Shown here: piece by piece, positions 1 through 64,000 of the stretch
Layout: every line of letters starts with the position of its first letter
How positions within the stretch are numbered: position 1 is the first letter of the stretch
Assembly (NCBI RefSeq): GCF_902826655.1
Contig: NZ_CADEFR010000002.1
Span: 124,001 to 188,000, forward strand
Direction: 5' to 3'
DNA from: an uncultured Methylibium sp.
GTDB lineage: Bacteria; Pseudomonadota; Gammaproteobacteria; Burkholderiales; Burkholderiaceae_C
Length of the DNA: 64,000 nt
Translations under genes and position numbers: made by a program
Notes under the pieces: generated by a model
What the model was told of the DNA's origin: nothing
Databases searched by the model: none
The model's input: the letters and a program-made list of their open reading frames with translations, nothing else

Positions 1-55
1 CGCAGAAACCGAGGGCGATCGCGGGGATCGCGTGAAGCAGAGATCGATGTGTCAT
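1..55 (-). CDS. N-terminus of an exported protein, cut by the window edge
   Basis: The ATG at 55 overlaps the tlpA-like stop as ATGA, so it looks translationally coupled and is the fourth gene of the dctQ-dctM-tlpA operon. Only 18 residues are visible (MTHRSLLHAIPAIALGFC). They look like the start of a signal peptide: a basic and polar beginning followed by a hydrophobic stretch. A periplasmic protein, for example a TRAP solute-binding protein or a metal-related factor, would fit the context, but nothing visible decides its function. Confidence 0.5.
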   Translation of the reverse strand, partial: MTHRSLLHAIPAIALGFC

Positions 56-627
56 GGAGAAATGGTCCTGCGGACAAGCTTGATCGCATCCTCGCTGTCC
101 CACTCGGCCGCGCCGGCGAGACGCCCGAGTTCGCGACCTTGCCGATCGATCAACAGGGTCGTCGGCACGCCGGCCGTTCCGAGATTGAAGCCGGCGCTCG
201 CGGTCGGATCCTGGAAAATGCGCAGGTGACGGATGCCGACCTGCGAATAGAACGCCTTGACCTGGGCAAGGCCCTTGGCGTCATTGTCGATGGACAACGC
301 CACCACCTCGAAATCGGGCCCGCCGAGCCGGGCTTGCAAGCGATCGAGCGAGGGCATCTCTTCCCTGCAAGGCGCACACCAGGTCGCCCAGATGTTCAGC
401 AGCAACACCTTGCCCCGGAGGTGGTCGAGTTGCATCGGAGCACCGTTGCTGTCGACGAACGAAACGGGGGGCGTCTGCTTCGGTTGAGCGTGCAAGACGA
501 ACCGCTTCTGGCCGATGGCGGCGCTGCCCGGTCCGTCTAGGAGTCCGCGGAGGACGGCGCCTGCGGCCAGCGCGGCGACCACAACCGCGAGCACGGCCCA
601 CCGTTGGCGTCTGGTTGTCACGGCCAT
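52..627 (-). CDS. TlpA-like membrane-anchored thioredoxin
   Basis: A 191-residue protein. An N-terminal hydrophobic helix (about residues 8-26) should anchor it in the inner membrane with the catalytic domain in the periplasm. The thioredoxin-fold domain carries the active site WCAPC within an ATWCAPCREEMP segment, and the cis-proline loop appears as GVPTT. The family (TlpA/ResA/AhpC-TSA) reduces disulfides in periplasmic clients such as cytochrome c or copper-site proteins. The start at 627 was chosen because the longer reading begins inside dctM, whose stop lies 7 bp upstream. The gene sits in the TRAP operon and overlaps the next gene by ATGA. The substrate is unknown. Confidence 0.85.
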   Translation of the reverse strand: MAVTTRRQRWAVLAVVVAALAAGAVLRGLLDGPGSAAIGQKRFVLHAQPKQTPPVSFVDSNGAPMQLDHLRGKVLLLNIWATWCAPCREEMPSLDRLQARLGGPDFEVVALSIDNDAKGLAQVKAFYSQVGIRHLRIFQDPTASAGFNLGTAGVPTTLLIDRQGRELGRLAGAAEWDSEDAIKLVRRTISP

Positions 628-634
628 GCGTCCA

Positions 635-2026
635 TCACTTGCGCTCGAGGGCTCCATCGTCCTTCGGCGGCATTGGGATCTCGACGTTGTCAATGTTCAC
701 CGGGGCGGTCGGCGTCTTCAGCACGATAGAAGGGAAGGCGATCAGCAGCGCCACGAGGGCCAGCTGCAGGAGCAAGAAGGGAATCGCGCCCCGGTAGATC
801 TGCGACGTCGGCACGGCCACCGGCGTCACGCTGCGCAGGTTGTAGAGCGCGATGCCGAACGGCGGGTGCATGAACGACGTCTGCAGGTTCACCGCGAGCA
901 GCACTGCGAGCCAGGTCATGTCGATGCCCAGCTTGAGAGCGACGGGAGCGATAAGCGGCAGGACAATGAACGCGATCTCGAAGAAGTCGAGGAAGAACGC
1001 GATGAAGAAGATCGCGATGTTGATGAAGACGAGGAATCCGAGCTGTCCCGCCGGCAGGTGCTGGAACATCGACTCGATCCACACTTGGCCGTCGATGCCT
1101 CGGAAAACGAGCGTGAAGAACGACGCGCCGAACAGCAGGAACAGCAACCCCGAACACAGCACGCCGGCCGCCATCATGGCTTGTCGCAGCCGCGCCAGAT
1201 CCAGCTTGCGACGCACGAGCCCCAACACGAAGGCACCGGTCACGCCCACGGCGCCTCCCTCGCTGGGCGTGGCCCAGCCGAAGTACACCGATGCGAGCAC
1301 GAGAAGAATGAGACCGATCGGAAAGCCGGCAGCGACCAGTGCCGCCCTCCCGCGCTGACCGATGGGGCGCAGGAGTTCCCGGCTCGGCAGCGGGGGCACT
1401 CGCGACGGCCACCAGCGCGCGGCGAAGAAGATGTACAGCAGGTACATCAGCACCAGCAAGGCGCTTGGCAACATCGCACCACGAAAAATGTCCATCAGCG
1501 GCACTTCGAGCTGCTCGGCGAGCACGATCAGAACCAGGCTCGGCGGCAGGATCTGCGCGAGCGTCCCTGACGCAGCCACTACGCCGGTCGCCAGGCGCGC
1601 GTCGTAGCCTTGGCGCAGCATGGCGGGCAGCGCGATCAGCCCGAGGCCGATGACGGCCGCCGAGACGAACCCCGTGAGGGCCGACAGGCTGGCGCCGACC
1701 AGGACCACGGTGTATGCCATCCCGCCACGCACGGCGGCGAGCAGTTCGTCGAGCGCGCGCAGCATGTCGGCGGCAAGCCCCGTGCGCTCGAGCAACAACC
1801 CCATGAAGACGAACAAGGGGATCGCGAGCAGGTTGTCGTTGTGGAAGAAGCCTTCGATGCGCAGCGTGCCGGCCAGCAGGAAGGCCGGCTGGAAGTGACC
1901 CCCTGCGATACCCAGCACACCGAAGACCGCCGCCACCGCGGCAACCGAGAACGCAACCGGAAACCCCAGCAGCAGCGCGACGGCGAACGCCGCGAACATC
2001 GCCGGTGCAAGCACCTCAGCCGACAC
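635..2026 (-). CDS. dctM: TRAP transporter large permease DctM
   Basis: A 463-residue, highly hydrophobic protein with about a dozen membrane segments and the DctM signature, including the LLLGFPVAF start and a conserved NDNLLAIPLFVFMG segment. It matches the usual length of the large TRAP subunit, which drives Na+-coupled uptake of organic acids delivered by a periplasmic binding protein. The GTG start at 2026 overlaps the end of dctQ by 11 bp, typical of dctQ-dctM pairs. The nearest remembered relatives are the mannitol/chloroaromatic TRAP group, but the substrate cannot be read from sequence. No dctP lies in the window; it may be the partial gene at the left edge. Confidence 0.9.
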   Translation of the reverse strand: MSAEVLAPAMFAAFAVALLLGFPVAFSVAAVAAVFGVLGIAGGHFQPAFLLAGTLRIEGFFHNDNLLAIPLFVFMGLLLERTGLAADMLRALDELLAAVRGGMAYTVVLVGASLSALTGFVSAAVIGLGLIALPAMLRQGYDARLATGVVAASGTLAQILPPSLVLIVLAEQLEVPLMDIFRGAMLPSALLVLMYLLYIFFAARWWPSRVPPLPSRELLRPIGQRGRAALVAAGFPIGLILLVLASVYFGWATPSEGGAVGVTGAFVLGLVRRKLDLARLRQAMMAAGVLCSGLLFLLFGASFFTLVFRGIDGQVWIESMFQHLPAGQLGFLVFINIAIFFIAFFLDFFEIAFIVLPLIAPVALKLGIDMTWLAVLLAVNLQTSFMHPPFGIALYNLRSVTPVAVPTSQIYRGAIPFLLLQLALVALLIAFPSIVLKTPTAPVNIDNVEIPMPPKDDGALERK

Positions 2027-2582
2027 GGCTTTCGTCCTCCGCGAGCAGACCCGCGCGCGTCGGTCGCGCGGCGAAACCCGACAACGCCGCGACACAGCGG
2101 ATCGCTTCGGCCAGACCCTGCAGCGCCAGAAGCAGGAATCCCGCCGGGAAGAAGCCCTTGATCACCCAGGCAGGCAGATCGGACAGGTTGTCCCGGCTGG
2201 CGCGGGTTTCACTGGCAACGAGGGCATGGAGGGCCGGCGGCAGCGTTAGCCAGATGACCACGGCGCAGACCGGCAGCAGGACTCCCAGCAAGCCGATCAG
2301 GTCGACCCACAAGCGGCGGCGCTCGCCCAGCCAAGAAGACAGCACGTCCACTCGGACGTGCTGGTCGACCTGCAGCGTGTACGCAGCCATCAACATCACC
2401 GCCGCCGCGAAGAAGTGCCATTGCAGATCGAACAGCACGGGCCAGCCGATGGCGAAGAGCTTGCGCATGATGGCGTTGCCCGCGATGAGCAACGCGTTGA
2501 TGAGCAGCCCCCAAGCCACCGCGGACGCGACCAGGCGCGTCGTGCGATCGATCCAACCGGCCGCAACCAGCCAGTGCCTCAT
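2016..2582 (-). CDS. dctQ: TRAP transporter small permease DctQ
   Basis: A 188-residue protein with four predicted membrane helices and the DctQ pattern, including a conserved DLQWHFFAAAVMLMAAY region and a V-R-V-D-V segment (HVRVDVL) in the loop after the second helix. It pairs with DctM to form the TRAP membrane complex. It is the first gene of the minus-strand operon and lies about 55 bp downstream of a MerR-type promoter with a long spacer. Metal-linked control is therefore inferred, which would be unusual for a TRAP transporter. Confidence 0.88.
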   Translation of the reverse strand: MRHWLVAAGWIDRTTRLVASAVAWGLLINALLIAGNAIMRKLFAIGWPVLFDLQWHFFAAAVMLMAAYTLQVDQHVRVDVLSSWLGERRRLWVDLIGLLGVLLPVCAVVIWLTLPPALHALVASETRASRDNLSDLPAWVIKGFFPAGFLLLALQGLAEAIRCVAALSGFAARPTRAGLLAEDESRVG

Positions 2583-2638
2583 GAGGCATCAAAGCCATCG
2601 TGTCCGGGACTAGGTCGGATCAATCTGCTCATCCCCGC

Positions 2639-2669
2639 ATTGGAAACCCTGCAGTGGGTTTAGAGTCAA
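2639..2669 (-). promoter_or_regulatory. MerR/CadR-type promoter of the dctQM-tlpA operon
   Basis: Read on the minus strand, TTGACT (-35, 2669-2664) and TCCAAT (-10, 2644-2639) are separated by 19 bp. The spacer holds an inverted repeat, AAACCC and GGGTTT. A 19-bp spacer with a central dyad is the hallmark of promoters that MerR-family activators untwist. The dyad and about 45 bp around it recur almost unchanged beside cadR at 3211-3241. Transcription would start about 50 bp before dctQ. Confidence 0.75.
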
Positions 2670-2804
2670 CACCGAAACGGCTCACGAACAAGGCGCGCAC
2701 GAGTTTGTGCTCTGCGGCCAGTGCTGGGCGGCGCCGAGGCCAGCTCCGAGTACAAGACGGCAGAGACCGCGGAGATGACCGCCTGCCTCGCACCTGCCTT
2801 GGCC

Positions 2805-2906
2805 TCAGCGCGGGCCCGATGACAGAATGGATGGCACCACCAATGATGGTGCCGGCGCCCAGACGGTCAGTCGGGACAGCGCGAGCGTCTTCTTCAGCGC
2901 CATCAT
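2805..2906 (-). pseudogene. 33-codon ORF coupled to the 76-aa gene, possibly a broken gene
   Basis: The ATG at 2906 overlaps the stop of the upstream 76-aa gene (ATGA). The frame begins MMALKKTLALSRLTVW and closes after 33 codons. In the next frame a glycine-rich hydrophobic stretch (GAGTIIGGAIHSVIGP) continues the same run, suggesting a frameshift in a once-longer membrane protein. The remainder down to the first CadR-type promoter at 2669 has no convincing frame. No family is recognised; it could also be a genuine small protein or noise. Confidence 0.3.
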
Positions 2907-3133
2907 GGCCTCCGGCTGCGTCTGCGCGACGTCGCGTCGCCTGCGCGGCGCGCAGCGGCCAGTCGTTGCTGAAGCGACTCGCTGTACGAGCGTTCCGGCG
3001 GGGGCTTCGGCAGCGGATGCTGCTTGCGCCACCAGCGGAACAGCCGGTATGCGACAACGCCGGCGAGCACGATCGCCACCCAGATGCAGAGCATCATCAT
3101 GGTGAGCCACGGTTGTGGCGTGCCCAGCTTCAT
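2903..3133 (-). CDS. small single-helix membrane protein beside cadR
   Basis: A 76-residue protein. Residues about 8-32 form one hydrophobic helix (LTMMMLCIWVAIVLAGVVAY), followed by a basic, proline-rich, cytoplasmic-looking tail with an ERSYSESLQQRLAAARRAGD helix. The layout is loosely reminiscent of the small SHOCT-type membrane proteins found in heavy-metal loci, but the SHOCT motif itself is not clear. The gene lies about 80 bp downstream of the cadR-proximal MerR-type promoter on the same strand, so it is the presumed direct target of CadR. No enzyme function is visible. Confidence 0.55.
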   Translation of the reverse strand: MKLGTPQPWLTMMMLCIWVAIVLAGVVAYRLFRWWRKQHPLPKPPPERSYSESLQQRLAAARRAGDATSRRRSRRP

Positions 3134-3210
3134 GGTGTGACCCCCTCGCGGGCGCGATATCCGATATCTCCTCGCAACCGCGCCTTACGCGCCCGCCAAT
3201 CCCCTTCAGT

Positions 3211-3241
3211 ATTGGAAACCCTGCAATGGGTTTAGAGTCAA
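3211..3241 (-). promoter_or_regulatory. CadR-type operator/promoter divergent to cadR
   Basis: On the minus strand, TTGACT (3241-3236) and TCCAAT (3216-3211) are spaced by 19 bp around the dyad AAACCC/GGGTTT. It sits 25 bp before the cadR start on the opposite strand, the usual place for a MerR operator that controls both the target gene and the regulator. It is a near-perfect copy of the promoter at 2639-2669. Confidence 0.78.
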
Positions 3242-3265
3242 CACCGAAATGGCTGAGGAGCAAGC

Positions 3266-3766
3266 ATGAAGATCGGCGAACTGGCTCAAGCGACGGCGAC
3301 CGGCGTGGAGACCATCCGCTTCTACGAGCGGGAGGAACTGTTGCCGTCCCCGGCACGGTCCTCAGGAAACTACCGCGTCTACGCGCCCGAGCATCTCGAG
3401 CGTCTGGCATTCATCCGGCAATGCAGGTCCCTGGACATGACGCTGGACGAGATCCGCGTGCTGCTGCGCTTCAAAGACGCACCACAAGCGGACTGCGACG
3501 ACGTCAATGGATTGCTTGAAGCGCACATCGCGCACGTCGCTTACCGCGTCCGGGAGCTGAAGGCACTGGAGCACGGCCTCAAGCAACTCCGCGGCCAGTG
3601 CGGCCTCTCCCGACAGGCGAAAGACTGCGGGATTCTCGAAGGCCTCGCGAAGACCGTCACGACCGCACTCCAACCCACGGAGCGCCAAGCATCGCATGGA
3701 TCGTCCCGGCCGCCCAGCTCGGCCCGAGAGAAGCGGCCTCGTGGGCGACTCGTCACCTCACCTTGA
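3266..3766 (+). CDS. cadR: Cd(II)/Pb(II)-responsive MerR-family regulator CadR
   Basis: A 166-residue protein starting MKIGELAQAT, the standard MerR winged-helix start, with the dimerisation helix to about residue 110. Cys77 (in QADCDD), Cys112 and Cys121 correspond to the metal-binding cysteines of the CadR/PbrR group, and the downstream DCGILEGLA is typical of CadR. The family binds a dyad in a 19-20 bp spacer and activates transcription on Cd or Pb binding. GAGGAG lies 6 bp before the ATG. No cadA-type ATPase is adjacent. The tail after about residue 132 is longer and less conserved than in relatives and runs into the decayed region downstream. Confidence 0.88.
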   Translation: MKIGELAQATATGVETIRFYEREELLPSPARSSGNYRVYAPEHLERLAFIRQCRSLDMTLDEIRVLLRFKDAPQADCDDVNGLLEAHIAHVAYRVRELKALEHGLKQLRGQCGLSRQAKDCGILEGLAKTVTTALQPTERQASHGSSRPPSSAREKRPRGRLVTSP

Positions 3767-3847
3767 ATCGAAGTGCGTTGCCCCGCCAACTGCCACGGCC
3801 AGTCGTGCAGACTTGCGGCCGCGCGGACTCGAGTGCCGCTCCGTAGC

Positions 3848-4102
3848 CCAGTTCGTTCACCAGGCTTGCCATGCTCGGCTTGGCACGCGGAACCTGTTCA
3901 CGCACCGCACTGGCTGATGCCGAGCATCGGGCCGACCTGTTCCTCGTCGGCGCCGCGTCGTAGATGCAAGCGACCACCGTGCGGCGGATCGGCGGATCGA
4001 CGGCGGTGTCGCCCACTCGAGCTCGGCTTAGCGAAACAGCTTGCAGTAGGTCTCGAGGATTGCGTCGCAAAACGCCGGCGACAGTCGGCGCCGTACTGAG
4101 CT
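3848..4102 (-). pseudogene. decayed copy of the C-terminal end of the recombinase-like gene at 5323
   Basis: This stretch aligns over roughly 250 bp with the last part of the intact recombinase-like gene (5323-5582). Shared words include RRTVVA, a SA-S-AVREQ segment and SMASLVNEL against TMASLVQEL. Small deletions, including one base in the GCGGTCG word and about five bases near 3915, break the frame, so it cannot make the domain. It is a relic of a second copy, leaving the dsbA-like gene between the two. Confidence 0.8.
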
Positions 4103-4196
4103 CACTCCCGCAGTCACACCGCACTTGGCCGGCGCTTGACTCTGTAGCAACTTCATGCCCAAGAATTTGAGGTGACCGTCACCTCCAGCGTTCACC

Positions 4197-4835
4197 ATGG
4201 ACCGCCGCCAGTTCTCCAAAATCACTGCCGTTTCGCTTGCCGCCCCGCCTGCACTTGCTGCCGCGCGGGAGCGGCCGGTCGAACGCAAGCACTACGTTGC
4301 CGTGTTGCCGCGCCAACCCACTCTTGACCCTAAGCAGGTCGAGGTGCTCGAGTTCTTCGCCTACGGCTGCGAACACTGCCATGCATTCGAGCCGACGATC
4401 GACGCTTGGCAGAAGAAGTTGCCTGCCGACGTGCGGTTCCGACGCATCCCAGTGGCGTTCCGGGAAGGCCCCATGGTGATGCACCAGAAGCTGTTCTTCG
4501 CTATCGAAACGCTCGGCCTAGTGCAGCAACTGCACGGCAAGGTGTTCACCGCCATGCATCTCGAGCGCCGGCGCTTTCAAACGCCCGAAGATGTCGCCGA
4601 CTTCGGAGCCAAGAATGGAGTCGACCCTGCAGTCTTGGTAGGCGCGCTGAACTCCTTCTCGGCTGCCACCAAGGCAAAGGAGGCCACCTTGCTGGCTACG
4701 GGGTACAAGTTCCAAGGAACGCCGTCGATCGGTGTCAATGGCCGATGGCTCACTTCCGGCTTGATGGCCGGTTCCAATGAAAAGTCGTTGGCCGTTGCCG
4801 AACACCTCATCGGTCTTGCGAAGCAGAGCGCTTAG
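4197..4835 (+). CDS. DsbA-like thiol:disulfide interchange protein
   Basis: A 212-residue protein. Its N-terminus, MDRRQFSKITAVSLAA, combines an RRxFxK twin-arginine-like motif with a short hydrophobic segment, so export by Tat to the periplasm is likely. The DsbA thioredoxin fold follows with FAYGCEHCHAFEP; the active site CEHC differs from the common CPHC, so its redox potential may differ. The cis-Pro loop is GTPSI. Length is normal for DsbA. It stands alone between a decayed and an intact recombinase-like gene, which suggests it moved with them. No clear Shine-Dalgarno was found. Confidence 0.82.
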   Translation: MDRRQFSKITAVSLAAPPALAAARERPVERKHYVAVLPRQPTLDPKQVEVLEFFAYGCEHCHAFEPTIDAWQKKLPADVRFRRIPVAFREGPMVMHQKLFFAIETLGLVQQLHGKVFTAMHLERRRFQTPEDVADFGAKNGVDPAVLVGALNSFSAATKAKEATLLATGYKFQGTPSIGVNGRWLTSGLMAGSNEKSLAVAEHLIGLAKQSA

Positions 4836-5322
4836 AGCGCGTTGTCAGCGGCGACCTCGGTCAAGGGCAAGGCGCGACAGCCCCGAATGAGGAGCGCGCG
4901 CTGATCGGCTTGATCCGGAGCGGGAGCGGGAGCGGGAGCGGGAGCGGTCGAGAGCATCACAGGAACGCGTGAGACGAACTGGTTCCATCTATGTCATATC
5001 CCTTCTACGAGCGACCGCCGCCATCGTCGTCGGCATCTGGGCCGCCGTCGCTCAAGCCCACTTGCCGTGGAACGAGTCAGCTGGCCGCAGCGTCGTCACC
5101 ACGGAACACACAACTTCGGATCCTCACTAGCGCCAGATTGACGGCCGCTATCTCAGCCCTCCCTAAGTAGCATCTTGTGGACCTTCGACGGGCTCGACAG
5201 GGGTCCCGTCGATGTCCGTCAGATCGCTCCGGTTGGCTTCGTCAGCTCGTCAGCAAGGCCTTCGTCGTGTACGTCGGCCGCAACCCGTCCAACCGCCGAT
5301 AAGCAGCAGCGCCCGCCGACGC
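4836..5322. other. 487-bp stretch without a convincing gene
   Basis: Apart from five tandem GGAGCG hexamers near its left end, I see no conserved frame, RNA gene or terminator. Short open frames here have no recognisable product. It may be remnant sequence from the duplication that produced the two recombinase-like copies. Confidence 0.5.
4917..4946. repeat. tandem hexanucleotide repeat (GGAGCG)5
   Basis: Five perfect consecutive copies of GGAGCG occupy 30 bp just downstream of the dsbA-like gene. They are not inside a supported gene. Such a tract can change copy number by replication slippage, but no functional consequence can be read here. Confidence 0.9.
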
Positions 5323-6261
5323 TCAGACCAGTTCCTGCACCAGGCTCGCCATGGTGGGTCGGGCTCGCGGGAACTGCTCGCGCACCGCGCTGCGCTCGCT
5401 GATGCCCAACACCAGACCGACCTGCTCCTCGTCGGCGCCGCGGTCGTACAGGCGCGCCACCACCGTGCGGCGGATCGACAGTGGCGTCGCCCACTCCAGC
5501 TCCGCGTAGCGGAACAGCTTGCGGTAGGTCTCGAGGATCGGGCGGCAGAGGCAGCGCCGCCGACCCTCGGCGCCGTACTGCGTGATGCGGAAGCCCTCGC
5601 CCGTTGCACTCAGGAACAAGGGTCCGTCCGGATCGAGACCTCGGTAGGCGCCGCCGTCCGCGATGCCATGGCCCCGAGCCACTCGTTCCGCGAGATAGGC
5701 GTCCAGCGCGTCGTCCAACTTCCGGCTGGCGAAGTAGAGCGGTCTTGATTTCCCGGAGATGCTGGCGCTCGCCGGCAGTTCCGACTCTCGGCGTACCTCA
5801 CCATCGGCCTGCAGGTAGTCGCGGACACGCAGCCGCACGATTTCGAGCGGGCGCGCACCGGTGACGAACAACGTGTAGAACAAGGCCACGTCGCGCGCAG
5901 GCTGGGCGCTGCGGCCGCGGATGCGCAATACCGCCCGGGCGATCTCGTCCGCGCTCACGACCCGATCCCCTTTCGGAGCGTGGCCCGCGGCCGGCTCGAA
6001 ACGTTCCAGGGCATGCAGGATGGCTTCGCGCCGCTCGCGCAGGCGCCGCACGAAAGCGGTGGCACCGTCGTTCATGCCTTCGATGCCCACCTCCCTGCAC
6101 AGGCGGATCGCCACCGCCTTGACGCGCCGCTCCACGGCGGTGCGCGTGATCCCGAAATCCGTGGCCACCGAATCGTAGGTGCGGCCGTCGATCACCGCGC
6201 GCAGCATGGCCACCGCCTGTGTCGCGGCGGCCCCCGTGGAACCTGGTTCATCGTCTTCCAT
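5323..6261 (-). CDS. HTH plus tyrosine-recombinase-fold protein lacking canonical catalytic residues
   Basis: A 312-residue protein. Residues about 15-50 read as a helix-turn-helix (TYDSVATDFGITRTAVERR). The C-terminal half resembles a phage integrase: the Arg-I box is TGARPLEIVRLRVRD, and the second box is LSIRRTVVARLYDRGADEEQ. In that box the usual first His is Ser, the later His/Trp position reads LVLGI, and no tyrosine follows where the nucleophile is expected. It may therefore bind DNA or act as a regulator rather than recombine DNA. GGAGG lies 7 bp before the chosen ATG. A decayed partial copy lies at 3848-4102. Confidence 0.7.
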   Translation of the reverse strand: MEDDEPGSTGAAATQAVAMLRAVIDGRTYDSVATDFGITRTAVERRVKAVAIRLCREVGIEGMNDGATAFVRRLRERREAILHALERFEPAAGHAPKGDRVVSADEIARAVLRIRGRSAQPARDVALFYTLFVTGARPLEIVRLRVRDYLQADGEVRRESELPASASISGKSRPLYFASRKLDDALDAYLAERVARGHGIADGGAYRGLDPDGPLFLSATGEGFRITQYGAEGRRRCLCRPILETYRKLFRYAELEWATPLSIRRTVVARLYDRGADEEQVGLVLGISERSAVREQFPRARPTMASLVQELV

Positions 6262-6587
6262 GGCATGCCCTCCGACTGCTGTCGAACATGTCCATCGTTC
6301 CCAAGAGATCCCCGCGCGGACAGCCAAAACCACGCGGCCAGGCCAGAGGTATCGGCACTGGCTCATTCAACGGCGACCGCTGTCCATCGATCTCCAATGG
6401 CAAGCTATTGGCGGTTTAGTTACCGGGTGCAACCCGAGCGCGCACATCACGCCGTTTCCTGCGCCAATATCAACGAGCCACTCCATGGGAACGTCGGTAT
6501 CGAAATGCTAGGTTGAACGCGTCGCGGCCGATCGGCGTTTAGGGAGTTTCGTCGGCGCGCAGAAACGCTGAACAGGGGGCAAGAAGA
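6262..6587. other. 326-bp divergent intergenic region
   Basis: This lies between the minus-strand recombinase-like gene and the plus-strand LysR regulator and should hold both promoters. A GGCGTTTAG word at 6534-6542 resembles one arm of the inverted repeat at 9844-9880. No convincing gene is seen. Confidence 0.45.
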
Positions 6588-7541
6588 ATGCTCGATCGCG
6601 ATCAGTTGGAAACCTTCGCGACGGTGGCCGAAGCGCACAGCTTCGAGCGCGCCGCGGCATTGCTCAACATCACGCGCGGGGCGGTGTCACAGCGCATCAA
6701 GGCCCTCGAGGAGTCGTTGACAACGGTGCTGCTGGTTCGCGAGAAGCCCGTCGTGCCGACTGCCGCGGGCGAGGTTCTGCTGCGCCACGTCAAGGCGCTG
6801 CGCCTGCTTGAAGGCGCGACGCTGAATGAGCTGAAGCCGCAGGCTGGCCCGCATGTGCCCGTGCCGCTGGCCATCGCGGTCAACGCCGACTCGCTCGCGA
6901 CCTGGTTTCCGCGCGCCTTGTGGGAACTGCTGCTGCGCCGGCAGGTGGCGCTGGAGATCGTCACCGACGACCAGGATCACACGTCGGGGCGCCTGGCGCG
7001 TGGCGAGGTCATCGGCTGCGTGTCCACCGACGCCAAACCCGCCGGCGGCTTTCTGGCCGAATGCTTGGGCGCGATGGAGTACCGCTGCTACGCCACGCCG
7101 GCCTTCGCAGCGGAATACTTTCCGAACGGACTGAACGTCCAGGCGGTGCTCGTCGCGCCGGCGATCCTGTTCAACCGAAAGGATTCACTGCACGACGACT
7201 TCCTGAAGCGGCGCTTCGGCTTCGCCGTCGAGCGCTACCCGCGCCACTACCTGCCCTCGCCGATGATCCTGATGGAGGGTGTTGCAGCCGGGATCGGCTA
7301 TGGGTTGGTGCCGAGCCTGCAGGCCGCCGCGACAGCCGGGCGCGGCGAACTCGTCGACCTCGCACCCGATGAACCGGTGCTCGTCAACCTGCACTGGCAT
7401 CACTGGGAACTGGAGCCACCTCTGTCGCGCGAGATCACGAACCTCGTCGTCGGCCATGCACACGCCCAACTGCTGCCGCGCGCGGCGCAGGAGCCGCCCG
7501 AGGCGGCAGCTTCAGCGCCGAAGGCCACCGACGCCGATTGA
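6588..7541 (+). CDS. LysR-family regulator of the ArgP/IciA group
   Basis: A 317-residue protein of normal LysR length. The N-terminal winged HTH reads MLDRDQLETFATVAEAHSFE followed by AAALLNITRGAVSQRIKALE, closely following ArgP. The C-terminal half is the substrate-binding-like effector domain; in ArgP the effectors are arginine and lysine and the usual target is an amino-acid exporter. Here the convergent neighbours are a transporter and a membrane desaturase, so those are plausible targets (inference). The last ten codons overlap the end of the convergent transporter gene. The extreme C-terminus is Ala/Pro-rich and probably disordered. Confidence 0.85.
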   Translation: MLDRDQLETFATVAEAHSFERAAALLNITRGAVSQRIKALEESLTTVLLVREKPVVPTAAGEVLLRHVKALRLLEGATLNELKPQAGPHVPVPLAIAVNADSLATWFPRALWELLLRRQVALEIVTDDQDHTSGRLARGEVIGCVSTDAKPAGGFLAECLGAMEYRCYATPAFAAEYFPNGLNVQAVLVAPAILFNRKDSLHDDFLKRRFGFAVERYPRHYLPSPMILMEGVAAGIGYGLVPSLQAAATAGRGELVDLAPDEPVLVNLHWHHWELEPPLSREITNLVVGHAHAQLLPRAAQEPPEAAASAPKATDAD

Positions 7542-8780
7542 CCTGGGCCCACCCATCGCGCAGATCAGGCCCACAACGGCCGACACACCGAGTCCTCCGA
7601 TCAGCGACACGGTGTCGGCGTCGCCCTTGACCCAGCCCGTCCACCCTGCCAGGTAGACAGCACCCGACGCGGCCAATCCAGATCCCATCACGAGGCCTGC
7701 CTGGCCCGCTGGAAGGGTCGCTCCGCGCAACAGCAGCACGAACAGCCACGCGACACTGGCGAGATAGACCACGTTCACCGACACCATGGTCTCGACGATG
7801 CCCTGCCCGCGCGCGGCCAGCAGGCCTCCGGCGGCGAGCGCGGCGATCGACCAGCCCACGTGGTTCGTATCGCGTGCGCCGGGCGCCGCAGCCGCCATCG
7901 CGCTGGCCATGGCACGCACGATCGCCGCGCCCGAACCAAGCGCTGCCGTCGACAGCGCGGCAAGCAGCAGTGCCTGCGATCCCGGCCACAGCCCATCCGC
8001 CGCGCGCCCCAGCGCAAACGGGATCACCTGTTTCGCGTCCGTCAGCCCGTCCAGTTCGCCCGAGCCCCGCATCGCCAGCACCAGGGCCGGCGGCAGGAAG
8101 GCGACGGCGATCAGGACCACGCCCGCGAATGCGCAGCCTGCGGCGGCGACCAGCGGACGGCGCGCGGCCAGCACGAACTGGTGGTAGTCCGCGCCCAGGC
8201 ACACGAGCAGCCCGACCGCCAGCACGATGGACACCAGCCGGGACGTGCTGAACCCGCCGAGGTCGCTCACGAACCGTGGCGCCGCCTGCGCGTACAGCGC
8301 CAGCCCGCCAGCGTCAGCCAGCGCGTAGAGCAGCACCAGCGCGCTCGTCAGCAGGCAGGCAGCGAACAGGCGCGATGCCACACGCAGGTCGAGCCTGGAT
8401 GCGCCGAGGATCAGCGCCAGCACCAGCGCCTGGGACAAGTACCCCGGCAGGCCGATCACTCGCGCAATGGCGACGCCACCCGCGATCTGGGCCGCCAGGA
8501 CACCGCTCATCCAGACCAGGGACAGAAACGCGACGGCGCGCTGGATCGGCTGGCCGAAGGCCTGCCCGAACAGTTCCCAGACCGGTACACCGAGCTTCCA
8601 CAACCTGCCCGCGAAGGTCGCAAGCGCCAGCATGCCCAGCGCGGTCGCGACACCGTACAGACCACCCGCCATGCCGTGCGACAGCGCCATCTCGCCCGAC
8701 CCAAACAGGAAGCCGATGCCGTAGCTCGCCGACACCAGCAGGGCTGCCACCTGCAGCGTGCCGAGCACCCGCGTCGTCAT
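7512..8780 (-). CDS. SSS/APC-like secondary transporter
   Basis: A 422-residue protein made almost entirely of hydrophobic helices (about 11-12), beginning MTTRVLGTLQVAALLVSAS. The first helix contains the GIGFLFGSGEMA glycine-rich break found in LeuT-fold (sodium:solute symporter/APC) carriers. The ATG overlaps the desaturase stop as ATGA, so the two are translationally coupled. Substrate is unknown; the ArgP-like neighbour makes an amino acid or related amine a reasonable guess only. Annotation as an SSS-family protein is by general resemblance. Confidence 0.7.
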   Translation of the reverse strand: MTTRVLGTLQVAALLVSASYGIGFLFGSGEMALSHGMAGGLYGVATALGMLALATFAGRLWKLGVPVWELFGQAFGQPIQRAVAFLSLVWMSGVLAAQIAGGVAIARVIGLPGYLSQALVLALILGASRLDLRVASRLFAACLLTSALVLLYALADAGGLALYAQAAPRFVSDLGGFSTSRLVSIVLAVGLLVCLGADYHQFVLAARRPLVAAAGCAFAGVVLIAVAFLPPALVLAMRGSGELDGLTDAKQVIPFALGRAADGLWPGSQALLLAALSTAALGSGAAIVRAMASAMAAAAPGARDTNHVGWSIAALAAGGLLAARGQGIVETMVSVNVVYLASVAWLFVLLLRGATLPAGQAGLVMGSGLAASGAVYLAGWTGWVKGDADTVSLIGGLGVSAVVGLICAMGGPRSIGVGGLRR

Positions 8781-9721
8781 GATCTGGCCCCCCGCTCCCA
8801 GGACCGCACGACCGCGGTAGGACCGGCGACGTACGCGTCGCAGACCGTCCCAAGCGCCCGGTACCCGGGCAGGCGCCGGAAGAGCGCATGCGCTCGCGGC
8901 AGGTGGTAGTAGGGAACGGCCGGCAGCAGGTGATGGGTCAGGTGGTAGCCGTTGTTGCGCGGGTGGATCAGCCAGCGCGCGGGGCCGCGCACGGCCATGT
9001 CGCGTGTGAAGCTCAGGATGCCGCCCGGCCGCAGGCCGAAGTGGTCGCACATCTCGCGCAGTGTCGTGATCAGGTGAAAGACCGTCGCCCGCGCCAGCAG
9101 CCACAACCCGACGAACGTCAGCGTGAACTGCGCGCCCGTGAACTCGACCAGCAGCGTCAGCGCCCCGAACCACCAGGCCGCGACTCCGACCCGGGCCGAC
9201 CATGGCACGCCCACGGCCCCGAGGTGCCCGAGGAAGTTGCCCCACCAGGCCCGCAGCGAGAAGACCTGGCGCAGATAGCTCGACAGCCAATGCCGCGGCA
9301 GCGCTTCCGGCGGACCGATCAGGTCGGGATCACCCCCTGCGGCGCCGAGCCGCATGTGGTGCTTGAAGTGGTCCGCCCGATAGCTCTCGAGCGACGCGAA
9401 CACCAAAGGCGCGACGAGCAGCCCTGCGACGGCATCGTTCACGCGCAGCGTTCGGCAGAGGTTGCGATGCCCGGCATCGTGCAGGATGTTGCCCAAGGCT
9501 CGCTGCCGGTTCGCAACGATGAACAGCGCCAGCGGCAGCGTCTCGAGCCCGATCCACGCCACCGCCGCCGTCGCGGCCAGGATAGTCGCCCAATCGAAGG
9601 CAATGTCGCCGAGTGGCCGCGCCCAGTTCAGCCGCAGCAACTCGCGGTGCGCGTCGCCGTCACGACGCAACTGCGCGCGCAGTGCCGACTGGTCCCCGAG
9701 GACTTCCGAATGCGTCAACAT
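8777..9721 (-). CDS. membrane fatty-acid-desaturase family di-iron enzyme
   Basis: A 314-residue membrane protein with the three histidine clusters of the family: HDAGH (after helix 2), HFKHH, and HLTHH near the C-terminus, plus a supporting HP in IHPRNNGYHLTHH. These ligate a di-iron centre that desaturates or hydroxylates its substrate using O2. The start at 9721 has AAGGAG nine bases upstream. It is the first gene of a two-gene operon with the transporter. Since it is next to an ArgP-type regulator, the substrate may not be a fatty acid; members of this family act on varied molecules. Confidence 0.85.
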   Translation of the reverse strand: MLTHSEVLGDQSALRAQLRRDGDAHRELLRLNWARPLGDIAFDWATILAATAAVAWIGLETLPLALFIVANRQRALGNILHDAGHRNLCRTLRVNDAVAGLLVAPLVFASLESYRADHFKHHMRLGAAGGDPDLIGPPEALPRHWLSSYLRQVFSLRAWWGNFLGHLGAVGVPWSARVGVAAWWFGALTLLVEFTGAQFTLTFVGLWLLARATVFHLITTLREMCDHFGLRPGGILSFTRDMAVRGPARWLIHPRNNGYHLTHHLLPAVPYYHLPRAHALFRRLPGYRALGTVCDAYVAGPTAVVRSWERGARS

Positions 9722-9843
9722 GTCCGGAAACTCCTTCCCCGGGCGGCAACGCATCGCGCGCCCCACCGGCTTCGCGCCAGTGGAAACGCCTTTGCAAAGG
9801 CCCGGGTATCGACGCTAGCAGCGCGTCGCGTCGCTGAGGCGGC

Positions 9844-9880
9844 GTTTAGCAACTTTGGCCCTGGGTGAGCTTCGCTAAAC
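9844..9880. promoter_or_regulatory. inverted repeat GTTTAGC/GCTAAAC in the divergent region
   Basis: Perfect 7-bp arms (9844-9850 and 9874-9880) separated by 23 bp lie between the desaturase operon and the divergent ACT-domain gene. It may be an operator for the ArgP-like regulator or another protein. A GTTTAG-like word also occurs upstream of that regulator. No experimental support can be inferred. Confidence 0.35.
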
Positions 9881-9967
9881 CGCGCTGTCGAACCGCGAGA
9901 AGCCTCGCCGAGTCCTCATAATCAGTTACAGAAATCAGCCTTCCCACACACGCAAGGAGAGCCCCGG

Positions 9968-10390
9968 ATGAGTGGCGAACGCGACCTCGACACCCTGCGG
10001 CGCGAGATGGCCCCGCAGTTGCACCCCGAGACCTTCGTCTACTGCAGTTTTCCGGACTTCCGCATCCCACCCGGCCTGGAGCCGATCTGCACTTTTCGCG
10101 AGGCCGAGGGAGTCACCGCGATCGTCGAGAAAGCCCAGGCGGACGTCTCGGCCGTGCCCTACGTCTTCGAGTCGCACCTCATCACCCTCACGGTGCACTC
10201 GGCCCTCGACGCCGTGGGATTCATTGCGACGCTGGCCGGCCGGCTGGCCGACGCCGACATCCCCTGCAACGTCGTCGCGGGCTACCACCACGATCACCTG
10301 TTCGTGCCGACGCGTCACTCGCAGCAGGCACTGAAGGTGCTGGCGTCGATTTCGGCACCGCCGCGCCCCCCGGCGCGGCCCGCCGCCTAG
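9968..10390 (+). CDS. ACT-domain protein (COG3602-like)
   Basis: A 140-residue protein that fits the small family of paired ACT-like domains annotated as DUF2241/COG3602. The C-terminal part (SHLITLTVHSALDAVGFIATLAGRL, broken here for length) ends with DIPCNVVAGYHHDHLFVP, a well-conserved block. ACT domains bind amino acids and usually regulate other enzymes; the free-standing form has no assigned role. AAGGAG precedes the ATG. The last codons overlap the stop of the minus-strand alpA-like gene. Confidence 0.8.
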   Translation: MSGERDLDTLRREMAPQLHPETFVYCSFPDFRIPPGLEPICTFREAEGVTAIVEKAQADVSAVPYVFESHLITLTVHSALDAVGFIATLAGRLADADIPCNVVAGYHHDHLFVPTRHSQQALKVLASISAPPRPPARPAA

Positions 10391-10662
10391 CTGCGGCCCT
10401 GCTCGGTAATCCAGCGCCGTACATCTTCGGCGCGCCAGGCGGTAACCCCTGCCGACAGCTTCACCGGGCTCGGAAACGAGCGCGCACGGACCTGCCGCCA
10501 CAGCGTGGACTTCGAGATCGGCACGAACGCGAGCACCTGACGTTGGCGCAGGAAGCCCGTGTCGGGCAAGCAGGGTGAGGGGTTGGTGGCCGCGCCGGAC
10601 TCGGTCGCGCGCAAGGGCGTGGCAGCGGCGGCGCTGCCGGGCAAGGAGGTTCGCATGGGCAT
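10387..10662 (-). CDS. AlpA-family excisionase-like DNA-binding protein
   Basis: A 91-residue protein. The C-terminal two thirds is a MerR-like winged helix of the AlpA group: FLRQRQVLAFVPISKSTLWR, then RSFPSPVKLSAGVTAWRAED and VRRWI. AlpA proteins in prophages and ICEs regulate integrase or neighbouring genes or serve as excisionases. GGAGA precedes the ATG at 10662. It is the first clearly ICE-type gene in the window and may mark the left boundary zone of the element. The integrase it would serve is not visible. Confidence 0.82.
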   Translation of the reverse strand: MPMRTSLPGSAAAATPLRATESGAATNPSPCLPDTGFLRQRQVLAFVPISKSTLWRQVRARSFPSPVKLSAGVTAWRAEDVRRWITEQGRS

Positions 10663-11044
10663 GTTCGGTCTCCGCGGCGGACGGCTCCGCCGGAAGGCAT
10701 GACCAGCTCGTTGCGGCAGCGAAGGGTCACGGTCGGATCGCTGCGGACAGGAACGCGAAGACTCCAGGTTTACCGCCAGTGCGTTCCCAGCTGGCGGTTC
10801 ATGCGAACCGGCGCTGATGCCCGGCCCTGAAAAAGTGGTTGCTGATGGCGGGATGCCAGCGCTGCCGCTGGTCGCCTCAAGCCGAATCAAGGCAGGTGTC
10901 GACTGCGACGCCATCGACCTTCGATGGGAGAAGCGCTGCGACCCGTGGAGCCGCCATGCGCCTGCGTGAGACCGTAGCGCCGGCGATCAGTGAACGCACG
11001 TCGAGCGAAGCACGCGCCTGCGAAACGGCGGCCTTGTGCGGGCG
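10663..11044. other. 382-bp gap without a supported gene
   Basis: The gap lies between the alpA-like gene and the DUF1845-family gene, both on the minus strand. It should hold the alpA promoter. I see no conserved frame, strong hairpin or repeat. Confidence 0.4.
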
Positions 11045-11839
11045 CTACGCAGTGGCGACTCGCGGCGCCGGGGTTTCATCGTTCTCGCCATCGCCAGATG
11101 CGCCAGCCTCGGCCACCGGCTCGGCAGGCGGCAAGGCGGCGGTCGGCGCGTCCTCGTCGGTCAGGACACTCGCGCCATCGGTTGCCGTCTCTTCGACTGA
11201 TTCACCCTGCCCCTCGATCTCGACCTCCGGTGCGTTCATGCGCCGGCGCAGTCCCGACGCGAAGTTGCGTGCCGCGGTGGCGACGCCGCGCACCTGGCGC
11301 TTCACCAGCGCACGTTGCTTGTCGACCTCGCGCGTGGTGATGACCTCGTGGATCTCCAGCGTCTGCAGCAAGGGCATCAGCTGGTCGAGCTTGCCGAGCA
11401 GCTCCAGGTAGCGCCGGCCGCTTGACGACAGCACGCCCACCTCGATCTCCAGCGCTCGGGTGTCGTAGGTCGCCACCCGCGTGATCCCATGCGCCTTGAA
11501 GAGCGCTTCGGCGCCGTCGATGGCGCGGTCCAGCGCGGCGGAAACGGCATCCAGGCGCTCGCGCAGCGCCGTCTCGACGCGCGCAACGTCCTCGGGGTCC
11601 AGGCGCGTGCGCGCGATCACGGAGATGAAGTGGGCGTTGAGCTGCAGCGTCGCGAACATGCGCACGAACAGGCGCTTTCCCTCGGCGCTGGTGAAGCAGG
11701 CCGGCATCTTCACGCTCGCCGCCTCGACCCGCCGGTAGTCGACCTTGGCCTCGCGCGCGAGGATGCGCTCGTTCACGCCCCCCTGGTCCACCCGCACGAT
11801 CTGCAGGCTGGTGGTCGTCGGCAGGACATCGTTGTGCAT
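11045..11839 (-). CDS. DUF1845 / PFL_4669-family ICE protein (AcaB-like)
   Basis: A 264-residue protein starting MHNDVLPTTTSLQIVRVDQG, with GGGAGAGG directly upstream; an alternative TTG start six codons earlier is less likely. The middle shows the family features: FTSAEGKRLFVRMFATLQLN, then long amphipathic helices. The C-terminal 50 residues are acidic and low-complexity. This family (TIGR03761, DUF1845) is a marker of integrating conjugative elements, and AcaB in IncA/C plasmids, a DNA-binding activator, is related in name and setting. Function here is inferred as regulatory. Confidence 0.75.
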   Translation of the reverse strand: MHNDVLPTTTSLQIVRVDQGGVNERILAREAKVDYRRVEAASVKMPACFTSAEGKRLFVRMFATLQLNAHFISVIARTRLDPEDVARVETALRERLDAVSAALDRAIDGAEALFKAHGITRVATYDTRALEIEVGVLSSSGRRYLELLGKLDQLMPLLQTLEIHEVITTREVDKQRALVKRQVRGVATAARNFASGLRRRMNAPEVEIEGQGESVEETATDGASVLTDEDAPTAALPPAEPVAEAGASGDGENDETPAPRVATA

Positions 11840-12316
11840 GGGCCTCTCCCGCAACAATCACACTGAGTACGCGCTGGAGGCCAGTGTTTGCCGCGGCCGG
11901 CACCCATCGCCACGCGAAACGGCCGCGCGGCGGCGGTGGTTTCGCCATCAGCCTGCGCCACTCGGCGCCACCCCCGTTGACCGACGGCGTTCGCTTCGCT
12001 ACCTTTCGCACACGCAGTAGCTGGCCCTGCGTCCAACTCGGCAAGCCCCGTTGATCCTCGTGCGCATGCGGGCGTCTCGAACGCTGCGACCGCTTCGCAC
12101 CCTGAGCGCGCTTTCGAGCCGTTGATTGCCCGGGCCTCGTGCGGCCAACGGCTGCAACGCGCGCTTCGATCGGTTGCTGGCATCCGATCACGCGGTACAC
12201 GCCGCGTCCAGCCAGCCCTTTGAAGTCAGCCGCCGGCTCCCAGCCGGCATTCGTCACCCCGTGGGGCCATCGCCCCGTGGGCGGTCATGGCCTCCGCGTT
12301 CCACATGGAGGCCAAC
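11840..12316. other. 477-bp divergent gap with GC-rich repeats
   Basis: It separates the minus-strand DUF1845 gene from the plus-strand ICE gene cluster and should hold divergent promoters. Near its right end (about 12257-12285) the words CCCCGTGGGG and CCCCGTGGG recur and could form alternative stems. No convincing gene is seen. Confidence 0.45.
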
Positions 12317-12859
12317 ATGCCACACCCCCGAGCATCGCTCGAACGTTCCCGCGCGCCCCTGTTCACGGCCGGCGCCTACTGTGATCCGTTTGCCGACGTC
12401 CCGACCGAGGACGACGACACCGCCCAAGCCGGCGCAGAGGCCATCGACTGGACCGAGCAGGACGTCGTGTTCCTGCACTGGCGCCTGCTGCAGGAAGTCG
12501 AGGCGCTGTCCGACCCCGAGACGCCCCTCGAAGCCAAGCTCGACACGTTGCGCTGGGTGTTCACCGAGCGCGAGAAGGACTCGCGGCCGTTCTCGTTCGT
12601 GAACTGCCTGCGCGTCGTCGGCTGCAGCCCGCTGTCGCCGATTGCCTACTGCGGCCTCGTCGACGCTGAAGAAGTCCGCAGCCGCATCCGCCACGGCGTG
12701 AAGCGCTGGCTGGAAGCCACGCTGACGCGCTACCCCGAGTGGGTGCGCGAAGCCGTCGCCCGCAACCCGGAGTGGGTCGAGCTGCAACTTGCCCGCAATC
12801 CGCAGTGGATCAACCAACAGGTCCGCGCGGTCGCCCTGCAGGGCGACCTCTTCGCCTGA
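12317..12859 (+). CDS. conserved ICE protein with xPEWV-type repeats
   Basis: A 180-residue hypothetical protein. The ATG at 12317 has GGAGG six bases upstream and was preferred over in-frame starts further left. The middle part (SRPFSFVNCLRVVGCSPLSP, Y-C-G) is compact and probably folded. The C-terminus has three units of about 11 residues, YPEWV, NPEWV and NPQWI, with Arg-Asn between units, forming a repetitive amphipathic helix. No enzymatic motif is visible. It opens the plus-strand cluster of backbone genes. Confidence 0.65.
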   Translation: MPHPRASLERSRAPLFTAGAYCDPFADVPTEDDDTAQAGAEAIDWTEQDVVFLHWRLLQEVEALSDPETPLEAKLDTLRWVFTEREKDSRPFSFVNCLRVVGCSPLSPIAYCGLVDAEEVRSRIRHGVKRWLEATLTRYPEWVREAVARNPEWVELQLARNPQWINQQVRAVALQGDLFA

Positions 12860-12912
12860 GCCCTTCCCGGCTGCCGCCACACCGCGGCAACCAACACCTC
12901 AAGGAACACACC

Positions 12913-13056
12913 ATGTCCCGCTTCTATCGCGCGGCCGGCGTGCTGGCCGTTCTCGCATTGCACGCACTCGGCGCCCACCTGGACGCCACCGATTTGCCTA
13001 CGCCGCCCTCGCGCGCCGAAGGCCATCGCCTGCCCGGCGCCATGCCGGTCCGCTGA
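12913..13056 (+). CDS. 47-aa exported or membrane peptide
   Basis: The ATG follows AAGGAACACACC. The peptide has a hydrophobic helix, AAGVLAVLALHALGAHL, after MSRFYR, then a polar proline-rich tail. It could be a small secreted or inner-membrane protein. It lies in line between two conserved ICE genes with gaps of 53 and 9 bp, which supports it as real. No family is recognised. Confidence 0.5.
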   Translation: MSRFYRAAGVLAVLALHALGAHLDATDLPTPPSRAEGHRLPGAMPVR

Positions 13057-13065
13057 GGAGCCGCC

Positions 13066-13392
13066 ATGCACATCGTTTCCCAGACCGGGCGTGTCGCGGC
13101 GCTGCTGCTGCCCGTCCGTGCACCCGAGGATCTCGAGTACCTCGTCAAGGAGAGCGAGATCGTCACCGGCCGGCCCGGCCGCACCTTCGTGATCGCCGGC
13201 GCCGACCGCCTTGCCTACCGGCTGCAGTGGCATCCGCTCGGCTTCCAGGTCGAGCGGCTCGACAGTCGCGGCCGCGCGCTGCACGTGCAGCAACTGCTGC
13301 TGTTCGAGTTCCTCGACCACCCGCTGCTGGAGGCTTTGCATGCCGGCCAGCTCTTCACCGCGCCGATCGAGTTCGACTCGCCACGCGTTTGA
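13066..13392 (+). CDS. small conserved ICE protein
   Basis: A 108-residue soluble protein (MHIVSQTGRVAALLLPVRAP...). GAGGAG lies just upstream of the ATG. Predicted alternating strands and helices suggest a compact alpha/beta domain; no catalytic or metal motif is visible. It is followed by a strong stem-loop and then by the GHKL protein gene, so it appears to be part of the same transcription unit. Function is unknown. Confidence 0.6.
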   Translation: MHIVSQTGRVAALLLPVRAPEDLEYLVKESEIVTGRPGRTFVIAGADRLAYRLQWHPLGFQVERLDSRGRALHVQQLLLFEFLDHPLLEALHAGQLFTAPIEFDSPRV

Positions 13393-13407
13393 CTCGTCTA
13401 CCCCAAA

Positions 13408-13435
13408 GGCGGGCGTCCCTTCGGGGGCACCCGCC
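13408..13435 (+). terminator. stem-loop with TTCG tetraloop
   Basis: GGCGGGCGTCCC and GGGGCACCCGCC pair around TTCG with one mismatch and one G-T pair. It ends 16 bp before the GHKL gene start. No U-tract follows, so it could attenuate, stabilise or process the mRNA rather than terminate fully. Confidence 0.6.
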
Positions 13436-13451
13436 ACACCGGAGAAACACC

Positions 13452-15044
13452 ATGCAGATTCAAGTCCGCATCAACGAGGAAGGCGCGCTGCGCAACCAGC
13501 GCTTCGCCTTCACCGACCGATTCACCCTCGTGTCGGAACTGCTCCAGAACGCCCGGCGCGCAGGCGCCACGTCCATCACCGTCGACCACGACGCCGAGAC
13601 CAGGACGCTGACCGTCCGCGACAACGGCCGCGGCATCGACGACTTTCAGAAGCTGCTGACCTTCAACGAGTCGGGCTGGGATGAAACCACCTGCGACGCC
13701 GAGAACCCGTTCGGCGTCGGGTTCTCGAAGTGCCTCTACGCCGCGTCGCGCTGCATCGTGCGGTCGCGCGGTCAGTGCGCGGACTTCGACACCGAAGCGG
13801 CGCTCGCTCGAACGCCGATCGACGTCATCGAGCAGGCGGATGCGCGCCGCGAGGGCACGCAGATCGAACTGCACGGCGTCGACCTGCCCGATCTGGCGCC
13901 GCGCATCGCCACGCTGTGCGCGGGTTTCCCCGTGCCGGTGTACTTCAACGGCAAGCCGCTCGAACGCCCGCATGCCCCCCAGCACTTGGTACTCACCGCG
14001 ACACCCGTTGGCGACCTGCACCTGTGCGGCACGCGCGATGGCGAGCACAGCCACGACACCCTGGTCTACCTGCAGGGCTTCTGCGTGCTGCGTCCGATCT
14101 ACCACCGGTCGGAGCGCGCGAATGTGCTGCACCTCGATGCGCGCCAGTTCATGGCACGGCTGCCCGATCGCGACAAGCTGATCGACGAAGACCGGCAGCG
14201 CAAGCGCATCGACACCGCAGTGCGCGCCGAATGGCGCCGCGTGCTCGAGGATGCCAAGCACGCCCTGCCCGCCGAGGTGTTCGTCGCCAGGTTCTACCCG
14301 GCCCTTCGAGGCTGGGGCCACCTGGACTTGCTCAACGACATCGATGTCCTGCCGGCCCCAGTGTTCGACGAGATCTGCGGCTACCCCTACCAGGAGGGCT
14401 CGGGTGACCGAGACTACCTGCAGACGGTGGCCGTCGCACCGGAACGGGCGGCAATCGAGGCCGGCTCGGTCAAGCTGTGCTCGATCGACTCGTTCGACGA
14501 GAACAACGCAGGCCGCTGGATGTTCGCGCGTGCCACGGGGTGCCTGCTCTTCAACCTGGGCGGCCTGCATCACGAGCATTGGGTGCAAGCCCATGTGCGC
14601 TGGCTGGACGACGAGCCGGTCACCGTCGGACCGTTCGGCGAACGTGTTCGCCGCACGCTGGAAGGCCGCTGGATCTGGCCGGATGTGGTGCTGTGCGCCG
14701 CCGTTCGCATCGGCGTGGGCAGCGACAGCGTGGACATCACCGATGCCGGCGTTCACCACGACGGGGTGCTCTACATCCCGGATGGTGAATGGTCCGGCGA
14801 GCCGGTGCGCCAGGTCTCCGACTTCACCGACGAGAACGAGCAGTTCCTGGAATCCGACCTGGACGCCGACCGCGATGCGCTGGCCGACCTTATCCGTCGG
14901 CTGCGCTCCGTCGACCCGAAGGACACGCTCGACTCGCTGCTGCGAGAGCTGAAGCTCGAACGCTACCCGGTGCTGCATGGCAGGCAGTTCCGCCTGAGCG
15001 TCGGCACCGGATCGGACGGCCATGCCGTCGAACTGGCCGATTGA
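13452..15044 (+). CDS. Hsp90-like GHKL ATP-binding protein of the ICE backbone
   Basis: A 530-residue protein whose first 100 residues are a GHKL (HATPase) fold: the N-box helix has SELLQNARRAGA, motif G1 is VRDNGRGIDD, and a GVGFSK lid segment follows. This places it with Hsp90/MutL-type ATPases, in which nucleotide binding drives dimer closure. The rest has no recognised domain; the end is a helical acidic region. GGAGAAACACC precedes the ATG. In ICEs of this type such proteins lie in the conserved maintenance block but have no assigned role. There is no kinase phosphoacceptor, so it is not a sensor kinase. Confidence 0.75.
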   Translation: MQIQVRINEEGALRNQRFAFTDRFTLVSELLQNARRAGATSITVDHDAETRTLTVRDNGRGIDDFQKLLTFNESGWDETTCDAENPFGVGFSKCLYAASRCIVRSRGQCADFDTEAALARTPIDVIEQADARREGTQIELHGVDLPDLAPRIATLCAGFPVPVYFNGKPLERPHAPQHLVLTATPVGDLHLCGTRDGEHSHDTLVYLQGFCVLRPIYHRSERANVLHLDARQFMARLPDRDKLIDEDRQRKRIDTAVRAEWRRVLEDAKHALPAEVFVARFYPALRGWGHLDLLNDIDVLPAPVFDEICGYPYQEGSGDRDYLQTVAVAPERAAIEAGSVKLCSIDSFDENNAGRWMFARATGCLLFNLGGLHHEHWVQAHVRWLDDEPVTVGPFGERVRRTLEGRWIWPDVVLCAAVRIGVGSDSVDITDAGVHHDGVLYIPDGEWSGEPVRQVSDFTDENEQFLESDLDADRDALADLIRRLRSVDPKDTLDSLLRELKLERYPVLHGRQFRLSVGTGSDGHAVELAD

Positions 15045-15055
15045 GTTGATGGGTT

Positions 15056-15073
15056 GGAGGCCTTCGGGCCTCC
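15056..15073 (+). terminator. perfect stem-loop after the GHKL gene
   Basis: GGAGGCC-TTCG-GGCCTCC forms a perfect 7-bp stem closed by a stable TTCG loop, 12 bp after the stop codon. TCTCCCC follows, without a run of T. It is a plausible terminator or mRNA 3' stabiliser. Confidence 0.65.
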
Positions 15074-15272
15074 TCTCCCCAGCGCAGCACCTCACGTGCG
15101 CGCTGCGGAGAGGCTTTCCCGCAGGTCGCAGGCACACCTGGAGCGCGTTTCTCCGAAGCCGGCCCCGAAGTCCCTCCGGCGCCCAGCGCCGGCCCGCCCG
15201 CCATGGCCGCGGAGCCTCGTCCTCAACCGGGCGCAGGCCCGGCGTGGCGGGTTCACCCATCAAGGAGAAGTC

Positions 15273-15341
15273 ATGAACCGACAACAAGCCATGCCCGTTT
15301 CCGAAGGCCGCCGCGGTGGCCGCGGAGGCCACCATGAATGA
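15273..15341 (+). CDS. 22-aa leader peptide overlapping the primase start
   Basis: AAGGAG lies about 6 bp before this ATG. The peptide (MNRQQAMPVSEGRRGGRGGH plus HE) ends with a TGA that overlaps the primase ATG region by 8 bp. The primase itself has only a GGAGG within the leader coding sequence. Translation of the leader could therefore open or feed the primase start. It may have no function as a peptide. Confidence 0.4.
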   Translation: MNRQQAMPVSEGRRGGRGGHHE

Positions 15342-16350
15342 CACCGTCTTCGAGCATCGCATCGACGAGGCCAAGCGCCGCGCACACGGCCGCTGGACCG
15401 AGATCCTGCGCAGCCTGGGCGTCGACGATCGCATCCTCGGCAAGCGCAACGGCCCCTGCCCCTCATGCGGCGGCACCGACCGCTTCCAGTACACCGACAA
15501 GTTCGGCGAAGGCAACTACCACTGCCGCCACTGCGGCGCGGGGGGCGGCTTCAAGCTGCTGCAGGCCGCGCTCGGCTTGGATTTCGCGACCGCGTTGCGG
15601 CAGGTCGAGTCCTGCGTCGGCGCGCCGGCCCCTGCGCCGAGTGCCCCACCGGCGGCGGCCGAACCGTCCGCACAGCGCATGCGCCGCCTGGCGCAACGCC
15701 TGTGGGACGAAGCCCTGCCCGTCCAGCCCGGCGACGAGGTCGATTGCTACCTGCGCCGCCGTGGGCTGCACCTGCGCCAAGCGCCGGGTGTCCTGCGCCG
15801 TCACCCGGCGCTGGGCTACTACGAGAAGAACGCCGCCGGCCGCTCCTGCAAGGTAGCCGACTACCCTGCCATGCTGGCCTGCATCCAGGGCCCGGACGGC
15901 TACGCGGTGACGCTGCACCGTACCTACCTGAAGGACGGCGAGAAGGCGCCGGTGCCGGACGCGCGCAAGGTGCTCTCGGCCGGCATCAACGGCGCCGCCG
16001 TCCGGCTGTGCGAACCGGCGCGTGAGCTCGCCGTGGCCGAAGGCATCGAGACCGCACTGGCGGTGCACCTCGCGACCGGCAAGCCGGCATGGGCCGCCGT
16101 CAGCGCCGGCAACCTCGAGAAGCTCTGGCTACCCGAGGGCGTACGTCAGGTCTGCATCTATGCCGACAACGACGCCGACGGCGGCTTCGAAGGCCAGGCC
16201 TGCGCCTACGCCCTGGCGCGCCGACTGACCCGCAGCGCGCCGGGCAACGATGCTCGCCAAGTCCGCGTGTTCCTACCACGCCAGCCCGGCCACGACTGGG
16301 CCGACGTGTGGCGCATGCGCAGCACGGCCGCCGAAGCCCAGGTCGCATAG
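15334..16350 (+). CDS. zinc-finger/Toprim DNA primase
   Basis: A 338-residue protein. A CHC2-like zinc ribbon is formed by Cys42, Cys45, Cys64 and Cys67 (CPSC ... CRHC). A central DUF7146-like segment follows, then the Toprim domain: AVAEGIETALA at about residue 232 supplies the catalytic Glu, and IYADNDADGG at about 273 the acidic pair. Such primases prime DNA synthesis on transferred single strands or during plasmid-like replication of ICEs. GGAGGCCACC lies before the ATG, inside the 22-codon leader. It is about half the size of DnaG and lacks a helicase-binding domain. Confidence 0.85.
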   Translation: MNDTVFEHRIDEAKRRAHGRWTEILRSLGVDDRILGKRNGPCPSCGGTDRFQYTDKFGEGNYHCRHCGAGGGFKLLQAALGLDFATALRQVESCVGAPAPAPSAPPAAAEPSAQRMRRLAQRLWDEALPVQPGDEVDCYLRRRGLHLRQAPGVLRRHPALGYYEKNAAGRSCKVADYPAMLACIQGPDGYAVTLHRTYLKDGEKAPVPDARKVLSAGINGAAVRLCEPARELAVAEGIETALAVHLATGKPAWAAVSAGNLEKLWLPEGVRQVCIYADNDADGGFEGQACAYALARRLTRSAPGNDARQVRVFLPRQPGHDWADVWRMRSTAAEAQVA

Positions 16351-16391
16351 CGGACCAACGACATGAACCCCACCGGTCGCTGCCACACCGG

Positions 16392-16414
16392 GCCCTGCGT
16401 CGATGACGCAGGGC
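16392..16414 (+). terminator. perfect 10-bp stem-loop after the primase gene
   Basis: GCCCTGCGTC-GAT-GACGCAGGGC is a perfect hairpin 41 bp after the primase stop. No T-tract follows. It is one of two hairpins in this 206-bp gap. Confidence 0.65.
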
Positions 16415-16467
16415 GAAGGCAGACCTTGAACTGCATGCAGTCGGCGCGGATGAACCCGCGCCATCGA

Positions 16468-16490
16468 GGATCCGGCCCCGTGCCGGATCC
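16468..16490 (+). terminator. perfect 9-bp stem-loop before the DUF932 gene
   Basis: GGATCCGGC-CCCGT-GCCGGATCC is a perfect hairpin. A looser GC-rich dyad follows to about 16535. Role unproven; an mRNA processing or attenuation element is possible. Confidence 0.6.
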
Positions 16491-16556
16491 ATCACCCACC
16501 CCGCGGGGCCCAGCCCCGAGGGGGCACGGCGCCCCGCATTCCGATCGGAGCTTGTG

Positions 16557-17621
16557 ATGAAGAACGGACGCACCCTCGTGAGCCTGGCGCAGGAACTCGA
16601 ACGCCAGCTGAACTCGAAGAAGGACCTGGTGGTCCCGTCGGCGCTGATGCGCCACGACACCGACGACACGGGCCAGACGCGCCTCGTCGTTGAAGAAACC
16701 GGCGGCCCGGCGCGCTACGGCGTGACGCCGCTCGCGCGCCGCCAGCTCGCGGACAAGTTGAAGATCCCGTATGCGTACTTCGAACGCATGCGCAGCGAGC
16801 AGCCCGTGCTGCTGGACCGCAACGTCAACACCTGGCTGCAGAGCGAAGACGACCGCCGCATGCTGCGCACACTGGACGGCAACGTCCGCGCCGTGCTGTC
16901 GGACCGCTACCGCCGGCTCGACAACTACGACCTCGCCGAAAGTGTGCTGCCGATCCTGCAGCGCCTGCCCGAGGTGCGCTTCGAGTCGGTCGAGCTGACC
17001 GAGACGCGCATGTACCTTAAGGTCGTCACGCCGCAGCTGAAGCACGAGATGTCGCCCGGCGATGTCGTGCAGGCCGGCGTGGTGGTGAGCAACTCCGAGG
17101 TCGGCCACGGCACGCTCTCGGTGCAGCCGCTGATCTATCGGCTGCGCTGCCTCAACGGGCTGATCGTGCCCGACTTCTCGCTGCACAAGACCCACGTCGG
17201 CCGCAGCATCGGCAACGTCGCGGACACCATCACGGTGTTCAAGGACGACACGCTGCAGGCGGACGACAAGGCCTTCTTCCTGAAGGTGCGCGACGTGGTC
17301 GAGGCGGCGATGTCCGAGGCGACCTTCCTGCAGGCCGCGCAGAAGCTTCAGAAGACGCTGCGCATCCCGCTGACCGGTGACCCGGTGAAGACCGTCGAGG
17401 TGCTGGCCAACCGCTACGCGCTCAACGAGCAGGAGCGTGCCGGCGTGCTGCGGCACCTGATCGCCGACGCCGACCTGACCGGCTACGGCCTGGTCAACGC
17501 AGTGACGCACTACTCGCAGGAGGTCGAGGACTACGACCGTGCGACCGAGTTCGAGGCCCTGGGCGGACGGCTCATCGAGCTGCCGCAGAACGAGTGGAAG
17601 AGCCTCGCCGAAGCCGCCTGA
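16557..17621 (+). CDS. DUF932 phage/plasmid-like protein
   Basis: A 354-residue protein of the DUF932 family (TIGR03299, phage/plasmid-like protein), common on ICEs, plasmids and phages. Recognisable segments are ARRQLADKLKIPYAYFERM near residue 60, RAVLSDRYRRLDNYDL near 108, and CLNGLIVPDFSLHKTHVGR near 200. The ATG at 16557 was chosen over the adjacent GTG because CGGAG lies 6 bp upstream. The family has no settled function; roles in recombination or in copying mobile DNA have been suggested only by context. It is flanked by stem-loops on both sides. Confidence 0.85.
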   Translation: MKNGRTLVSLAQELERQLNSKKDLVVPSALMRHDTDDTGQTRLVVEETGGPARYGVTPLARRQLADKLKIPYAYFERMRSEQPVLLDRNVNTWLQSEDDRRMLRTLDGNVRAVLSDRYRRLDNYDLAESVLPILQRLPEVRFESVELTETRMYLKVVTPQLKHEMSPGDVVQAGVVVSNSEVGHGTLSVQPLIYRLRCLNGLIVPDFSLHKTHVGRSIGNVADTITVFKDDTLQADDKAFFLKVRDVVEAAMSEATFLQAAQKLQKTLRIPLTGDPVKTVEVLANRYALNEQERAGVLRHLIADADLTGYGLVNAVTHYSQEVEDYDRATEFEALGGRLIELPQNEWKSLAEAA

Positions 17622-17638
17622 ACGCGGCAGGTGCCGGA

Positions 17639-17669
17639 GCAGCCCGGGCCCATCGCGGGTCCGGGCTGC
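17639..17669 (+). terminator. 13-bp stem-loop after the DUF932 gene
   Basis: GCAGCCCGGGCCC pairs with GGGTCCGGGCTGC across a 5-base loop, with one G-T pair. It begins 17 bp after the stop. It is followed within 40 bp by a second perfect hairpin at 17709-17729. Confidence 0.65.
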
Positions 17670-17708
17670 ACGGATTCGCCCGAGAGTCCGGGCGGTTGTG
17701 CATGGCAA

Positions 17709-17729
17709 TGCGGCCCCGACGGGGCCGCA
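17709..17729 (+). terminator. 9-bp stem-loop between the DUF932 and flhD-like genes
   Basis: TGCGGCCCC-GAC-GGGGCCGCA is a perfect hairpin in the 235-bp gap. It could terminate upstream transcription before the regulator pair. No T-tract is present. Confidence 0.6.
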
Positions 17730-17856
17730 TGCCGTCGCAATCTCACTGCCGAACCCTATGCTGTGGCGCACACCGATCGACACCCGACCGCCACCCGACA
17801 CATCCCAATCCCACCCATCCACCGTGCCCGGCCAGGGCCTACCCGAGGACAGCACC

Positions 17857-18150
17857 ATGAACCAGGCGCAGCTCTCCGACGTCCAGCTCACCAACCTGAC
17901 CTTGCTGCTCACCATTCGCGACGGCGTCCTGCAGGACCGCCCCGCCACCTGCTGCAAGTACGCGCTCGATGCCGCGCAGGCGGACCGCATCGCCGGCCTC
18001 GGCGTCCAGCAGATCATGGCCATCGTCGCCAACGTCGGCGACGCCACGCTCTTCCCCGCGCGCCGCGACCTGCTGGCGCTGCTCGAAGCGCCGCTGCCGC
18101 TGGCCCGGCCGCTCGCCGCGGTGCACACCGCCCAGCATCTCGCCGCCTGA
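17857..18150 (+). CDS. FlhD-like subunit of the presumed transfer master activator
   Basis: A 97-residue helical protein. The start LSDVQLTNLTLLLTIRDGVL and the following helices match the FlhD pattern, in which a compact dimer binds FlhC. Its position directly before an FlhC-like gene supports this. In SXT/R391 and IncA/C elements, SetD and AcaD are FlhD-like partners that activate all transfer operons. By analogy this pair should switch on the tra genes in this element (inference). GAGGAC lies a little far from the ATG, so translation may be weak. Confidence 0.75.
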   Translation: MNQAQLSDVQLTNLTLLLTIRDGVLQDRPATCCKYALDAAQADRIAGLGVQQIMAIVANVGDATLFPARRDLLALLEAPLPLARPLAAVHTAQHLAA

Positions 18151-18171
18151 CCGCCGCCTCTGGCGAACGCC

Positions 18172-18801
18172 ATGGGCGAGCCCCGTCCTCCGTTGCGGGT
18201 CGACCGGCAGTTGCGTGCGCTGCAACTGGCCAAGGACTGCGCCGCCCTCGGCGCCCGCGTGCGCACGATCGGCCACCTCACCGGCCTGCCACCACGCGAG
18301 CTGCTGCGCCTGCTGTTCCCCGACCGCGAAAGCGTGCCGCGCGGCCGACCACCCGATTCCCCCGAGTGGTACCACGGCGCGAACCTGCTCTACCGCGCGG
18401 AGGCCTCGATCGTGGTGGCGCTTTACCGGCGCCTGCGCGACGGTGGCTTCGCGGCGGCCGAAGCGCTCGTTGCCGCCTACCGCCACTACGGCAGCATCTG
18501 CGAACCACCGCAGCGCATCAGCTTCGACCGCGCCTTCGACCTCGCCGCGCACACCGACGGGCTGTGGCTGACCAGCGTGCAGAGCTTCTCGCTCGTCGCT
18601 TGTCCCACCTGCCACAGCGAGTACCTCGCGGCCTACGGCTCGGCGCCGCGGTCGAACGACGAGTGCCCGTTCTGCAAGCTCGTGCAGCGCTACGGCACGG
18701 ATCAGCGGGTGCAGGCGTCGTTTCCGGTGCGGCCGTTGCCGGATCTGTCCGAACTCGAGTTTGGCCTGCGCCGCTTGTTGAATCCACAGCAAACCCGCTG
18801 A
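18172..18801 (+). CDS. FlhC-like subunit of the presumed transfer master activator
   Basis: A 209-residue protein aligned in layout with FlhC. The N-terminal helices include LGARVRTIGHLTGLPPRELL, the central WY...ANLLYRAEASIVVALY segment matches the FlhC core, and the C-terminal zinc site is CPTC ... CPFC. With the FlhD-like protein 21 bp upstream it resembles SetC/AcaC. DNA targets would be upstream of tra operons. It is slightly longer than E. coli FlhC (about 192 residues), the extra part being the C-terminus. The next genes are cargo on the opposite strand. Confidence 0.8.
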   Translation: MGEPRPPLRVDRQLRALQLAKDCAALGARVRTIGHLTGLPPRELLRLLFPDRESVPRGRPPDSPEWYHGANLLYRAEASIVVALYRRLRDGGFAAAEALVAAYRHYGSICEPPQRISFDRAFDLAAHTDGLWLTSVQSFSLVACPTCHSEYLAAYGSAPRSNDECPFCKLVQRYGTDQRVQASFPVRPLPDLSELEFGLRRLLNPQQTR

Positions 18802-18807
18802 CAGTAG

Positions 18808-19584
18808 TTACTTCGCCGATTGGTGCTCAGCGTACCGCCGTACCAGGTACCAACACATGCTCAGCGCCATGGATCGTCCCAGTCTGCAAGCCTCTTCCTC
18901 GGTTAGACCCACCGGTCGGTGTGCACCAGGGCTCAGGAACGCGTACACGCCAACCAGCCCACGCTCCTCCTCCACGGTGAAGAAACTCTGCTTCCGAAGG
19001 TGGGCCACTATCGATCCCCATTTGGCCGAGTCGTACGCCGTTGGATCAGAGCTGAACTCCCGGAGGGCTATTTCGCGGGCGATCGCTTCCAGCGCAACGC
19101 GAGCGTTTGCTAGGCAGGCGTTGTAGTCGGGTGGATTGCGGCGAAAGGACTCTGCCGAATCGCTCAGCTTGCCGACGATGTCACCGTCAGGGTCGAGGGC
19201 GCTGGCTTTGACTCCAGCGACGAGGTCGTCTTCGACCGGCGCCGAATCCGAGATGGACGGGTCGACTGGAACCAACTCTCGCTCGCGCACCAGAAACCCA
19301 TCGAGCAGTAGACAACGCTGCAAGTCGTCGAAGCGCTCCGTGAATCGATAGCGAGGTTTGACTTGGCTCGACAGATCGCCGTTCGTCCGCACGACCTCGG
19401 CCAGAACCGAGAGACAGCCGACCAGCTGCGCTTGATCACGAAGCGCGTTGTTGATGTCGAGTAACTCTGAGCCAGTTTCGATGCTGATTCGCAGGCCGTG
19501 CTTTGATAGCAGCACGACTGCGGTCTGGCTGGGAAATATCGCAAGCAGTTGGGCGAGCGATGCAAGTGTTCGTGCTGATGGCAT
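18808..19584 (-). CDS. Abi-like (abortive-infection C-terminal) protein
   Basis: A 258-residue protein. The C-terminal 120 residues resemble the Abi_C/HEPN-like domain found in abortive-infection proteins: DYNACLANARVALEAIAREI, then GVYAFLSPGAHRPVGLTEEE and ALSMCWYLVRRY. The N-terminal half (LASLAQLLAIFPSQTAVVLL) is unassigned. HEPN domains often act as RNases, though the short R-x4-H motif cannot be confirmed here. It is the last gene of a five-gene minus-strand operon headed by a UmuD-like protein, 21 bp after tcmP. Confidence 0.6.
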   Translation of the reverse strand: MPSARTLASLAQLLAIFPSQTAVVLLSKHGLRISIETGSELLDINNALRDQAQLVGCLSVLAEVVRTNGDLSSQVKPRYRFTERFDDLQRCLLLDGFLVRERELVPVDPSISDSAPVEDDLVAGVKASALDPDGDIVGKLSDSAESFRRNPPDYNACLANARVALEAIAREIALREFSSDPTAYDSAKWGSIVAHLRKQSFFTVEEERGLVGVYAFLSPGAHRPVGLTEEEACRLGRSMALSMCWYLVRRYAEHQSAK

Positions 19585-19605
19585 GGCTGTGTCGAAGGTT
19601 CGTGG

Positions 19606-20808
19606 TCAGCGCTCGGTTAGCTGAAGACGCTCGGCCTTGTCGAAGTGCAGCGGCTTCGATCGCCTCTTGGAAGCATCGGCGTCTAGATTGCGAACCGCGC
19701 CCGCCTTCACGAGGCGCACGAGCGAGCTCTGTAGTTCACCCGGCATCCAGTTCGTCATCTCGAGGATGTCTGCGAACTCAGCCGGGCCGACGCGCCGTTC
19801 GCCCCTTGCAAGATATCGGCGCCAGAAGGCATCAACATCGTCAAGGCTGCAGCGGCAATCCGATGGGTCGAGTTGCGGCTCCGGGCCGAACAAGTCCGCG
19901 ACGCCGGTCTTCTGCTGGCGGACCTCAATCTGCTTGGCGGCGCGAACCCGACGCTGGACGAGCTCCACGCGCTCAGAGATGTCCATGAACTCGACAATGC
20001 CGGTGGGATGGCTTGTTATGTACACGAGGTGGTACTTGGTCCGCCGATGCAGGGGATCGAGCACCGTGACGTAGGCCGAGCGAGCGCGGTACCCATGACG
20101 ACCGGCCGGAACGCAAGCCTTGAGACTCGTTCGATACGCATCGACCAGCGCCGCTTCACGCTCCGAGGGCTCAAGGCCATCAAGGTTCACCGTCGATCCC
20201 AGCAGCTTCGTCATCGCGTCCTGCCAAACGGGTATCGATGCCGTGCGGTTGATGAAGTTGTAGGCGAAGTTGATCAGAAACTCGGACCGTGGCCGCTGAA
20301 GCAAAGGCCTCATCGTCTCGATCACGATGTCCTTCCAGCCCTTAGGATCGACGAAGAAAAACGTGAAGGCGTCTGACCCGCACCAACTCAGGATGTCGCC
20401 GCGCAGATCCACGAAGTCGCCATGCAGACATGCATGATGGACGGCGGGCGGCGCCTTCGCTTGCAGGAAGGTCGAGAGTCGACCGAACGCGCTCTTGTCC
20501 TTTTCGACAAACAACGCGCGCATCGTGGCGTCGACACCGAGCGTTACCAGCTTCTGCTTGCAAGCGGCCAGCGTCTTCAGCGACAACGAGATCGACGTGC
20601 CCTCCAGATCGTCGTTCGGTGCACCCCATGGGCCTGCAAAGCAGTCCACGTAGCAGATCTCCGCGCGCCCGGCTTTCTTGGCGCTCATGCCGATGATCAG
20701 CACGAGCTTTTCCAGGTAGCTCGTGAGAAGCGCATGCTTCACCAGAGCCTGCTCGCGCCCTTCGTAGGCGCTCGGAATGATCGAAGTCAAGTTCGGCGAC
20801 TCCTGCAA
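19606..20808 (-). CDS. tcmP: three-Cys-motif partner protein (TcmP), copy 1
   Basis: A 400-residue protein of the TcmP family (TIGR04474), defined by its link to DUF5131 three-Cys proteins. An N-terminal KHALLTSYLEKLVLIIG segment is followed by YVDCFAGPWGA, resembling a class I methyltransferase or nucleotide-binding motif I, and later FFFVDPKGWKD. The C-terminus carries a winged-helix-like segment with FADILEMTNWMPGELQSSLV. Activity is unknown. It lies 20 bp after a second, divergent TcmP gene, so the two probably act as paired or alternative partners. Confidence 0.82.
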   Translation of the reverse strand: MQESPNLTSIIPSAYEGREQALVKHALLTSYLEKLVLIIGMSAKKAGRAEICYVDCFAGPWGAPNDDLEGTSISLSLKTLAACKQKLVTLGVDATMRALFVEKDKSAFGRLSTFLQAKAPPAVHHACLHGDFVDLRGDILSWCGSDAFTFFFVDPKGWKDIVIETMRPLLQRPRSEFLINFAYNFINRTASIPVWQDAMTKLLGSTVNLDGLEPSEREAALVDAYRTSLKACVPAGRHGYRARSAYVTVLDPLHRRTKYHLVYITSHPTGIVEFMDISERVELVQRRVRAAKQIEVRQQKTGVADLFGPEPQLDPSDCRCSLDDVDAFWRRYLARGERRVGPAEFADILEMTNWMPGELQSSLVRLVKAGAVRNLDADASKRRSKPLHFDKAERLQLTER

Positions 20809-20828
20809 AGACGGTGCTCGAAGACAGC

Positions 20829-22103
20829 TCAGCCAGTCATGAAGAGCGGGCGCTGTGGTGGCGACAAGATCTGGTCGCTGTCCTTGATCTGCGCAGAGGA
20901 CCGGCGCTTGGTACCGTCGACGCCGACGATCTCGACAGCCTTCTCGTCGAGCAGCTTGCCAATCGACTCGCGATAGATCTGCGCCGACGCCGGTGAACCG
21001 TTGCAGGTAGTGGCGAACAACTCGCCGAAGCTGATCCCACTGTCGTCGGCGTACACACGTCGTGGGATGTGTTCGTTCAATGCCGTGATGCTCGCGCGCC
21101 GCGCGACATCGTCGAACTCGAATCCAAGAAGCGACTGCCCAAGGTAGGCGGCATCATGTGCAGGGTCGTAGCCGACCATCTGGAACATGTCGAGGCCCGC
21201 GCCACCGTAGTGGATGAAGTAGTTGCTGTTGGCCCAGTGCACCTCCGTCATCACGTCACGGGCGCGGTGGTGCTGGGACATGTGGATCAGCCAGTAGTCG
21301 CCGTGGCCGCCGCGATTGCGGATGAAGAAGGGCGTGAAGTGCCGGGCGCCGCAGTTCTCGACGAGTCGACGGTAAAGCGTGCTCTGCAGGAAGAGCCGCC
21401 AGTCGCGGTCGGACGCCTTGATCTCCTCGACCGAACGCCCGCGGAAGATGTCGGGCAGGCCGAGCCCGTCGAGAAGGTCTTTGACCTGTTCGCCATCGCT
21501 GGCGAAGTTCATGAACGAGTCGACCCCGAACGTCAGGATCACCTCCGCGCTGGGTAGCGCATCGAAGATCTTGCGCAGGAGCTGCGTCGGCACCTCCTTG
21601 TACCCGTACTGATCGAGCGCGAAGATCGAGCGGCCATTCTTGGGGCTCTTCTTCTTGATGAACCCAATGATCGCGTCGGCCTTGTCCTGGAACCGTGCGT
21701 GGTCGATGTAGATGCCGTTGCCGATCCTGTCGCCGTGTCCAGCTTCCCGCAGCACCTTGTCGAGGTGCAGGTAGGCGTGGCGGTCTGCCTCGGTGAAGAA
21801 GTAGTCAACCTGGAGTTGGACCGGCTTGCGCCGATCCTTGTTGATGAGGAACTCCGCCTCGCGCGTGGCTTCGAGGAAGATGAACGGCGATCCCTTGACA
21901 GGCTCGCGCGTGTCGTTGTGGACGTACAGACCGCCGCCGGCAAACCCGTCGACAAGTGTCAGACGCAGGACATCCTGGTTGGGCGAGCTGACGAGGGTGC
22001 GGAAGTACGCTGCGAGGTAGGCTTCAAGGATGCGGTGCTTTGCGACGCTGTGTTGCTGGATGAGGTCGGGACCGTTCGTCCAGTTGTACTGTTTCAGCGT
22101 CAT
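20829..22103 (-). CDS. tcmP: three-Cys-motif partner protein (TcmP), copy 2
   Basis: A 424-residue protein; start at 22103 (MTLKQYNWTNGPDLIQQHS), 8 bp after the DUF5131 stop, was chosen because upstream codons lie inside that gene. It has the family plan: AKHRILEAYLAAYFRTLVSS, then LTLVDGFAGGGLY (motif I-like), IFALDQYGYKEVP, and a C-terminal winged-helix-like region around HIPRRVYADDSGISFGELF. It is clearly different from copy 1, so it did not arise by recent duplication. Biochemical role unknown. Confidence 0.83.
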   Translation of the reverse strand: MTLKQYNWTNGPDLIQQHSVAKHRILEAYLAAYFRTLVSSPNQDVLRLTLVDGFAGGGLYVHNDTREPVKGSPFIFLEATREAEFLINKDRRKPVQLQVDYFFTEADRHAYLHLDKVLREAGHGDRIGNGIYIDHARFQDKADAIIGFIKKKSPKNGRSIFALDQYGYKEVPTQLLRKIFDALPSAEVILTFGVDSFMNFASDGEQVKDLLDGLGLPDIFRGRSVEEIKASDRDWRLFLQSTLYRRLVENCGARHFTPFFIRNRGGHGDYWLIHMSQHHRARDVMTEVHWANSNYFIHYGGAGLDMFQMVGYDPAHDAAYLGQSLLGFEFDDVARRASITALNEHIPRRVYADDSGISFGELFATTCNGSPASAQIYRESIGKLLDEKAVEIVGVDGTKRRSSAQIKDSDQILSPPQRPLFMTG

Positions 22104-22111
22104 GCAGCCCT

Positions 22112-22858
22112 TCAGACGTGAGCGGACAGTGCTGGCATGTCGTCCCAAGTCCGGCCGCCAAGCAATCGGCCGTTGGCTTTCTTGGAGCGGCGCTTGCCGT
22201 CGGCCCCCCAGCCACCCCATTGCTTGAAGAAGAACTGCACGCCCTGGTCCTCGCACTGCTGGCGGATATTTTCAACCCATTCCAGTTTCATCGGACGTGC
22301 CTTGGGGCCGGACTCACCACCAACGATGACCCAGTGAATGTCGGTAAGGTCGAGTTCGCCAACGTCTTCGAGCAGTGGCTCGACAGACAGGAAACGGATG
22401 CGTGCATCGACGTTACGCAAGCCTTCGATACGCGGCACGCCGTACTTGCGGTCTTCGACGGAAACGCCGATCCAAGCATTCGTGGGCACGTCGCGGGTTC
22501 GGAAGAATGCGGCCAGGCGGTCGGCTCGCTTGGTCAACACCTGGAAGGTGTGCTGCGGGCACTGCCTGATCACGTCGAAGACCTGGGCGATATACGCGTC
22601 ATCCACACCTTTGTGGAAGAGGTCGGACATCGAGTTCACGAAGTACACCGTCGGCTTCTTCCTCATCAGCGGCTCCGACAGTCGATCCGGCAGGATGGTG
22701 AGCTTGAAGCCGTTCTCGTAGCCCGGTGTGCCCATGGCCTTAAGCCGCTTGGCCATCGACTCGGCGTAGCAGTGCTTGCAGCCGGGCGAAATCTTGGTGC
22801 AACCCACAGTCGGATTCCAAGTTGCCTCGGTCCACTCGATTCGGCTGGCTTGCGACAT
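22112..22858 (-). CDS. DUF5131 three-Cys-motif protein (phage Gp37/Gp68 family)
   Basis: A 248-residue protein. Cys20, Cys27 and Cys30 form the CX6CX2C motif in GCTKISPGCKHCYAE, which may hold an iron-sulfur cluster as in radical-SAM-like proteins. Other conserved parts are FVNSMSDLFHKGV, FQVLTKRADRL, WIGVSVED, and WVIVGGESGPKARPM with QWGGW near the end. The family is common on phages and mobile elements and has no proven reaction. It precedes the TcmP gene by 8 bp, matching the known pairing. Confidence 0.88.
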   Translation of the reverse strand: MSQASRIEWTEATWNPTVGCTKISPGCKHCYAESMAKRLKAMGTPGYENGFKLTILPDRLSEPLMRKKPTVYFVNSMSDLFHKGVDDAYIAQVFDVIRQCPQHTFQVLTKRADRLAAFFRTRDVPTNAWIGVSVEDRKYGVPRIEGLRNVDARIRFLSVEPLLEDVGELDLTDIHWVIVGGESGPKARPMKLEWVENIRQQCEDQGVQFFFKQWGGWGADGKRRSKKANGRLLGGRTWDDMPALSAHV

Positions 22859-22894
22859 GAGGGCCTCCCATTTCTCAAAGGTTTGTGCAGGCGT

Positions 22895-23485
22895 CTAGAC
22901 CGCGCGCAGCACGCGCGTCACGACACCCCAGATGTGCAGATCGTTCTCGCCGCCGACGTGGACATCGGCGAATTCAGGGTTGCTGGCTTGCAGCATCCAG
23001 CCGGTGGCCGTCCGCCGCAAGCGCTTGACGGTCAGCTCACCGTCGATGTCGGCGATGACGATGCGTCCGTCCTCGGCGGCGACGCCGCGATCAATCACCA
23101 ATTCGTCTCCATCGGCGATGCCGGCATCGCGCATGGACCAGCCGTGGACTTTCATGACGAAGGTGTTGCTCGGGTCGCGCACCAGATGCTTGCCGAGATC
23201 AATCAAATCCTCTGGGTAGTCGTCGCCTGAAGTGGGCCTGCCGGCTCGCACTCGGCGGCCGAGGGTGGGAACGGCGGTTGCTGCGCGAAGCGTCGCGATG
23301 GGCCTCAGGCCGGCTGCCCGGGCAACGCCAACAGGCGTGCGCTTCATCGCATCCAGATACCTTTCGACTACGGGCATGAGGCTGAAGGGCACGCGCACAG
23401 TCTTCGTGGGCTCGCCATAGGCAGCCTTGCGTCCGGCGCCCTGTCGTGTTCCGCCATGGCGAGGTTTGGAGGGTTGTGACTGCAT
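22895..23485 (-). CDS. UmuD/LexA-like S24 autoprotease with an RHH-like N-terminus
   Basis: A 196-residue protein. The C-terminal half is a LexA/UmuD-type peptidase: Ala81-Gly82 is the likely self-cleavage site (VRAG), Ser117 lies in HGWSM, and Lys154 lies in ELTVKRL. The N-terminal part has EPTKTVRVPFSLMPVVERYL, which looks like a ribbon-helix-helix strand and helix, so it may bind DNA. UmuD works with UmuC, but no umuC follows; instead it heads the DUF5131/TcmP/Abi operon. Control by RecA-stimulated cleavage is inferred. Confidence 0.8.
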   Translation of the reverse strand: MQSQPSKPRHGGTRQGAGRKAAYGEPTKTVRVPFSLMPVVERYLDAMKRTPVGVARAAGLRPIATLRAATAVPTLGRRVRAGRPTSGDDYPEDLIDLGKHLVRDPSNTFVMKVHGWSMRDAGIADGDELVIDRGVAAEDGRIVIADIDGELTVKRLRRTATGWMLQASNPEFADVHVGGENDLHIWGVVTRVLRAV

Positions 23486-23502
23486 GATTTCGTGACGGAA
23501 TC
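23486..23502 (-). promoter_or_regulatory. imperfect 17-bp palindrome at the S24 gene start
   Basis: GATTTCGTGACGGAATC is a near-palindrome (GATT/AATC and CGT/ACG arms) touching the start codon of the S24 gene. No Shine-Dalgarno is present in this short leader. It is a candidate operator for autorepression by the RHH-like N-terminus. A TAATCT word at 23504-23509 on the same strand could be a -10 box. Confidence 0.4.
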
Positions 23503-23751
23503 AAGATTAGCACGCTGCACGAGCTACCGGAAGACGGTTAGTCCCCGATTGGCCAGGCGTGTCGGCCGTCGGTGTGCGGGTGCAAACCCTACGCGCCTTA
23601 TCGGCTCGAGAGCAGCTTCCCTCAGTGATCGACCTGCTGGCTAAACCGTTCCGCGCCCAATGCGAGATCCAGCCGGCCGACAACGAAACACCCCGACCTT
23701 GCCTGCCATTTACGGTCGCGTTGCTCTGCCATACGACTTGAAAGTCCGAGC

Positions 23752-25422
23752 ATGCATGGCCTCGCCCCATCGCCACGCGCCGAGTCATCCGGACATCCCT
23801 ATCCATCGGCGGATCCGGGGTTCGACTGTTCAGCCGTGGGCGACATCCTCGCCGAACACGACAACCTGCTCGCCCGCATCCGACTGTGCTTCGGCGTGGA
23901 CCAGGAGACCTTCGCGCGCGACGCGTTGGCACTGATCGAAGCCTATGCCGGCTACGTTCACCTGCTCCCCGCCACACCCGACAACTACTTCCGTCAGCCC
24001 GGTGGCCTGCTGCAACTGGGGCTTGAGGTGGCCTTCTATGCCCTCCAGGGCACGGACGCGCACATCTTCTCCGGCCAATCGACCATCAGCACGCGTCGTC
24101 AGCTCGAACCCCGCTGGCGCCACGCCACCTTCATTGGTGGCTTGTGCTGCGAACTGCACCGGGCCTTGGCGTCATTGATCGTCGTCGATGCTGAGGGCAA
24201 CGAATGGCCTGCCTACCTCACGCCCTTGGCCACCTGGCTCGCAGAGCGCCGTGTCGAGCGCTACTTCGTGCGTTGGCGCGCTCAAGCACCGGAGGCCCGC
24301 AGCCTTGGGCTGTTCGCGCTGCCTCACGTCGTGCAGTCCGCCGTGCTGCAGAACCTCAGCGCCGGCAACACGGTCATCGTTCCGCACCTGCTTGCCAGCG
24401 TCGGCGGCCTGCCGATGTATCGCGAGCCCAATGTGCTCGACAGCCTGGTCCGCCGCTCGCTTGCCCTGGTCATCGACCGAAATCTGAAGGCCAGCGCGGA
24501 CCGCTACGGCTCGCCGCAGTTCGGCTCGCACCTCGAACGCTATCTGGTGGATGCGCTGCGCCGTTTGGCTGCCGCCGATTCGGCCTGGGTGCCGAACCGA
24601 GAGAAGTCGCGCGTCTGGTACAGCAGCGACGGTCTGTTCCTGCTGTGGCCGCAATGCGCTGCCGACGCGCAGGCCTTGCTCGAAGCGGATCAGTTGCCCG
24701 GCATACCGAAATCAGCCGACACCGTCCTCGATCTACTGCTCGCTGCAGGCGTGGCAGAGCCTCGCGACAGTTCTCACAACACGTGGTTGATCCAGCCGCC
24801 CGGCGCCAAGGGCCCGCTGGACGCCATCAAGCTGACCTCTGCGGCAATCCTCTGGTCCGGCCCGGAGGCCAGCCCACATGCGCTCGACGGCACGCTGGTG
24901 ACGAGTCTCGAGCCGACAAGAGCGATGGCCGCCGCGGCTGCGCCGGCACCGCCGCCATCACCGCGGGGCCAGTTGTCGCTGCTCGAAGCCGTCGCCCCAG
25001 ACACTGCAGCAGCCGTGTCGCCGCCGTCGAACGCACCGGCGAGAGTCTCGCCCGCAGTCGAAGAAGCCGCGGCCGCGTCGATCGCGCTGAAGGCCCCCAT
25101 GCGCTTGAACCCCGCCGTGCGCGACGCGCTGGGCTCGATCGTGGCCACGCTGAACAGCGACGCGCGCACCGCGGCCGCGTGTACGGTGGCGAACGGCATC
25201 TTCGTTCCCCTCATCGAACTGGAACGCCGCGGGTTGCAGCCTGCACTCGTGATGCGGGCGCTGGGCGACCTGCGCATGCTGGTCCGCGCCGATGCCAATC
25301 GGCCACCGACTACATCGAGGGACTTCGGCGGCGTCACCACCGTGGGCTTGATCCTCGATCCGCGCTTCGTCGCCGGCCTCGACCTCGCCACTTTTGCGAT
25401 CCCGGAATCGCCGCAGGCATGA
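23752..25422 (+). CDS. traI: MobH-family relaxase TraI
   Basis: A 556-residue protein. The N-terminal TraI_2 domain shows LPATPDNYFRQPGGLLQLGL and then the HD-type segment WRHATFIGGLCCELHR. The C-terminal region has the DUF1528 type (LPGIPKSADTVLDLLL). MobH relaxases nick oriT and pilot the strand during conjugation, using a metal-dependent HD-like site rather than a tyrosine. Between the domains is an Ala/Pro-rich linker (about residues 380-430). The stop overlaps traD as ATGA. It shares its place with traI of SXT/R391. Confidence 0.85.
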   Translation: MHGLAPSPRAESSGHPYPSADPGFDCSAVGDILAEHDNLLARIRLCFGVDQETFARDALALIEAYAGYVHLLPATPDNYFRQPGGLLQLGLEVAFYALQGTDAHIFSGQSTISTRRQLEPRWRHATFIGGLCCELHRALASLIVVDAEGNEWPAYLTPLATWLAERRVERYFVRWRAQAPEARSLGLFALPHVVQSAVLQNLSAGNTVIVPHLLASVGGLPMYREPNVLDSLVRRSLALVIDRNLKASADRYGSPQFGSHLERYLVDALRRLAAADSAWVPNREKSRVWYSSDGLFLLWPQCAADAQALLEADQLPGIPKSADTVLDLLLAAGVAEPRDSSHNTWLIQPPGAKGPLDAIKLTSAAILWSGPEASPHALDGTLVTSLEPTRAMAAAAAPAPPPSPRGQLSLLEAVAPDTAAAVSPPSNAPARVSPAVEEAAAASIALKAPMRLNPAVRDALGSIVATLNSDARTAAACTVANGIFVPLIELERRGLQPALVMRALGDLRMLVRADANRPPTTSRDFGGVTTVGLILDPRFVAGLDLATFAIPESPQA

Positions 25423-27344
25423 GCATGCTGGTCCGCCAGTACGAAATGCCCTGGCGGCCGGCCTACGAAGCCTACGCCGCGGCAACCTGGCTGCTGGCAA
25501 CAGCATTTTTCGCAACGGTCGGCGTCCTTGGGCATGTGCCGCGCCGACTGGCGCTGCCCCTGGCCCTCTGCTGCTTCGTCTGGGGCATCTTCCGAGGTGC
25601 CCAAGCCCTGCGCACGCTGGTGCTGCGCGCCTCCCTCGGTGGTCGCGGCGTGCAGACCATCACCACGGCCGAGCTGGCGCGCTGGTGCCAGCAGCCCGAC
25701 CAGGTGTTCCTCGGCTTCGGCTTCGACTGGCGCCCTGTCCACGCCCAGCGCCTGTACGAGCTGGCAAAGGTGGACTACCGACAGTTCACCGTCTCGCCGC
25801 GCCTGCTGGCCTGTCTGGGCTACGACAGCCACCCGCAGCCCGACGCGGAGATCGGCCTGCCTTACATCCATGGCGTCGAGCCGAAGGAAGTGCCGCTGCA
25901 CCGGCCCTTGCAGAACTTCGAGGGCGGCACGCTGCTCGTCGGCACCACGCAGTCGGGCAAAGGCGTGGCGCTGGCCAACCTCATCACGCAGGCGGTGCGG
26001 CGCGGTGACGTGGTCATCGTCATCGACCCGAAGAACAGCCGGCGCCTGAAGCGCGTGACGCAGCGCGCCTGCGAAGACTGGCGTGCGCCCGACACCTTCC
26101 TGGAGTTCCACCCCGCCTTCCCCGAGACCGGCGTGCGGCTGGACTTCACCTTCAACTGGCAGAAGCCGACGGAGATAGCGTCGCGCATCCAGTCGATCAT
26201 GCCGCCCGACACGGCCGGCGCTTTCTCGGCCTTCGGCTGGGACGCGGTCAACGTCGTCGTGCAGGGCCTGATCGAGCTCGAGGAGCGGCCAAACCTCGTG
26301 AAGCTGACCAAGTACATCGAAGGTGGCATCGAGCCGGTGCTCGAAGGCACGCTGCGCCGCCACTACGAGCGCACCTTGGGCGCCAACTGGCGCGAGCTGC
26401 CCGAGATGAAGAAGCTGCTGCACGACGCGCACCGCGGCAACCTCAAGCGCCCTTCCGAAGCAGCCAGCGCCGACCTGCTGGCCTTCGTCGCCTACTACGA
26501 GCACCACGTCGCGCAGTCGCAGCGCAACAAGGTGCTGGATGCGCAGGTGCGCACCTTCCGCCACAACCGCGAGCACTACCAGAAGATCACCGCCAACCTG
26601 CTGCCCGTGCTGTCCATGCTCACCTCGGGCGACCTGGGCCCGAGCCTGTCGCCGGATCCGTTCGACGCCGACGACACGCGCCCGATCATGAACTTCGAGA
26701 AGATCGAGCGCGCCGGCCACGTGCTCTACATGTGCCTGGACTCGCTGCCCGACCCGTCGGTGGCTACGGCCATCGGCGCGCTGGCCCTCGCCGACTTGGC
26801 CGCGCGTGCCGGCATGCGATACAACCTCGGCGGCTACCGACGCATCTCGCTGTTTGTCGACGAGGTCTCGAACGTCATCAACCAGCCGTTGATCGAGATC
26901 CTCAACAAGGGCGCTGAGGGCGGCATCTTCACCACCTGCGCCATGCAAACGCTGGCCGACCTGGCCAAGCGCCTGGGCAGCGAGGACGCCGCGCGCATGG
27001 CGCTGGGTAACCTCAACAACCTGATCGCGCTGCGCTCGAAGGACCGGCCGACGCAGGACTTCGTGGTCGAGACCTTCGGCAAGACCGCCATCCACACCGT
27101 GCGCGTGGGCCTGAGCAGCGGCGCCGACGCGCACCTGGGCGACTTCTCGTCGAGCTACTCGACGCAGCTCACCGAGAGCTTCGAGGAGATGGTGCCGGCC
27201 GACGTGCTGGGCAAGCTGCCGAACCTGCAGTACTTCGCGTCGGTGTCGGGCGGGCGGATCATCAAAGGGCGGTTTCCGATCCTGGATGCGGATTGCCCCA
27301 GCACGACATCGAGTGCTCGCCGGCCGGCGGAGTTGACGACATGA
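25419..27344 (+). CDS. traD: conjugative coupling protein TraD
   Basis: A 641-residue protein. Two N-terminal membrane helices (about residues 20-60) anchor it. The P-loop is GTTQSGKG at about residue 175, and Walker B is ISLFVDEVSN at about 478. It is the VirD4-type ATPase that links the relaxosome to the type IV channel. Start ATG overlaps the traI stop, and its own stop overlaps the DUF4400 gene, each as ATGA, so the three are translated as a coupled unit. Confidence 0.9.
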   Translation: MSMLVRQYEMPWRPAYEAYAAATWLLATAFFATVGVLGHVPRRLALPLALCCFVWGIFRGAQALRTLVLRASLGGRGVQTITTAELARWCQQPDQVFLGFGFDWRPVHAQRLYELAKVDYRQFTVSPRLLACLGYDSHPQPDAEIGLPYIHGVEPKEVPLHRPLQNFEGGTLLVGTTQSGKGVALANLITQAVRRGDVVIVIDPKNSRRLKRVTQRACEDWRAPDTFLEFHPAFPETGVRLDFTFNWQKPTEIASRIQSIMPPDTAGAFSAFGWDAVNVVVQGLIELEERPNLVKLTKYIEGGIEPVLEGTLRRHYERTLGANWRELPEMKKLLHDAHRGNLKRPSEAASADLLAFVAYYEHHVAQSQRNKVLDAQVRTFRHNREHYQKITANLLPVLSMLTSGDLGPSLSPDPFDADDTRPIMNFEKIERAGHVLYMCLDSLPDPSVATAIGALALADLAARAGMRYNLGGYRRISLFVDEVSNVINQPLIEILNKGAEGGIFTTCAMQTLADLAKRLGSEDAARMALGNLNNLIALRSKDRPTQDFVVETFGKTAIHTVRVGLSSGADAHLGDFSSSYSTQLTESFEEMVPADVLGKLPNLQYFASVSGGRIIKGRFPILDADCPSTTSSARRPAELTT

Positions 27345-27964
27345 TCCGTGCGGTGGCCATCGTGTCATTGCTGGGCTTGCTGGTACTGGTGCTCTGGCTG
27401 CCTTCGGCGCATCCCCCCGAGCGGTTCTTGGCGCAATTGCGCATGGAATATGCAGCCACCGCGTCCTACTGGGGCAAGGACTCCGCCGCGCGGATGCTCG
27501 CGCGGGCACTCACGATGCAGGGCACGGCGAGAGATGCTGCGCCGCTTCCATCGCCGGCGAGCTCACCATCGACCAGCGCTGTCAACAGCGCCGTTGCGCA
27601 CGAGATGGCGTCGGTGAATCGGCGGCTGTTCGACAACGCTTACTTCCGCGCGATCGATGCGCTTCTGCTGCTTGCCATGTTTCGGCTGGCGCTGCTGGCC
27701 GAGTGGCTGCCCTGGCTACTGGCCTTCACAGCGGCGACGCTGGTCGACGGCTACATCGTTCGCGCCGTGAAAGCGAAGGAATTCCGGCACCACGATCCCG
27801 AGGTGTTCGCTCTCGCCATCTGCGCCGCAATCGTCGTGGCGTGCGGCGCCATGGTCGCGTTCGTCGTGCCGATCACGCTGCATCCGGCAGCGCTTCCTCT
27901 GGTGCCACTGGCAGCCAGCCTGTTGTTCGGACTCGCGCTGGCGAGCTTTCATCGAAGAGCGTAG
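27341..27964 (+). CDS. DUF4400-family ICE membrane protein
   Basis: A 207-residue protein with about four membrane helices (starting VAIVSLLGLLVLVLWLP) and a central loop with RMEYAATASYWG. The segment DGYIVRAVKAKEFRHHDPEV is the most conserved part of this family (TIGR03747/DUF4400). In SXT/R391 the equivalent gene follows traD. Its role is undefined but linked to transfer. It is the last transfer gene before cargo island 2. Confidence 0.82.
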   Translation: MIRAVAIVSLLGLLVLVLWLPSAHPPERFLAQLRMEYAATASYWGKDSAARMLARALTMQGTARDAAPLPSPASSPSTSAVNSAVAHEMASVNRRLFDNAYFRAIDALLLLAMFRLALLAEWLPWLLAFTAATLVDGYIVRAVKAKEFRHHDPEVFALAICAAIVVACGAMVAFVVPITLHPAALPLVPLAASLLFGLALASFHRRA

Positions 27965-28124
27965 GTTGGCTTCGCCGCGCGCTGCGATGTTGCACTCTCC
28001 GAAAGCGCGGGCGGCATCACGGTTGCGAGATCGCTCGGACCACGCCCCGAGTGACACTGCAGAAGCCATCGGCGTCTCCGTGCTACCGTCCCTGCGAGAA
28101 TCGCAGCCGCAGAGAGGGGAGGCC

Positions 28125-30125
28125 ATGCTCGCAAACATCAAAGGGCTGGTGGAGAGGCTGGAACTTACGCCGGCCAAGGCCATGATGCCGCTGTTCGAAG
28201 GCATCTCGAACGCCATCGACGCGATCGAAGAGCACGGCGATGGCTTCTTCAAGCACGCCATCCGCATCCGGCTCGTCGCCGGTCGCGATCTGGCTCATCA
28301 GGGTGGCGATGACACGTTACTGATCGACGGCTTCGACATCACGGATGATGGTGCGGGGTTCCACGATCAGAACCTGGCCTCGTTCAAGGAGGCTCATACG
28401 CTCTCCAAGGTCAAGCTGGGGGGCAAGGGTGTCGGCCGGTTCTCGTTCCTGAAGGTGTTCGCCGCCGTCCATGTGCACAGCGTCTTCCAACGCGGCCAAG
28501 AGCGGTTGTTGAGGGTGTTCGACTTCTCTATCGACGATGAGCTCAAGGGCGCCGACGATCTGCAGCCGACTGAAGGCTCCCTGGGAACCACAGTCTCGGT
28601 GCGATGCATGGCTGCCCGTTATCGAATTGGCTGGCCGAGCGATCCCGTCGTCATTGCCAATCGAATCGTCGCCCACTTCCTGATCCGGTTTGCCGCACGA
28701 TCCTGCCCGACCATGGTTCTCGAGTCCCCCGGTCACGCACCTATTGACCTTGGCCAACTGTTTCAGTCGACGGTTCAACCGCATGTTGAAGAGCGGTTCT
28801 TCGACGTGCTCGGCCATGAGTTCGCACTGCAGGCATATCGCCACCGTGACGGTCGGGCCCGGCATGACTTGCACCTCTGTGCGAATGGCCGAGAGGTCAC
28901 CACTGGAAAGCTGCGAGATCTTCTGCCCGAGTTGCCGGAACGCCTTCTTGACGATGATCAGGAACCCTACACGCTCATTGTTCTGGTCACTGGCATCTAC
29001 CTTGACGATCATGCGAACACAGAGCGAACAAGGATCGCTTTCCAAGCCGACGATGAAGCCGACCTCGACGACACCCTCGTCTCGCGCGTGGCGCTGAACC
29101 GCGGCATCGCTGAGACACTCCGCCCGTTGCTGGCCAGCGATCTGAAATCGACGAACGAAGAGAAGCTGGCTCAGGTCGAGCGATTTGTCGAGCAGGCGCC
29201 GGAGTACCGTGTGTTGACCCACGAACGCTACCGGCACCTGATCGAGCAGCGCGTTCAGCCCGGCCTAAAGGACGATCAACTCGATCAGGCGCTGCTGCAC
29301 ATCCGCCGCGACGTGGAAGACGCCATGCGCAAGGAAGAGCGGCACGTCGCCGCCCTGATCGAAAAGGAGTCCTTCGAGCAGTACCAAGAGCGCATACGCC
29401 GACTCATGGAGGACATGAACGACGTTGGCAAAGCCAAGTTGGCAGACTACGTCGCACATCGCCGGACCATTCTGGATTTGGTCGACCACAGCCTCAAGCG
29501 CGTACAGAACGATGGGACTTATCCGTTCGAGAAGGTTCTGCACAAGATGATCTTCCCGATGGGCGCCACTTCACGCGATGTCTTTCTCGACCAGCAGAAC
29601 CTGTGGATGATTGACGAGCGGTTGTGCTTTCACACCATCCTCACCTCCGACAAGAAGCTCAACAAAGTGCCTGGTCTGGAAGGCTCCTCTGGCAAGGAGC
29701 CGGACATCTTTGCCTTCTTCTACGACACCCCGATTGGCATCGCCGAGCCGGACAACTTGGCGGGCGGCGGGGTCGTGATCATCGAGTTCAAACGACCCGG
29801 CCGCGACGACTACGACAAGGATCCGGCTGACCAGATCATCCAGCGCTTCGTCGAGATCGAGCAGGGCGGCGTTCGAGACATCGACGGTCGTCCAATCAAT
29901 CCTGAACGCATTCGCTACACGGGCTACTTGATCGCAGATCTGACCCCCACCTTGCGTAAGCGGGTCCAGATGCGGTACCACCGTACCGCCGACAACGAGG
30001 GCTTCTTCTACACGTTGCCTGAAGGAAATGGCTGGATAGAGGTCATTTCCTACGACAAGCTGCTGCGTGATGCCAAGCGCCGAAACCGAGTGCTGTTCGA
30101 GAAGCTCGGACTGCACAAACACTGA
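28125..30125 (+). CDS. GHKL ATPase with a C-terminal PD-(D/E)XK nuclease-like domain
   Basis: A 666-residue protein starting MLANIKGLVERLELTPAKAM, preceded by a strong AGGGGAGG. The ATPase has Glu25 and Asn29 (FEGISNAIDAIEE), G1 motif DDGAGF at 74-79 and lid GGKGVGRFSF at 99-108. The middle (about 380-500) is helical. The C-terminus has PDIFAFFY near 526 and VVIIEFKRP near 550, a D...ExK nuclease pattern. It resembles the MORC/MutL-like GHKL proteins seen near restriction genes, here fused to a nuclease. It is convergent with the Res gene and could be a separate one-gene defence system. Confidence 0.72.
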   Translation: MLANIKGLVERLELTPAKAMMPLFEGISNAIDAIEEHGDGFFKHAIRIRLVAGRDLAHQGGDDTLLIDGFDITDDGAGFHDQNLASFKEAHTLSKVKLGGKGVGRFSFLKVFAAVHVHSVFQRGQERLLRVFDFSIDDELKGADDLQPTEGSLGTTVSVRCMAARYRIGWPSDPVVIANRIVAHFLIRFAARSCPTMVLESPGHAPIDLGQLFQSTVQPHVEERFFDVLGHEFALQAYRHRDGRARHDLHLCANGREVTTGKLRDLLPELPERLLDDDQEPYTLIVLVTGIYLDDHANTERTRIAFQADDEADLDDTLVSRVALNRGIAETLRPLLASDLKSTNEEKLAQVERFVEQAPEYRVLTHERYRHLIEQRVQPGLKDDQLDQALLHIRRDVEDAMRKEERHVAALIEKESFEQYQERIRRLMEDMNDVGKAKLADYVAHRRTILDLVDHSLKRVQNDGTYPFEKVLHKMIFPMGATSRDVFLDQQNLWMIDERLCFHTILTSDKKLNKVPGLEGSSGKEPDIFAFFYDTPIGIAEPDNLAGGGVVIIEFKRPGRDDYDKDPADQIIQRFVEIEQGGVRDIDGRPINPERIRYTGYLIADLTPTLRKRVQMRYHRTADNEGFFYTLPEGNGWIEVISYDKLLRDAKRRNRVLFEKLGLHKH

Positions 30126-30134
30126 CGCAACGCA

Positions 30135-30159
30135 CCCTGGCTCATCCGGTCAGCCAGGG
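30135..30159. terminator. bidirectional terminator-like hairpin between convergent genes
   Basis: CCCTGGCT and AGCCAGGG form a perfect 8-bp stem around a 9-base loop. It sits in the 58-bp gap between the GHKL-nuclease gene and the res gene, which converge, so it could end transcription from both sides. Confidence 0.65.
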
Positions 30160-30183
30160 CTGCCGCTGCGGGTGTAAGCATGG

Positions 30184-32973
30184 TCACCCCGTCCTGAACC
30201 AATAGGTCGCGGTCAACGCAGACAAGGTGGCGCTGACCGTCACGGCGTCGTGAGGAATGAGCAGGTACTTCCAGCCCTCTGACCCGTTCGCCGCGGCGAA
30301 CGCGGATGCATGCTCGCACCATGCGGCCGCCGCTCTTGCCTTTGCCTGCACTTCGTCGGTCTGCATGTCGGCGGCCTTCTTGGTCTCGATGAGCAGGTTC
30401 AGACCGTCGGTCGCCGCCACGAAGTCCGGCACGTATTCCGGCTGGTCCGCACCTCGCCGGTAGTAGATGTTGAACTGGCCGGCTACAGGGCGCAGCCACT
30501 TGCGCGCGTCACGTTCGAGGATGACTGCCAGCACCCTCTCGGTGTCGGACTGGAACTTCTGGTAGCTGTAGGCGCACTTGGTGAAGCCACCGTAGACCAA
30601 GGTCGCAATCCGGCTCTTGTCCGGTGGCGCCTGGTGCAGCGGCAGCACGTCACCGTCGGCAGTCACGGCGCCGGGCTTCAGCGGCGTAAAGCCCTGGCTG
30701 ACCACCACTTCCGACTCACCCGGGTCCTCGAAGTAGTGCAACGTCATCTGCGCGTGGATGTTGTCCGCGATGGCCCTGCCCTGGTTGGCCAGCACGTTGT
30801 GCAGCTTCTCGTCGTCGCCCAGGTAGCTGCGGAAGTGCGCCACCGCCTGGGCTGCCAGCTCGTACAACAGCTCGCCGTGTTGGTCGTAAGCGATGTCGTC
30901 GAAGCCGATCAGCTCGCGGACGATGTAATCCTCGGGCCGTCGTTCGGCGACGAACGACGATTGTCCGTACAGCAGCTCCTTGCCCGTCTGCAGCCCACGC
31001 CCCACCAACTGCTGGTCCTGCGGCTGGAAGTTCATGCGGCTCACGTCCAGGCTGAACACCCGGTAGCCGCTGCTCACCGCGCCCTTGGGTTTGACGAGGA
31101 TGCGCGGAATGTCGATGGTGTGCTGCGCCACCAAGTCCGCTGTCTGCTTGACGATTTCTTCGACACTGGGGCCGGCGGGCGGCAGCAGCTGGCCCTGGGC
31201 CGGTGTCACCCGCGCTTGAACGCGCCGCACCAGTTCGGCCTGCACCTCTGGCAGGGTCAAAGACGCCGTGGTGGGGGCCGTCACCCCACCGGCCGCTGCC
31301 GCATCTGCCGGCGCGCCGGGCACGCCAGGCGAGTTTGCCAACCGGCTCATGTCGTTGATGACATCCATCGCGATGGCCGCCACCTGTGCCTGTTCGCCGG
31401 TGTACAGCACCGTCGCAGCCGGCGGCGCAACGTAAGGCGTGCCGGCGGCCGGGGCCACCGGCGCGGTGATGCCCAGCATCGTGTGCAGTGTTGGCGTGAC
31501 CGCCACGCTGCGCAGGCCGGTCCCTGCACCGTCTGGCGGCGCCAGCTTGAGCTGCTTCAGCCGGATCGGCGAATCGCCGCGCCCGGCCTCGTCCACCACC
31601 TCCTGGAACTTGTCGTGCGCAATGATGTTCAGCCGGTCCACGGCCTCGACACCGGTCTTGCGCCCATACGGCAGCCGCAGGCCACGGCCGATGGACTGCT
31701 CGATCAGCGTGCGCGCATTGGCCGCCCGCAACGGCACGATGGTGTAGAGGTTGGTGACGTCCCAGCCTTCCTTGAGCATGTTGACGTGGATGACGATCTC
31801 GGTCGGCTCGTCGTAGCTCTCCACAGCCAGCAGCCTTTGCACGATCTCGTCGCCCTCGGCGCCGCTGGTGGTGCCGCTGTCCACCTGGATCACCTTGCCG
31901 GCGTAGCGCCCGTCGAACAGCTCGACCGAAAGCAGCTTGCTCAGCGCGGCGGCATGCGTGGTGTCGCGCGCTATCACCAGCATGAAGGGCTTCACCGGCT
32001 TCACTTCACCAGAAGCGCCCTTCTGCTGGGCGTAGGTCAGCAGGTGCACCTTGGTCTCTTCGTGCACCCGAACACCGTCCATCAACTTGATGCGCTCCAA
32101 CTGCTCGGCGCTGTGCGCTGCGGCGTCGAAGTTCTGCTGCGTCACAACAGCCGGCTCCTTGACGAAGCCGTCTTCAATGGCCTGCGCCAGCGGGTAGTCC
32201 ATCACCACGTTCTTGAACGGCACAGGGCCCTTGTTGCCCGACCCGCTTTCGGTGAACGGCGTGGCCGTCAACTCCATGGCCAGCAGTGGCTTCAGCTCGT
32301 TCAACGCGCGCACACCGGCACTGGCGCGGTAGCGGTGCGACTCGTCCATCAGCAGCACCAGGTCGGGCAGGCTCGCCAGGTAGTCGAAGTAGCTTTGGCC
32401 CAAGTACTCTGACAAGCGCTTGATGCGCGGCGCCCGGCCGCCGCGCACCTCGGTGTTGATCTTCGAGATGTTGAAGATGTTGATCTGCACCGGCGCGTCG
32501 ATGGCCTGCGAGACCAGGTCGCCGCGCTGCTCGTAGGTTTCGCCGGTGATCACCTCCGGCGCCGCGACCGAGAACTCGGCGATGCCCTTGAACACGTACT
32601 TCGGTGTGCCCGGCGTGAAGTCGCGGATCAGCTTGTCGTAGATCGTCAGGTTGGGCGCAAGCACGAAGAAGTGCTTGTAGCCATAGGCGGCATTCAGGTA
32701 GCTGATGAACGCGCCCATCAGCCGCGTCTTGCCCACGCCCGTGGCCAGCGCGAAACACAGTGACGGGAAGTCGCGCTCGAAGTCGCTCAGGTTCGGAAAC
32801 TGGCCCTTCAGCGCTTCGACCATCGCGGCCAGGTCGCTGGCGTCGCGCGCCTTGTGGTCACGCAACGCCGGCACAGCATCCAGGGCCGCGGCCAGCCGGC
32901 GCAGGCTCTCGGCCTGGGGCTCACGCAGGCTCAGGCGGCCGGCCACCGCTCGCAGGGTTTGCTCCAGACTCAT
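30184..32973 (-). CDS. res: type III restriction-like Res subunit (helicase-nuclease)
   Basis: A 929-residue protein. Walker A is ATGVGKT at 77-83, the DExH box is DESH at 210-213, and helicase motif VI is IGRGLRLPYG. A Pro/Ala-rich segment (about 500-600) separates a C-terminal region with PD (849-850) and ETK (863-865), a PD-(D/E)XK nuclease. Type III Res translocates along DNA and cuts when sites are unmethylated. Its start overlaps the DUF1016 stop by ATGA. The order Mod, DUF1016, Res is not the classical mod-res pair. Confidence 0.87.
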   Translation of the reverse strand: MSLEQTLRAVAGRLSLREPQAESLRRLAAALDAVPALRDHKARDASDLAAMVEALKGQFPNLSDFERDFPSLCFALATGVGKTRLMGAFISYLNAAYGYKHFFVLAPNLTIYDKLIRDFTPGTPKYVFKGIAEFSVAAPEVITGETYEQRGDLVSQAIDAPVQINIFNISKINTEVRGGRAPRIKRLSEYLGQSYFDYLASLPDLVLLMDESHRYRASAGVRALNELKPLLAMELTATPFTESGSGNKGPVPFKNVVMDYPLAQAIEDGFVKEPAVVTQQNFDAAAHSAEQLERIKLMDGVRVHEETKVHLLTYAQQKGASGEVKPVKPFMLVIARDTTHAAALSKLLSVELFDGRYAGKVIQVDSGTTSGAEGDEIVQRLLAVESYDEPTEIVIHVNMLKEGWDVTNLYTIVPLRAANARTLIEQSIGRGLRLPYGRKTGVEAVDRLNIIAHDKFQEVVDEAGRGDSPIRLKQLKLAPPDGAGTGLRSVAVTPTLHTMLGITAPVAPAAGTPYVAPPAATVLYTGEQAQVAAIAMDVINDMSRLANSPGVPGAPADAAAAGGVTAPTTASLTLPEVQAELVRRVQARVTPAQGQLLPPAGPSVEEIVKQTADLVAQHTIDIPRILVKPKGAVSSGYRVFSLDVSRMNFQPQDQQLVGRGLQTGKELLYGQSSFVAERRPEDYIVRELIGFDDIAYDQHGELLYELAAQAVAHFRSYLGDDEKLHNVLANQGRAIADNIHAQMTLHYFEDPGESEVVVSQGFTPLKPGAVTADGDVLPLHQAPPDKSRIATLVYGGFTKCAYSYQKFQSDTERVLAVILERDARKWLRPVAGQFNIYYRRGADQPEYVPDFVAATDGLNLLIETKKAADMQTDEVQAKARAAAAWCEHASAFAAANGSEGWKYLLIPHDAVTVSATLSALTATYWFRTG

Positions 32974-34142
32974 TCTTTCCCTTCCCTCGGCTTCTTCTTG
33001 GCGGGCGCTGCCGCGGGCAACAACTGCCGCAGCTCGCGCTTCAGTTCCTGCTGCAGCTGCTTCTCGGTCGGCAGGTGCAGTTGGTAGCGGGTGGCGAAGA
33101 TGTTGCGCTCCTGCTGTTCACCCAGGGTGTACTTCACGACGGCGTCGTTCTTGTCGGGGCACAGCACCAGGCCGACGGTCGGGTTGTCGCCCTCGGTGCG
33201 GCGCTCGCGGTCGTAGTAGTTGACGTAGAACTGGATCTGCCCCAGGTCGGCGTGTGTCAGCTTGCCCACCTTCAGGTCCACCAGCACGTAGCACTTCAGC
33301 ACTGCGTGATAGAAAACCAGGTCGATGAAGAAGTGGTCGCCGTCCAGCGTGATGCGCTGCTGCCGCGCGACGAATGCGAAGCCCGTGCCCAGCTCCAGCA
33401 GAAAGTGCTGCAGGTTCTCGATCAGCGCCTGCTCGAGCTGCGACTCGACGAGCCGGTGCGACTCCGGCAACCCCAGGAACTCCATCACCAGCGGGTCTCG
33501 CAGCACATCCAGGGGCTTTGTCACTTCGTGCCCGCGGCTTGCCAGTCGCATCACACCGGCCTTGTCGCGGCTCTTGGCCAAGCGTTCGAACAACAGGCTG
33601 CCCGCCTGCCGCGACAGTTCACGCACCGACCAGCCCTGCTTGACGGCTTCGATCTCGTAGAAGTCGCGCGCGCCCTGATTGCCCACGCGCAGCAGGCAGC
33701 GGTAGTGGCTCCATGAAAGATCGGGGTGCAAGCGGCCCGGCCGCGGCGGTGCTGTCCCGCTCGTGGCAGCCGATTTCCGAGACACCGTCTCGGAAATGGC
33801 CGGCAGTGCCGATTTCCGAAGCACTGTCTCGGAAATGAGTTGCGGGTAGGCCAGGTAGAACTGCCGAAAGGCTTCGAGGTTGTCTACGGAATAGCCGCGT
33901 CCGTAGTTGCGCGTCAAACGCAACGACAGCTGGGCCAGCAAGCGGGCACCGTAGCCCGCGCGGCGCTGGCCACGCTGCTCCTCCTCGACGATCTCACGGC
34001 CCACCAGCCAATTGGCCAGCACCTGCGTGGTGTTGACGGTGCGCGCGATGCCCGTACGGGCGGCATCCAGAATCTCGAGCACGCGGCCATACAGGGCCGG
34101 CGTTGCCTTGTTTGCCTTCGGGTCGCCTGGGGCTTGCGGCAT
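32970..34142 (-). CDS. DUF1016 (YhcG-type) PD-(D/E)XK nuclease
   Basis: A 390-residue protein. The N-terminal DUF1016 winged-helix region contains ILDAARTGIARTVNTTQVLANWLVGREI and YGRGYSVDNLEAFRQFY; the C-terminal nuclease domain has FFIDLVFYH and YVLVDLKVG, the D...DxK active-site pattern. The ATG at 34142 lies one base after the Mod stop region, and its stop overlaps res. It is common in type I and type III restriction loci as an accessory gene. An in-frame repeat of ISETV-xRKSA near residue 120 comes from a DNA palindrome. Confidence 0.85.
   Translation of the reverse strand: MPQAPGDPKANKATPALYGRVLEILDAARTGIARTVNTTQVLANWLVGREIVEEEQRGQRRAGYGARLLAQLSLRLTRNYGRGYSVDNLEAFRQFYLAYPQLISETVLRKSALPAISETVSRKSAATSGTAPPRPGRLHPDLSWSHYRCLLRVGNQGARDFYEIEAVKQGWSVRELSRQAGSLLFERLAKSRDKAGVMRLASRGHEVTKPLDVLRDPLVMEFLGLPESHRLVESQLEQALIENLQHFLLELGTGFAFVARQQRITLDGDHFFIDLVFYHAVLKCYVLVDLKVGKLTHADLGQIQFYVNYYDRERRTEGDNPTVGLVLCPDKNDAVVKYTLGEQQERNIFATRYQLHLPTEKQLQQELKRELRQLLPAAAPAKKKPREGKE
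33773..33836. repeat. duplicated palindrome inside the DUF1016 gene
   Basis: A perfect 11-bp-arm palindrome (ATTTCCGAGAC-ACC-GTCTCGGAAAT, 33773-33797) is followed 14 bp later by a second, imperfect copy (33812-33836). It encodes the repeated ISETV(S/L)RKSA stretch. Such a repeat could arise by slippage and vary between strains. Confidence 0.75.
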
Positions 34143-34143
34143 G

Positions 34144-35817
34144 TCAGCTGTCGGCCGGGTCGAACAGGCCGGTCTGCCGCGCATCCACCTTGCCGGCCCG
34201 TGCGCCGGCAGGCCGGCCGGCTTCCTGGCGAGCCTGCGGCAGGTTCTCGACGTTCAGGCTGTAGTCGTCGTGCCCCCACTCGCACTTCTGCAGCACCATC
34301 TTCGGAATCTTCTTCACCGTCAGGTTCGGGAAGCGGTTGGCGATGGCCTCGGCACTCAAGCGGAATGCGCCGCAACACACCAGCAGCGTGCGCTTCGGGC
34401 CGACCTCATCGGACAAGGCCTGCAAGGCCTCGGCACTGAGTGTCTGCGTCGTGACGTAGATGAAATCGGTCTCGGTGCTGTGGCCGTGCTGCCAGTAGGC
34501 ATCGGCGCTCGGCGCGTAGGTGAAGCCCTCGAGCTTGGCCACGGCCGCTGCCAGCATCTCGGCGTTGTATTCGCGGTTGATCACCCACTGGCCGAAGCGA
34601 TCCTGCTGCAACAGGCTTGGCGCCAGGCGGTAGTAACGGAAACCTCCGCCGCCCTTCCAGCCGGTGCTCTCGGTGACGCCGCCCGCGTCATCGCCGTCGA
34701 TCACCTTCTTCAGCCGCGGGATGATGTGGGTGTGGCAGTGCTCGCCCAGTTCCACCATGATCCAGCGGCGGCCCATCTTGTGGGCGACGGCGCCGGTTGT
34801 GCCGGAGCCGGCAAAGGAGTCGAGAACCAAATCGCCGGGGTTGCTGGCGATATGAAGAATTCGGTGAATCAGCCTCTCCGGCTTTGGCGTATCGAATGCA
34901 TTCTCGCGGCCGAAAATCTCGTGAATCTCTTTCTTTGCCTCGTCGTTGTGGCCAACCTCCTCGTGCGGCCACCATGTCGACGGCACCAAGCCGTCGACCT
35001 CAGACAGGTAGCGAATAAAGCGCGGCACGCCATCGCCATCTTGGCCAAACCAGAAACGACCCTCCTTTCGCAGGCGCAGGTACTCTGCTTCTAGAGTTGC
35101 CCAGTGTCGCCCCTCGGGCGGAAAGTGCTCCCGCCCGCTCGGGCCGACGATCTTGTACATCTGGTTCGGGCGAAAGCCAGCACCTGTGAACGAGATCGAT
35201 TGCCATGCTCCTCTTGGATCGTTGTTCGGGTTGCGGTACGGTGCCTTTGTCTTGGCATCTAGGTCGAGGCGATTTCGAGTTGCCTTGAATCGTTCGACAT
35301 CACGCGCGTAGACAAGGATATGGTCGTGCGCGTTTCCGAATGCGGAGTTGTTGTCGCGCGCATAACGCTTCTGCCAAACGCAATTGGCAACAAAGGTCTT
35401 GCGACCGAAGACTTCGTCGCACAGGACTCGCAAGTAGTGCGCTTCGTTGTCGTCAATAGTGATCCATAGTGAACCATCATCCGACATGAGTCGCTTGATG
35501 ATCTCCAACCGATCACGCATGAGGCCGAGCCATATCGAGTGCTCCAAGCCGTCGTCATAGTGCGTGAAAGCACTTCCGGTGTTGTACGGAGGGTCGATGA
35601 ATACGCACTTCACCTGGCCAGCGAACTCCTGCTCCAAGGCTTTGAGCGCCAGCAGGTTGTCGCCGAAGATCAGGCGGTTGTCGAAGATGTCGTGGTCGGT
35701 CACCCGCTGCGCAGCGTGGTGGCTGCGGGCCGGGTCTTCGAGCAGAACACGCGGCTCCAGCTTCGGGCGCGCGTCCTTGCCGATCCAGGTCAGTTCCAGC
35801 CGCTGCTTTTGGCTCAT
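34144..35817 (-). CDS. mod: type III-like adenine/cytosine-N4 DNA methyltransferase Mod
   Basis: A 557-residue protein. DPPY at 75-78 (motif IV) precedes FAGSGTT at 335-341 (motif I), the beta-class order usual for type III Mod. The region between them (about 150-300) should hold the target recognition part. It modifies the same site the Res protein would use to spare host DNA. The ATG overlaps the kwaB stop as ATGA. The 80 C-terminal residues are basic and Ala-rich. Confidence 0.88.
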   Translation of the reverse strand: MSQKQRLELTWIGKDARPKLEPRVLLEDPARSHHAAQRVTDHDIFDNRLIFGDNLLALKALEQEFAGQVKCVFIDPPYNTGSAFTHYDDGLEHSIWLGLMRDRLEIIKRLMSDDGSLWITIDDNEAHYLRVLCDEVFGRKTFVANCVWQKRYARDNNSAFGNAHDHILVYARDVERFKATRNRLDLDAKTKAPYRNPNNDPRGAWQSISFTGAGFRPNQMYKIVGPSGREHFPPEGRHWATLEAEYLRLRKEGRFWFGQDGDGVPRFIRYLSEVDGLVPSTWWPHEEVGHNDEAKKEIHEIFGRENAFDTPKPERLIHRILHIASNPGDLVLDSFAGSGTTGAVAHKMGRRWIMVELGEHCHTHIIPRLKKVIDGDDAGGVTESTGWKGGGGFRYYRLAPSLLQQDRFGQWVINREYNAEMLAAAVAKLEGFTYAPSADAYWQHGHSTETDFIYVTTQTLSAEALQALSDEVGPKRTLLVCCGAFRLSAEAIANRFPNLTVKKIPKMVLQKCEWGHDDYSLNVENLPQARQEAGRPAGARAGKVDARQTGLFDPADS

Positions 35818-36767
35818 GCGCCGGCGCCCGGCTGGGAGACGGCCTTCTTGGCCGATGAATCGAACACCTCGTCGTTGATGGGCGAGCGCAGGCGGTCGTT
35901 GTTCAGCAGTTTCAGCAACAGGTCCATGGTTTCTTCTTCGACGACGATCTTGCCGCCTTCGATCTTGAGGTTCCAGCCCTCATCGCGACACACGCGCATC
36001 AGGCGCTCGATGTAGGTGGGGCTGCTGTAATAGCCGGCGTTCTTGATCGCCGCCAGCTTGCGCAGGTGGTGCTGGTTCTCGCCTACGTAGGCCCGGATGG
36101 GTTCCACGTCGCTCAGAAATGCCATCGACGCGAACTCTTCCAACAGTTCGCGGCTCTTGGCCTTCATGCCCTCGCGGAAGTTCATCGACGACTCGAAGGC
36201 CGACTTGCTGGCGATGAAGGTGGTGCCCGCGAAGACGAAGAAATCGAAGCGCGGGTCGATCATGAAGACCTCTTCGTCTTCGACATCGACGAGCTTCTGA
36301 TCCTGGAAGTACAGCGTCTTGGTCCTGACAGCCTTGCGCGGGCTGTTCAGCGTGTTGATCTTGCTCCACGCGTAGAGGTGTTCGCCGTCCTTCTCGAACA
36401 GCACCACGTAGGCAAACGAGCCCAGCAACTCGGCGTGGCTCTTGGCGCGCGGGTTGTCGAAGCCCTGGCCGATGGCGTCACGAACCTTCGTGAAGTCGGT
36501 GGTGTCGGCATCCAGGGTCAGCAGTGATTCGCCGGGGTCGGCGTTGCTGAAATCGTAGGGCTCCAGGCGGAACTCCCGGTCCTGCACCTGCGCCTTCACG
36601 TAGCGCTTCAGCCGCCGCTCCAGCTTCTTGTCGATGCTGACCCGCAGCACGTTGTAGACAAACGGGGCCTGCGCCGGCTTGCGGTGCACCACCCAGAAGC
36701 TGGTGGCCCAAGGCGCCAGGTCTGTCGCCTTCAGCTTCTTGAGCCGTTGGGCTTCTTTACCGCTCAT
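35814..36767 (-). CDS. kwaB: Kiwa protein KwaB (DUF4868)
   Basis: A 317-residue protein, close to the 315 of E. coli KwaB. The DUF4868 signature is clear: VFMIDPRFDFFVFAGTTFIA, then ASKSAFESSMNFREG, RKLAAIKNAGYYSSPTYIER and LLKLLNNDRLRSPI. In Kiwa, KwaB acts inside the cell with KwaA after phage entry, and DNA binding has been reported. The ATG at 36767 overlaps the kwaA end by 11 bp and the stop overlaps mod. No nuclease motif is seen. Confidence 0.86.
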   Translation of the reverse strand: MSGKEAQRLKKLKATDLAPWATSFWVVHRKPAQAPFVYNVLRVSIDKKLERRLKRYVKAQVQDREFRLEPYDFSNADPGESLLTLDADTTDFTKVRDAIGQGFDNPRAKSHAELLGSFAYVVLFEKDGEHLYAWSKINTLNSPRKAVRTKTLYFQDQKLVDVEDEEVFMIDPRFDFFVFAGTTFIASKSAFESSMNFREGMKAKSRELLEEFASMAFLSDVEPIRAYVGENQHHLRKLAAIKNAGYYSSPTYIERLMRVCRDEGWNLKIEGGKIVVEEETMDLLLKLLNNDRLRSPINDEVFDSSAKKAVSQPGAGA

Positions 36768-37356
36768 GCTCACTCCCTGCCTCACCTGCGGTTTCGGGCT
36801 CGGCCGCCACATAAAGGTAATGGGCCAGCCGCTCGAACGTGTATGTGCCACCTATTTTCAACGGAATGCGCGTGATCACCATCGCCTGCAATTCCGTGGT
36901 GCCGCGTTTGAAGGTGGCGTCGATCAGCATGTAGCCCGCCATCGCCAGCACGGGGTTGACCAGCACCGTCTGCGTGCGGTAGGCAATCACGAACATCATG
37001 CCCATGAAGATCAACAGGCTGGCCACGGTGGGCCAGTCGGCGAGGTCGATGCGCACCACGGAAAGCACATAGGGAATGGTGTAGCCGAACATCTCGCCCG
37101 ACTTGTTGGCGGCCTTGCTCACCTGCACCTGCAGGCCCTCGCGAACGCTGCTCATGGTTCGCAATACCACCACGCAACTCAAGACCGCCATCACCAGAAG
37201 CCCGCCGAACCACCAGGGGTTCTTGGGCACCGGCAGGTTGCCGCTGACGTCCAGGTCTTTGATGGCCAAGATCAGCAGCAGCGGCGCATAGGCACTGATG
37301 AACACCACCAACGCCACCCAGGGGCGCAGCCGCAGCGACGGATCCGGCGTGCTCAT
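36757..37356 (-). CDS. kwaA: Kiwa membrane protein KwaA
   Basis: A 199-residue protein with four predicted helices: VALVVFISAYAPLLLILAI, WWFGGLLVMAVLSCVVVL, VASLLIFMGMMFVIAY and NPVLAMAGYMLIDATF. This is the architecture of KwaA, the membrane sensor of the Kiwa system, which works with the downstream KwaB. Its ATG overlaps the SNF2 stop as ATGA. Sequence similarity to the type KwaA cannot be measured here; the call rests on topology, size and the adjacent DUF4868 gene. Confidence 0.78.
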   Translation of the reverse strand: MSTPDPSLRLRPWVALVVFISAYAPLLLILAIKDLDVSGNLPVPKNPWWFGGLLVMAVLSCVVVLRTMSSVREGLQVQVSKAANKSGEMFGYTIPYVLSVVRIDLADWPTVASLLIFMGMMFVIAYRTQTVLVNPVLAMAGYMLIDATFKRGTTELQAMVITRIPLKIGGTYTFERLAHYLYVAAEPETAGEAGSEHER

Positions 37357-40313
37357 TGCATGGCCCACTCGCAGCGCAGCAGTGTCTGGGTGCTCACCTG
37401 TTGCTCGAGCTGCAGTTCCAGTGCGTCGATGAGCCCGTCGCGTTTGGCCTGGATTTCGTCCTGCCGCGCAAACAGTTCACGGCGGCGCCTGTCGCGGGCC
37501 GCCTCCAGGTCGCGCTGCTCACGCTGCACGGCCAGCTTTTCCGCCAGCGTCGCCGCGCCCTTGCTGCGCGTGCGCACCTCCTTGATGCGCCGCTGCAGGT
37601 CAGCCAGTTGTTGCTCGAGGCTGGCGCGCTGGTCGTCGGCCCAGGCGTCCAGTTTTTCGGTCTCGGCCGTGAAGAGCTTCAGGTTGCGCGCCTCCACGGC
37701 CCCCAGGACCTGGGCCTGCTGGCGCGACAGTTCGGCCGTCAGTGCTTCAGTGAGGGTGGAGTCCTGGGACAGGCACGGTTCGGCCGCGCCGGGCAGCGCC
37801 AGGAGCCGATCTGCGACATCCGGTTCCAGCACCGTGCCGCCAACCGTGGCGGCCACCAGAAGGTGCTCTTCGGCGCTGCCCAGGGACTCCACACGCAGGC
37901 ACTGCACCACGCAGTGCCCCTGCTCACCACGCAGCGATTCCAGCACCGACACCTTGGCGTTGTAGGCCGCGTAGTCCAGCTGAAGGCGCCGCGGCAACAG
38001 GGAGGCCCGCTTGGCAAGGTCGATCAGGTGCTGTGCCAGCGGATGCTGCAGGCGGTAGACATGGGCTTCTTCGCTGCGGCGCGGCAATTCATAGCGCCCG
38101 AGCGGGATTGCTGCCTCGGTGCCAGCGATGCCCGACTGGCTTGCATCGCCCACCGGCTGGCCCGGCAAGGCGTGCAAGGTGAACCCGTTGCCCTCCGGGT
38201 CGAACTGCGCGTGGCTGCCGAGCATGCCGCGGGTCAGGCGCATCAGCAGCCGTTCCATGCGACCCAACGCCGCCGTCGCGTCGGCCTGGGCCACCTTCAG
38301 GCGCTCCTGCACCTCTTCGTCGAAGTTCTCCAGCAGCGCGCGCCGCGCGCCGAGCATCGCATCGCTGATCTCGCCGGCCAGGTCCAGCTGCAACTGCTCG
38401 AATGCGGTGTGAATCTCGTTGGGGTGGCGGCAGTTCTGGTAGATGTCGGCGATGCGGCGTTCGAAGTCCACGCCTGACTCCAGCGCACCGAGCACCTCGT
38501 CGCTGGCGCCGAACACGCCGTCGAAGAGCTTGAACTTCTGGTCCAGCAGCTGGAAGACACGGCGGTCGGCTTCGTTGTCGCGGTTGACGAAGTTCACCAC
38601 CACCACGTCGTGCTTCTGGCCGTAGCGGTGGCAGCGGCCGATGCGTTGCTCGATGCGTTGCGGGTTCCACGGCAGGTCGTAGTTGATGACCAGCGAGCAG
38701 AACTGCAGGTTGATGCCCTCGGCGCCCGCCTCGGTGGCGATCATGATCTTGCCGTTGTCGCGGAAGTGGTCCACCAGTGCAGCGCGGGTGTCTGCTGCAC
38801 GCGAGCCGGTGATGCGGCTGGTGCCGCGGTGCTGCTCCACCCACTCGGCATGCAGGCGGCGCGCCAGCGGGTCGCTGTTGCTGCCGTTGAAGAGCACCAC
38901 CCCGACGGCGTGTTCGGTTTGCCCCAACAGGGCAAGCAGGTAGTCCTGTGTCCGGCGCGACTCGGTGAAGATGATGGCCTTCTGCGCTGCGCCCAGCTCT
39001 TTCAGCCGGCCGAAGGCCACGTCGAGCGCTTTCAGCAAGGCCTGGCCCTTGGCGTTGTCGGTGATCGACAAGGCCAGGTCGCGAAACCCTTCGAGATCGG
39101 CAATCTCGGCTTGGACGGCGGCGCGCTCCTGAACCGTCTTGGCACGTTCGGCTGCGATGCCGGCATCTTCTGCCGCTTCAGAGGCTGCTGTTTCGTCGGC
39201 TGTCTCGTCCAGGCTTTCGTAGTCGGCGTCGAGCGCTTCGCTCAGGGTCTCGGACTGCGGTGCCGCCAGCTGGTCGTGCAGAGATTCCTGCAGCCGGCGG
39301 ATGAGGGTGTCGAGCGCCCCGCCAATGGCGAATGAACTGGATGCCAGCAGCTTGCGCAACACCAGGGTGATGAGCTGCCGCTGAGCGTTGGGCAGGGCGT
39401 AGAGGCGGTCACGCTGCAGGTACTCGGAGACCAGTTCGTACAGGCGCACCTCGTCGGCGCCGGGCTTGAATTCCTCGAGCAGCGGAATGCGCCGCGTGTA
39501 CTTGACATAGGCCTCGACCTGCCGGCGCAGGGTGCGTTTGCAGACCGGCCCGATGCGGTGCTTCAGCGCTGCGAAGCTGGCTTCGTCCCGCAACGCGCCG
39601 AACTGTTGGCGGAAGCTGTCCAGATCACCGAACACGCGGTCGTCGATGAAGCTGACGAGCCCGTACAGTTCCAGCAGCGTGTTCTGCAGCGGTGTGGCCG
39701 TGAGCAGAACCTTGCGCGATGCCGCGAGTGCATCGCGCAACAGGTTGGCAGTCTTGTTTTCAGGCTTGTAGACGTTGCGCAGCCGGTGCGCTTCGTCAAT
39801 GACCACCAGGTCCCAAGGCACCGCGGCCAGCTCGCGCGCCTTGCCTGCCGCGAACTGGTAGGAGCAGATGACGATGCTCGCGGCGCCCGGGCCGTTGCCA
39901 TCACGGCCTGCCGCGACATCGAACGGGTTGGTGCAACCTTCCTTCAAGGCCAGGCGGAATGAGCGGGACTCCAGGATCACGGCCGGCAAGGCGAACTTGT
40001 CGGCCAGTTCCTGGTGCCACTGCTTGCGCAGGTTTGCGGGGGCAATGATCAGCAGCCGGCGTCGGCGCTCGGCCCACCGCTGTGCCAGCAACAGGCCCGC
40101 CTCGATGGTCTTTCCAAGGCCCACTTCGTCAGCCAGGATCACGCCCTTGGACAAAGGGTTGCCGGCGGCAAAAAGCGCAGCGTCCACCTGGTGCGGATTC
40201 AGATCGACCTGGGCGTCGAAGAGCGCGCCCGCCATGCGATCCATCGAGCCCGCCGCGCCGCGCAGCGTGAGCCGATGCGCGAAATAGGCGAGTTGATGGG
40301 GGCTGTAGGTCAT
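37353..40313 (-). CDS. SNF2/RapA-like helicase heading the defence operon
   Basis: A 986-residue protein. Walker A is DEVGLGKT at 62-69 and DEAH at 173-176, followed by TATPLQN; the second lobe has NYDLPWNPQRIEQRIGRCHR and YGQKHDV. The C-terminal 400 residues contain a charged coiled-coil (about 870-970). Related helicases occur in RapA-type transcription recycling and in DISARM/BREX-like defence loci. It is the first gene of the six-gene operon, and its stop overlaps kwaA. No PLD or DUF1998 gene is present, so it is not DISARM. Confidence 0.85.
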   Translation of the reverse strand: MTYSPHQLAYFAHRLTLRGAAGSMDRMAGALFDAQVDLNPHQVDAALFAAGNPLSKGVILADEVGLGKTIEAGLLLAQRWAERRRRLLIIAPANLRKQWHQELADKFALPAVILESRSFRLALKEGCTNPFDVAAGRDGNGPGAASIVICSYQFAAGKARELAAVPWDLVVIDEAHRLRNVYKPENKTANLLRDALAASRKVLLTATPLQNTLLELYGLVSFIDDRVFGDLDSFRQQFGALRDEASFAALKHRIGPVCKRTLRRQVEAYVKYTRRIPLLEEFKPGADEVRLYELVSEYLQRDRLYALPNAQRQLITLVLRKLLASSSFAIGGALDTLIRRLQESLHDQLAAPQSETLSEALDADYESLDETADETAASEAAEDAGIAAERAKTVQERAAVQAEIADLEGFRDLALSITDNAKGQALLKALDVAFGRLKELGAAQKAIIFTESRRTQDYLLALLGQTEHAVGVVLFNGSNSDPLARRLHAEWVEQHRGTSRITGSRAADTRAALVDHFRDNGKIMIATEAGAEGINLQFCSLVINYDLPWNPQRIEQRIGRCHRYGQKHDVVVVNFVNRDNEADRRVFQLLDQKFKLFDGVFGASDEVLGALESGVDFERRIADIYQNCRHPNEIHTAFEQLQLDLAGEISDAMLGARRALLENFDEEVQERLKVAQADATAALGRMERLLMRLTRGMLGSHAQFDPEGNGFTLHALPGQPVGDASQSGIAGTEAAIPLGRYELPRRSEEAHVYRLQHPLAQHLIDLAKRASLLPRRLQLDYAAYNAKVSVLESLRGEQGHCVVQCLRVESLGSAEEHLLVAATVGGTVLEPDVADRLLALPGAAEPCLSQDSTLTEALTAELSRQQAQVLGAVEARNLKLFTAETEKLDAWADDQRASLEQQLADLQRRIKEVRTRSKGAATLAEKLAVQREQRDLEAARDRRRRELFARQDEIQAKRDGLIDALELQLEQQVSTQTLLRCEWAMQ

Positions 40314-40639
40314 GGCGTCAGGTGTTTCCAGTTTGATTGTCGGCGCTGGGCCGTCAGCACCAGATCGTCAACAACATCGAGGTGTCGATCGACCATGCCG
40401 CGGCGTCTGCTGCCGACTGAATGGACCGAAGCAGCATACTGTATAAAACATCAGCCGTGCGGCATTGCGGGTCGCGCCGCGCTGAAGAACGACCGGCCTT
40501 GCAGGGTGCGGGCTTTCAGTGCCGAAACCCCCCTCTCATTGGCTGCATTCCGGGCCGCTCCGCGCGGACGTGCCGCCTACCCTTCCGGTCACCCGCTCCA
40601 AAGAGCACCGCCCTCAGTCGATGACCCAGGGATGCGCCC
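40314..40639. other. 326-bp divergent control region
   Basis: It separates the defence operon (minus) from the resumed transfer genes (plus). An AT-rich patch at 40436-40455 stands out from the GC-rich surroundings and includes a LexA-box-like sequence. No supported gene is present. Confidence 0.5.
40439..40454 (-). promoter_or_regulatory. LexA-box-like sequence upstream of the defence operon
   Basis: CTGTATAAAACATCAG reads as CTG-N10-CAG with an AT-rich core, close to the enterobacterial CTGTATATATATACAG consensus. It lies about 126 bp before the SNF2 start. One of the flanking positions (T for A before CAG) is off consensus. SOS control is possible but unproven. Confidence 0.4.
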
Positions 40640-41134
40640 ATGATCTCCGCTTCGCACAACGCCCCCGACGCCGGTGCCCACGGCAGTTCGCCCGGCGAGC
40701 ACGCAGACACCGTCGAGACGCGGCTTTTCCTCGACGAGCACGAGTGGCTGTATGGCCTGCTACGCAGTGACGACAACACGTCGCCCACCTTCCGCTTCCC
40801 GGACCTGATCAGCGCCTGCGTGTCGCTGGTCTTCGAGGCGGACGACGCGCCCGGTCGCATCTTCGGCTTCCTCGGCACCCACCTCGTGTTGCGCGCACCG
40901 AACACGCCGCGCCGGCGCGAGTCGATGTGGCGTCCGCAGTACGAGCTGCTGCAGGCCGTGCAGCGCTCGCCGGCCAACCGGCACCCGAACCCCAAGTTCC
41001 AGCTCGACCAGCTGACCACCGCCTGTGTGGCCCTCGCCCGCCAGATCGACGACGCCGACACGCGCGTGCTGCGCCAGGCCCGGCTGAACATGGCCGATCG
41101 CTCGTCCCGATGGCGACTGCCACGCCCCGGGTGA
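40640..41134 (+). CDS. conserved ICE protein of unknown function
   Basis: A 164-residue protein. The first 30 residues are polar and disordered. The core ([18 protein letters not shown], then [13 protein letters not shown]) is mostly helical, followed by [19 protein letters not shown] and a second helical block with [12 protein letters not shown], which repeats the ISACVSL pattern. Two similar halves suggest an internal duplication. No family name is recalled with certainty. It is the first plus-strand gene after cargo island 2. Confidence 0.55.
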
Positions 41135-41282
41135 TGCGGTCCTCGCGCGCGAACGCGCCGACTCGCTGAACACCGTGCCGGCCCCGAAGCCGGCCCACCC
41201 GAACCCGACCCTCGCTGGCATCGCCAGCCTTGCCTCGCGGCCTGCTGGCCAGCGAGCGTGCCGACCTGTCTTCGGAGCTGTG

Positions 41283-41807
41283 ATGTCCGCCACTCTGCCC
41301 ACCCCGCTGCCTTGCGCCTCGTCCGCCTCGCGGCCGGCTTTGGCGCGTGTCGTGCAGTGGGCTGCGCTCGGGTTCGTGGCGCTCGGAGCCCTGCCGGCGC
41401 GGGCCTGCTGGGAACAGGCGGCGCAGCGCTACGGCGTCGCCGCCGAACTGCTCTATGCGATCGCCCGCGTCGAGTCGAACCTCAATCCGCGCGCAGTCAA
41501 CCGGTCCCACGTCGCGCGCACCGGCTCCTACGACATCGGCCTCATGCAGATCAACAGCTCGCACCTGCCGCGGCTGGCCCGCCACGGCATCGCAGAAGCG
41601 CACCTGTTCGACCCCTGCACCAACATTCAGGTCGGCGCCTGGCTGCTCGCGGACACGTTCTCGCGTCATGGCGCGACGTGGAACGGGGTTGGAGCCTACA
41701 ACGCCGCCTGCTCGCAGCTGAAGGGCTCACGGTGCGTCGAAGCCCGGTCGCGCTACGCCTGGCTGGTCTTCCGCAAGCTGCCGGCGGCCGCGGGGGTCAG
41801 GCCGTGA
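41283..41807 (+). CDS. conjugation-associated lytic transglycosylase
   Basis: A 174-residue exported protein with a signal segment ending near ALPARAC. The SLT domain shows the catalytic Glu in [11 protein letters not shown], then [15 protein letters not shown] and VGAYNAACS. It opens the peptidoglycan layer for assembly of the conjugation apparatus. Its stop overlaps the next start as GTGA. Equivalent genes accompany most type IV systems (VirB1-like). Confidence 0.88.
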
Positions 41808-42514
41808 AGCGCCCCGCCATTAGCTCGCTGCTGGCGTGGATTGCGCTTGGCGTGGCCGCCTGCGGTTCGATGGAACTGGCTGGACCCAATCCCTCGATGT
41901 CACCGGCAACTGCGGCGGCTGGCATGGGCGCAGCACGCATCGCGCAGTCCGGCTTCGGTCGCGACGCCCGCTTCGCGATGTGCCAGCCGCCGGCCTGCCC
42001 CCGGCCAAGCGCCAAGTCACTCCCCGCGCCCGCGTCAACGCCCGTCGCCGTGGTGCCGACGCCTGCGCGCGTGCCCATCGCGCAAGATGCGTTGCCGCTG
42101 ACGCCGACGGCTTCGCGCACGTCACCTCAAGCTGCGCCGTCCGAGGTGATCGAAGACCCGCCGCCGCTGCGCGTTGTCGTGCACTTCGGCTTCGGTCGCT
42201 CGGACCTCGATGTCGCGGGCCGCGATGCACTTGACCTCGCGGCCGCACAGCCGCTGCCAGTTCGCCGTGTGTTGATCGCAGGGCGTACCGACAGCGTCGG
42301 GCCCGCTGCATCGAATCAGGCTCTGGCGCAGGCCCGCGCCGAGGCGGTGCAGCGCTACCTGACGGCGCGCCACTCGCACGTGCTGGCTGCCGCCGAAGTG
42401 CGCGTGCAGTCGCAAGGTGCGTGCTGCTACGCCGCCGCCAACGACAGCGCTTCGGGCCGGGCAGCCAACCGGCGTGTCGAGGTCATCTTCGAACGTGACG
42501 GAGGCGCGTTGTGA
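41804..42514 (+). CDS. OmpA-family lipoprotein
   Basis: A 236-residue protein starting with GTG. The signal ends in a lipobox VAACGSM, so it should be acylated at Cys20. A proline-rich linker (residues about 60-115) leads to an OmpA-like peptidoglycan-binding domain: [20 protein letters not shown], then [20 protein letters not shown] and RRVEVIFE. It probably tethers the conjugation machine to the cell wall. It overlaps the transglycosylase gene by 4 bp. Confidence 0.82.
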
Positions 42515-42661
42515 GCCCGAGGGTGCGCTCCTGCGGCGCAGTCCGGCCCGCGTGGCGCTGGTCCAGCTGCCGGGCACCGCCGGCCGGCGCCCGCACGCCC
42601 AAGCCAGCACGTCATCCGCCAACCCGCGTTCCTCTTTCCACGCTCAACCGATGAGGTTTCC

Positions 42662-43018
42662 ATGACCACCACCACCCTTGCCGTTCCCCCGCTCACCCGC
42701 CGCGCAGCACGCCGGCCGTGGACCATCGCTGCCCTGCTGTGCCTGATCGCACTCGGCCTGGGCATCGCCTTCCCCGGCCATGCGCTGGACCTGGTCGCCT
42801 TCACCGGCATCACCGGCCCGCTGACTTCCGCGCTCACCGCCATCGCCAGCCTCGGCCCCGGCATCAAGGCGCTGGTCGGCTTCGTGGGCTTCGTCGTCGC
42901 GCTGATCTCGCTGGCGGCTCTGCGCAACTTCGGGCCGGTGCTGTTCTACGTCGGCCTGGCGATCTTCGCCGCCGTCGGCCTGGTGATCGCCGGCGCGATC
43001 ATGGGCGCGGTTGTTTGA
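42662..43018 (+). CDS. traA: F-type pilin TraA
   Basis: A 118-residue protein. A long leader (about 42 residues) ends with FPGHALD, then two hydrophobic segments: IKALVGFVGFVVALISLAAL and VLFYVGLAIFAAVGLVIAGA. This two-helix layout with a cleavable leader is that of TraA/VirB2 pilins, and the position before traL supports it. It would form the conjugative pilus. Confidence 0.78.
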   Translation: MTTTTLAVPPLTRRAARRPWTIAALLCLIALGLGIAFPGHALDLVAFTGITGPLTSALTAIASLGPGIKALVGFVGFVVALISLAALRNFGPVLFYVGLAIFAAVGLVIAGAIMGAVV

Positions 43019-43058
43019 GCCGCCGCGGCCCGCCCTGCACGCACCGCCCGGAGGCTCC

Positions 43059-43358
43059 ATGCACGCCGACACCTACATCCCGCGGCGCCTCGACGACCAG
43101 TGGAAGATCGGCTTCTGGGATGTCGACGTCGCCGCGCCCGCGCTGCTGGGCCTGTTCATGGGCTACATGTCGGGCTCGAAGCTCTCGTTCGCGCTGTGCT
43201 TCGCCGCCGGGCTGTTCACCTCGCGCTGGATCGCCCGCATCAAGGCCGACAAGCACCCGGCCTTCGCGATCCACTGGCTCTACTGGCACCTGCCGACCAG
43301 CCCGCTGACCGCGATGCGCGCGACCCCGCCCTCGCACATCCGCCGCATGGTCGGCTGA
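43059..43358 (+). CDS. traL: type IV pilus assembly protein TraL
   Basis: A 99-residue protein with YIPRRLDDQWKIGFWDVDVA followed by two close hydrophobic segments, the pattern of F-type TraL/VirB3. GGAGG lies 6 bp before the ATG. It sits in the inner membrane with TraE. The gene order traA-L-E-K-B is conserved in F-type systems. Confidence 0.85.
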   Translation: MHADTYIPRRLDDQWKIGFWDVDVAAPALLGLFMGYMSGSKLSFALCFAAGLFTSRWIARIKADKHPAFAIHWLYWHLPTSPLTAMRATPPSHIRRMVG

Positions 43359-43377
43359 CAGCCGGAGCGCGCCCACC

Positions 43378-43944
43378 ATGGACTTCGAACGGCTCAGCGG
43401 CGACCTGAAGGAACTGCGGTGCCGCAACCGCACGCTCGGCGCGGCCGTCGGCCTGCTAGCGGCCGGCCATCTGCTGGCGCTGGCCGTGGTGCTGAACCTG
43501 CTGGGTGCCGTGCGCACGGTGGTCGTGCCGCCGTCGATCAACAAGTCGTTCTGGGTCACGCGCGACAAGGCCAGCGGCGAGTACCTGGAACAGATGGGCA
43601 GCTTCGTCGCCTGGTTGGTGCTCGACGTGACACCCGCATCCATCGACTGGAAGAAAGACATCCTGCTCGGCTACGTCGAGCCCGAACAGCACGGCGGTCT
43701 GAAGACCCGGCAGGAGCTCGAGGCGGCGCGGCTCAAGCGCATCAACGCCAGCACTGCGTTCGCGCCGCAGCAGCTGGTGCCCAGCGAGGAAGGCCAGTCG
43801 GTGGTGGTGCGCGGCCGGCTGCGCACGCTGGTCAACGGCGTCGAAACCGCGAACGACCTGAAGGCCTACCTCGTGGAGTTCAGCTACGCCGGCGGCCGCG
43901 TGCATCTCAAGACCTTCAAGGAGCTTCCCCATGCCGCCTCGTAG
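43378..43944 (+). CDS. traE: type IV secretion protein TraE
   Basis: A 188-residue protein with one N-terminal helix (VGLLAAGHLLALAVVLNLL) and a soluble periplasmic part. The segment INKSFWVTRDKASGEYLEQM is characteristic. It corresponds to VirB5/VirB8-like TraE of F. The gene overlaps traK by 14 bp. Confidence 0.85.
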   Translation: MDFERLSGDLKELRCRNRTLGAAVGLLAAGHLLALAVVLNLLGAVRTVVVPPSINKSFWVTRDKASGEYLEQMGSFVAWLVLDVTPASIDWKKDILLGYVEPEQHGGLKTRQELEAARLKRINASTAFAPQQLVPSEEGQSVVVRGRLRTLVNGVETANDLKAYLVEFSYAGGRVHLKTFKELPHAAS

Positions 43945-44782
43945 TCTCACGGGCGCGCGGAGACACGTCTCGGCTGCGCTGATCGCGCTGGTCTGCACTC
44001 CCGCAAGCCACGCGCTGCAGATCGTCGAAGCGCGCGACGGTGTGGCGGTGGAAGCGATCCTCTCGATCAAGGAGCCGACGCGCATCCGCATCGAGGGTGC
44101 GCCGATCACCGATGTCTTCGGCAACATCCACTCCAGCTCTTGCGGCGGCATGCCCGCTGGTACGTCCGGCTCGCCCGGCTCACCGGTGGCACCACTCTCA
44201 CCGGTGGTCAACCCCGCCGGCGAGATCGTCGTCGAGTGCGACCGCGACAAGGGCGAGATCTACGTGCGGCCCGTCGCCACCGCCAGCGATGGCAGCGCCG
44301 CCGCGGCCAAGCCGGTCAACCTGTTCATCTCGTCGGCGCACGCCACCTACACGCTGATCCTGCGCCGGGCCGACACGCCGGCCGACACCATCCTGATCCG
44401 CGACCGCAGCGCCCCTCCCGCCGCGGCTGGCCCGTCGAGTACGTCGGCGCACCACGTGCGCGCCATGAAAGCGCTGCTGGTGGCGATGGCGTCGGACCGC
44501 GTGCCACCGGACCTGCGTGTGGACGAACTCAACCAGCCGGTGCAACTGTGGGCCGAGGTGCGCTTCGCGCTGATGCGCCGCTACGAAGGCCGCGGCCTGA
44601 GCGGCGAGAAGTACCTGCTGCAGAACATCGGCGCGGCCGTGATGGTGCTCGCCGAACAGGAGTTCGACCGCCCCGACAGCAAGGCCGGCGGCCAGGTGCT
44701 GGGTGTCGCGGTCGAGCACCACCAGCTGCGGCCCGGCGAGAGCACCAGCGTCTACGTGATCCGCCGCGGAGGCGAACGATGA
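43931..44782 (+). CDS. traK: outer-membrane-complex protein TraK
   Basis: A 283-residue exported protein (signal MPPRSLTGARRHVSAALIAL) ending near ASHA. The remainder is beta-rich, with EPTRIRIEGAPITDVFGN early, as in TraK/VirB9, and a C-terminal half beginning MKALLVAMASDR. It binds TraB and TraV in the core complex. Stop overlaps the traB start as ATGA. Confidence 0.83.
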   Translation: MPPRSLTGARRHVSAALIALVCTPASHALQIVEARDGVAVEAILSIKEPTRIRIEGAPITDVFGNIHSSSCGGMPAGTSGSPGSPVAPLSPVVNPAGEIVVECDRDKGEIYVRPVATASDGSAAAAKPVNLFISSAHATYTLILRRADTPADTILIRDRSAPPAAAGPSSTSAHHVRAMKALLVAMASDRVPPDLRVDELNQPVQLWAEVRFALMRRYEGRGLSGEKYLLQNIGAAVMVLAEQEFDRPDSKAGGQVLGVAVEHHQLRPGESTSVYVIRRGGER

Positions 44783-46131
44783 ACCTGCCCGTACCGATGC
44801 GCTCGCTCGTCGAGCGCCTAACGCCCCGGCAGCGCCAATACGCCATGCTCGGCGCGATCCTGCTGGGCGGCGTCGGCCTGCTGTGGCTGGTCTTCGCTTT
44901 CGCCGAAAGCGCGCCCTCGGGCCAGGCAGGCAAGGCCAGCGGCGGCACGCCCGGCCCGGTCACCAACATCGGCGTGATGCCGCCCGGCCAGCAGGTCAAC
45001 CCGGTGGATCAGTGGGTCGGCACGGCCGGCAGCAAGCTCGCGCAGTACGAGAGCGAGCGCGAGGAGCAGGGCCGGCTGAACAAGGATCGCCAGGCCTTCG
45101 AGGCGCGCACGATGCAGCGCTTCGCCGAACTCGAGCAGCGGTTGACCGCGACCACGCAGGCGGTGCAGCCGCCCGTGCCGGCGCCCGTTCCGAGTCCGGC
45201 TGCGGCAGCACCGCCGCTGCCGCCGCCTTCGGCCCTGCCTCCGCCGCCCCCTGCGCCACGCGGGCCGGCTGCAGGGGCGGTACCGGCGATGCCGCCCGGC
45301 GTCCCGCCGGCACCGCTCTCTTCGGCGCTGCCTCTTCAGGCACCGGCCGCGCCGGTCCTGATGCGCATCGCGGTGGCCGATCGCGCTGCCACCAGCGCGC
45401 AGCCTCCTGCGACCGCGGACGCACGCACGGTGTCGACCTTCCTGCCCGTGAGCTTCACGCGCGGCACGCTGCTCGGCGGCCTGGACGCGCCCACCGGCGG
45501 CCAGTCGCAATCGAATCCCCACCCGGTGCTGATCCGCCTCTCGGACAACTCGGTGCTGCCCAACCGCTTCCGCGGCGAGTACCGCGACTGTTTCGTGATC
45601 GCGGCGGGCTATGGCGACATCAGCTCCGAACGCGCTTACCTGCGCACCGAGAACCTTTCCTGCGTACGTGCCGATGGCGCGGCGCTGGAGGTTCGCATCC
45701 AGGGCAGCGTGTACGGCGAAGACGGCAAGGTCGGCATGCGCGGCCGTCTGGTCACCAAGCAGGGGCAGATGCTGGCCAACGCGCTGCTGGCCGGCGTGGT
45801 CAGCGGCATCGGCCAGGGGCTGGCCACCTCGTCAACCAGCTATAGCACGTCGGCGCTGGGCACGATTGCCACCGCCTCGGGCGCCGATGCCTACCGCGCC
45901 GGCCTGGGCACCGGCGTCGGGCGCGCGCTCGACCGGCTGGCGCAGTACTACATCAAGCTCGCCGAGAACACCTTTCCGGTGATCGAGGTCGATGCCGGCC
46001 GCGAGATCGACGTCGTGATCACCAAGGGCGTGCGCATCGACCTGCCCCCGTCCGGCGCCGAGCAGCGCTCCGGAGCGAACCCGCCTTCAACCACCCGCAG
46101 CCCGGAGGCCGACGACGATGGCTCCTACTGA
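44779..46131 (+). CDS. traB: core-complex scaffold TraB (VirB10-like)
   Basis: A 450-residue protein. One N-terminal helix ([20 protein letters not shown]) is followed by a coiled-coil region and a proline-rich segment (residues about 130-190), then the VirB10 beta-barrel: [33 protein letters not shown] and a glycine-rich segment near 335. It spans from the inner to the outer membrane. Its end overlaps dsbC by 14 bp. Confidence 0.9.
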
Positions 46132-46930
46132 CCCGCTCCGCCGCAGGCCGCTGGCCCGGCCCGCAACACTCGCAATGCTGAGCTTCGCGCTGCTGTCGCC
46201 GCTGCCTGCAGCCGTGGCGGCTGGCCCGAGTGACGACGAGGCCCGACTGCTCGCCTCACTACGCAAGGCCCATCCCGGCACGCGCTTCACCGAGGTCGCG
46301 CGTTCGCCCGTGCCCGGCGTCTACGAGGTCTGGATGAACGGCAACGTGGCCTTCGTCGCCGCCCGCGACCCGCGCTACTTCATCTTCGGTCGCCTCTTCG
46401 ACACGCGCACGATGACCGACCTGACCGGGCCGCGCCTGCTGGCCGCTGCCCGCGCCGAACCGGCGGCGACCGAGTCCCCTTCGGCGGCAACCATCGCTTT
46501 CGGCTCGCTGCCCGTCGCGGACGCGATCACGACGGTGCGCGGCAACGGCCGCCGCCAGCTCGCGGTCTTCAGCGACCCCGGCTGCAGCTTTTGCCGCCGG
46601 CTCGAACCCGAACTCGATGGCCTCGATGACGTCACGATCCACACCTTCCTTCTGCCCTTCCAGGGCATGGCGCGACCCGTCGCGATCTGGTGCGCGCCAG
46701 ATCGCGCACAGGCATGGCGACAGGCGATGCACGACGGCGTTGCGCCAGCTGCGGCATCAGCGTCCTCCTGCGAGCACCCGGTCGACCGCAACCTCGCACT
46801 CGCCCGCCAGTTGGGCGTCAACGGAACGCCGACCCTGTTCTGGGCAGACGGGACGCGCACCGAAGGTTTCGTCACCCGGCCGGTGATCGAGGACCGTCTG
46901 GCGCGCACTTCGCCAGAGGCCAGGCCATGA
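46118..46930 (+). CDS. dsbC: DsbC-like disulfide isomerase
   Basis: A 270-residue exported protein. The N-terminal half is a DsbC-type dimerisation domain with [17 protein letters not shown]. The thioredoxin domain has the active site CSFC in [16 protein letters not shown] and the cis-Pro loop GTPTLFW. It should isomerise disulfides in the Cys-rich Tra proteins such as TraN and TraU. Same place as dsbC in SXT/R391 transfer regions. Confidence 0.88.
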
Positions 46931-47517
46931 ACGCGCACCACATCGGCCGCCTTGCGGCCGCGCTCGGCAGCGCGGTGTCGCTCGCGGGCTGCATGAGCCT
47001 GTCCGGCCTGAGCGGCAACTCCAGCTATGCCTGCAAGGCTCCGGACGGCGTCACCTGCCAGTCCGTGTCCGGAACCTATGCCAACGCGGTAGCGAACAAC
47101 CTGCCAGCACAGCGGGCTCGCGCGACGCCGGCCGCTACGCCCGACTTGACACCCCCTGCGGCGGCAGCAAGCACACCGACCGCGCGCAACGCACCGGCCG
47201 ACGCCGCGCAGGTGCTCCCGTTGCGCTCCGCACCGCGCATCCTGCGGCTTTGGTTCAAGCCCTGGGAGGACGCCGACCGCGATCTCTACGACCAGGGCTA
47301 TGTGTACGTGCAGGTCGACGGCGGCCGTTGGCTCGTCGACCACGCCCAGCGGGCGATCCGCGAAGCCTACGCACCCGTGCGTGCACCCGCCGGACGCGCA
47401 GCCGCGGACCCCGCACCCCGAGCGCCCGCCACGGGTGTGCAGCGTCCGCCCGGTCTCGACCAGTTGATCCCTGGCCTGCGGCCCGCCGCGCCTGCCACTG
47501 GCGACAACCCCGACTGA
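46927..47517 (+). CDS. traV: outer-membrane lipoprotein TraV
   Basis: A 196-residue protein with a lipobox at SLAGCMS (Cys22), a short Cys-containing segment [17 protein letters not shown] typical of TraV, and a low-complexity Ala/Pro tail. It forms the outer part of the core complex with TraK and TraB. ATGA overlap with dsbC. Confidence 0.85.
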
Positions 47518-47524
47518 GGCCGCG

Positions 47525-50077
47525 ATGAACGCCCGCCTGCCCCATGTCGAACGCGCCGGCCTCGCGGACTGGCTGCCCTTCGGCGCGGAGGCCGACTCGC
47601 CCGCCGAACAGTTCGCCGCCTGGCTGCCCTACTCGGCCTACCTGGCCGACGAGAAGCTGTTCGTCAATCGCGACGGCCTCGGCTTCCTGCTCGAGCTGAT
47701 GCCGCAGTCCGGTGCCGACGAACGCATGGCCGAGGTGCTGGTGTCGCTCTACGCGACTTGCCCGCCCGGCACCGGGGTTCAGTTCCACCTGTTCGCCTCG
47801 CCGCACATCCGCGAGCAGTTGTGCCGCTATGCCAACCTGCGCGTCGAGGACAGCGATCAGGCCGAGAAGGCCAAGCACTGGGGCCGGCCAGCGCGCAACG
47901 ACAACCTCTTCCACCGTCTGGCACGCCAGCGCGTCGGCCATCTGCTGGGCGGCGCCCAGCGGTCGCTGACGTCGGGCTTCCACTACACGATCCGCGACTT
48001 CCGGCTGATGATGAGCGTGGCATTGCCCGGCGATGCCGGTCAGCTCAACCGCCGCGACGAACTGGTGGCGCTGCGCGAGTCGATGGCTTCGACGCTGCGC
48101 TCGGCCTCGCTGCCGAACCGCGTGTGCGACGCTGCCGACCTGATCAACTGGTGCGCGCTGTTCACCAACCCGGACCGCATCTCGCAGGCTGACGCTCCGA
48201 ACCTGCACTACGACGACGGCCGCGAGATCCGCGACCAGATCGTCGACTTCGACACCATCCAGGATCCGCAGCCCGGCGGCCTGACCCTGTGGAAGGAAGG
48301 CAGCGAGCACCGGCTCGAAGCCCGCTTCTATTCAATCAAGTCCTTTCCCGAGCGCTTCGCACTCTGGCAGATGGGCTCTCTGATCGGCGACCTGATGCAG
48401 CCCGCGCTGCAGTACAGCGCACCCTTCCTGCTGACGATGGGCGTACACGTGCTCGACCCGAACGTCACCAAGTCAGTGGTCACGGCCAACCATGTGCGCG
48501 CGACGCAGAACGCACGCAGCAAGATGGCCGAGGTGATGCCCGACGTGGGCAAGAAGCTGCAGGACTGGACCGCGGCGGCCAACGCGATCGACGTCGGCAG
48601 CAACCTGGTGAGCCTGTACCACCAGCTCGCGATCTTCTCGCCACCCGGCAAGTCAGTCGCCGCGCAGGAGACCGCAAACGCGATCTGGCGCGGCCGCGGC
48701 TTCCAGCTCAACGCGGATGTCTACATGCACCGACAGGCGCTGCTGGCCAGCCTGCCGATGACGCTGTCCGAGCGCTTTCACCGCGACCTGGCCAAGATGC
48801 GCCGCGTGTCGCGCAAGACGATGGCCAATGCCATCCACCTGGCGCCGCTGATCGCCGAGTGGCGCGGCACGCGCACGCCGGCCCTGGTCTTCGGCGGCCG
48901 GCGCGGCCAGCTGATGACGCTGGACATCTTCGACAACGACCTCGGCAACTACAACTTCGCGATCATCGGCGCGCCGGGCTCGGGAAAGTCGGTGCTGATG
49001 AACGAGATGGCCTGGTCCTACCGCGCCATCGACGCCAAGGTCTGGATGCTGGACCTCGGACGTTCGTTCGAGAAGCTGTGCCGCAAGGCCAAGGGCACCT
49101 ACATCGAGTTCAAGCCCGATGTCGCCATCTGTCTGAACCCCTTCACCCACATCGTCGACATCAACGAAGACATCGACATGCTGGTGCCGGCCATCTCGAA
49201 GATGGCCTCGATGTCGCGGCCACTGGACGAAGTTCAGTACAAGGCCATCTCGGCGATGGTGCTCAAGCTGTTCCGCGCGCACGGCAACGAGCTGACCGTC
49301 ACCGCGCTGCGCGACGCCTTCAAGGCCGGAACGATCGAGGAACTGGGCGTGCGCGAGGATCCGCGCATCAAGGACCTGGCGATCATGCTTAACCCCTATG
49401 CACGGGGCGGGCAGTACGAGCGCTTCTTCGAGGGCCGCAACAGCATCGACTTCGAGAACGACTTCGTCGTCATCGAGAACGAGGAGCTGAAGCGCCGGCC
49501 CGACCTGCACGCGGTGGTCAACATCCTGCTGCTGCACCAGATCACCGGCGAGATGTACCTGACGCGCAACCGGCGCAAGGTGCTCTTCATCGACGAGTTG
49601 AAGCAGCAGCTGGGCGACATCGGCGCCGACGATCCGGTCAAGGCCGCCGTCGTCGAAGAGGCCGCGCGGCGCGCCCGCAAGTACGGCGGCTCGCTCGGCA
49701 CCGCGACGCAGAGCGCCGACGACTACTACGGCTCGGCGCAGATGGAAGCGGCCTTCAACTGCTCGGACTGGGTGTTCCTGCTGCGCCAGAAACCCGAGTC
49801 CATTGAGATGCTCGACCGCCAGGGGCGGCTGTCGATGGACGAGCCGAAGAAGCGGCTGCTGAATTCGCTGCGCACCGAGCCCGGTGTGTTCTCGGAGGTC
49901 TACATCTCGTCGCCCGTCGGCGAGGGCGTGGCGCGCAACATCCTCGATCCGGCGACTCACCTGCTGTTCTCGAACAAGCTCGAAGACAACGCACCAATCG
50001 ACGAACTGCGCGCACAGGGCCTGTCGATCGACGAGGCGATCGCGGAACTGCTGCGTCGCCGGGGGCATGTGTCGTGA
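47525..50077 (+). CDS. traC: type IV secretion ATPase TraC (VirB4-like)
   Basis: An 850-residue protein. Walker A is GAPGSGKS at about residue 481, Walker B VLFIDELKQ at about 684. The N-terminal half shows the TraC_F domain (AYLADEKLFVNRDGLGFLLE). It powers assembly of the transfer channel. Stop overlaps trbI as GTGA. Confidence 0.92.
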   Translation: MNARLPHVERAGLADWLPFGAEADSPAEQFAAWLPYSAYLADEKLFVNRDGLGFLLELMPQSGADERMAEVLVSLYATCPPGTGVQFHLFASPHIREQLCRYANLRVEDSDQAEKAKHWGRPARNDNLFHRLARQRVGHLLGGAQRSLTSGFHYTIRDFRLMMSVALPGDAGQLNRRDELVALRESMASTLRSASLPNRVCDAADLINWCALFTNPDRISQADAPNLHYDDGREIRDQIVDFDTIQDPQPGGLTLWKEGSEHRLEARFYSIKSFPERFALWQMGSLIGDLMQPALQYSAPFLLTMGVHVLDPNVTKSVVTANHVRATQNARSKMAEVMPDVGKKLQDWTAAANAIDVGSNLVSLYHQLAIFSPPGKSVAAQETANAIWRGRGFQLNADVYMHRQALLASLPMTLSERFHRDLAKMRRVSRKTMANAIHLAPLIAEWRGTRTPALVFGGRRGQLMTLDIFDNDLGNYNFAIIGAPGSGKSVLMNEMAWSYRAIDAKVWMLDLGRSFEKLCRKAKGTYIEFKPDVAICLNPFTHIVDINEDIDMLVPAISKMASMSRPLDEVQYKAISAMVLKLFRAHGNELTVTALRDAFKAGTIEELGVREDPRIKDLAIMLNPYARGGQYERFFEGRNSIDFENDFVVIENEELKRRPDLHAVVNILLLHQITGEMYLTRNRRKVLFIDELKQQLGDIGADDPVKAAVVEEAARRARKYGGSLGTATQSADDYYGSAQMEAAFNCSDWVFLLRQKPESIEMLDRQGRLSMDEPKKRLLNSLRTEPGVFSEVYISSPVGEGVARNILDPATHLLFSNKLEDNAPIDELRAQGLSIDEAIAELLRRRGHVS

Positions 50078-50442
50078 GCCCTGGCGCGAAGTCGCTTCTG
50101 CTGAACGCGGGCATGGCCTGCGCGATCGTGCTCGGCACGCTGGCCGCCTACGACCGCGTCGTAGTCCGACCGGCGCAGCTGATCGGCGTGGTCGATGTCG
50201 CCGAGGTCTACCGGCAGAAGGAAGCCGAGTTCACGCTGATCCTCACGCGCGCCGCGAGCGACGGCGAGCGCGAACAGGCGATGCGCATGGCGCGCAGCTT
50301 CGCGCAGCGCCTGCCGCTGGCGCTGGAGGAACTACCGCGCGACTGCGGCTGCCTCGTCGTGCTGAAGACCGCTGTCGCGGCGCCCGCGCCGCGGACCGTC
50401 GACCTGACGGCGCATCTGCGCCGCAAGGTGGAGGCGCCATGA
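50074..50442 (+). CDS. trbI: TrbI-like conjugation protein
   Basis: A 122-residue protein starting with GTG, with one N-terminal helix and a soluble periplasmic part (VVDVAEVYRQKEAEFTLIL). Position between traC and the signal peptidase and size fit the F-type TrbI family. It may affect pilus length; the exact role is not visible. Confidence 0.72.
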   Translation: MSPGAKSLLLNAGMACAIVLGTLAAYDRVVVRPAQLIGVVDVAEVYRQKEAEFTLILTRAASDGEREQAMRMARSFAQRLPLALEELPRDCGCLVVLKTAVAAPAPRTVDLTAHLRRKVEAP

Positions 50443-50990
50443 CCCGGCGCATCGACCGCCTCCGCATCGGCGCCCGCGATTTCGGCGCCCACCTGCGCCA
50501 GCGCTGGTACCTGTACCTGCCAGTCTTTGCGATCTGGGGCTTCGCCTACACGCGCCTGTTCATCGACCCCACGCCGCGGCTGCCGGTGCTCTTCAACTGG
50601 ACACCGAGCCTGCCCTGCCGGGTGGCGCTGCTGCAGTACGGCCCGAACGCGCTCAAGCGCGGCGACTACGTGGTGTTCGCCTTCGACGGCGAAGCCCAGG
50701 CGCGCTATCCGGGTCTGCGTGGCCAGCCATTCTTCAAGATCGTGCGCGGCCTGCCCGGTGACCGCATCACAGTGGAAGGCCGCGCCGTCGCGATCAACGG
50801 CGAGATCGTCGGCCGGGCCAAGACCCACACCCACGACCGGCAAGCGCTCGAGCCGATCCTTGCCGCCGTGATTCCAGCCGGCCACTACTACGTGCAGGGC
50901 ACCAGTCCGGATTCCTTCGACTCGCGCTACCGGGCCAGCGGCCTCGTGCGCGCGGACCAAGTGCTCGGCACCGTGATCCCTCTGTTCTGA
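50439..50990 (+). CDS. S26 signal peptidase of the transfer region (TraF/TrhF-like)
   Basis: A 183-residue protein with one N-terminal helix (WYLYLPVFAIWGFAYTRLF). Catalytic Ser is expected in NWTPSLPCRVALL, the Lys in FFKIVRGLPGDRI, and SPDSFDSRY near the end is the conserved closing motif. It resembles LepB/TraF-type peptidases that process pilin. It overlaps trbI by 4 bp. Confidence 0.8.
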   Translation: MTRRIDRLRIGARDFGAHLRQRWYLYLPVFAIWGFAYTRLFIDPTPRLPVLFNWTPSLPCRVALLQYGPNALKRGDYVVFAFDGEAQARYPGLRGQPFFKIVRGLPGDRITVEGRAVAINGEIVGRAKTHTHDRQALEPILAAVIPAGHYYVQGTSPDSFDSRYRASGLVRADQVLGTVIPLF

Positions 50991-51002
50991 CGAGGCACGG
51001 CG

Positions 51003-51377
51003 ATGCAACACGCTCGACACCTTGCCGCCACCCTGTTGGCCGTGTTCGCTCTCGCAGCGGCTGGACTCGGTTCTGTACGCGCTCAAACCTCACCCGCACA
51101 GCCAGGTACTCCCGGGACCGGCGAGATGCCGATCGAGGACTACCTGGCACTGCTGGCGCGCATCGCGCCGGCCGCTCATGACGGTGCGCGTGCGTACCAG
51201 CAGGCCTGGTTGCAGCGCTGCGGCCGTTCGTTGACGACCGCGGAACTGCGCGTGGCGATGGCGGTGGTAGACGGCAACCCGGTGCTGATGGGCATGATCC
51301 GAGCGAGCCATCTGCGCGACGCCGCGGCGCTCGCCAGCCTCACGGCCCAGATCGATTGCACGCGGGGGGCGCGATGA
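51003..51377 (+). CDS. periplasmic protein of the transfer operon
   Basis: A 124-residue protein with a signal peptide ending near GSVRAQ. The mature part is helical, with two Cys (WLQRCGRSL and QIDCTRG) that could form a disulfide. No family recognised. It overlaps traW as ATGA, and sits between the signal peptidase and traW, suggesting an assembly role. Confidence 0.55.
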   Translation: MQHARHLAATLLAVFALAAAGLGSVRAQTSPAQPGTPGTGEMPIEDYLALLARIAPAAHDGARAYQQAWLQRCGRSLTTAELRVAMAVVDGNPVLMGMIRASHLRDAAALASLTAQIDCTRGAR

Positions 51378-52003
51378 GCCGGGCCACCACGTCGTTGCTG
51401 GTTGCGGCCTTGTTGATCGTCTGTGGCAAGGCCAGCGCAGTCGATCTCGGCGCCATCGGTCCGACCTACGAGATCGCCGAGCCGCACCTGCTGGCCTTCA
51501 TCGAGCAGCGGCTGCGCGAGAAAGAACGCAGCGGCGAGTTGCAGCGGCTCGCGGAGGCGGCACGGGCGCGCGGCATCGACACCGTGCGCCAGCCGCCGCC
51601 GGTCGAAGGCCTGCGGACCACCGAGCGCCCGCGCACCTTCTACGTCGATCCGAGCTTCACGCTCGACCGCAACATCACCGACCCGCAAGGCCGCCTGATG
51701 TTCGCCGCCGGCACGCGCAAGAACCCGCTCGAGGTCGTGTCGCTGTCGCGCCACCTGCTGTTCTTCGACGCCCGCGATCCGCGGCAGGTGAAACACGCGC
51801 GCGAGCTGAGCGGTCGCTTCGCGGGCCGCATCAAGCCGATCCTGACGGGAGGCTCCTACCTCGACCTGATGAAGGCCTGGCGCGTGCCCGTGTACTACGA
51901 CCAGTCCGGCACCCTCACGCGCCGCTTCGGCATCCGCCAGGTGCCGGCCCTGGTCTCGCAGGACGGACTGCGCCTGCGCATCGACGAACTGGGGCTGCCA
52001 TGA
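51374..52003 (+). CDS. traW: pilus assembly protein TraW
   Basis: A 209-residue exported protein (signal LLVAALLIVCGKASA). The typical TraW segments are AVDLGAIGPTYEIAEPHLLA at the mature start and RKNPLEVVSLSRHLLFFDAR later, with the C-terminal GIRQVPALVSQDG resembling a thioredoxin-like loop. Overlaps traU by 4 bp. Confidence 0.88.
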   Translation: MSRATTSLLVAALLIVCGKASAVDLGAIGPTYEIAEPHLLAFIEQRLREKERSGELQRLAEAARARGIDTVRQPPPVEGLRTTERPRTFYVDPSFTLDRNITDPQGRLMFAAGTRKNPLEVVSLSRHLLFFDARDPRQVKHARELSGRFAGRIKPILTGGSYLDLMKAWRVPVYYDQSGTLTRRFGIRQVPALVSQDGLRLRIDELGLP

Positions 52004-53022
52004 ACATCGGCCGATACCTGCGTGCCTGCGCCGCGATGCTGGCCGCCGCACTAGCAACCGGCCCCGGGCTGGCCGGCGACAGCCTGACCTGCACCGGCCG
52101 GTTCCCGAACCCCATCACCGATATCTGCTGGAGCTGCATCCTGCCGATCACGCTGGGCGGTACCACGCTGGCCAACCTCGACGGGCAGGAAGACATCGCC
52201 AATCCTTCCAGCCCCGTCTGCAGTTGCGGCGTGAACCCGACGGTCGGCCTGTCGATCGGCTTCTGGGAGCCCGCCCGCCATGTCGAGGCCGTGCGCAAGC
52301 CCTTCTGTCTGGCGTCGCTCGGCGGCGTCGACCTGGATCCCGGCATCGATGCGCCGACTGCCGCGCGCTTCACGCGGCCCGAGGGCGACGGTGACGGCGG
52401 CAGCTTCTACCAGGCGCACTTCTACATGAACCCGGTGCTGTACTGGCTGGAGGTCGTGACGGATTTTCCGTGCCTGGAACGCGGCTCGTTCGATCTCGCG
52501 TACCTCACCGAAGTCGACCCGCTGTGGAACGACGACGAACTGACACTCATCCTCAACCCGGAGGCGGTGCTGTTCGCCAATCCGGTGGCGGTGGCGGCCT
52601 GCGCGGCCGACTGCGTCGCGGCGACCGTCGGCTTCGGCATGCCCGAGCTGTTCTGGTGTGCCGGCTGCCAGGGCGGCCTCTATCCGCTCGACGGCCACGT
52701 GCCTTACCACCTGGGCGGCGTGCGCACGGCGGCGCTGATCGCCCAGCGCCTGACCGCCAAGATGCACCGCGAACTGTTGGCCTGGGGCTGGCACGGGAGA
52801 GCCGGGCTCTGCGGCCCCTACTTCCTGCCGGCGATGGACAAGACCGCCTACAAGACCCAGCTGACCTACCCGGTGGCGAACACCGCCAAGGACGGTGGGC
52901 GTTGCTGCCAGCCCTTCGGCCGCAGCACCATCGTCTGGGGCGCCGGCAAGGAGTACCCGGTGCGCGGCGAGGACTTCGCCTTCATGTTGTTCCGCAAGAG
53001 GAACTGCTGTGTGGGCTACTGA
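52000..53022 (+). CDS. traU: mating protein TraU
   Basis: A 340-residue exported, Cys-rich protein. Near the mature N-terminus it has CTGRFPNPITDICWSCILPI, the TraU signature, and near the C-terminus PFGRSTIVWGAGKEYPVRGE. It needs disulfides for folding, consistent with the dsbC gene. It overlaps trbC by 14 bp. Confidence 0.92.
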   Translation: MNIGRYLRACAAMLAAALATGPGLAGDSLTCTGRFPNPITDICWSCILPITLGGTTLANLDGQEDIANPSSPVCSCGVNPTVGLSIGFWEPARHVEAVRKPFCLASLGGVDLDPGIDAPTAARFTRPEGDGDGGSFYQAHFYMNPVLYWLEVVTDFPCLERGSFDLAYLTEVDPLWNDDELTLILNPEAVLFANPVAVAACAADCVAATVGFGMPELFWCAGCQGGLYPLDGHVPYHLGGVRTAALIAQRLTAKMHRELLAWGWHGRAGLCGPYFLPAMDKTAYKTQLTYPVANTAKDGGRCCQPFGRSTIVWGAGKEYPVRGEDFAFMLFRKRNCCVGY

Positions 53023-53653
53023 ATTCCCTCGCCTCGCCGCACGCGTGGCCGCGGCCGGGCTCTTGTTCGCTGCCGAGGCGGTGCGCGCGCAAGCCCCCGT
53101 CGGTCTACCTCCCTCCAAAGTGATGCCGCGGATCGATGCCCTGCCCGCACCGGCCACGCAGGTTCCGTTGGACCTGGAGGCGCTGGCGCGGGGATTCGCC
53201 AGCGCGACAGGCGCGCCCGCGCTGCCAGGCGCCGACGAGCCGCGTCTGATCGTTTTCATCAGCCTGTCCATGCCCGAAGCCACGTTGGCGCGCCTTGTAG
53301 ACCAGGCCGCGCGTGCTCGGGCGCAGTTGCTGCTGCGCGGACTGTCCGAAGGTTCGCTGCCACGCACCGCTGCGCGCATCCAGCAACTGATCGGCACACG
53401 TCCGGTGGCCGTGCAAATCGATCCGCGGGCCTTCGATCGCTATGCGATCCAGCGCGTGCCGTCGTTCGTGCTCACCCGAGGCGGCAAACCGAACACCGCC
53501 TGCAGCGGCGACCAATGTACGCGGTCCGACGAGCACGTCATGGCGACTGGCGACGTCAGCCTGGACTATGCGCTGGCCCACTTCCAGCGTTCGGCGCCGA
53601 CCTTCGCGAAGGACGCCGACCGTTTCCTGACCCGCCTCGGCCGCCGGGAGTGA
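53009..53653 (+). CDS. trbC: pilus assembly protein TrbC
   Basis: A 214-residue protein starting with GTG, preceded by AGAGGAA. Signal peptide VWATEFPRLAARVAAAGLLF. The mature part has LIVFISLSMPEATLARLVDQ and a DxxAFDRYAIQRVPSFVLT segment, the thioredoxin-like TrbC core. It ends 4 bp before traN. Confidence 0.82.
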   Translation: MWATEFPRLAARVAAAGLLFAAEAVRAQAPVGLPPSKVMPRIDALPAPATQVPLDLEALARGFASATGAPALPGADEPRLIVFISLSMPEATLARLVDQAARARAQLLLRGLSEGSLPRTAARIQQLIGTRPVAVQIDPRAFDRYAIQRVPSFVLTRGGKPNTACSGDQCTRSDEHVMATGDVSLDYALAHFQRSAPTFAKDADRFLTRLGRRE

Positions 53654-53657
53654 CGCC

Positions 53658-56051
53658 ATGCGCAAGCTGATCGCCTGCTTCACCGCGTTCTGCGTAGCTG
53701 TGACCCCGGTGACGGCGCCAGCCGGCCCGCACGAGGAAGGTGTCGCGGCAGGCCAGGCCGCCAACCCGGCCGCCCGAGCCACCGTCAACGCGCCCAGCGC
53801 CACCAGCGTCGTGCCGGGATACACCGCCACGCCGCCCGAGTCCGCGTACTACCGGCAGCCCAACCTGTCGTCGCAGGGAAGCGCGCGTCTGTCACTCTGC
53901 GCCACGTTGCCGAACGATCCGGTGTGCCACGCGCAGCGTGGCGCTATGGGGTCAGCGAACCTGCCACGGCCGGCCATCGGTCCCGGCGACCCCTCGGTGT
54001 CCGCGGCACATGGTATTGCCCGTGCGCCGTCCAGCGTGCTCGAGAACCTGGCGTCGTACTACAGCGGCTGCACGACCACGACAACATCCGTCCCCGCCGG
54101 CACGCAGACCCGCAGCTGCCTGCGCTACGAAGGCATCGGCAGCTACCGCTGCACACGCAGCCTCACGGTTGGCATTGAGCGCAGCACCAACTGCACGCCC
54201 GGTGACTGGTTCGCCCACGCCGGCGCGGGCCGCACCGGCGTGGACGTGCAATGCCTGCCCGATCGCCCGGAGACGGCGCAGCACTTCCGCGTCACGCAGG
54301 ACGCATCGCCGCTGGCTTTCTTCGACGTCGACATGACGACACCGGTGGTGTTCCCGCAGATGGTCGCGGTGCTGGGCACGAGCTACTCCTGGAGCACCGG
54401 CACGGAGATCCGCACCGGCGTCTGGGTTGCCGACAAGGCCTGCACCGGCGACGCCTGCGCACTGACGGCCATGATCGCCGCCGAGCGGGCCGATATCTGC
54501 ACCGGCGGCGGCGACTCTGGCTACAGCTGCACCAGCGTCGAGCCCTTCCTGAGGCGCTACGCGGCCTGCCCGGCTGGTACGCAAAGCGGCGACCTGGTCC
54601 AGGACACCATCTGCCAGGGCGACAACGGCTGCACGACGACGGCGCTCGACAGCACGCGCTGCTATGCGCCGGCCGGCGGCGCTACGGCGCTGACCGGCTA
54701 CGACGTGACGGGCAGCCTGCCCGGCTACTACTGGAACCTCGACAGCGAGCGCACGGTCGTCGGCTGGGACCCGAACCCGGCCTACGGTCCGATCCCGACG
54801 ATGCGGATGTCGTACACCCGACCCCGCACCACCCTCGCCGAAACTGACCGCTGGGACGACCAATGCCTCGCCGTCGCCGACGGCAGCCGCTGCACCGTGC
54901 AGACCGCGGCTGTGTGCGCCGACGGCCCGGCGACCAAGGTGATCGACGGGGCATCGGTGACCCGCGACTGCTGGCAGTACGAGAGCACGATGAACTGCAG
55001 CGGCACGGCGCCGGCCAGCCAGTGCGGACCGCTGGCCGCCGCCGGCTGCACGCCCTCGGGCTCGGTCTGCCGGCGCAGCAATTCCGTCACCAGCGCCTGC
55101 GAGGTGTACGAGGACAGCTACAGCTGCCCGGTGCCGGCGCAGACGGTAACAAGTGCCAGCAACTGCCCGTCGAACGTCTTCTGCCTGCAGGGCAACTGCT
55201 ACGACATCAGCCACGCGAACGACGCCGACTTCGCGCGCAGCATGTCGATGCTCGAGGCCGCGCGCGAAGCCGGCGTCTACCTCGACACCGACCGCATGCA
55301 GGTGTTCAAGGGCGAGGAGAACCGCTGCCGTGACCGGCTGCTGAACAACTGCTGCTACGCCGACAGCGCCGGCGCCGGCATGACCAACCAGAGCCTGTTC
55401 GGCGTGGGCTCGAGGCTGGTCTACGACGTGCTGATGAACGCGGAGAACAGGCAGTTCATCTACCAGGGCATGCAGGCCTTGCTGCTCGGGGGCGGTTTCA
55501 GCGGCACCTTCACCACCTACGGCGTCACCGTGGCGGTCAATGGCGCGGCGCTGCCCGCCGGCTCGGCGGTGCTCTACGCCGGCGACAGCTTGGTGGTCGC
55601 CTTCGATCCGTGGAGCCTTGCTATCGCGGTGGTCATCTACGTCGTGATGTCGGCGATGTCCTGCGACGAGGAGGAAGGCAAGCTGGCGATGAAGGAAGGC
55701 GCCGGGCTCTGCCACTCCGTCGGCACCTACTGCTCGTCCTGCATCCGCGTCCTCGGCTCCTGCGTCTCGTGCATCACGCACACCACGCGCAAGTGCTGCT
55801 TCAACAGCATGCTGGCCCGCATCGTCAACGAGCAGGGACGAACGCAGGTCGGCAAGGGCTGGGGCAGCGCGCGGAACCCGGACTGCTCGGGCTTCACGAT
55901 CGCGCAGTTGCAGTCCCTGGACTTCGCGGCGATGGACCTGAGCGAGTTCTACGCCTCGCTGGTGCCAACCCTGCCCAACGTGGCCACGCTGCAGGGCCAG
56001 AGCAGCGGGCGCATCCCGACCTGCTACTACGGCCAGGGGAGGTGCCAATGA
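53658..56051 (+). CDS. traN: mating-pair stabilisation protein TraN
   Basis: A 797-residue exported protein (signal MRKLIACFTAFCVAVTP). It is very rich in Cys, with over 50 spread over the length, and has FCLQGNCYDISHANDADFAR and LLNNCCYADSAGAG, both conserved in TraN. It sits in the outer membrane and contacts the recipient. The last part has RKCCFNSMLARIVNEQGR. Overlaps the next gene by ATGA. Confidence 0.9.
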   Translation: MRKLIACFTAFCVAVTPVTAPAGPHEEGVAAGQAANPAARATVNAPSATSVVPGYTATPPESAYYRQPNLSSQGSARLSLCATLPNDPVCHAQRGAMGSANLPRPAIGPGDPSVSAAHGIARAPSSVLENLASYYSGCTTTTTSVPAGTQTRSCLRYEGIGSYRCTRSLTVGIERSTNCTPGDWFAHAGAGRTGVDVQCLPDRPETAQHFRVTQDASPLAFFDVDMTTPVVFPQMVAVLGTSYSWSTGTEIRTGVWVADKACTGDACALTAMIAAERADICTGGGDSGYSCTSVEPFLRRYAACPAGTQSGDLVQDTICQGDNGCTTTALDSTRCYAPAGGATALTGYDVTGSLPGYYWNLDSERTVVGWDPNPAYGPIPTMRMSYTRPRTTLAETDRWDDQCLAVADGSRCTVQTAAVCADGPATKVIDGASVTRDCWQYESTMNCSGTAPASQCGPLAAAGCTPSGSVCRRSNSVTSACEVYEDSYSCPVPAQTVTSASNCPSNVFCLQGNCYDISHANDADFARSMSMLEAAREAGVYLDTDRMQVFKGEENRCRDRLLNNCCYADSAGAGMTNQSLFGVGSRLVYDVLMNAENRQFIYQGMQALLLGGGFSGTFTTYGVTVAVNGAALPAGSAVLYAGDSLVVAFDPWSLAIAVVIYVVMSAMSCDEEEGKLAMKEGAGLCHSVGTYCSSCIRVLGSCVSCITHTTRKCCFNSMLARIVNEQGRTQVGKGWGSARNPDCSGFTIAQLQSLDFAAMDLSEFYASLVPTLPNVATLQGQSSGRIPTCYYGQGRCQ

Positions 56052-56434
56052 GCCGCCAGCACGTCCGTCGGGCATTGCCGCTGGGGCTTGCCATGGCCGT
56101 CTTCTCGTCCGTGGCCACGGCCCAGGAACGCCTCGCGGTACCCGACGCGCGCCCGCTGCTGCTGGCGGCCATCGACGCGGCGGATGGGCGTGCACACGGC
56201 GTGCTGTCGGGACCGATGGCGGATGCCATCACGGCGCGCTTCAAGGCCACCTCGCCGGTCTACATCGACGTCAGCACGGAGCGCCGCTATGCGCAGCCGG
56301 GCTGCCGGCGCCTGAAGGTGAGCTTCTGGCAGGACGGCGTGCAGCTTCCCGGAGGGCCGGGTCCTCGCCGGCGGACCATCGACTTCGGCATCAACTACTG
56401 CCGCGACGGCCTGCCGCCGCGCTCGCTGTCCTGA
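56048..56434 (+). CDS. small periplasmic protein of the transfer operon
   Basis: A 128-residue exported protein (signal VFSSVATAQ). Two Cys (QPGCRRLKV and INYCRDG) may pair. No known family recalled. Location between traN and traF and the ATGA coupling support a role in mating. Confidence 0.6.
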   Translation: MSRQHVRRALPLGLAMAVFSSVATAQERLAVPDARPLLLAAIDAADGRAHGVLSGPMADAITARFKATSPVYIDVSTERRYAQPGCRRLKVSFWQDGVQLPGGPGPRRRTIDFGINYCRDGLPPRSLS

Positions 56435-56442
56435 GGTGCGCG

Positions 56443-57300
56443 ATGCATGGCACCCACCGCCTGATGTTGCTCGTGCTTGCCGGCGCATGTGCTTCATCGG
56501 CAGCAAGCGGGGCCGAGAACGATTCACCCCGCTTCTGGGGTGACACTTGGCGCGGGTGGCACTTCTACGAAGAACCGGTGCCCGAAGCCGAGCCACCTCG
56601 ATCCGTTCCGCCAAAGCCCTCGACTCCACCTGTCACGGCGCGCGGTCCACTCCGACACACCCGGCCGCCCGAACTCGTGGAACTCGAACGCCTGCGCCAG
56701 CGGGTCGAGGATCTTCGCGGCATCGCGGTCATGCGGCCCACCGAGGCCAACGTGCGGCGCTACATGGAGCTGGAGGCCAAGGTCGTCGCCCAGGCCTCGA
56801 CCTTCGCCGACGTGGCGCAACGGGTCGCCTGGACCACGCCCGAGCTCGATCCTTCGCTGCAGGGCCGCCCGGTCAACGCCAAGGCGCTGGAAGTCTTCGA
56901 AGCCCGGCAACTGGGCGAACGCTCGCGCTCGATCGCCGAGCTGGGTCGCGACCATGTGCTGCTGTTCTTCTTCCGCGGCGACTGCCCCTACTGCCATGCT
57001 TTCGCGCCGACGCTCGAAGCATTTCAGGGGCGCCACGGCATCCGCGTCGAAGCCGTCAGCCTGGACGGCGGCACGCTGCCGGCTTTCGCGTCAGCGCGCC
57101 GCGACAACGGTGCGGCCACCGCGCTTCGCGTGACCCAGGTGCCCGCCGTCTACCTGGCGCAGCCCTTCACCGGCCGCATCGTGCCGATCGGCTTCGGTGT
57201 GCTGTCCGAGTCGCAACTGCTCGAGCGCATCTCGGCCGCCGCGGCACCCGGCTTCGAGGCCATGGTGCCCAGTGCCGTGCGTCAGCTCGGGATGCCCTGA
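56443..57300 (+). CDS. traF: conjugation protein TraF (thioredoxin-like)
   Basis: A 285-residue exported protein. The mature N-terminus FWGDTWRGWHFYEEP is typical of TraF. The thioredoxin domain has CPYC (FFFRGDCPYCHAFAPTLE) and cis-Pro loop VTQVPAVYL. TraF of F has lost these Cys, but P- and R-type relatives keep them; so this one could be catalytically active. Confidence 0.88.
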   Translation: MHGTHRLMLLVLAGACASSAASGAENDSPRFWGDTWRGWHFYEEPVPEAEPPRSVPPKPSTPPVTARGPLRHTRPPELVELERLRQRVEDLRGIAVMRPTEANVRRYMELEAKVVAQASTFADVAQRVAWTTPELDPSLQGRPVNAKALEVFEARQLGERSRSIAELGRDHVLLFFFRGDCPYCHAFAPTLEAFQGRHGIRVEAVSLDGGTLPAFASARRDNGAATALRVTQVPAVYLAQPFTGRIVPIGFGVLSESQLLERISAAAAPGFEAMVPSAVRQLGMP

Positions 57301-57322
57301 CTCCTTTCGCTGGAGGATCGTC

Positions 57323-58762
57323 ATGCCCACCCGCTTCACCCAACGCACCTGTGCCACCCTCGTCGCCATGGCCATCGCGTGGCACGCGGGTTCCGCACGA
57401 GCCGGCGACCTCAACGCCGAGGTGAACACGATGTTCAACAACCTGGGCACGATCGGGAACTACACCGCGCCGGGCGCATTTCGCGGGCAGACCTTCAACA
57501 CCTATACCGGCGGCAGCCTGTTCATGCGCTCGCCGAACAAGGTCTACCAGCTCGCCGCGATCCAGTTCCCCAGCGCCAAGGCCGGCTGCGGCGGCATCGA
57601 CGTCTTCGGCGGCTCGTTCTCGCACATCTCGGCCGAGGAGTTCAAGAACATGCTGCGCAACATCACGGCCGCGCTGCCCGGCATCGCCTTCCAGCTCGCG
57701 CTGGAGTCGGTCTCGCCGCTGCTGGGCGGCCTGACCAAGTGGGCGAAGGGCCTGGAGACCTGGATCAACAACGCGCGCATCAACTCCTGCGAAACCGCCA
57801 AGGCCATCGTCAGCACGGCGGCCGAGGCCACGGGCTACAGCTCGCAGGAGGCCTGTGCCGACCTGGCGATCGAGATGGGGCTAGAGAGTGACCGCGACGC
57901 GGCCCGGCGCCGATGCGCCAGCGACCGGCCGGGCATCCTGGCCTCGGCGCGCAGTTCCGCCGATCCCAATGTGCGCAACAAGGCGCCGTTCGTCGGCAAC
58001 CTCACCTGGAAGGCTCTGCAGCGCACCGGCACGGCGCTGGACGACGCCGAGCGCGAACTCATCATGAGCATCGTCGGCACGGTCATCTTCCATCCGGAGA
58101 GCGCGAACCGCGACCCGGAGCCCGTGCCGCCGACGATCACCTCCATCAGCCAGCTGCTTTACGGCCAGGCGGCCGGGACCGGCACGAACGTCACCCAGCA
58201 CCTGCTGCGCTGCAACGACTACACGAACTGCGATGTCGTCACGCTGAACACGGGCTACACGCACACGCCCTTCACGGCCCGCGTCGAGACCATGATGCGG
58301 TCGATCGCCGACAAGATCGCGACGCGCACCGCGATCCCGAACAACTCGGCCGAGGTCGGCTTCGTCAACCAGACCACCGAGCCGGTGTACCGCATGTTGT
58401 CGATCGGCGCGACCATCCCTGGCTCGGGCTTGGCCGACAGCCTGATCGGCCAGTACCGCGACGTGATCGCGGCCGACTATGCCTACGTCTTCCTCGAACG
58501 GAACCTGCGGCTGGGCATGGCCGCGCTCGACAAGGGCTACACGCTGCAGCAGAGCCAGCGCGAACTCGCCAACCAGGTGCGCCAGCGTGCCCAGGCCATG
58601 CTGCTGCAGTTGTCGCAGGAGAAGAACCTGCTGTACCAGAAGGTCGGCTCCTTCCGCGCCGTCTCCAGCCACCTGGAGCAACTCGAGCGGCAACTGCGCT
58701 CCAGCATGCCGCAGCACGTGATGGACATGCTGGGGCAGCGCGCGGCCTACGTGGCCCGGTAG
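57323..58762 (+). CDS. traH: pilus assembly protein TraH
   Basis: A 479-residue exported protein. The mature start has DLNAEVNTMFNNLGTIGNYT, and then the TraH words GGSLFMRSPNKVYQLAAIQF and GCGGIDVFGGSFSHIS. The C-terminus is helical (coiled-coil). GGAGGATCGTC lies before the ATG. Confidence 0.92.
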   Translation: MPTRFTQRTCATLVAMAIAWHAGSARAGDLNAEVNTMFNNLGTIGNYTAPGAFRGQTFNTYTGGSLFMRSPNKVYQLAAIQFPSAKAGCGGIDVFGGSFSHISAEEFKNMLRNITAALPGIAFQLALESVSPLLGGLTKWAKGLETWINNARINSCETAKAIVSTAAEATGYSSQEACADLAIEMGLESDRDAARRRCASDRPGILASARSSADPNVRNKAPFVGNLTWKALQRTGTALDDAERELIMSIVGTVIFHPESANRDPEPVPPTITSISQLLYGQAAGTGTNVTQHLLRCNDYTNCDVVTLNTGYTHTPFTARVETMMRSIADKIATRTAIPNNSAEVGFVNQTTEPVYRMLSIGATIPGSGLADSLIGQYRDVIAADYAYVFLERNLRLGMAALDKGYTLQQSQRELANQVRQRAQAMLLQLSQEKNLLYQKVGSFRAVSSHLEQLERQLRSSMPQHVMDMLGQRAAYVAR

Positions 58763-58786
58763 CCGCTCCGATGCCTCGAGGCGGCC

Positions 58787-61561
58787 ATGTGGGAGATCTT
58801 CGCCTACCAGAACGCGGACAGCCTGTTCGGCATCTTCAATGCCGCGGCCGCCATCCATGCGTCGAGCGACTACGCGGCCGCTGTCGCGGCGGTCGCCTTC
58901 TGCGGGTTCATCGCAGCCCTGCTCGCCTACGCCTTCGCCCCCGACAAGCTGCAGGGCTGGAAGTGGCTGGCCACCGTGCTGCTGGTGTTCTCGGTGCTGA
59001 TCGTGCCCCGCGTGACGGTGGGCATCGTGGACAAGACCGGCGGCTCGGCGGTGAAGGTGGTCGCCAACGTCCCGTTCGGCGTGGCGATGCTCGGCAGCAT
59101 CACCAGCACCATCGGCCACACACTGACTGGCCTCTTCGAGACCGCGTTTCAGGTCATCCCCGGCGCGGGCGCAATGCCCGCGGAGCTGAGCTACGAACGC
59201 AACGGCCTGATGTTCGGCAACCGCCTGATCCGCGAGACCGGCAACGTCGTTTTCCAGGACCCTACCTTCCGCACCGACCTGATCAACTTCATCCACAACT
59301 GCACCATGTACGACCTGATCGACGGCACCGTCGATCCGGCAGCGTTCTCCACGTCCGACGACGTGTGGGCGCTGATGGCCACGCCGAACCCGGCCCGCTT
59401 CAGCACGGTGACCGGTGCCGGCGGGGCGGTCACCGTCGACACTTGCCCCAACGTCTACGGCAACCTGAACGGCCGCCTGCCGGCGCAGGTGACGCGCATC
59501 GAGGGCCGGCTGGCTTTCCAGCTCAACCCCACGCTGCCCAGCGCGGCGGCGACTGCGGCGATCGCCGGCCAGATCCAGCAGGCCTACATCCGCAACAGCA
59601 TCGCGACGGCGGCCGCGACGGCAACGGACCTGATCCGGCAGAACGCCGTGCTCAATGCCATCAGCGACACCAGCAACATCATCGGCCAGAAGGTGAACGA
59701 CCCGGCGGCGATGGTGCTCGCGGTCGGCCGGGCGCAGGCGGTGGCGCAGCAGAACGCGACCTGGATGAACTACGGCAAGGTCGCCGAACAGTCGCTGCCG
59801 GTGTTCCGCAATGTCATCGAGGCCCTCACCTACGCCCTGTTCCCGCTCTTCGTGCTGTTGCTCCTACTGACCAGCGGACGCGAGTCGATGATTGCCTTCA
59901 AGGGCTATGCGGCGATCCTGATCTGGATCCAGCTTTGGCCGCCGCTGTACGCGGTGCTCAACTACATGGCTTCGGTGTATGCCGCCTACGACCTGGCCGC
60001 CGCGTCGGACCTGGGCACCGGCACCAAGGCCCTCGCGCTGCAGACTGCATCGATGATCTACTCGCGGGCGATCTCCGGCGAAGCGGTTGTCGGCTACCTG
60101 GCCATCAGCATCCCCTTCATCGCCTGGGCCGCGCTCAAGCGCATGGAGAACTTCGGCACCGCGCTCGTCGGCGGCTTGTCCGGGCTGCAGGGCATGCTGG
60201 CCGGCAGCACCGCAGGAGCCGCCGTCGGCAACGTGGCTATGGGCAACGTCGCGATGGATCAGCTGCAGTTGGCGCCGAACCGCACGTCGGCGTTCATGAG
60301 TTCGTGGCAGAGCGATCTCAGCGGCAACACCTTCACGTCGAGCGCACTCACCGGACGCACGGCTGCGAACCTGCTGCGCAACCAGGGCTTCGCCTCGCGC
60401 GTGGTGTCGATGCGGGTCAGCGAACAGGACGTCACCGAGGCGAGCCGTCAGGCCGACACCGCGCGCGGCGAGATGGTGTCCGCGAGCAACGAGCGATCCG
60501 CCGTCTTGACCGAGGCTTTCACCAAGGGGCTGGCCAAGCTCAAGTCCTCGCGCAGTTCCTCGGGCACCTCGACGAGCAGCTTCGAGCAACTGGGTGAGAC
60601 GCTGACGCGGCTGGACCAGATCACGAAGAGCGTCGCGGACAACACCGGGCTCACGCAGTCGCAGGTAGCCCGCATAGCGTTCGGTGCCTCCGGCCGCCTC
60701 GGCTTCAACGCGGGCGTAGCAGGAGCGCAGGTCGATGCCAGCGGGGACAAGGCCTACATGAGCGGCCTCTCCGCGGAGCAAAGGAAGGTGCTCGGATCCA
60801 TGACAAGCGATCAGATCGCCGAGTTCAAGCAGTTCGGAGACCGCGTCTCGCGTGACGCCACCTTGGTCAGCGCGATATCCGACGATGCGCGCCAGGCGCG
60901 GGAATTGGGGAGCCGCCTGGCGACTACCGCGTCGCGAGCCCAGCAGGCTCAGGCCTCATACGGCGAGCGCAGCGCATTGGCTGAGCGCGTCTCAGAGGCC
61001 CGCGAGCGTGGCGAGTCCATCGCTATCGACATCGCCCAGGATCCCTACAACCTCGCGATGTTCCTGCGCTACGCCGAGCGCTACGGCGGTGACAGCGCGG
61101 CGGCTGCCACATTGCTCGACGCGGAGTTGGCGCGGCAGGGGCTTCGTCCGTCACGCAGTTTCTCCGACGGAGCCGCGCTGCCCACGTCCTTCGAGGACCT
61201 GCGCAATCGGTGGGCCGCGTCGGCGTCCGACCCCGCCTTGAATCCCGACTTGGTCGCGCGCAACGCCCAGAACCGCGGCGCCGTTGCGCGCGCACTCGGA
61301 AGCGAACCGCCGCCCGCCTCCGAGCAGCCGCGACCCGGCATCAGGCCAGAGGTCGCCCTCAGTGGAGCAGCCATCCGCGAACAGGCGGACCGGTCACGTC
61401 GCGGATTCGACGCCGAGGCGGAAGTCAGCAGGTCCGCCGACGGGACCGTTTCCACCAAGAAGTCGCTGCTTCTGCAGTCCGGGCGGCAGGTTGCGGCCGA
61501 TGCCGGCGCCACTCTGGACGAGGCCAAAGAGACGGTGAAAGGAGTGCTCAAGAAGAAGTAG
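58787..61561 (+). CDS. traG: mating/entry protein TraG
   Basis: A 924-residue protein. N-terminal region has several membrane helices (ending with ALTYALFPLFVLLLLLTSGR) as in F TraG. The C-terminal half is soluble, polar and helical (from about residue 490). It serves pilus assembly, pair stabilisation and, in SXT/R391, entry exclusion specificity. No eex gene was recognised downstream. Confidence 0.88.
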   Translation: MWEIFAYQNADSLFGIFNAAAAIHASSDYAAAVAAVAFCGFIAALLAYAFAPDKLQGWKWLATVLLVFSVLIVPRVTVGIVDKTGGSAVKVVANVPFGVAMLGSITSTIGHTLTGLFETAFQVIPGAGAMPAELSYERNGLMFGNRLIRETGNVVFQDPTFRTDLINFIHNCTMYDLIDGTVDPAAFSTSDDVWALMATPNPARFSTVTGAGGAVTVDTCPNVYGNLNGRLPAQVTRIEGRLAFQLNPTLPSAAATAAIAGQIQQAYIRNSIATAAATATDLIRQNAVLNAISDTSNIIGQKVNDPAAMVLAVGRAQAVAQQNATWMNYGKVAEQSLPVFRNVIEALTYALFPLFVLLLLLTSGRESMIAFKGYAAILIWIQLWPPLYAVLNYMASVYAAYDLAAASDLGTGTKALALQTASMIYSRAISGEAVVGYLAISIPFIAWAALKRMENFGTALVGGLSGLQGMLAGSTAGAAVGNVAMGNVAMDQLQLAPNRTSAFMSSWQSDLSGNTFTSSALTGRTAANLLRNQGFASRVVSMRVSEQDVTEASRQADTARGEMVSASNERSAVLTEAFTKGLAKLKSSRSSSGTSTSSFEQLGETLTRLDQITKSVADNTGLTQSQVARIAFGASGRLGFNAGVAGAQVDASGDKAYMSGLSAEQRKVLGSMTSDQIAEFKQFGDRVSRDATLVSAISDDARQARELGSRLATTASRAQQAQASYGERSALAERVSEARERGESIAIDIAQDPYNLAMFLRYAERYGGDSAAAATLLDAELARQGLRPSRSFSDGAALPTSFEDLRNRWAASASDPALNPDLVARNAQNRGAVARALGSEPPPASEQPRPGIRPEVALSGAAIREQADRSRRGFDAEAEVSRSADGTVSTKKSLLLQSGRQVAADAGATLDEAKETVKGVLKKK

Positions 61562-61613
61562 CAAACGGCAGGGGATGACGAACGACTTGCGCCGGACCTG
61601 GGCTCTCGTTGGC

Positions 61614-61934
61614 CTAAACGGGCGGACGGCCTTTGTCGCGCCAGAAGTTCGCTGCCATGTCTGCCGTCGTCGTGCCCATGCCTGGGATCTCTCGGCGCTC
61701 CGGAGGCCGTTGCCCAAGCTTGACCGCGGCACCACCCACCGCAGCACCGACAAGCGCACCAAGCCCCGCCATCACCACGCGAAGACCCCAGTCCCCGTTG
61801 ATCGCAGCGACAACGCCAACCAGGGCGCCAACCCCGACGAGAGTGAGAAAGATTGCCTTCCGCAGCATCACATGCCTCTGGTTCGCAAGGTAGCGCCGAT
61901 GGGCCGCCGTTGCAATGCTCTCGGGCGAACGCAT
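61614..61934 (-). CDS. small two-helix membrane protein
   Basis: A 106-residue protein with two close hydrophobic helices (FLTLVGVGALVGVVAAI and VVMAGLGALVGAAVGGAAV) and a polar C-terminus. In-frame starts at 61991 and 62003 are possible. It follows traG on the other strand, the place where eex lies in SXT/R391, but that equivalence is not supported by sequence. Confidence 0.45.
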   Translation of the reverse strand: MRSPESIATAAHRRYLANQRHVMLRKAIFLTLVGVGALVGVVAAINGDWGLRVVMAGLGALVGAAVGGAAVKLGQRPPERREIPGMGTTTADMAANFWRDKGRPPV

Positions 61935-62047
61935 ACCCGCGCGCCGAGATTCGCCACTGCACCGCACGATCCCATAGGTTGTCAAAGTTGACATACGAGA
62001 CAAACGAGACTACCCTGCCGTACCTCACCTCGCACGCGGAGTTCGCC

Positions 62048-62692
62048 ATGCGCAAGGCACAGGGTGCGGTGGCTGTGGACAAGCCACTCGTCACCGCGAC
62101 GGAAGTTCGCCGCTTCGACAAGGCGGTCACCGTTCGCGACCGTGGCGCATTCTTGTTCGAGCTTGACCGCCTTGTTCGAGAAAAGCTGGCGGCTGCCACG
62201 AACACCACCATCGATAAGTCACCTCTGACAGAAACACTGGGCCGGAAGGCCGCGTCGCTGCGCGCGGCCACGTCCTGGGCGCCGACGGCCGCCGACGTCC
62301 AGCGTGGCCGCGCTGAACTGCTGCGCGAGTTCGAGCGACCGCACAACCTGCCACTGGCCGACTTCGTGCGCCTGGCCCACAAGTCCCGCCAGCAGATCTA
62401 CAAAGACATCGCCGCCCGCAGATTGCTTGCGCTGGACGTCGGCCGTCGCGGCCAGCGCATCCCAGACTGGCAGTTGGAGGCACCGGGGCTGCAGCTGACG
62501 CGCATCGTTCTCCAGGCCGCGGAAGATGTCGATGCCTGGACGGTGTACCGCTCCTTGGTGGAGCCCTCCGAAGCCCTTGGCAGCCAATCTCCGGTGGCGA
62601 GCGTCAACCGAGGCAATGTCGACGCGACGGTGCGCGTGGTGCTTGCTTCGCTCGGCGTGCAGCGGGCGGAGCGTGCCGGTGCCGACGCCTGA
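62048..62692 (+). CDS. antitoxin-like partner of the RES protein
   Basis: A 214-residue protein starting MRKAQGAVAVDKPLVTATEV. A helix-turn-helix appears around LADFVRLAHKSRQQIYKDIA, and a C-terminal block has QAAEDVDAWTVYRSLVEPSE, like the MbcA/ParS (DUF2384)-type end. The RES toxin gene overlaps its 3' end by 14 bp. In such pairs the antitoxin binds the toxin and represses the operon. Confidence 0.6.
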   Translation: MRKAQGAVAVDKPLVTATEVRRFDKAVTVRDRGAFLFELDRLVREKLAAATNTTIDKSPLTETLGRKAASLRAATSWAPTAADVQRGRAELLREFERPHNLPLADFVRLAHKSRQQIYKDIAARRLLALDVGRRGQRIPDWQLEAPGLQLTRIVLQAAEDVDAWTVYRSLVEPSEALGSQSPVASVNRGNVDATVRVVLASLGVQRAERAGADA

Positions 62693-63281
62693 TGTTCCGA
62701 CCCGAATCATCCCAGCAGGGGAACTGCTCCAGCACGTGAGTCGTGCTGCCTATCGCGGCACGGCCCTTCACTTCGGCCGCTCGGGTGGCAATCGCTACGA
62801 CGACCGGGCTCACCGGTTTGGCACGCTCTACGTCGGCTTCGACCTGGCAACCGCGCTCATGGAGTCGGTCTTCCGCCAGCACCGTTGGAGCCGCCGCGTC
62901 AAGCGCGTGATCACGCGAACCGAGGTGTACGCGCGCATGGTCAGGGCGATCGGCGTCCTCGAGCCGCTGTCGCTCGCCGATCTCACTGCGTCCGGCGTGA
63001 TGGCATCGCAGTTCGGACTGAACCTGGCACAGCTGGCCAGCCGTCGCTACGTTCACACGCAGCGAATCGCTGCGCTGGCACACGCGCTCGCCGAGCCCGG
63101 TGGCGCGCCTCGATTCGACGGCGTGCTCTACCCGTCGCGCAACAATCACCCGGCCGCGTGCGCCGCACTGTTCGACCGTGCAGCCGAGAAGCTCTCGCTC
63201 GTCGACGACATCGCGCTGCGCGACCACGTCGACTGGCCGAGTTTCCTCATGACGTACCAAGTCGTCGTCCTGCCCGCTTGA
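62679..63281 (+). CDS. RES-domain toxin (NAD-targeting type)
   Basis: A 200-residue protein; GTG at 62679 with GGCGGAG 7 bp upstream. The RES fold is marked by AYRGTALHFGRSGGNRYDDR, then LYVGFDLATALMESVFRQH and GVLYPSRNNHPAACAALF. RES toxins degrade NAD+. It overlaps the antitoxin, forming a two-gene stability or defence module near the element's right end. Confidence 0.8.
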   Translation: MPTPDVPTRIIPAGELLQHVSRAAYRGTALHFGRSGGNRYDDRAHRFGTLYVGFDLATALMESVFRQHRWSRRVKRVITRTEVYARMVRAIGVLEPLSLADLTASGVMASQFGLNLAQLASRRYVHTQRIAALAHALAEPGGAPRFDGVLYPSRNNHPAACAALFDRAAEKLSLVDDIALRDHVDWPSFLMTYQVVVLPA

Positions 63282-63530
63282 GGGCCGTCAGTTGTCCCGT
63301 TCTGCAGGAGCCAATCAGTACAAGAGGCAACTGCGCACTCAGGTTGTCGACGCCGTCACGGAGAACCTCACCAACCACGCAGCCCTCCCAGTTCGGCTGG
63401 GGTTGCTTGCCGCACTCTTCTCGAGCGGCAAGTACGATTGCCCCAGATGCTGCAGCCTTGCACGACCACCACGGCTTGTCGGCGGTAGATGGTTGGCACT
63501 GCTCCGTATCAGGCGATCCCTGGAGAGGTC
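63282..63530. other. 249-bp gap at the presumed right end of the element
   Basis: No supported gene. A TTG-started frame begins SRSAGANQYKRQ, but the rest has no clear family. The site of the att junction could lie here or just downstream; no repeat matching the left side could be proved. Confidence 0.35.
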
Positions 63531-63635
63531 ATGCCGGCTCGACGAAAGTGGGTAGCTAGACGGGTAGCCAGAAGAAAAAAAGCGCCGCAACCCTCTGAAA
63601 ACACTATAAAAATCAACAGCGTAGAGATAACATGA
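63531..63635 (+). CDS. 34-aa basic ORF coupled to xth
   Basis: GGAGAGG lies directly before the ATG. The product begins MPARRKWVARRVARRKKAP and its TGA overlaps the xth ATG (ATGA). The latter half is AT-rich. It could be a leader for xth or a fusion product formed by insertion of the element. Direct repeats GGGTAGC lie inside. Confidence 0.35.
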   Translation: MPARRKWVARRVARRKKAPQPSENTIKINSVEIT

Positions 63636-64000
63636 AACTCGCCACCTGGAACGTCAACTCGCTCGCCGTGCGCCTGCCGCAGCTGCTGGACTGGCTGCTC
63701 GCCAATCCGGTCGACGCGATCGTGCTGCAGGAAACCAAGCTCACCGACGACAAGTTTCCGCACGCCGAGATCGAGGCTGCCGGCTACCAGGTCCAGTGGC
63801 ACGGCCAGAAGACGTACAACGGCGTGGCGCTGCTGTCGAAGCCGACCGCCACCGGCATCGTGCGCAACATCCCCGGCTTCGACGACGCGCAGGCGCGGGT
63901 GATCGCCGGGACAGTCGGCGAGTTGCGCGTGATCGGTGCCTACTTCCCCAACGGCCAGGCGCCCGGCAGCGAGAAGTTCGACTACAAGATGCAGTGGCTG
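63632..64000 (+). CDS. xth: exodeoxyribonuclease III, N-terminal part
   Basis: The first 123 codons are visible; the window cuts the rest (usual length about 255-270). MKLATWNVNSLAVRLPQLLD and VLQETKL carry the Asn and the metal-binding Glu of the AP-endonuclease/exonuclease III fold, and YNGVALLSK follows. It repairs abasic sites. This looks chromosomal, so the ICE probably ends just upstream. Confidence 0.9.
   Translation, partial: MKLATWNVNSLAVRLPQLLDWLLANPVDAIVLQETKLTDDKFPHAEIEAAGYQVQWHGQKTYNGVALLSKPTATGIVRNIPGFDDAQARVIAGTVGELRVIGAYFPNGQAPGSEKFDYKMQWL

What the first reader, a model, noticed from the sequence alone, without database searches (positions are those of the whole stretch)
30184..40313. 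Kiwa (kwaA-kwaB) nested inside a type III-like restriction operon with a SNF2 helicase
Six minus-strand genes run SNF2 helicase, kwaA, kwaB, mod, DUF1016 nuclease and res. Four junctions are ATGA overlaps, one is an 11-bp overlap, and the mod-DUF1016 pair is separated by one base. Such coupling suggests a single co-evolved unit rather than chance neighbours. Kiwa is known as a two-gene stand-alone system. Here it lies between the helicase and the methyltransferase, so membrane sensing by KwaA, DNA action by KwaB and methylation-guided cleavage could be combined. The SNF2 helicase could serve either part. I know of no description of this composite.
Basis: partly seen in the sequence, partly recalled or inferred. 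Interest (0 to 1): 0.85.

Follow-up and report, generated by a model that had tools for sequence, protein, structure and literature searches.

The report
Kiwa cassette nested in restriction operons
A two-gene membrane defence against phages (Kiwa) sits inside a restriction-modification operon on a mobile element, and related genomes suggest that it is a swappable insert that settles in such operons again and again rather than part of one fixed six-part machine.

Summary
The six minus-strand genes and their tight junctions are real (three ATGA overlaps, not four). KwaA and KwaB match the solved Kiwa proteins by profile and by predicted fold. Relatives change the interpretation. SNF2-mod-res is a restriction core that exists without kwaAB: 0 of 12 fetched plasmid loci and 0 of 9 readable chromosomal operons other than the window carry it. 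The SNF2-mod interval often holds other defence genes instead (AIPR, AAA plus subtilase, GmrSD, AbiEi and others); mod-res holds YhcG, RhuM or zeta toxin. KwaA and KwaB co-vary (r 0.95); neither tracks the core, but SNF2 does not track mod or res either. Yet kwaAB is not there by accident: of 28 relatives found by KwaB sequence alone, 10 lie with SNF2, mod or res genes and 11 with type I hsd genes, 8 of these between hsdS and hsdR. The two nearest relatives stand alone. A sibling element in the same genome lacks the whole 12.7-kb insert. Best reading: an exchangeable Kiwa cassette layered on restriction. Embedded second-line genes in R-M operons are known in kind (PrrC); Kiwa in that role I did not find in the papers I could search.

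The parts
37353..40313 (-). SNF2 helicase, first gene of the restriction core; closest to DrmD (DISARM) models but below their equivalog cut-off
   Evidence: Walker A at residue 65 and DEAH at 173
36757..37356 (-). kwaA: membrane protein of Kiwa (199 aa)
   Evidence: PADLOC KwaA 178 bits; PDB KwaA E 1.5e-9 by profile; fold match 9mrx_A E 4.7e-9; three separate hydrophobic stretches (four 19-mers over 1.6, the last two overlapping)
35814..36767 (-). kwaB: DUF4868 DNA-binding effector of Kiwa (317 aa)
   Evidence: PF16162 149 bits; PDB KwaB E 4.7e-6 by profile; fold match 9mrx_D E 4.4e-11
34144..35817 (-). mod: beta-class N6/N4 DNA methyltransferase with a variable central stretch (probable target recognition domain)
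   Evidence: PF01555, PADLOC type III MTase 724 bits; DPPY at 75 before FAGSG at 335; residues 161-320 variable among 16 relatives
32970..34142 (-). DUF1016/YhcG PD-(D/E)XK-type gene, occupant of the mod-res slot
   Evidence: PF06250 193 bits and PF17761 125 bits; RhuM or zeta toxin in its place in relatives
30184..32973 (-). res: type III-like restriction helicase with a C-terminal PD...ETK motif
   Evidence: PF04851 77 bits, PADLOC REase_III 628 bits; PDF at 849 and ETK at 863; P849, D850, E863 and K865 invariant in 7 sequences
28125..30125 (+). Convergent GHKL-ATPase-like gene with a C-terminal PD...EFK stretch (ORF opens at 27966; homologues align from residue 54); second cargo at the same site, inside the operon in L015 and L022
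   Evidence: 69% identical to the L015 gene and 52% to the L022 gene; weak HATPase_c match, E 0.037, below cut-off; motif
27966..40639 (.). Whole insert between two genes of the conjugative element
   Evidence: In sibling element L146 (own genome, contig C6) the flanking homologues are about 160 bp apart
24204..27344 (+). TraD-like coupling protein of an SXT-type element, flank of the insert
   Evidence: TIGR03743 676 bits, cut-off 366
43011..43358 (+). TraL, start of the conjugation block on the other side
   Evidence: TIGR02762 103 bits, cut-off 31

Best explanation
SNF2-mod-res is a stand-alone type III-like restriction core. Mod marks host DNA; Res, probably helped by SNF2, attacks unmarked DNA. 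The intervals between core genes accept exchangeable defence cassettes that are co-expressed through short overlaps. Here the SNF2-mod interval holds kwaAB and the mod-res interval holds DUF1016. KwaA (membrane) and KwaB (DNA binding) would form their own membrane complex at the phage entry site and act on incoming DNA in parallel with restriction, covering phages whose DNA is modified or that carry antirestriction proteins. Shown here: families, folds, junctions, cargo exchange, independent history of kwaAB and core, recurrence inside R-M operons. Inferred: one transcript, restriction activity, and parallel (layered) rather than physically coupled action.
For: Core without kwaAB: 0 of 12 plasmid loci fetched from the hits (tables; none of these records is among the 9 with a KwaB match); 0 of 9 chromosomal operons other than the window with SNF2, mod and res all readable, from 22 RES-bearing genomes among 369. 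Of those 9, 8 have other genes between SNF2 and mod and 1 (L094, mod split in two ORFs) has none. Cargo identities. kwaAB is scattered on the core trees: RES 5 changes (shuffled mean 6.3), MOD 5 (6.3), SNF2 6 (7.9). Pairwise identities over 7 loci: KwaA-KwaB r 0.95; KwaB-MOD 0.19, KwaB-RES 0.44, KwaB-SNF2 -0.24. L020 and L022 share 94% in KwaB but 53% in SNF2. Stand-alone near relatives L011 and L012. KwaB-only search: 21 of 28 loci beside R-M core genes on the same strand.
Against: The core is not a tight unit by the same test: MOD-RES r 0.44, MOD-SNF2 0.04, RES-SNF2 -0.20, so only KwaA-KwaB is clearly a pair, and 7 loci (two with broken or partial genes) are few. Core trees have 25-30 labelled rows and the label is mildly clustered (23 of 300 shuffles as low for SNF2), so some co-inheritance is possible. 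KwaAB of this clade are strongly tied to R-M operons, and the ATGA overlap of kwaB with mod recurs (window, L013, L014, L016, L017, L039), which functional coupling would also give. No functional data.
Confidence: 0.68

Rival explanations
1. Guardian: the restriction complex holds KwaAB in check or informs it, and phage antirestriction proteins release or trigger it, as for PrrC in EcoprrI.
For: Position inside two unrelated R-M types. Neighbours in the same slots include AAA_13 (the family of PrrC/RloC, recalled), RhuM and AbiEi genes; published work links PrrC-like and RhuM genes in R-M operons to second-line duty (PMC3710099, PMC12707154, passages).
Against: Close relatives L011 and L012 have no R-M core gene within 10 kb. 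KwaAB does not co-vary with the core. Kiwa elsewhere is described as two-component (PMC12904381, passages).
Confidence: 0.17
2. One integrated machine: Kiwa senses entry at the membrane and hands DNA to SNF2, Mod and Res.
For: Tight junctions and recurrence of the SNF2-kwaA-kwaB-mod order in 9 loci including the window.
Against: The core is complete without kwaAB and kwaAB exists without the core; related kwaAB lie in type I operons, with other partners.
Confidence: 0.07
3. Chance neighbours in a defence island of a conjugative element.
For: The insert lies at one site of an SXT-type element and also holds a convergent gene. The family-wide control is only suggestive: KwaB 5 of 13, HamA 1 of 15, one-sided Fisher p 0.056; 4 of 12 and p 0.10 without the window.
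Against: Same slot in 9 SNF2-type loci (window included; Pseudomonadota, one unassigned MAG and one Acidobacteriota MAG) and in a second R-M type; on the KwaB tree R-M linkage needs 5 changes against 13.7 shuffled, 0 of 500 as low.
Confidence: 0.08

Closest known systems
Kiwa (KwaA-KwaB), structures 9mrx, 9mrg, 9nyu, 9o0i
   Same: Both proteins, their adjacency and their folds
   Different: Below NCBIfam equivalog cut-offs; nested between restriction genes
Type III restriction-modification (Mod-Res)
   Same: Beta-class Mod with variable middle, ResIII helicase with a PD-(D/E)XK-like end
   Different: PF19778 endonuclease domain not detected in this Res (it is in L045); an SNF2 gene upstream in the window and 9 other readable operons (absent in L039, L088, L091, L096); genes inserted between core genes
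DISARM class 1 (DrmD)
   Same: SNF2 protein best matches DrmD models
   Different: DrmD cut-off not met (682.6 of 950 bits); no DrmA or DrmB gene seen among the seven proteins scanned
EcoprrI-PrrC and other R-M operons with embedded second-line genes (PMC3710099, PMC12707154, passages)
   Same: A second defence gene within an R-M operon; one described group even has an SNF2 helicase among the R-M components
   Different: The insert is a two-gene membrane system, not an anticodon nuclease or HEPN toxin
ARMADA (PMC12458937, passages)
   Same: BrxHII/RapA-type SNF2 helicase with a methyltransferase
   Different: ARMADA has a YprA helicase and a PglX-like methylase; neither seen here

Membership tests
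Kiwa | KwaB of the DUF4868/PF16162 family | tested here: met
   149 bits against 26.3; PDB KwaB by profile and fold
Kiwa | KwaA membrane protein of the solved fold, directly upstream | tested here: met
Kiwa | NCBIfam equivalog score for KwaA and KwaB | tested here: not met
   40.5 of 100 and 48.6 of 200 bits: same family, not the same equivalog
Kiwa | Anti-phage activity, KwaA-KwaB supercomplex | not testable with these tools
   no bench data
Type III restriction-modification | Mod methyltransferase of the beta class with a target recognition domain | tested here: met
   (the variable middle is taken as the recognition domain)
Type III restriction-modification | Res with SF2 helicase motifs and an endonuclease motif | tested here: met
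Type III restriction-modification | PF19778 endonuclease domain of classical Res | tested here: not met
   absent from the Pfam list of the window Res at E 0.001
DISARM class 1 | DrmD equivalog score | tested here: not met
   682.6 of 950 bits (NF038318), 269 of 610 (NF038317)
DISARM class 1 | drmA and drmB in the operon | tested here: not met
   no gene of the seven scanned has them as best match (only the best 25 rows are shown for three proteins; SNF2 has a weaker cross-match to a DrmA model)
R-M operon with embedded second-line gene (PrrC kind) | Defence gene between R-M genes in one orientation | tested here: met
R-M operon with embedded second-line gene (PrrC kind) | Insert held inactive by the R-M enzyme and released when it is inhibited | not testable with these tools
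   needs infection assays

The most novel reading that the evidence does not exclude
A large branch of Kiwa is a dedicated companion of restriction enzymes: it entered at least two unrelated R-M types (SNF2-mod-res and hsdMSR) and works as a restriction guardian at the membrane, catching at the entry site the genomes that escape restriction because they are modified or carry antirestriction DNA mimics.
Probability: 0.25. Interest if true: 0.82.

Novelty: new variant of a known kind. Interest (0 to 1): 0.62.

Why it matters
Kiwa is described as a two-gene system. Here a KwaAB lineage lives inside restriction operons of two types, next to a changing set of other defence genes. That gives a testable question (does restriction gate Kiwa or merely accompany it?) and a place to look for new defence genes: the SNF2-mod interval already holds proteins with no Pfam match at E 0.01 (L020 583 aa, L054 527 aa, L086 359 aa).

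Tried and rejected
Considered and rejected: a fixed six-gene machine (core and kwaAB separate); DISARM membership (cut-off and partner genes missing); pure chance (recurrence).

Led nowhere or weak: the search for related loci with the single KwaB found none among 36 candidate stretches; the PDB search with single sequences found nothing although profiles did; viral contigs gave 1 relative, L103, close to L026. The HamA control is only suggestive, and its reference genes were partly taken from KwaB loci, which favours KwaB; some loci on both sides are cut by contig ends. My first reading of L023-L038 as 'stand-alone' (label 'alone') was wrong: most are type I embedded, and one search uses the corrected labels. 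Left unlabelled: L023 and L036. Labelled 'none' there although doubtful: L028 (hsd genes next door on the other strand), L035 (methylase-like neighbours by eye, not scanned), L040 and L120 (cut close to the gene by a contig end). Dropped as duplicate: L043 (same contig as L032). Left out of the recount as undeterminable: L085, L087, L089, L092, L095; with them labelled 'none' the changes were 6, 5 and 6. L013 has SNF2 and mod each in two ORFs; its mod is not in the MOD tree, and its larger pieces were used. Two structure models are moderate (mean pLDDT 76 and 83); TM-scores to Kiwa are 0.51-0.56 for KwaB and 0.54-0.73 for KwaA. In two further elements (L144, L145) no TraD homologue lay on the fetched stretch, so they say nothing on the insertion site.
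Full report
What is there. The window holds SNF2 (37353-40313), kwaA (36757-37356), kwaB (35814-36767), mod (34144-35817), DUF1016/YhcG (32970-34142) and res (30184-32973), all on the minus strand. The five junctions read from the DNA are three ATGA overlaps, one 11-bp overlap and one single-base gap; the finding counts four ATGA overlaps. KwaB passes the Pfam cut-off (149 against 26.3 bits). KwaA has no Pfam hit, but a 19-sequence profile finds solved KwaA at E 1.5e-9, and the KwaB profile finds solved KwaB at E 4.7e-6. Predicted models of both have Kiwa structures as their only PDB matches at E 0.001 or better, 6 chains for KwaB and 7 for KwaA. Both fall below the NCBIfam equivalog cut-offs, so this is a divergent Kiwa branch.

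The core. Mod is a beta-class methyltransferase (DPPY before FxGxG) with a variable middle, residues 161-320, in 16 relatives (the last 37 residues vary as much). Res has helicase motifs and a PD...ETK end whose P, D, E and K are invariant in 7 sequences. SNF2 best matches DISARM DrmD models, below cut-off (682.6 of 950 bits). RES of this type is in 22 of 369 genomes drawn from the class, the window's own included. I fetched stretches for 20 of the other 21 (G209 was not fetched, its RES starts 344 bases from a contig end) and read them by ORF and phmmer. In 10 operons SNF2, mod and res are all readable: the window, L080, L081, L082, L083, L084, L086, L090, L093, L094 (SNF2 of L081 reaches the contig end; mod of L094 is in two ORFs). 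Only the window has kwaAB. L039 (G328) has kwaAB-mod-res but no SNF2. L088, L091 and L096 have no SNF2, L097 is degenerate, and the rest are cut by contig ends. Of 12 plasmid loci fetched on SNF2 or RES hits, 0 have kwaAB (tables; these gene tables are incomplete, but none of the records is among the 9 with a KwaB match). L050, L052 and L100 are bare SNF2-mod-res.

The slots. In the SNF2-mod interval I found AIPR (L080; annotated in L048), AAA with subtilase (L013; AAA with an unscanned protein of like size and start in L082, L090 by its start only, and L096), M78 peptidase with DUF4411 (L014; L020 similar by its first residues), KilA-N (L017), AAA_21 with DUF4276 (L081; annotated in L051), SMC-like AAA (L022, L083), AAA_13 (L084), HepT with a nucleotidyltransferase domain (L082), AbiEi (L090), two AlbA_2 proteins (L093), GmrSD (L096, L099), a PLD nuclease (L053), SIR2 with HerA (L102) and an annotated Abi protein (L047). 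L096 has no SNF2, so there the interval is upstream of mod only. In the mod-res interval: YhcG (window, L020, L081, L088), RhuM (L014, L015, L022), zeta toxin (L086, L089), GmrSD/DUF262 (L102; annotated in L049), PIN (L089, L096). Sources. Three SNF2-mod proteins have no Pfam match at E 0.01 (L020 583 aa, L054 527 aa, L086 359 aa).

kwaAB moves separately. On the core trees the kwaAB label needs 5 changes for RES (26 rows, shuffled mean 6.3, 44 of 300 as low), 5 for MOD (25 rows, 6.3, 43 of 300) and 6 for SNF2 (30 rows, 7.9, 23 of 300). Over 7 loci the identities of KwaA and KwaB correlate at 0.95; KwaB with MOD 0.19, RES 0.44, SNF2 -0.24; MOD with RES 0.44, MOD with SNF2 0.04, RES with SNF2 -0.20. 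So KwaA-KwaB is a pair, KwaAB does not follow the core, and the core itself, SNF2 above all, is shuffled too. L020 and L022 share 94% in KwaB and 90% in RES, but 76% in MOD and 53% in SNF2. The window's nearest KwaB relatives, L012 and L011 (68% and 67%), have no core or hsd gene within 10 kb.

kwaAB prefers restriction operons. The KwaB-only search of genome contigs returned 28 loci. Same-strand R-M core genes lie beside kwaAB in 21: 10 with SNF2, mod or res (L013-L022; L019 keeps only a 152-residue mod piece; L016 and L018 are two contigs of one Acidobacteriota MAG) and 11 with hsd genes (L024-L027, L029-L034, L038). Seven lack them: L011, L012, L023 (an hsdS-like piece by eye), L028 (hsd genes next door on the other strand), L035, L036 (cut), L037. 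In L024, L025, L027, L029, L030, L031, L034 and L038 kwaAB lies between hsdS and hsdR; Pfam confirms HsdM, HsdS and HsdR in L026 and L030. The query alignment held one type I-linked KwaB (L007, the same locus as L032), so this set is centred on two lineages and is not a sample of all Kiwa. A less biased sample, PF16162 in 398 genomes of the phylum, gave 13 KwaB genomes, 12 over the cut-off. Five have a same-strand R-M core gene within 6 kb, the window among them, against 1 of 15 for HamA in the same genomes (one-sided Fisher 0.056; 0.10 without the window). Two of the 13 (G378, G639) lie within 400 bases of a contig start. Of the five, G425 and G620 are divergent KwaB with hsdM and hsdR on either side, G444 is L032, and G403 follows a type III mod-res pair; the KwaA of G403, G425 and G620 is presumed from position. 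On a 46-row KwaB tree R-M linkage needs 5 changes (shuffled 13.7, 0 of 500 as low; 27 of 44 labelled rows linked). Several long branches make deep placements unsure.

Where it sits. The flanks are SXT-type conjugation genes (TraD, TraL, TraE, TraC). In a second element of the same genome (L146) the homologues of the flanking ORFs at 27293 and 40640 are about 160 bp apart; in the window they are 12.7 kb apart. The insert therefore also holds the convergent gene at 28125-30125, a GHKL-like protein with a PD...EFK stretch, whose relatives lie inside the operon in L015 and L022 (69% and 52% identical). That SXT elements have a known insertion hotspot near traJ-traL is recalled, not looked up.

How it most likely works. 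From passages of a review (PMC12904381): KwaA tetramers in the inner membrane carry KwaB dimers, sense infection at the membrane, and KwaB binds entering DNA and blocks replication without cutting. Another paper (PMC11514479, passages) reports a RecBCD-dependent pathway triggered by RNA polymerase inhibition, with KwaB active without KwaA, so the trigger is not settled. I infer that Kiwa acts beside, not through, restriction. Mod protects the host; Res with SNF2 attacks unmarked DNA; Kiwa meets the DNA at the entry point. The two lines should fail to different phage counter-measures, which would reward carrying both on one transcript. A guardian role like that of PrrC is the main rival; the position fits, but the free exchange and the stand-alone relatives do not call for it.

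Novelty. R-M operons with embedded toxins or guardians are known: PrrC in EcoprrI, and many HEPN, RhuM and paraMORC neighbours, one group with an SNF2 helicase among its R-M components (PMC3710099 and PMC12707154, passages). Kiwa and R-M genes in one defence island are on record for Streptococcus thermophilus (PMC11514479, passages). ARMADA pairs an SNF2-type helicase with a methylase but has other partners (PMC12458937, passages). My ten paper searches (listings) and the passages read showed no description of Kiwa nested inside R-M operons or of the SNF2-mod-res slots. The main Kiwa paper (PMC12348683) is not held, so this is no proof of absence. I therefore rate it a new variant of a known kind.

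Noticed in passing
L045:1413-10033 (G403): A GmrSD-like gene (by first residues), then a type III mod-res pair (PF19778 present), followed directly by a presumed kwaA and a PF16162 kwaB: a third R-M type next to Kiwa.
   Followed up: partly
window 27966-30125: GHKL-ATPase-like protein with a C-terminal PD...EFK stretch; 55 plasmid records carry relatives, many of the listed ones annotated only as ATP-binding protein. A candidate defence gene of its own.
   Followed up: partly
L146 and window 24204-50077: The genome holds two related SXT-type conjugative elements; at this site only the one in the window has the 12.7-kb insert.
   Followed up: partly
L101 (Klebsiella plasmid p19-10_01): SNF2 followed by a 1046-aa methyltransferase and an 1120-aa DEAD/DEAH protein; SNF2 relatives of about 44% recur on many enterobacterial plasmids. 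A related core.
   Followed up: no
L030:10930-12642: DarT and a macro-domain gene sit with kwaAB in the same hsdS-hsdR interval.
   Followed up: partly
L020:4920-6671, L054:7573-9156, L086:5034-6113: Slot proteins without any Pfam match at E 0.01: candidate new defence genes.
   Followed up: no
L125:7944-10996 (annotation) and L042:9438-12275: KwaB beside a cytosine methyltransferase gene on the other strand (annotated in L125; by first residues in L042): perhaps yet another R-M neighbour. Counted as not linked (L042) or not used (L125).
   Followed up: no
L116 (G723): A distant kwaA-kwaB pair among what look, by first residues only, like phage tail and lysis genes.
   Followed up: no
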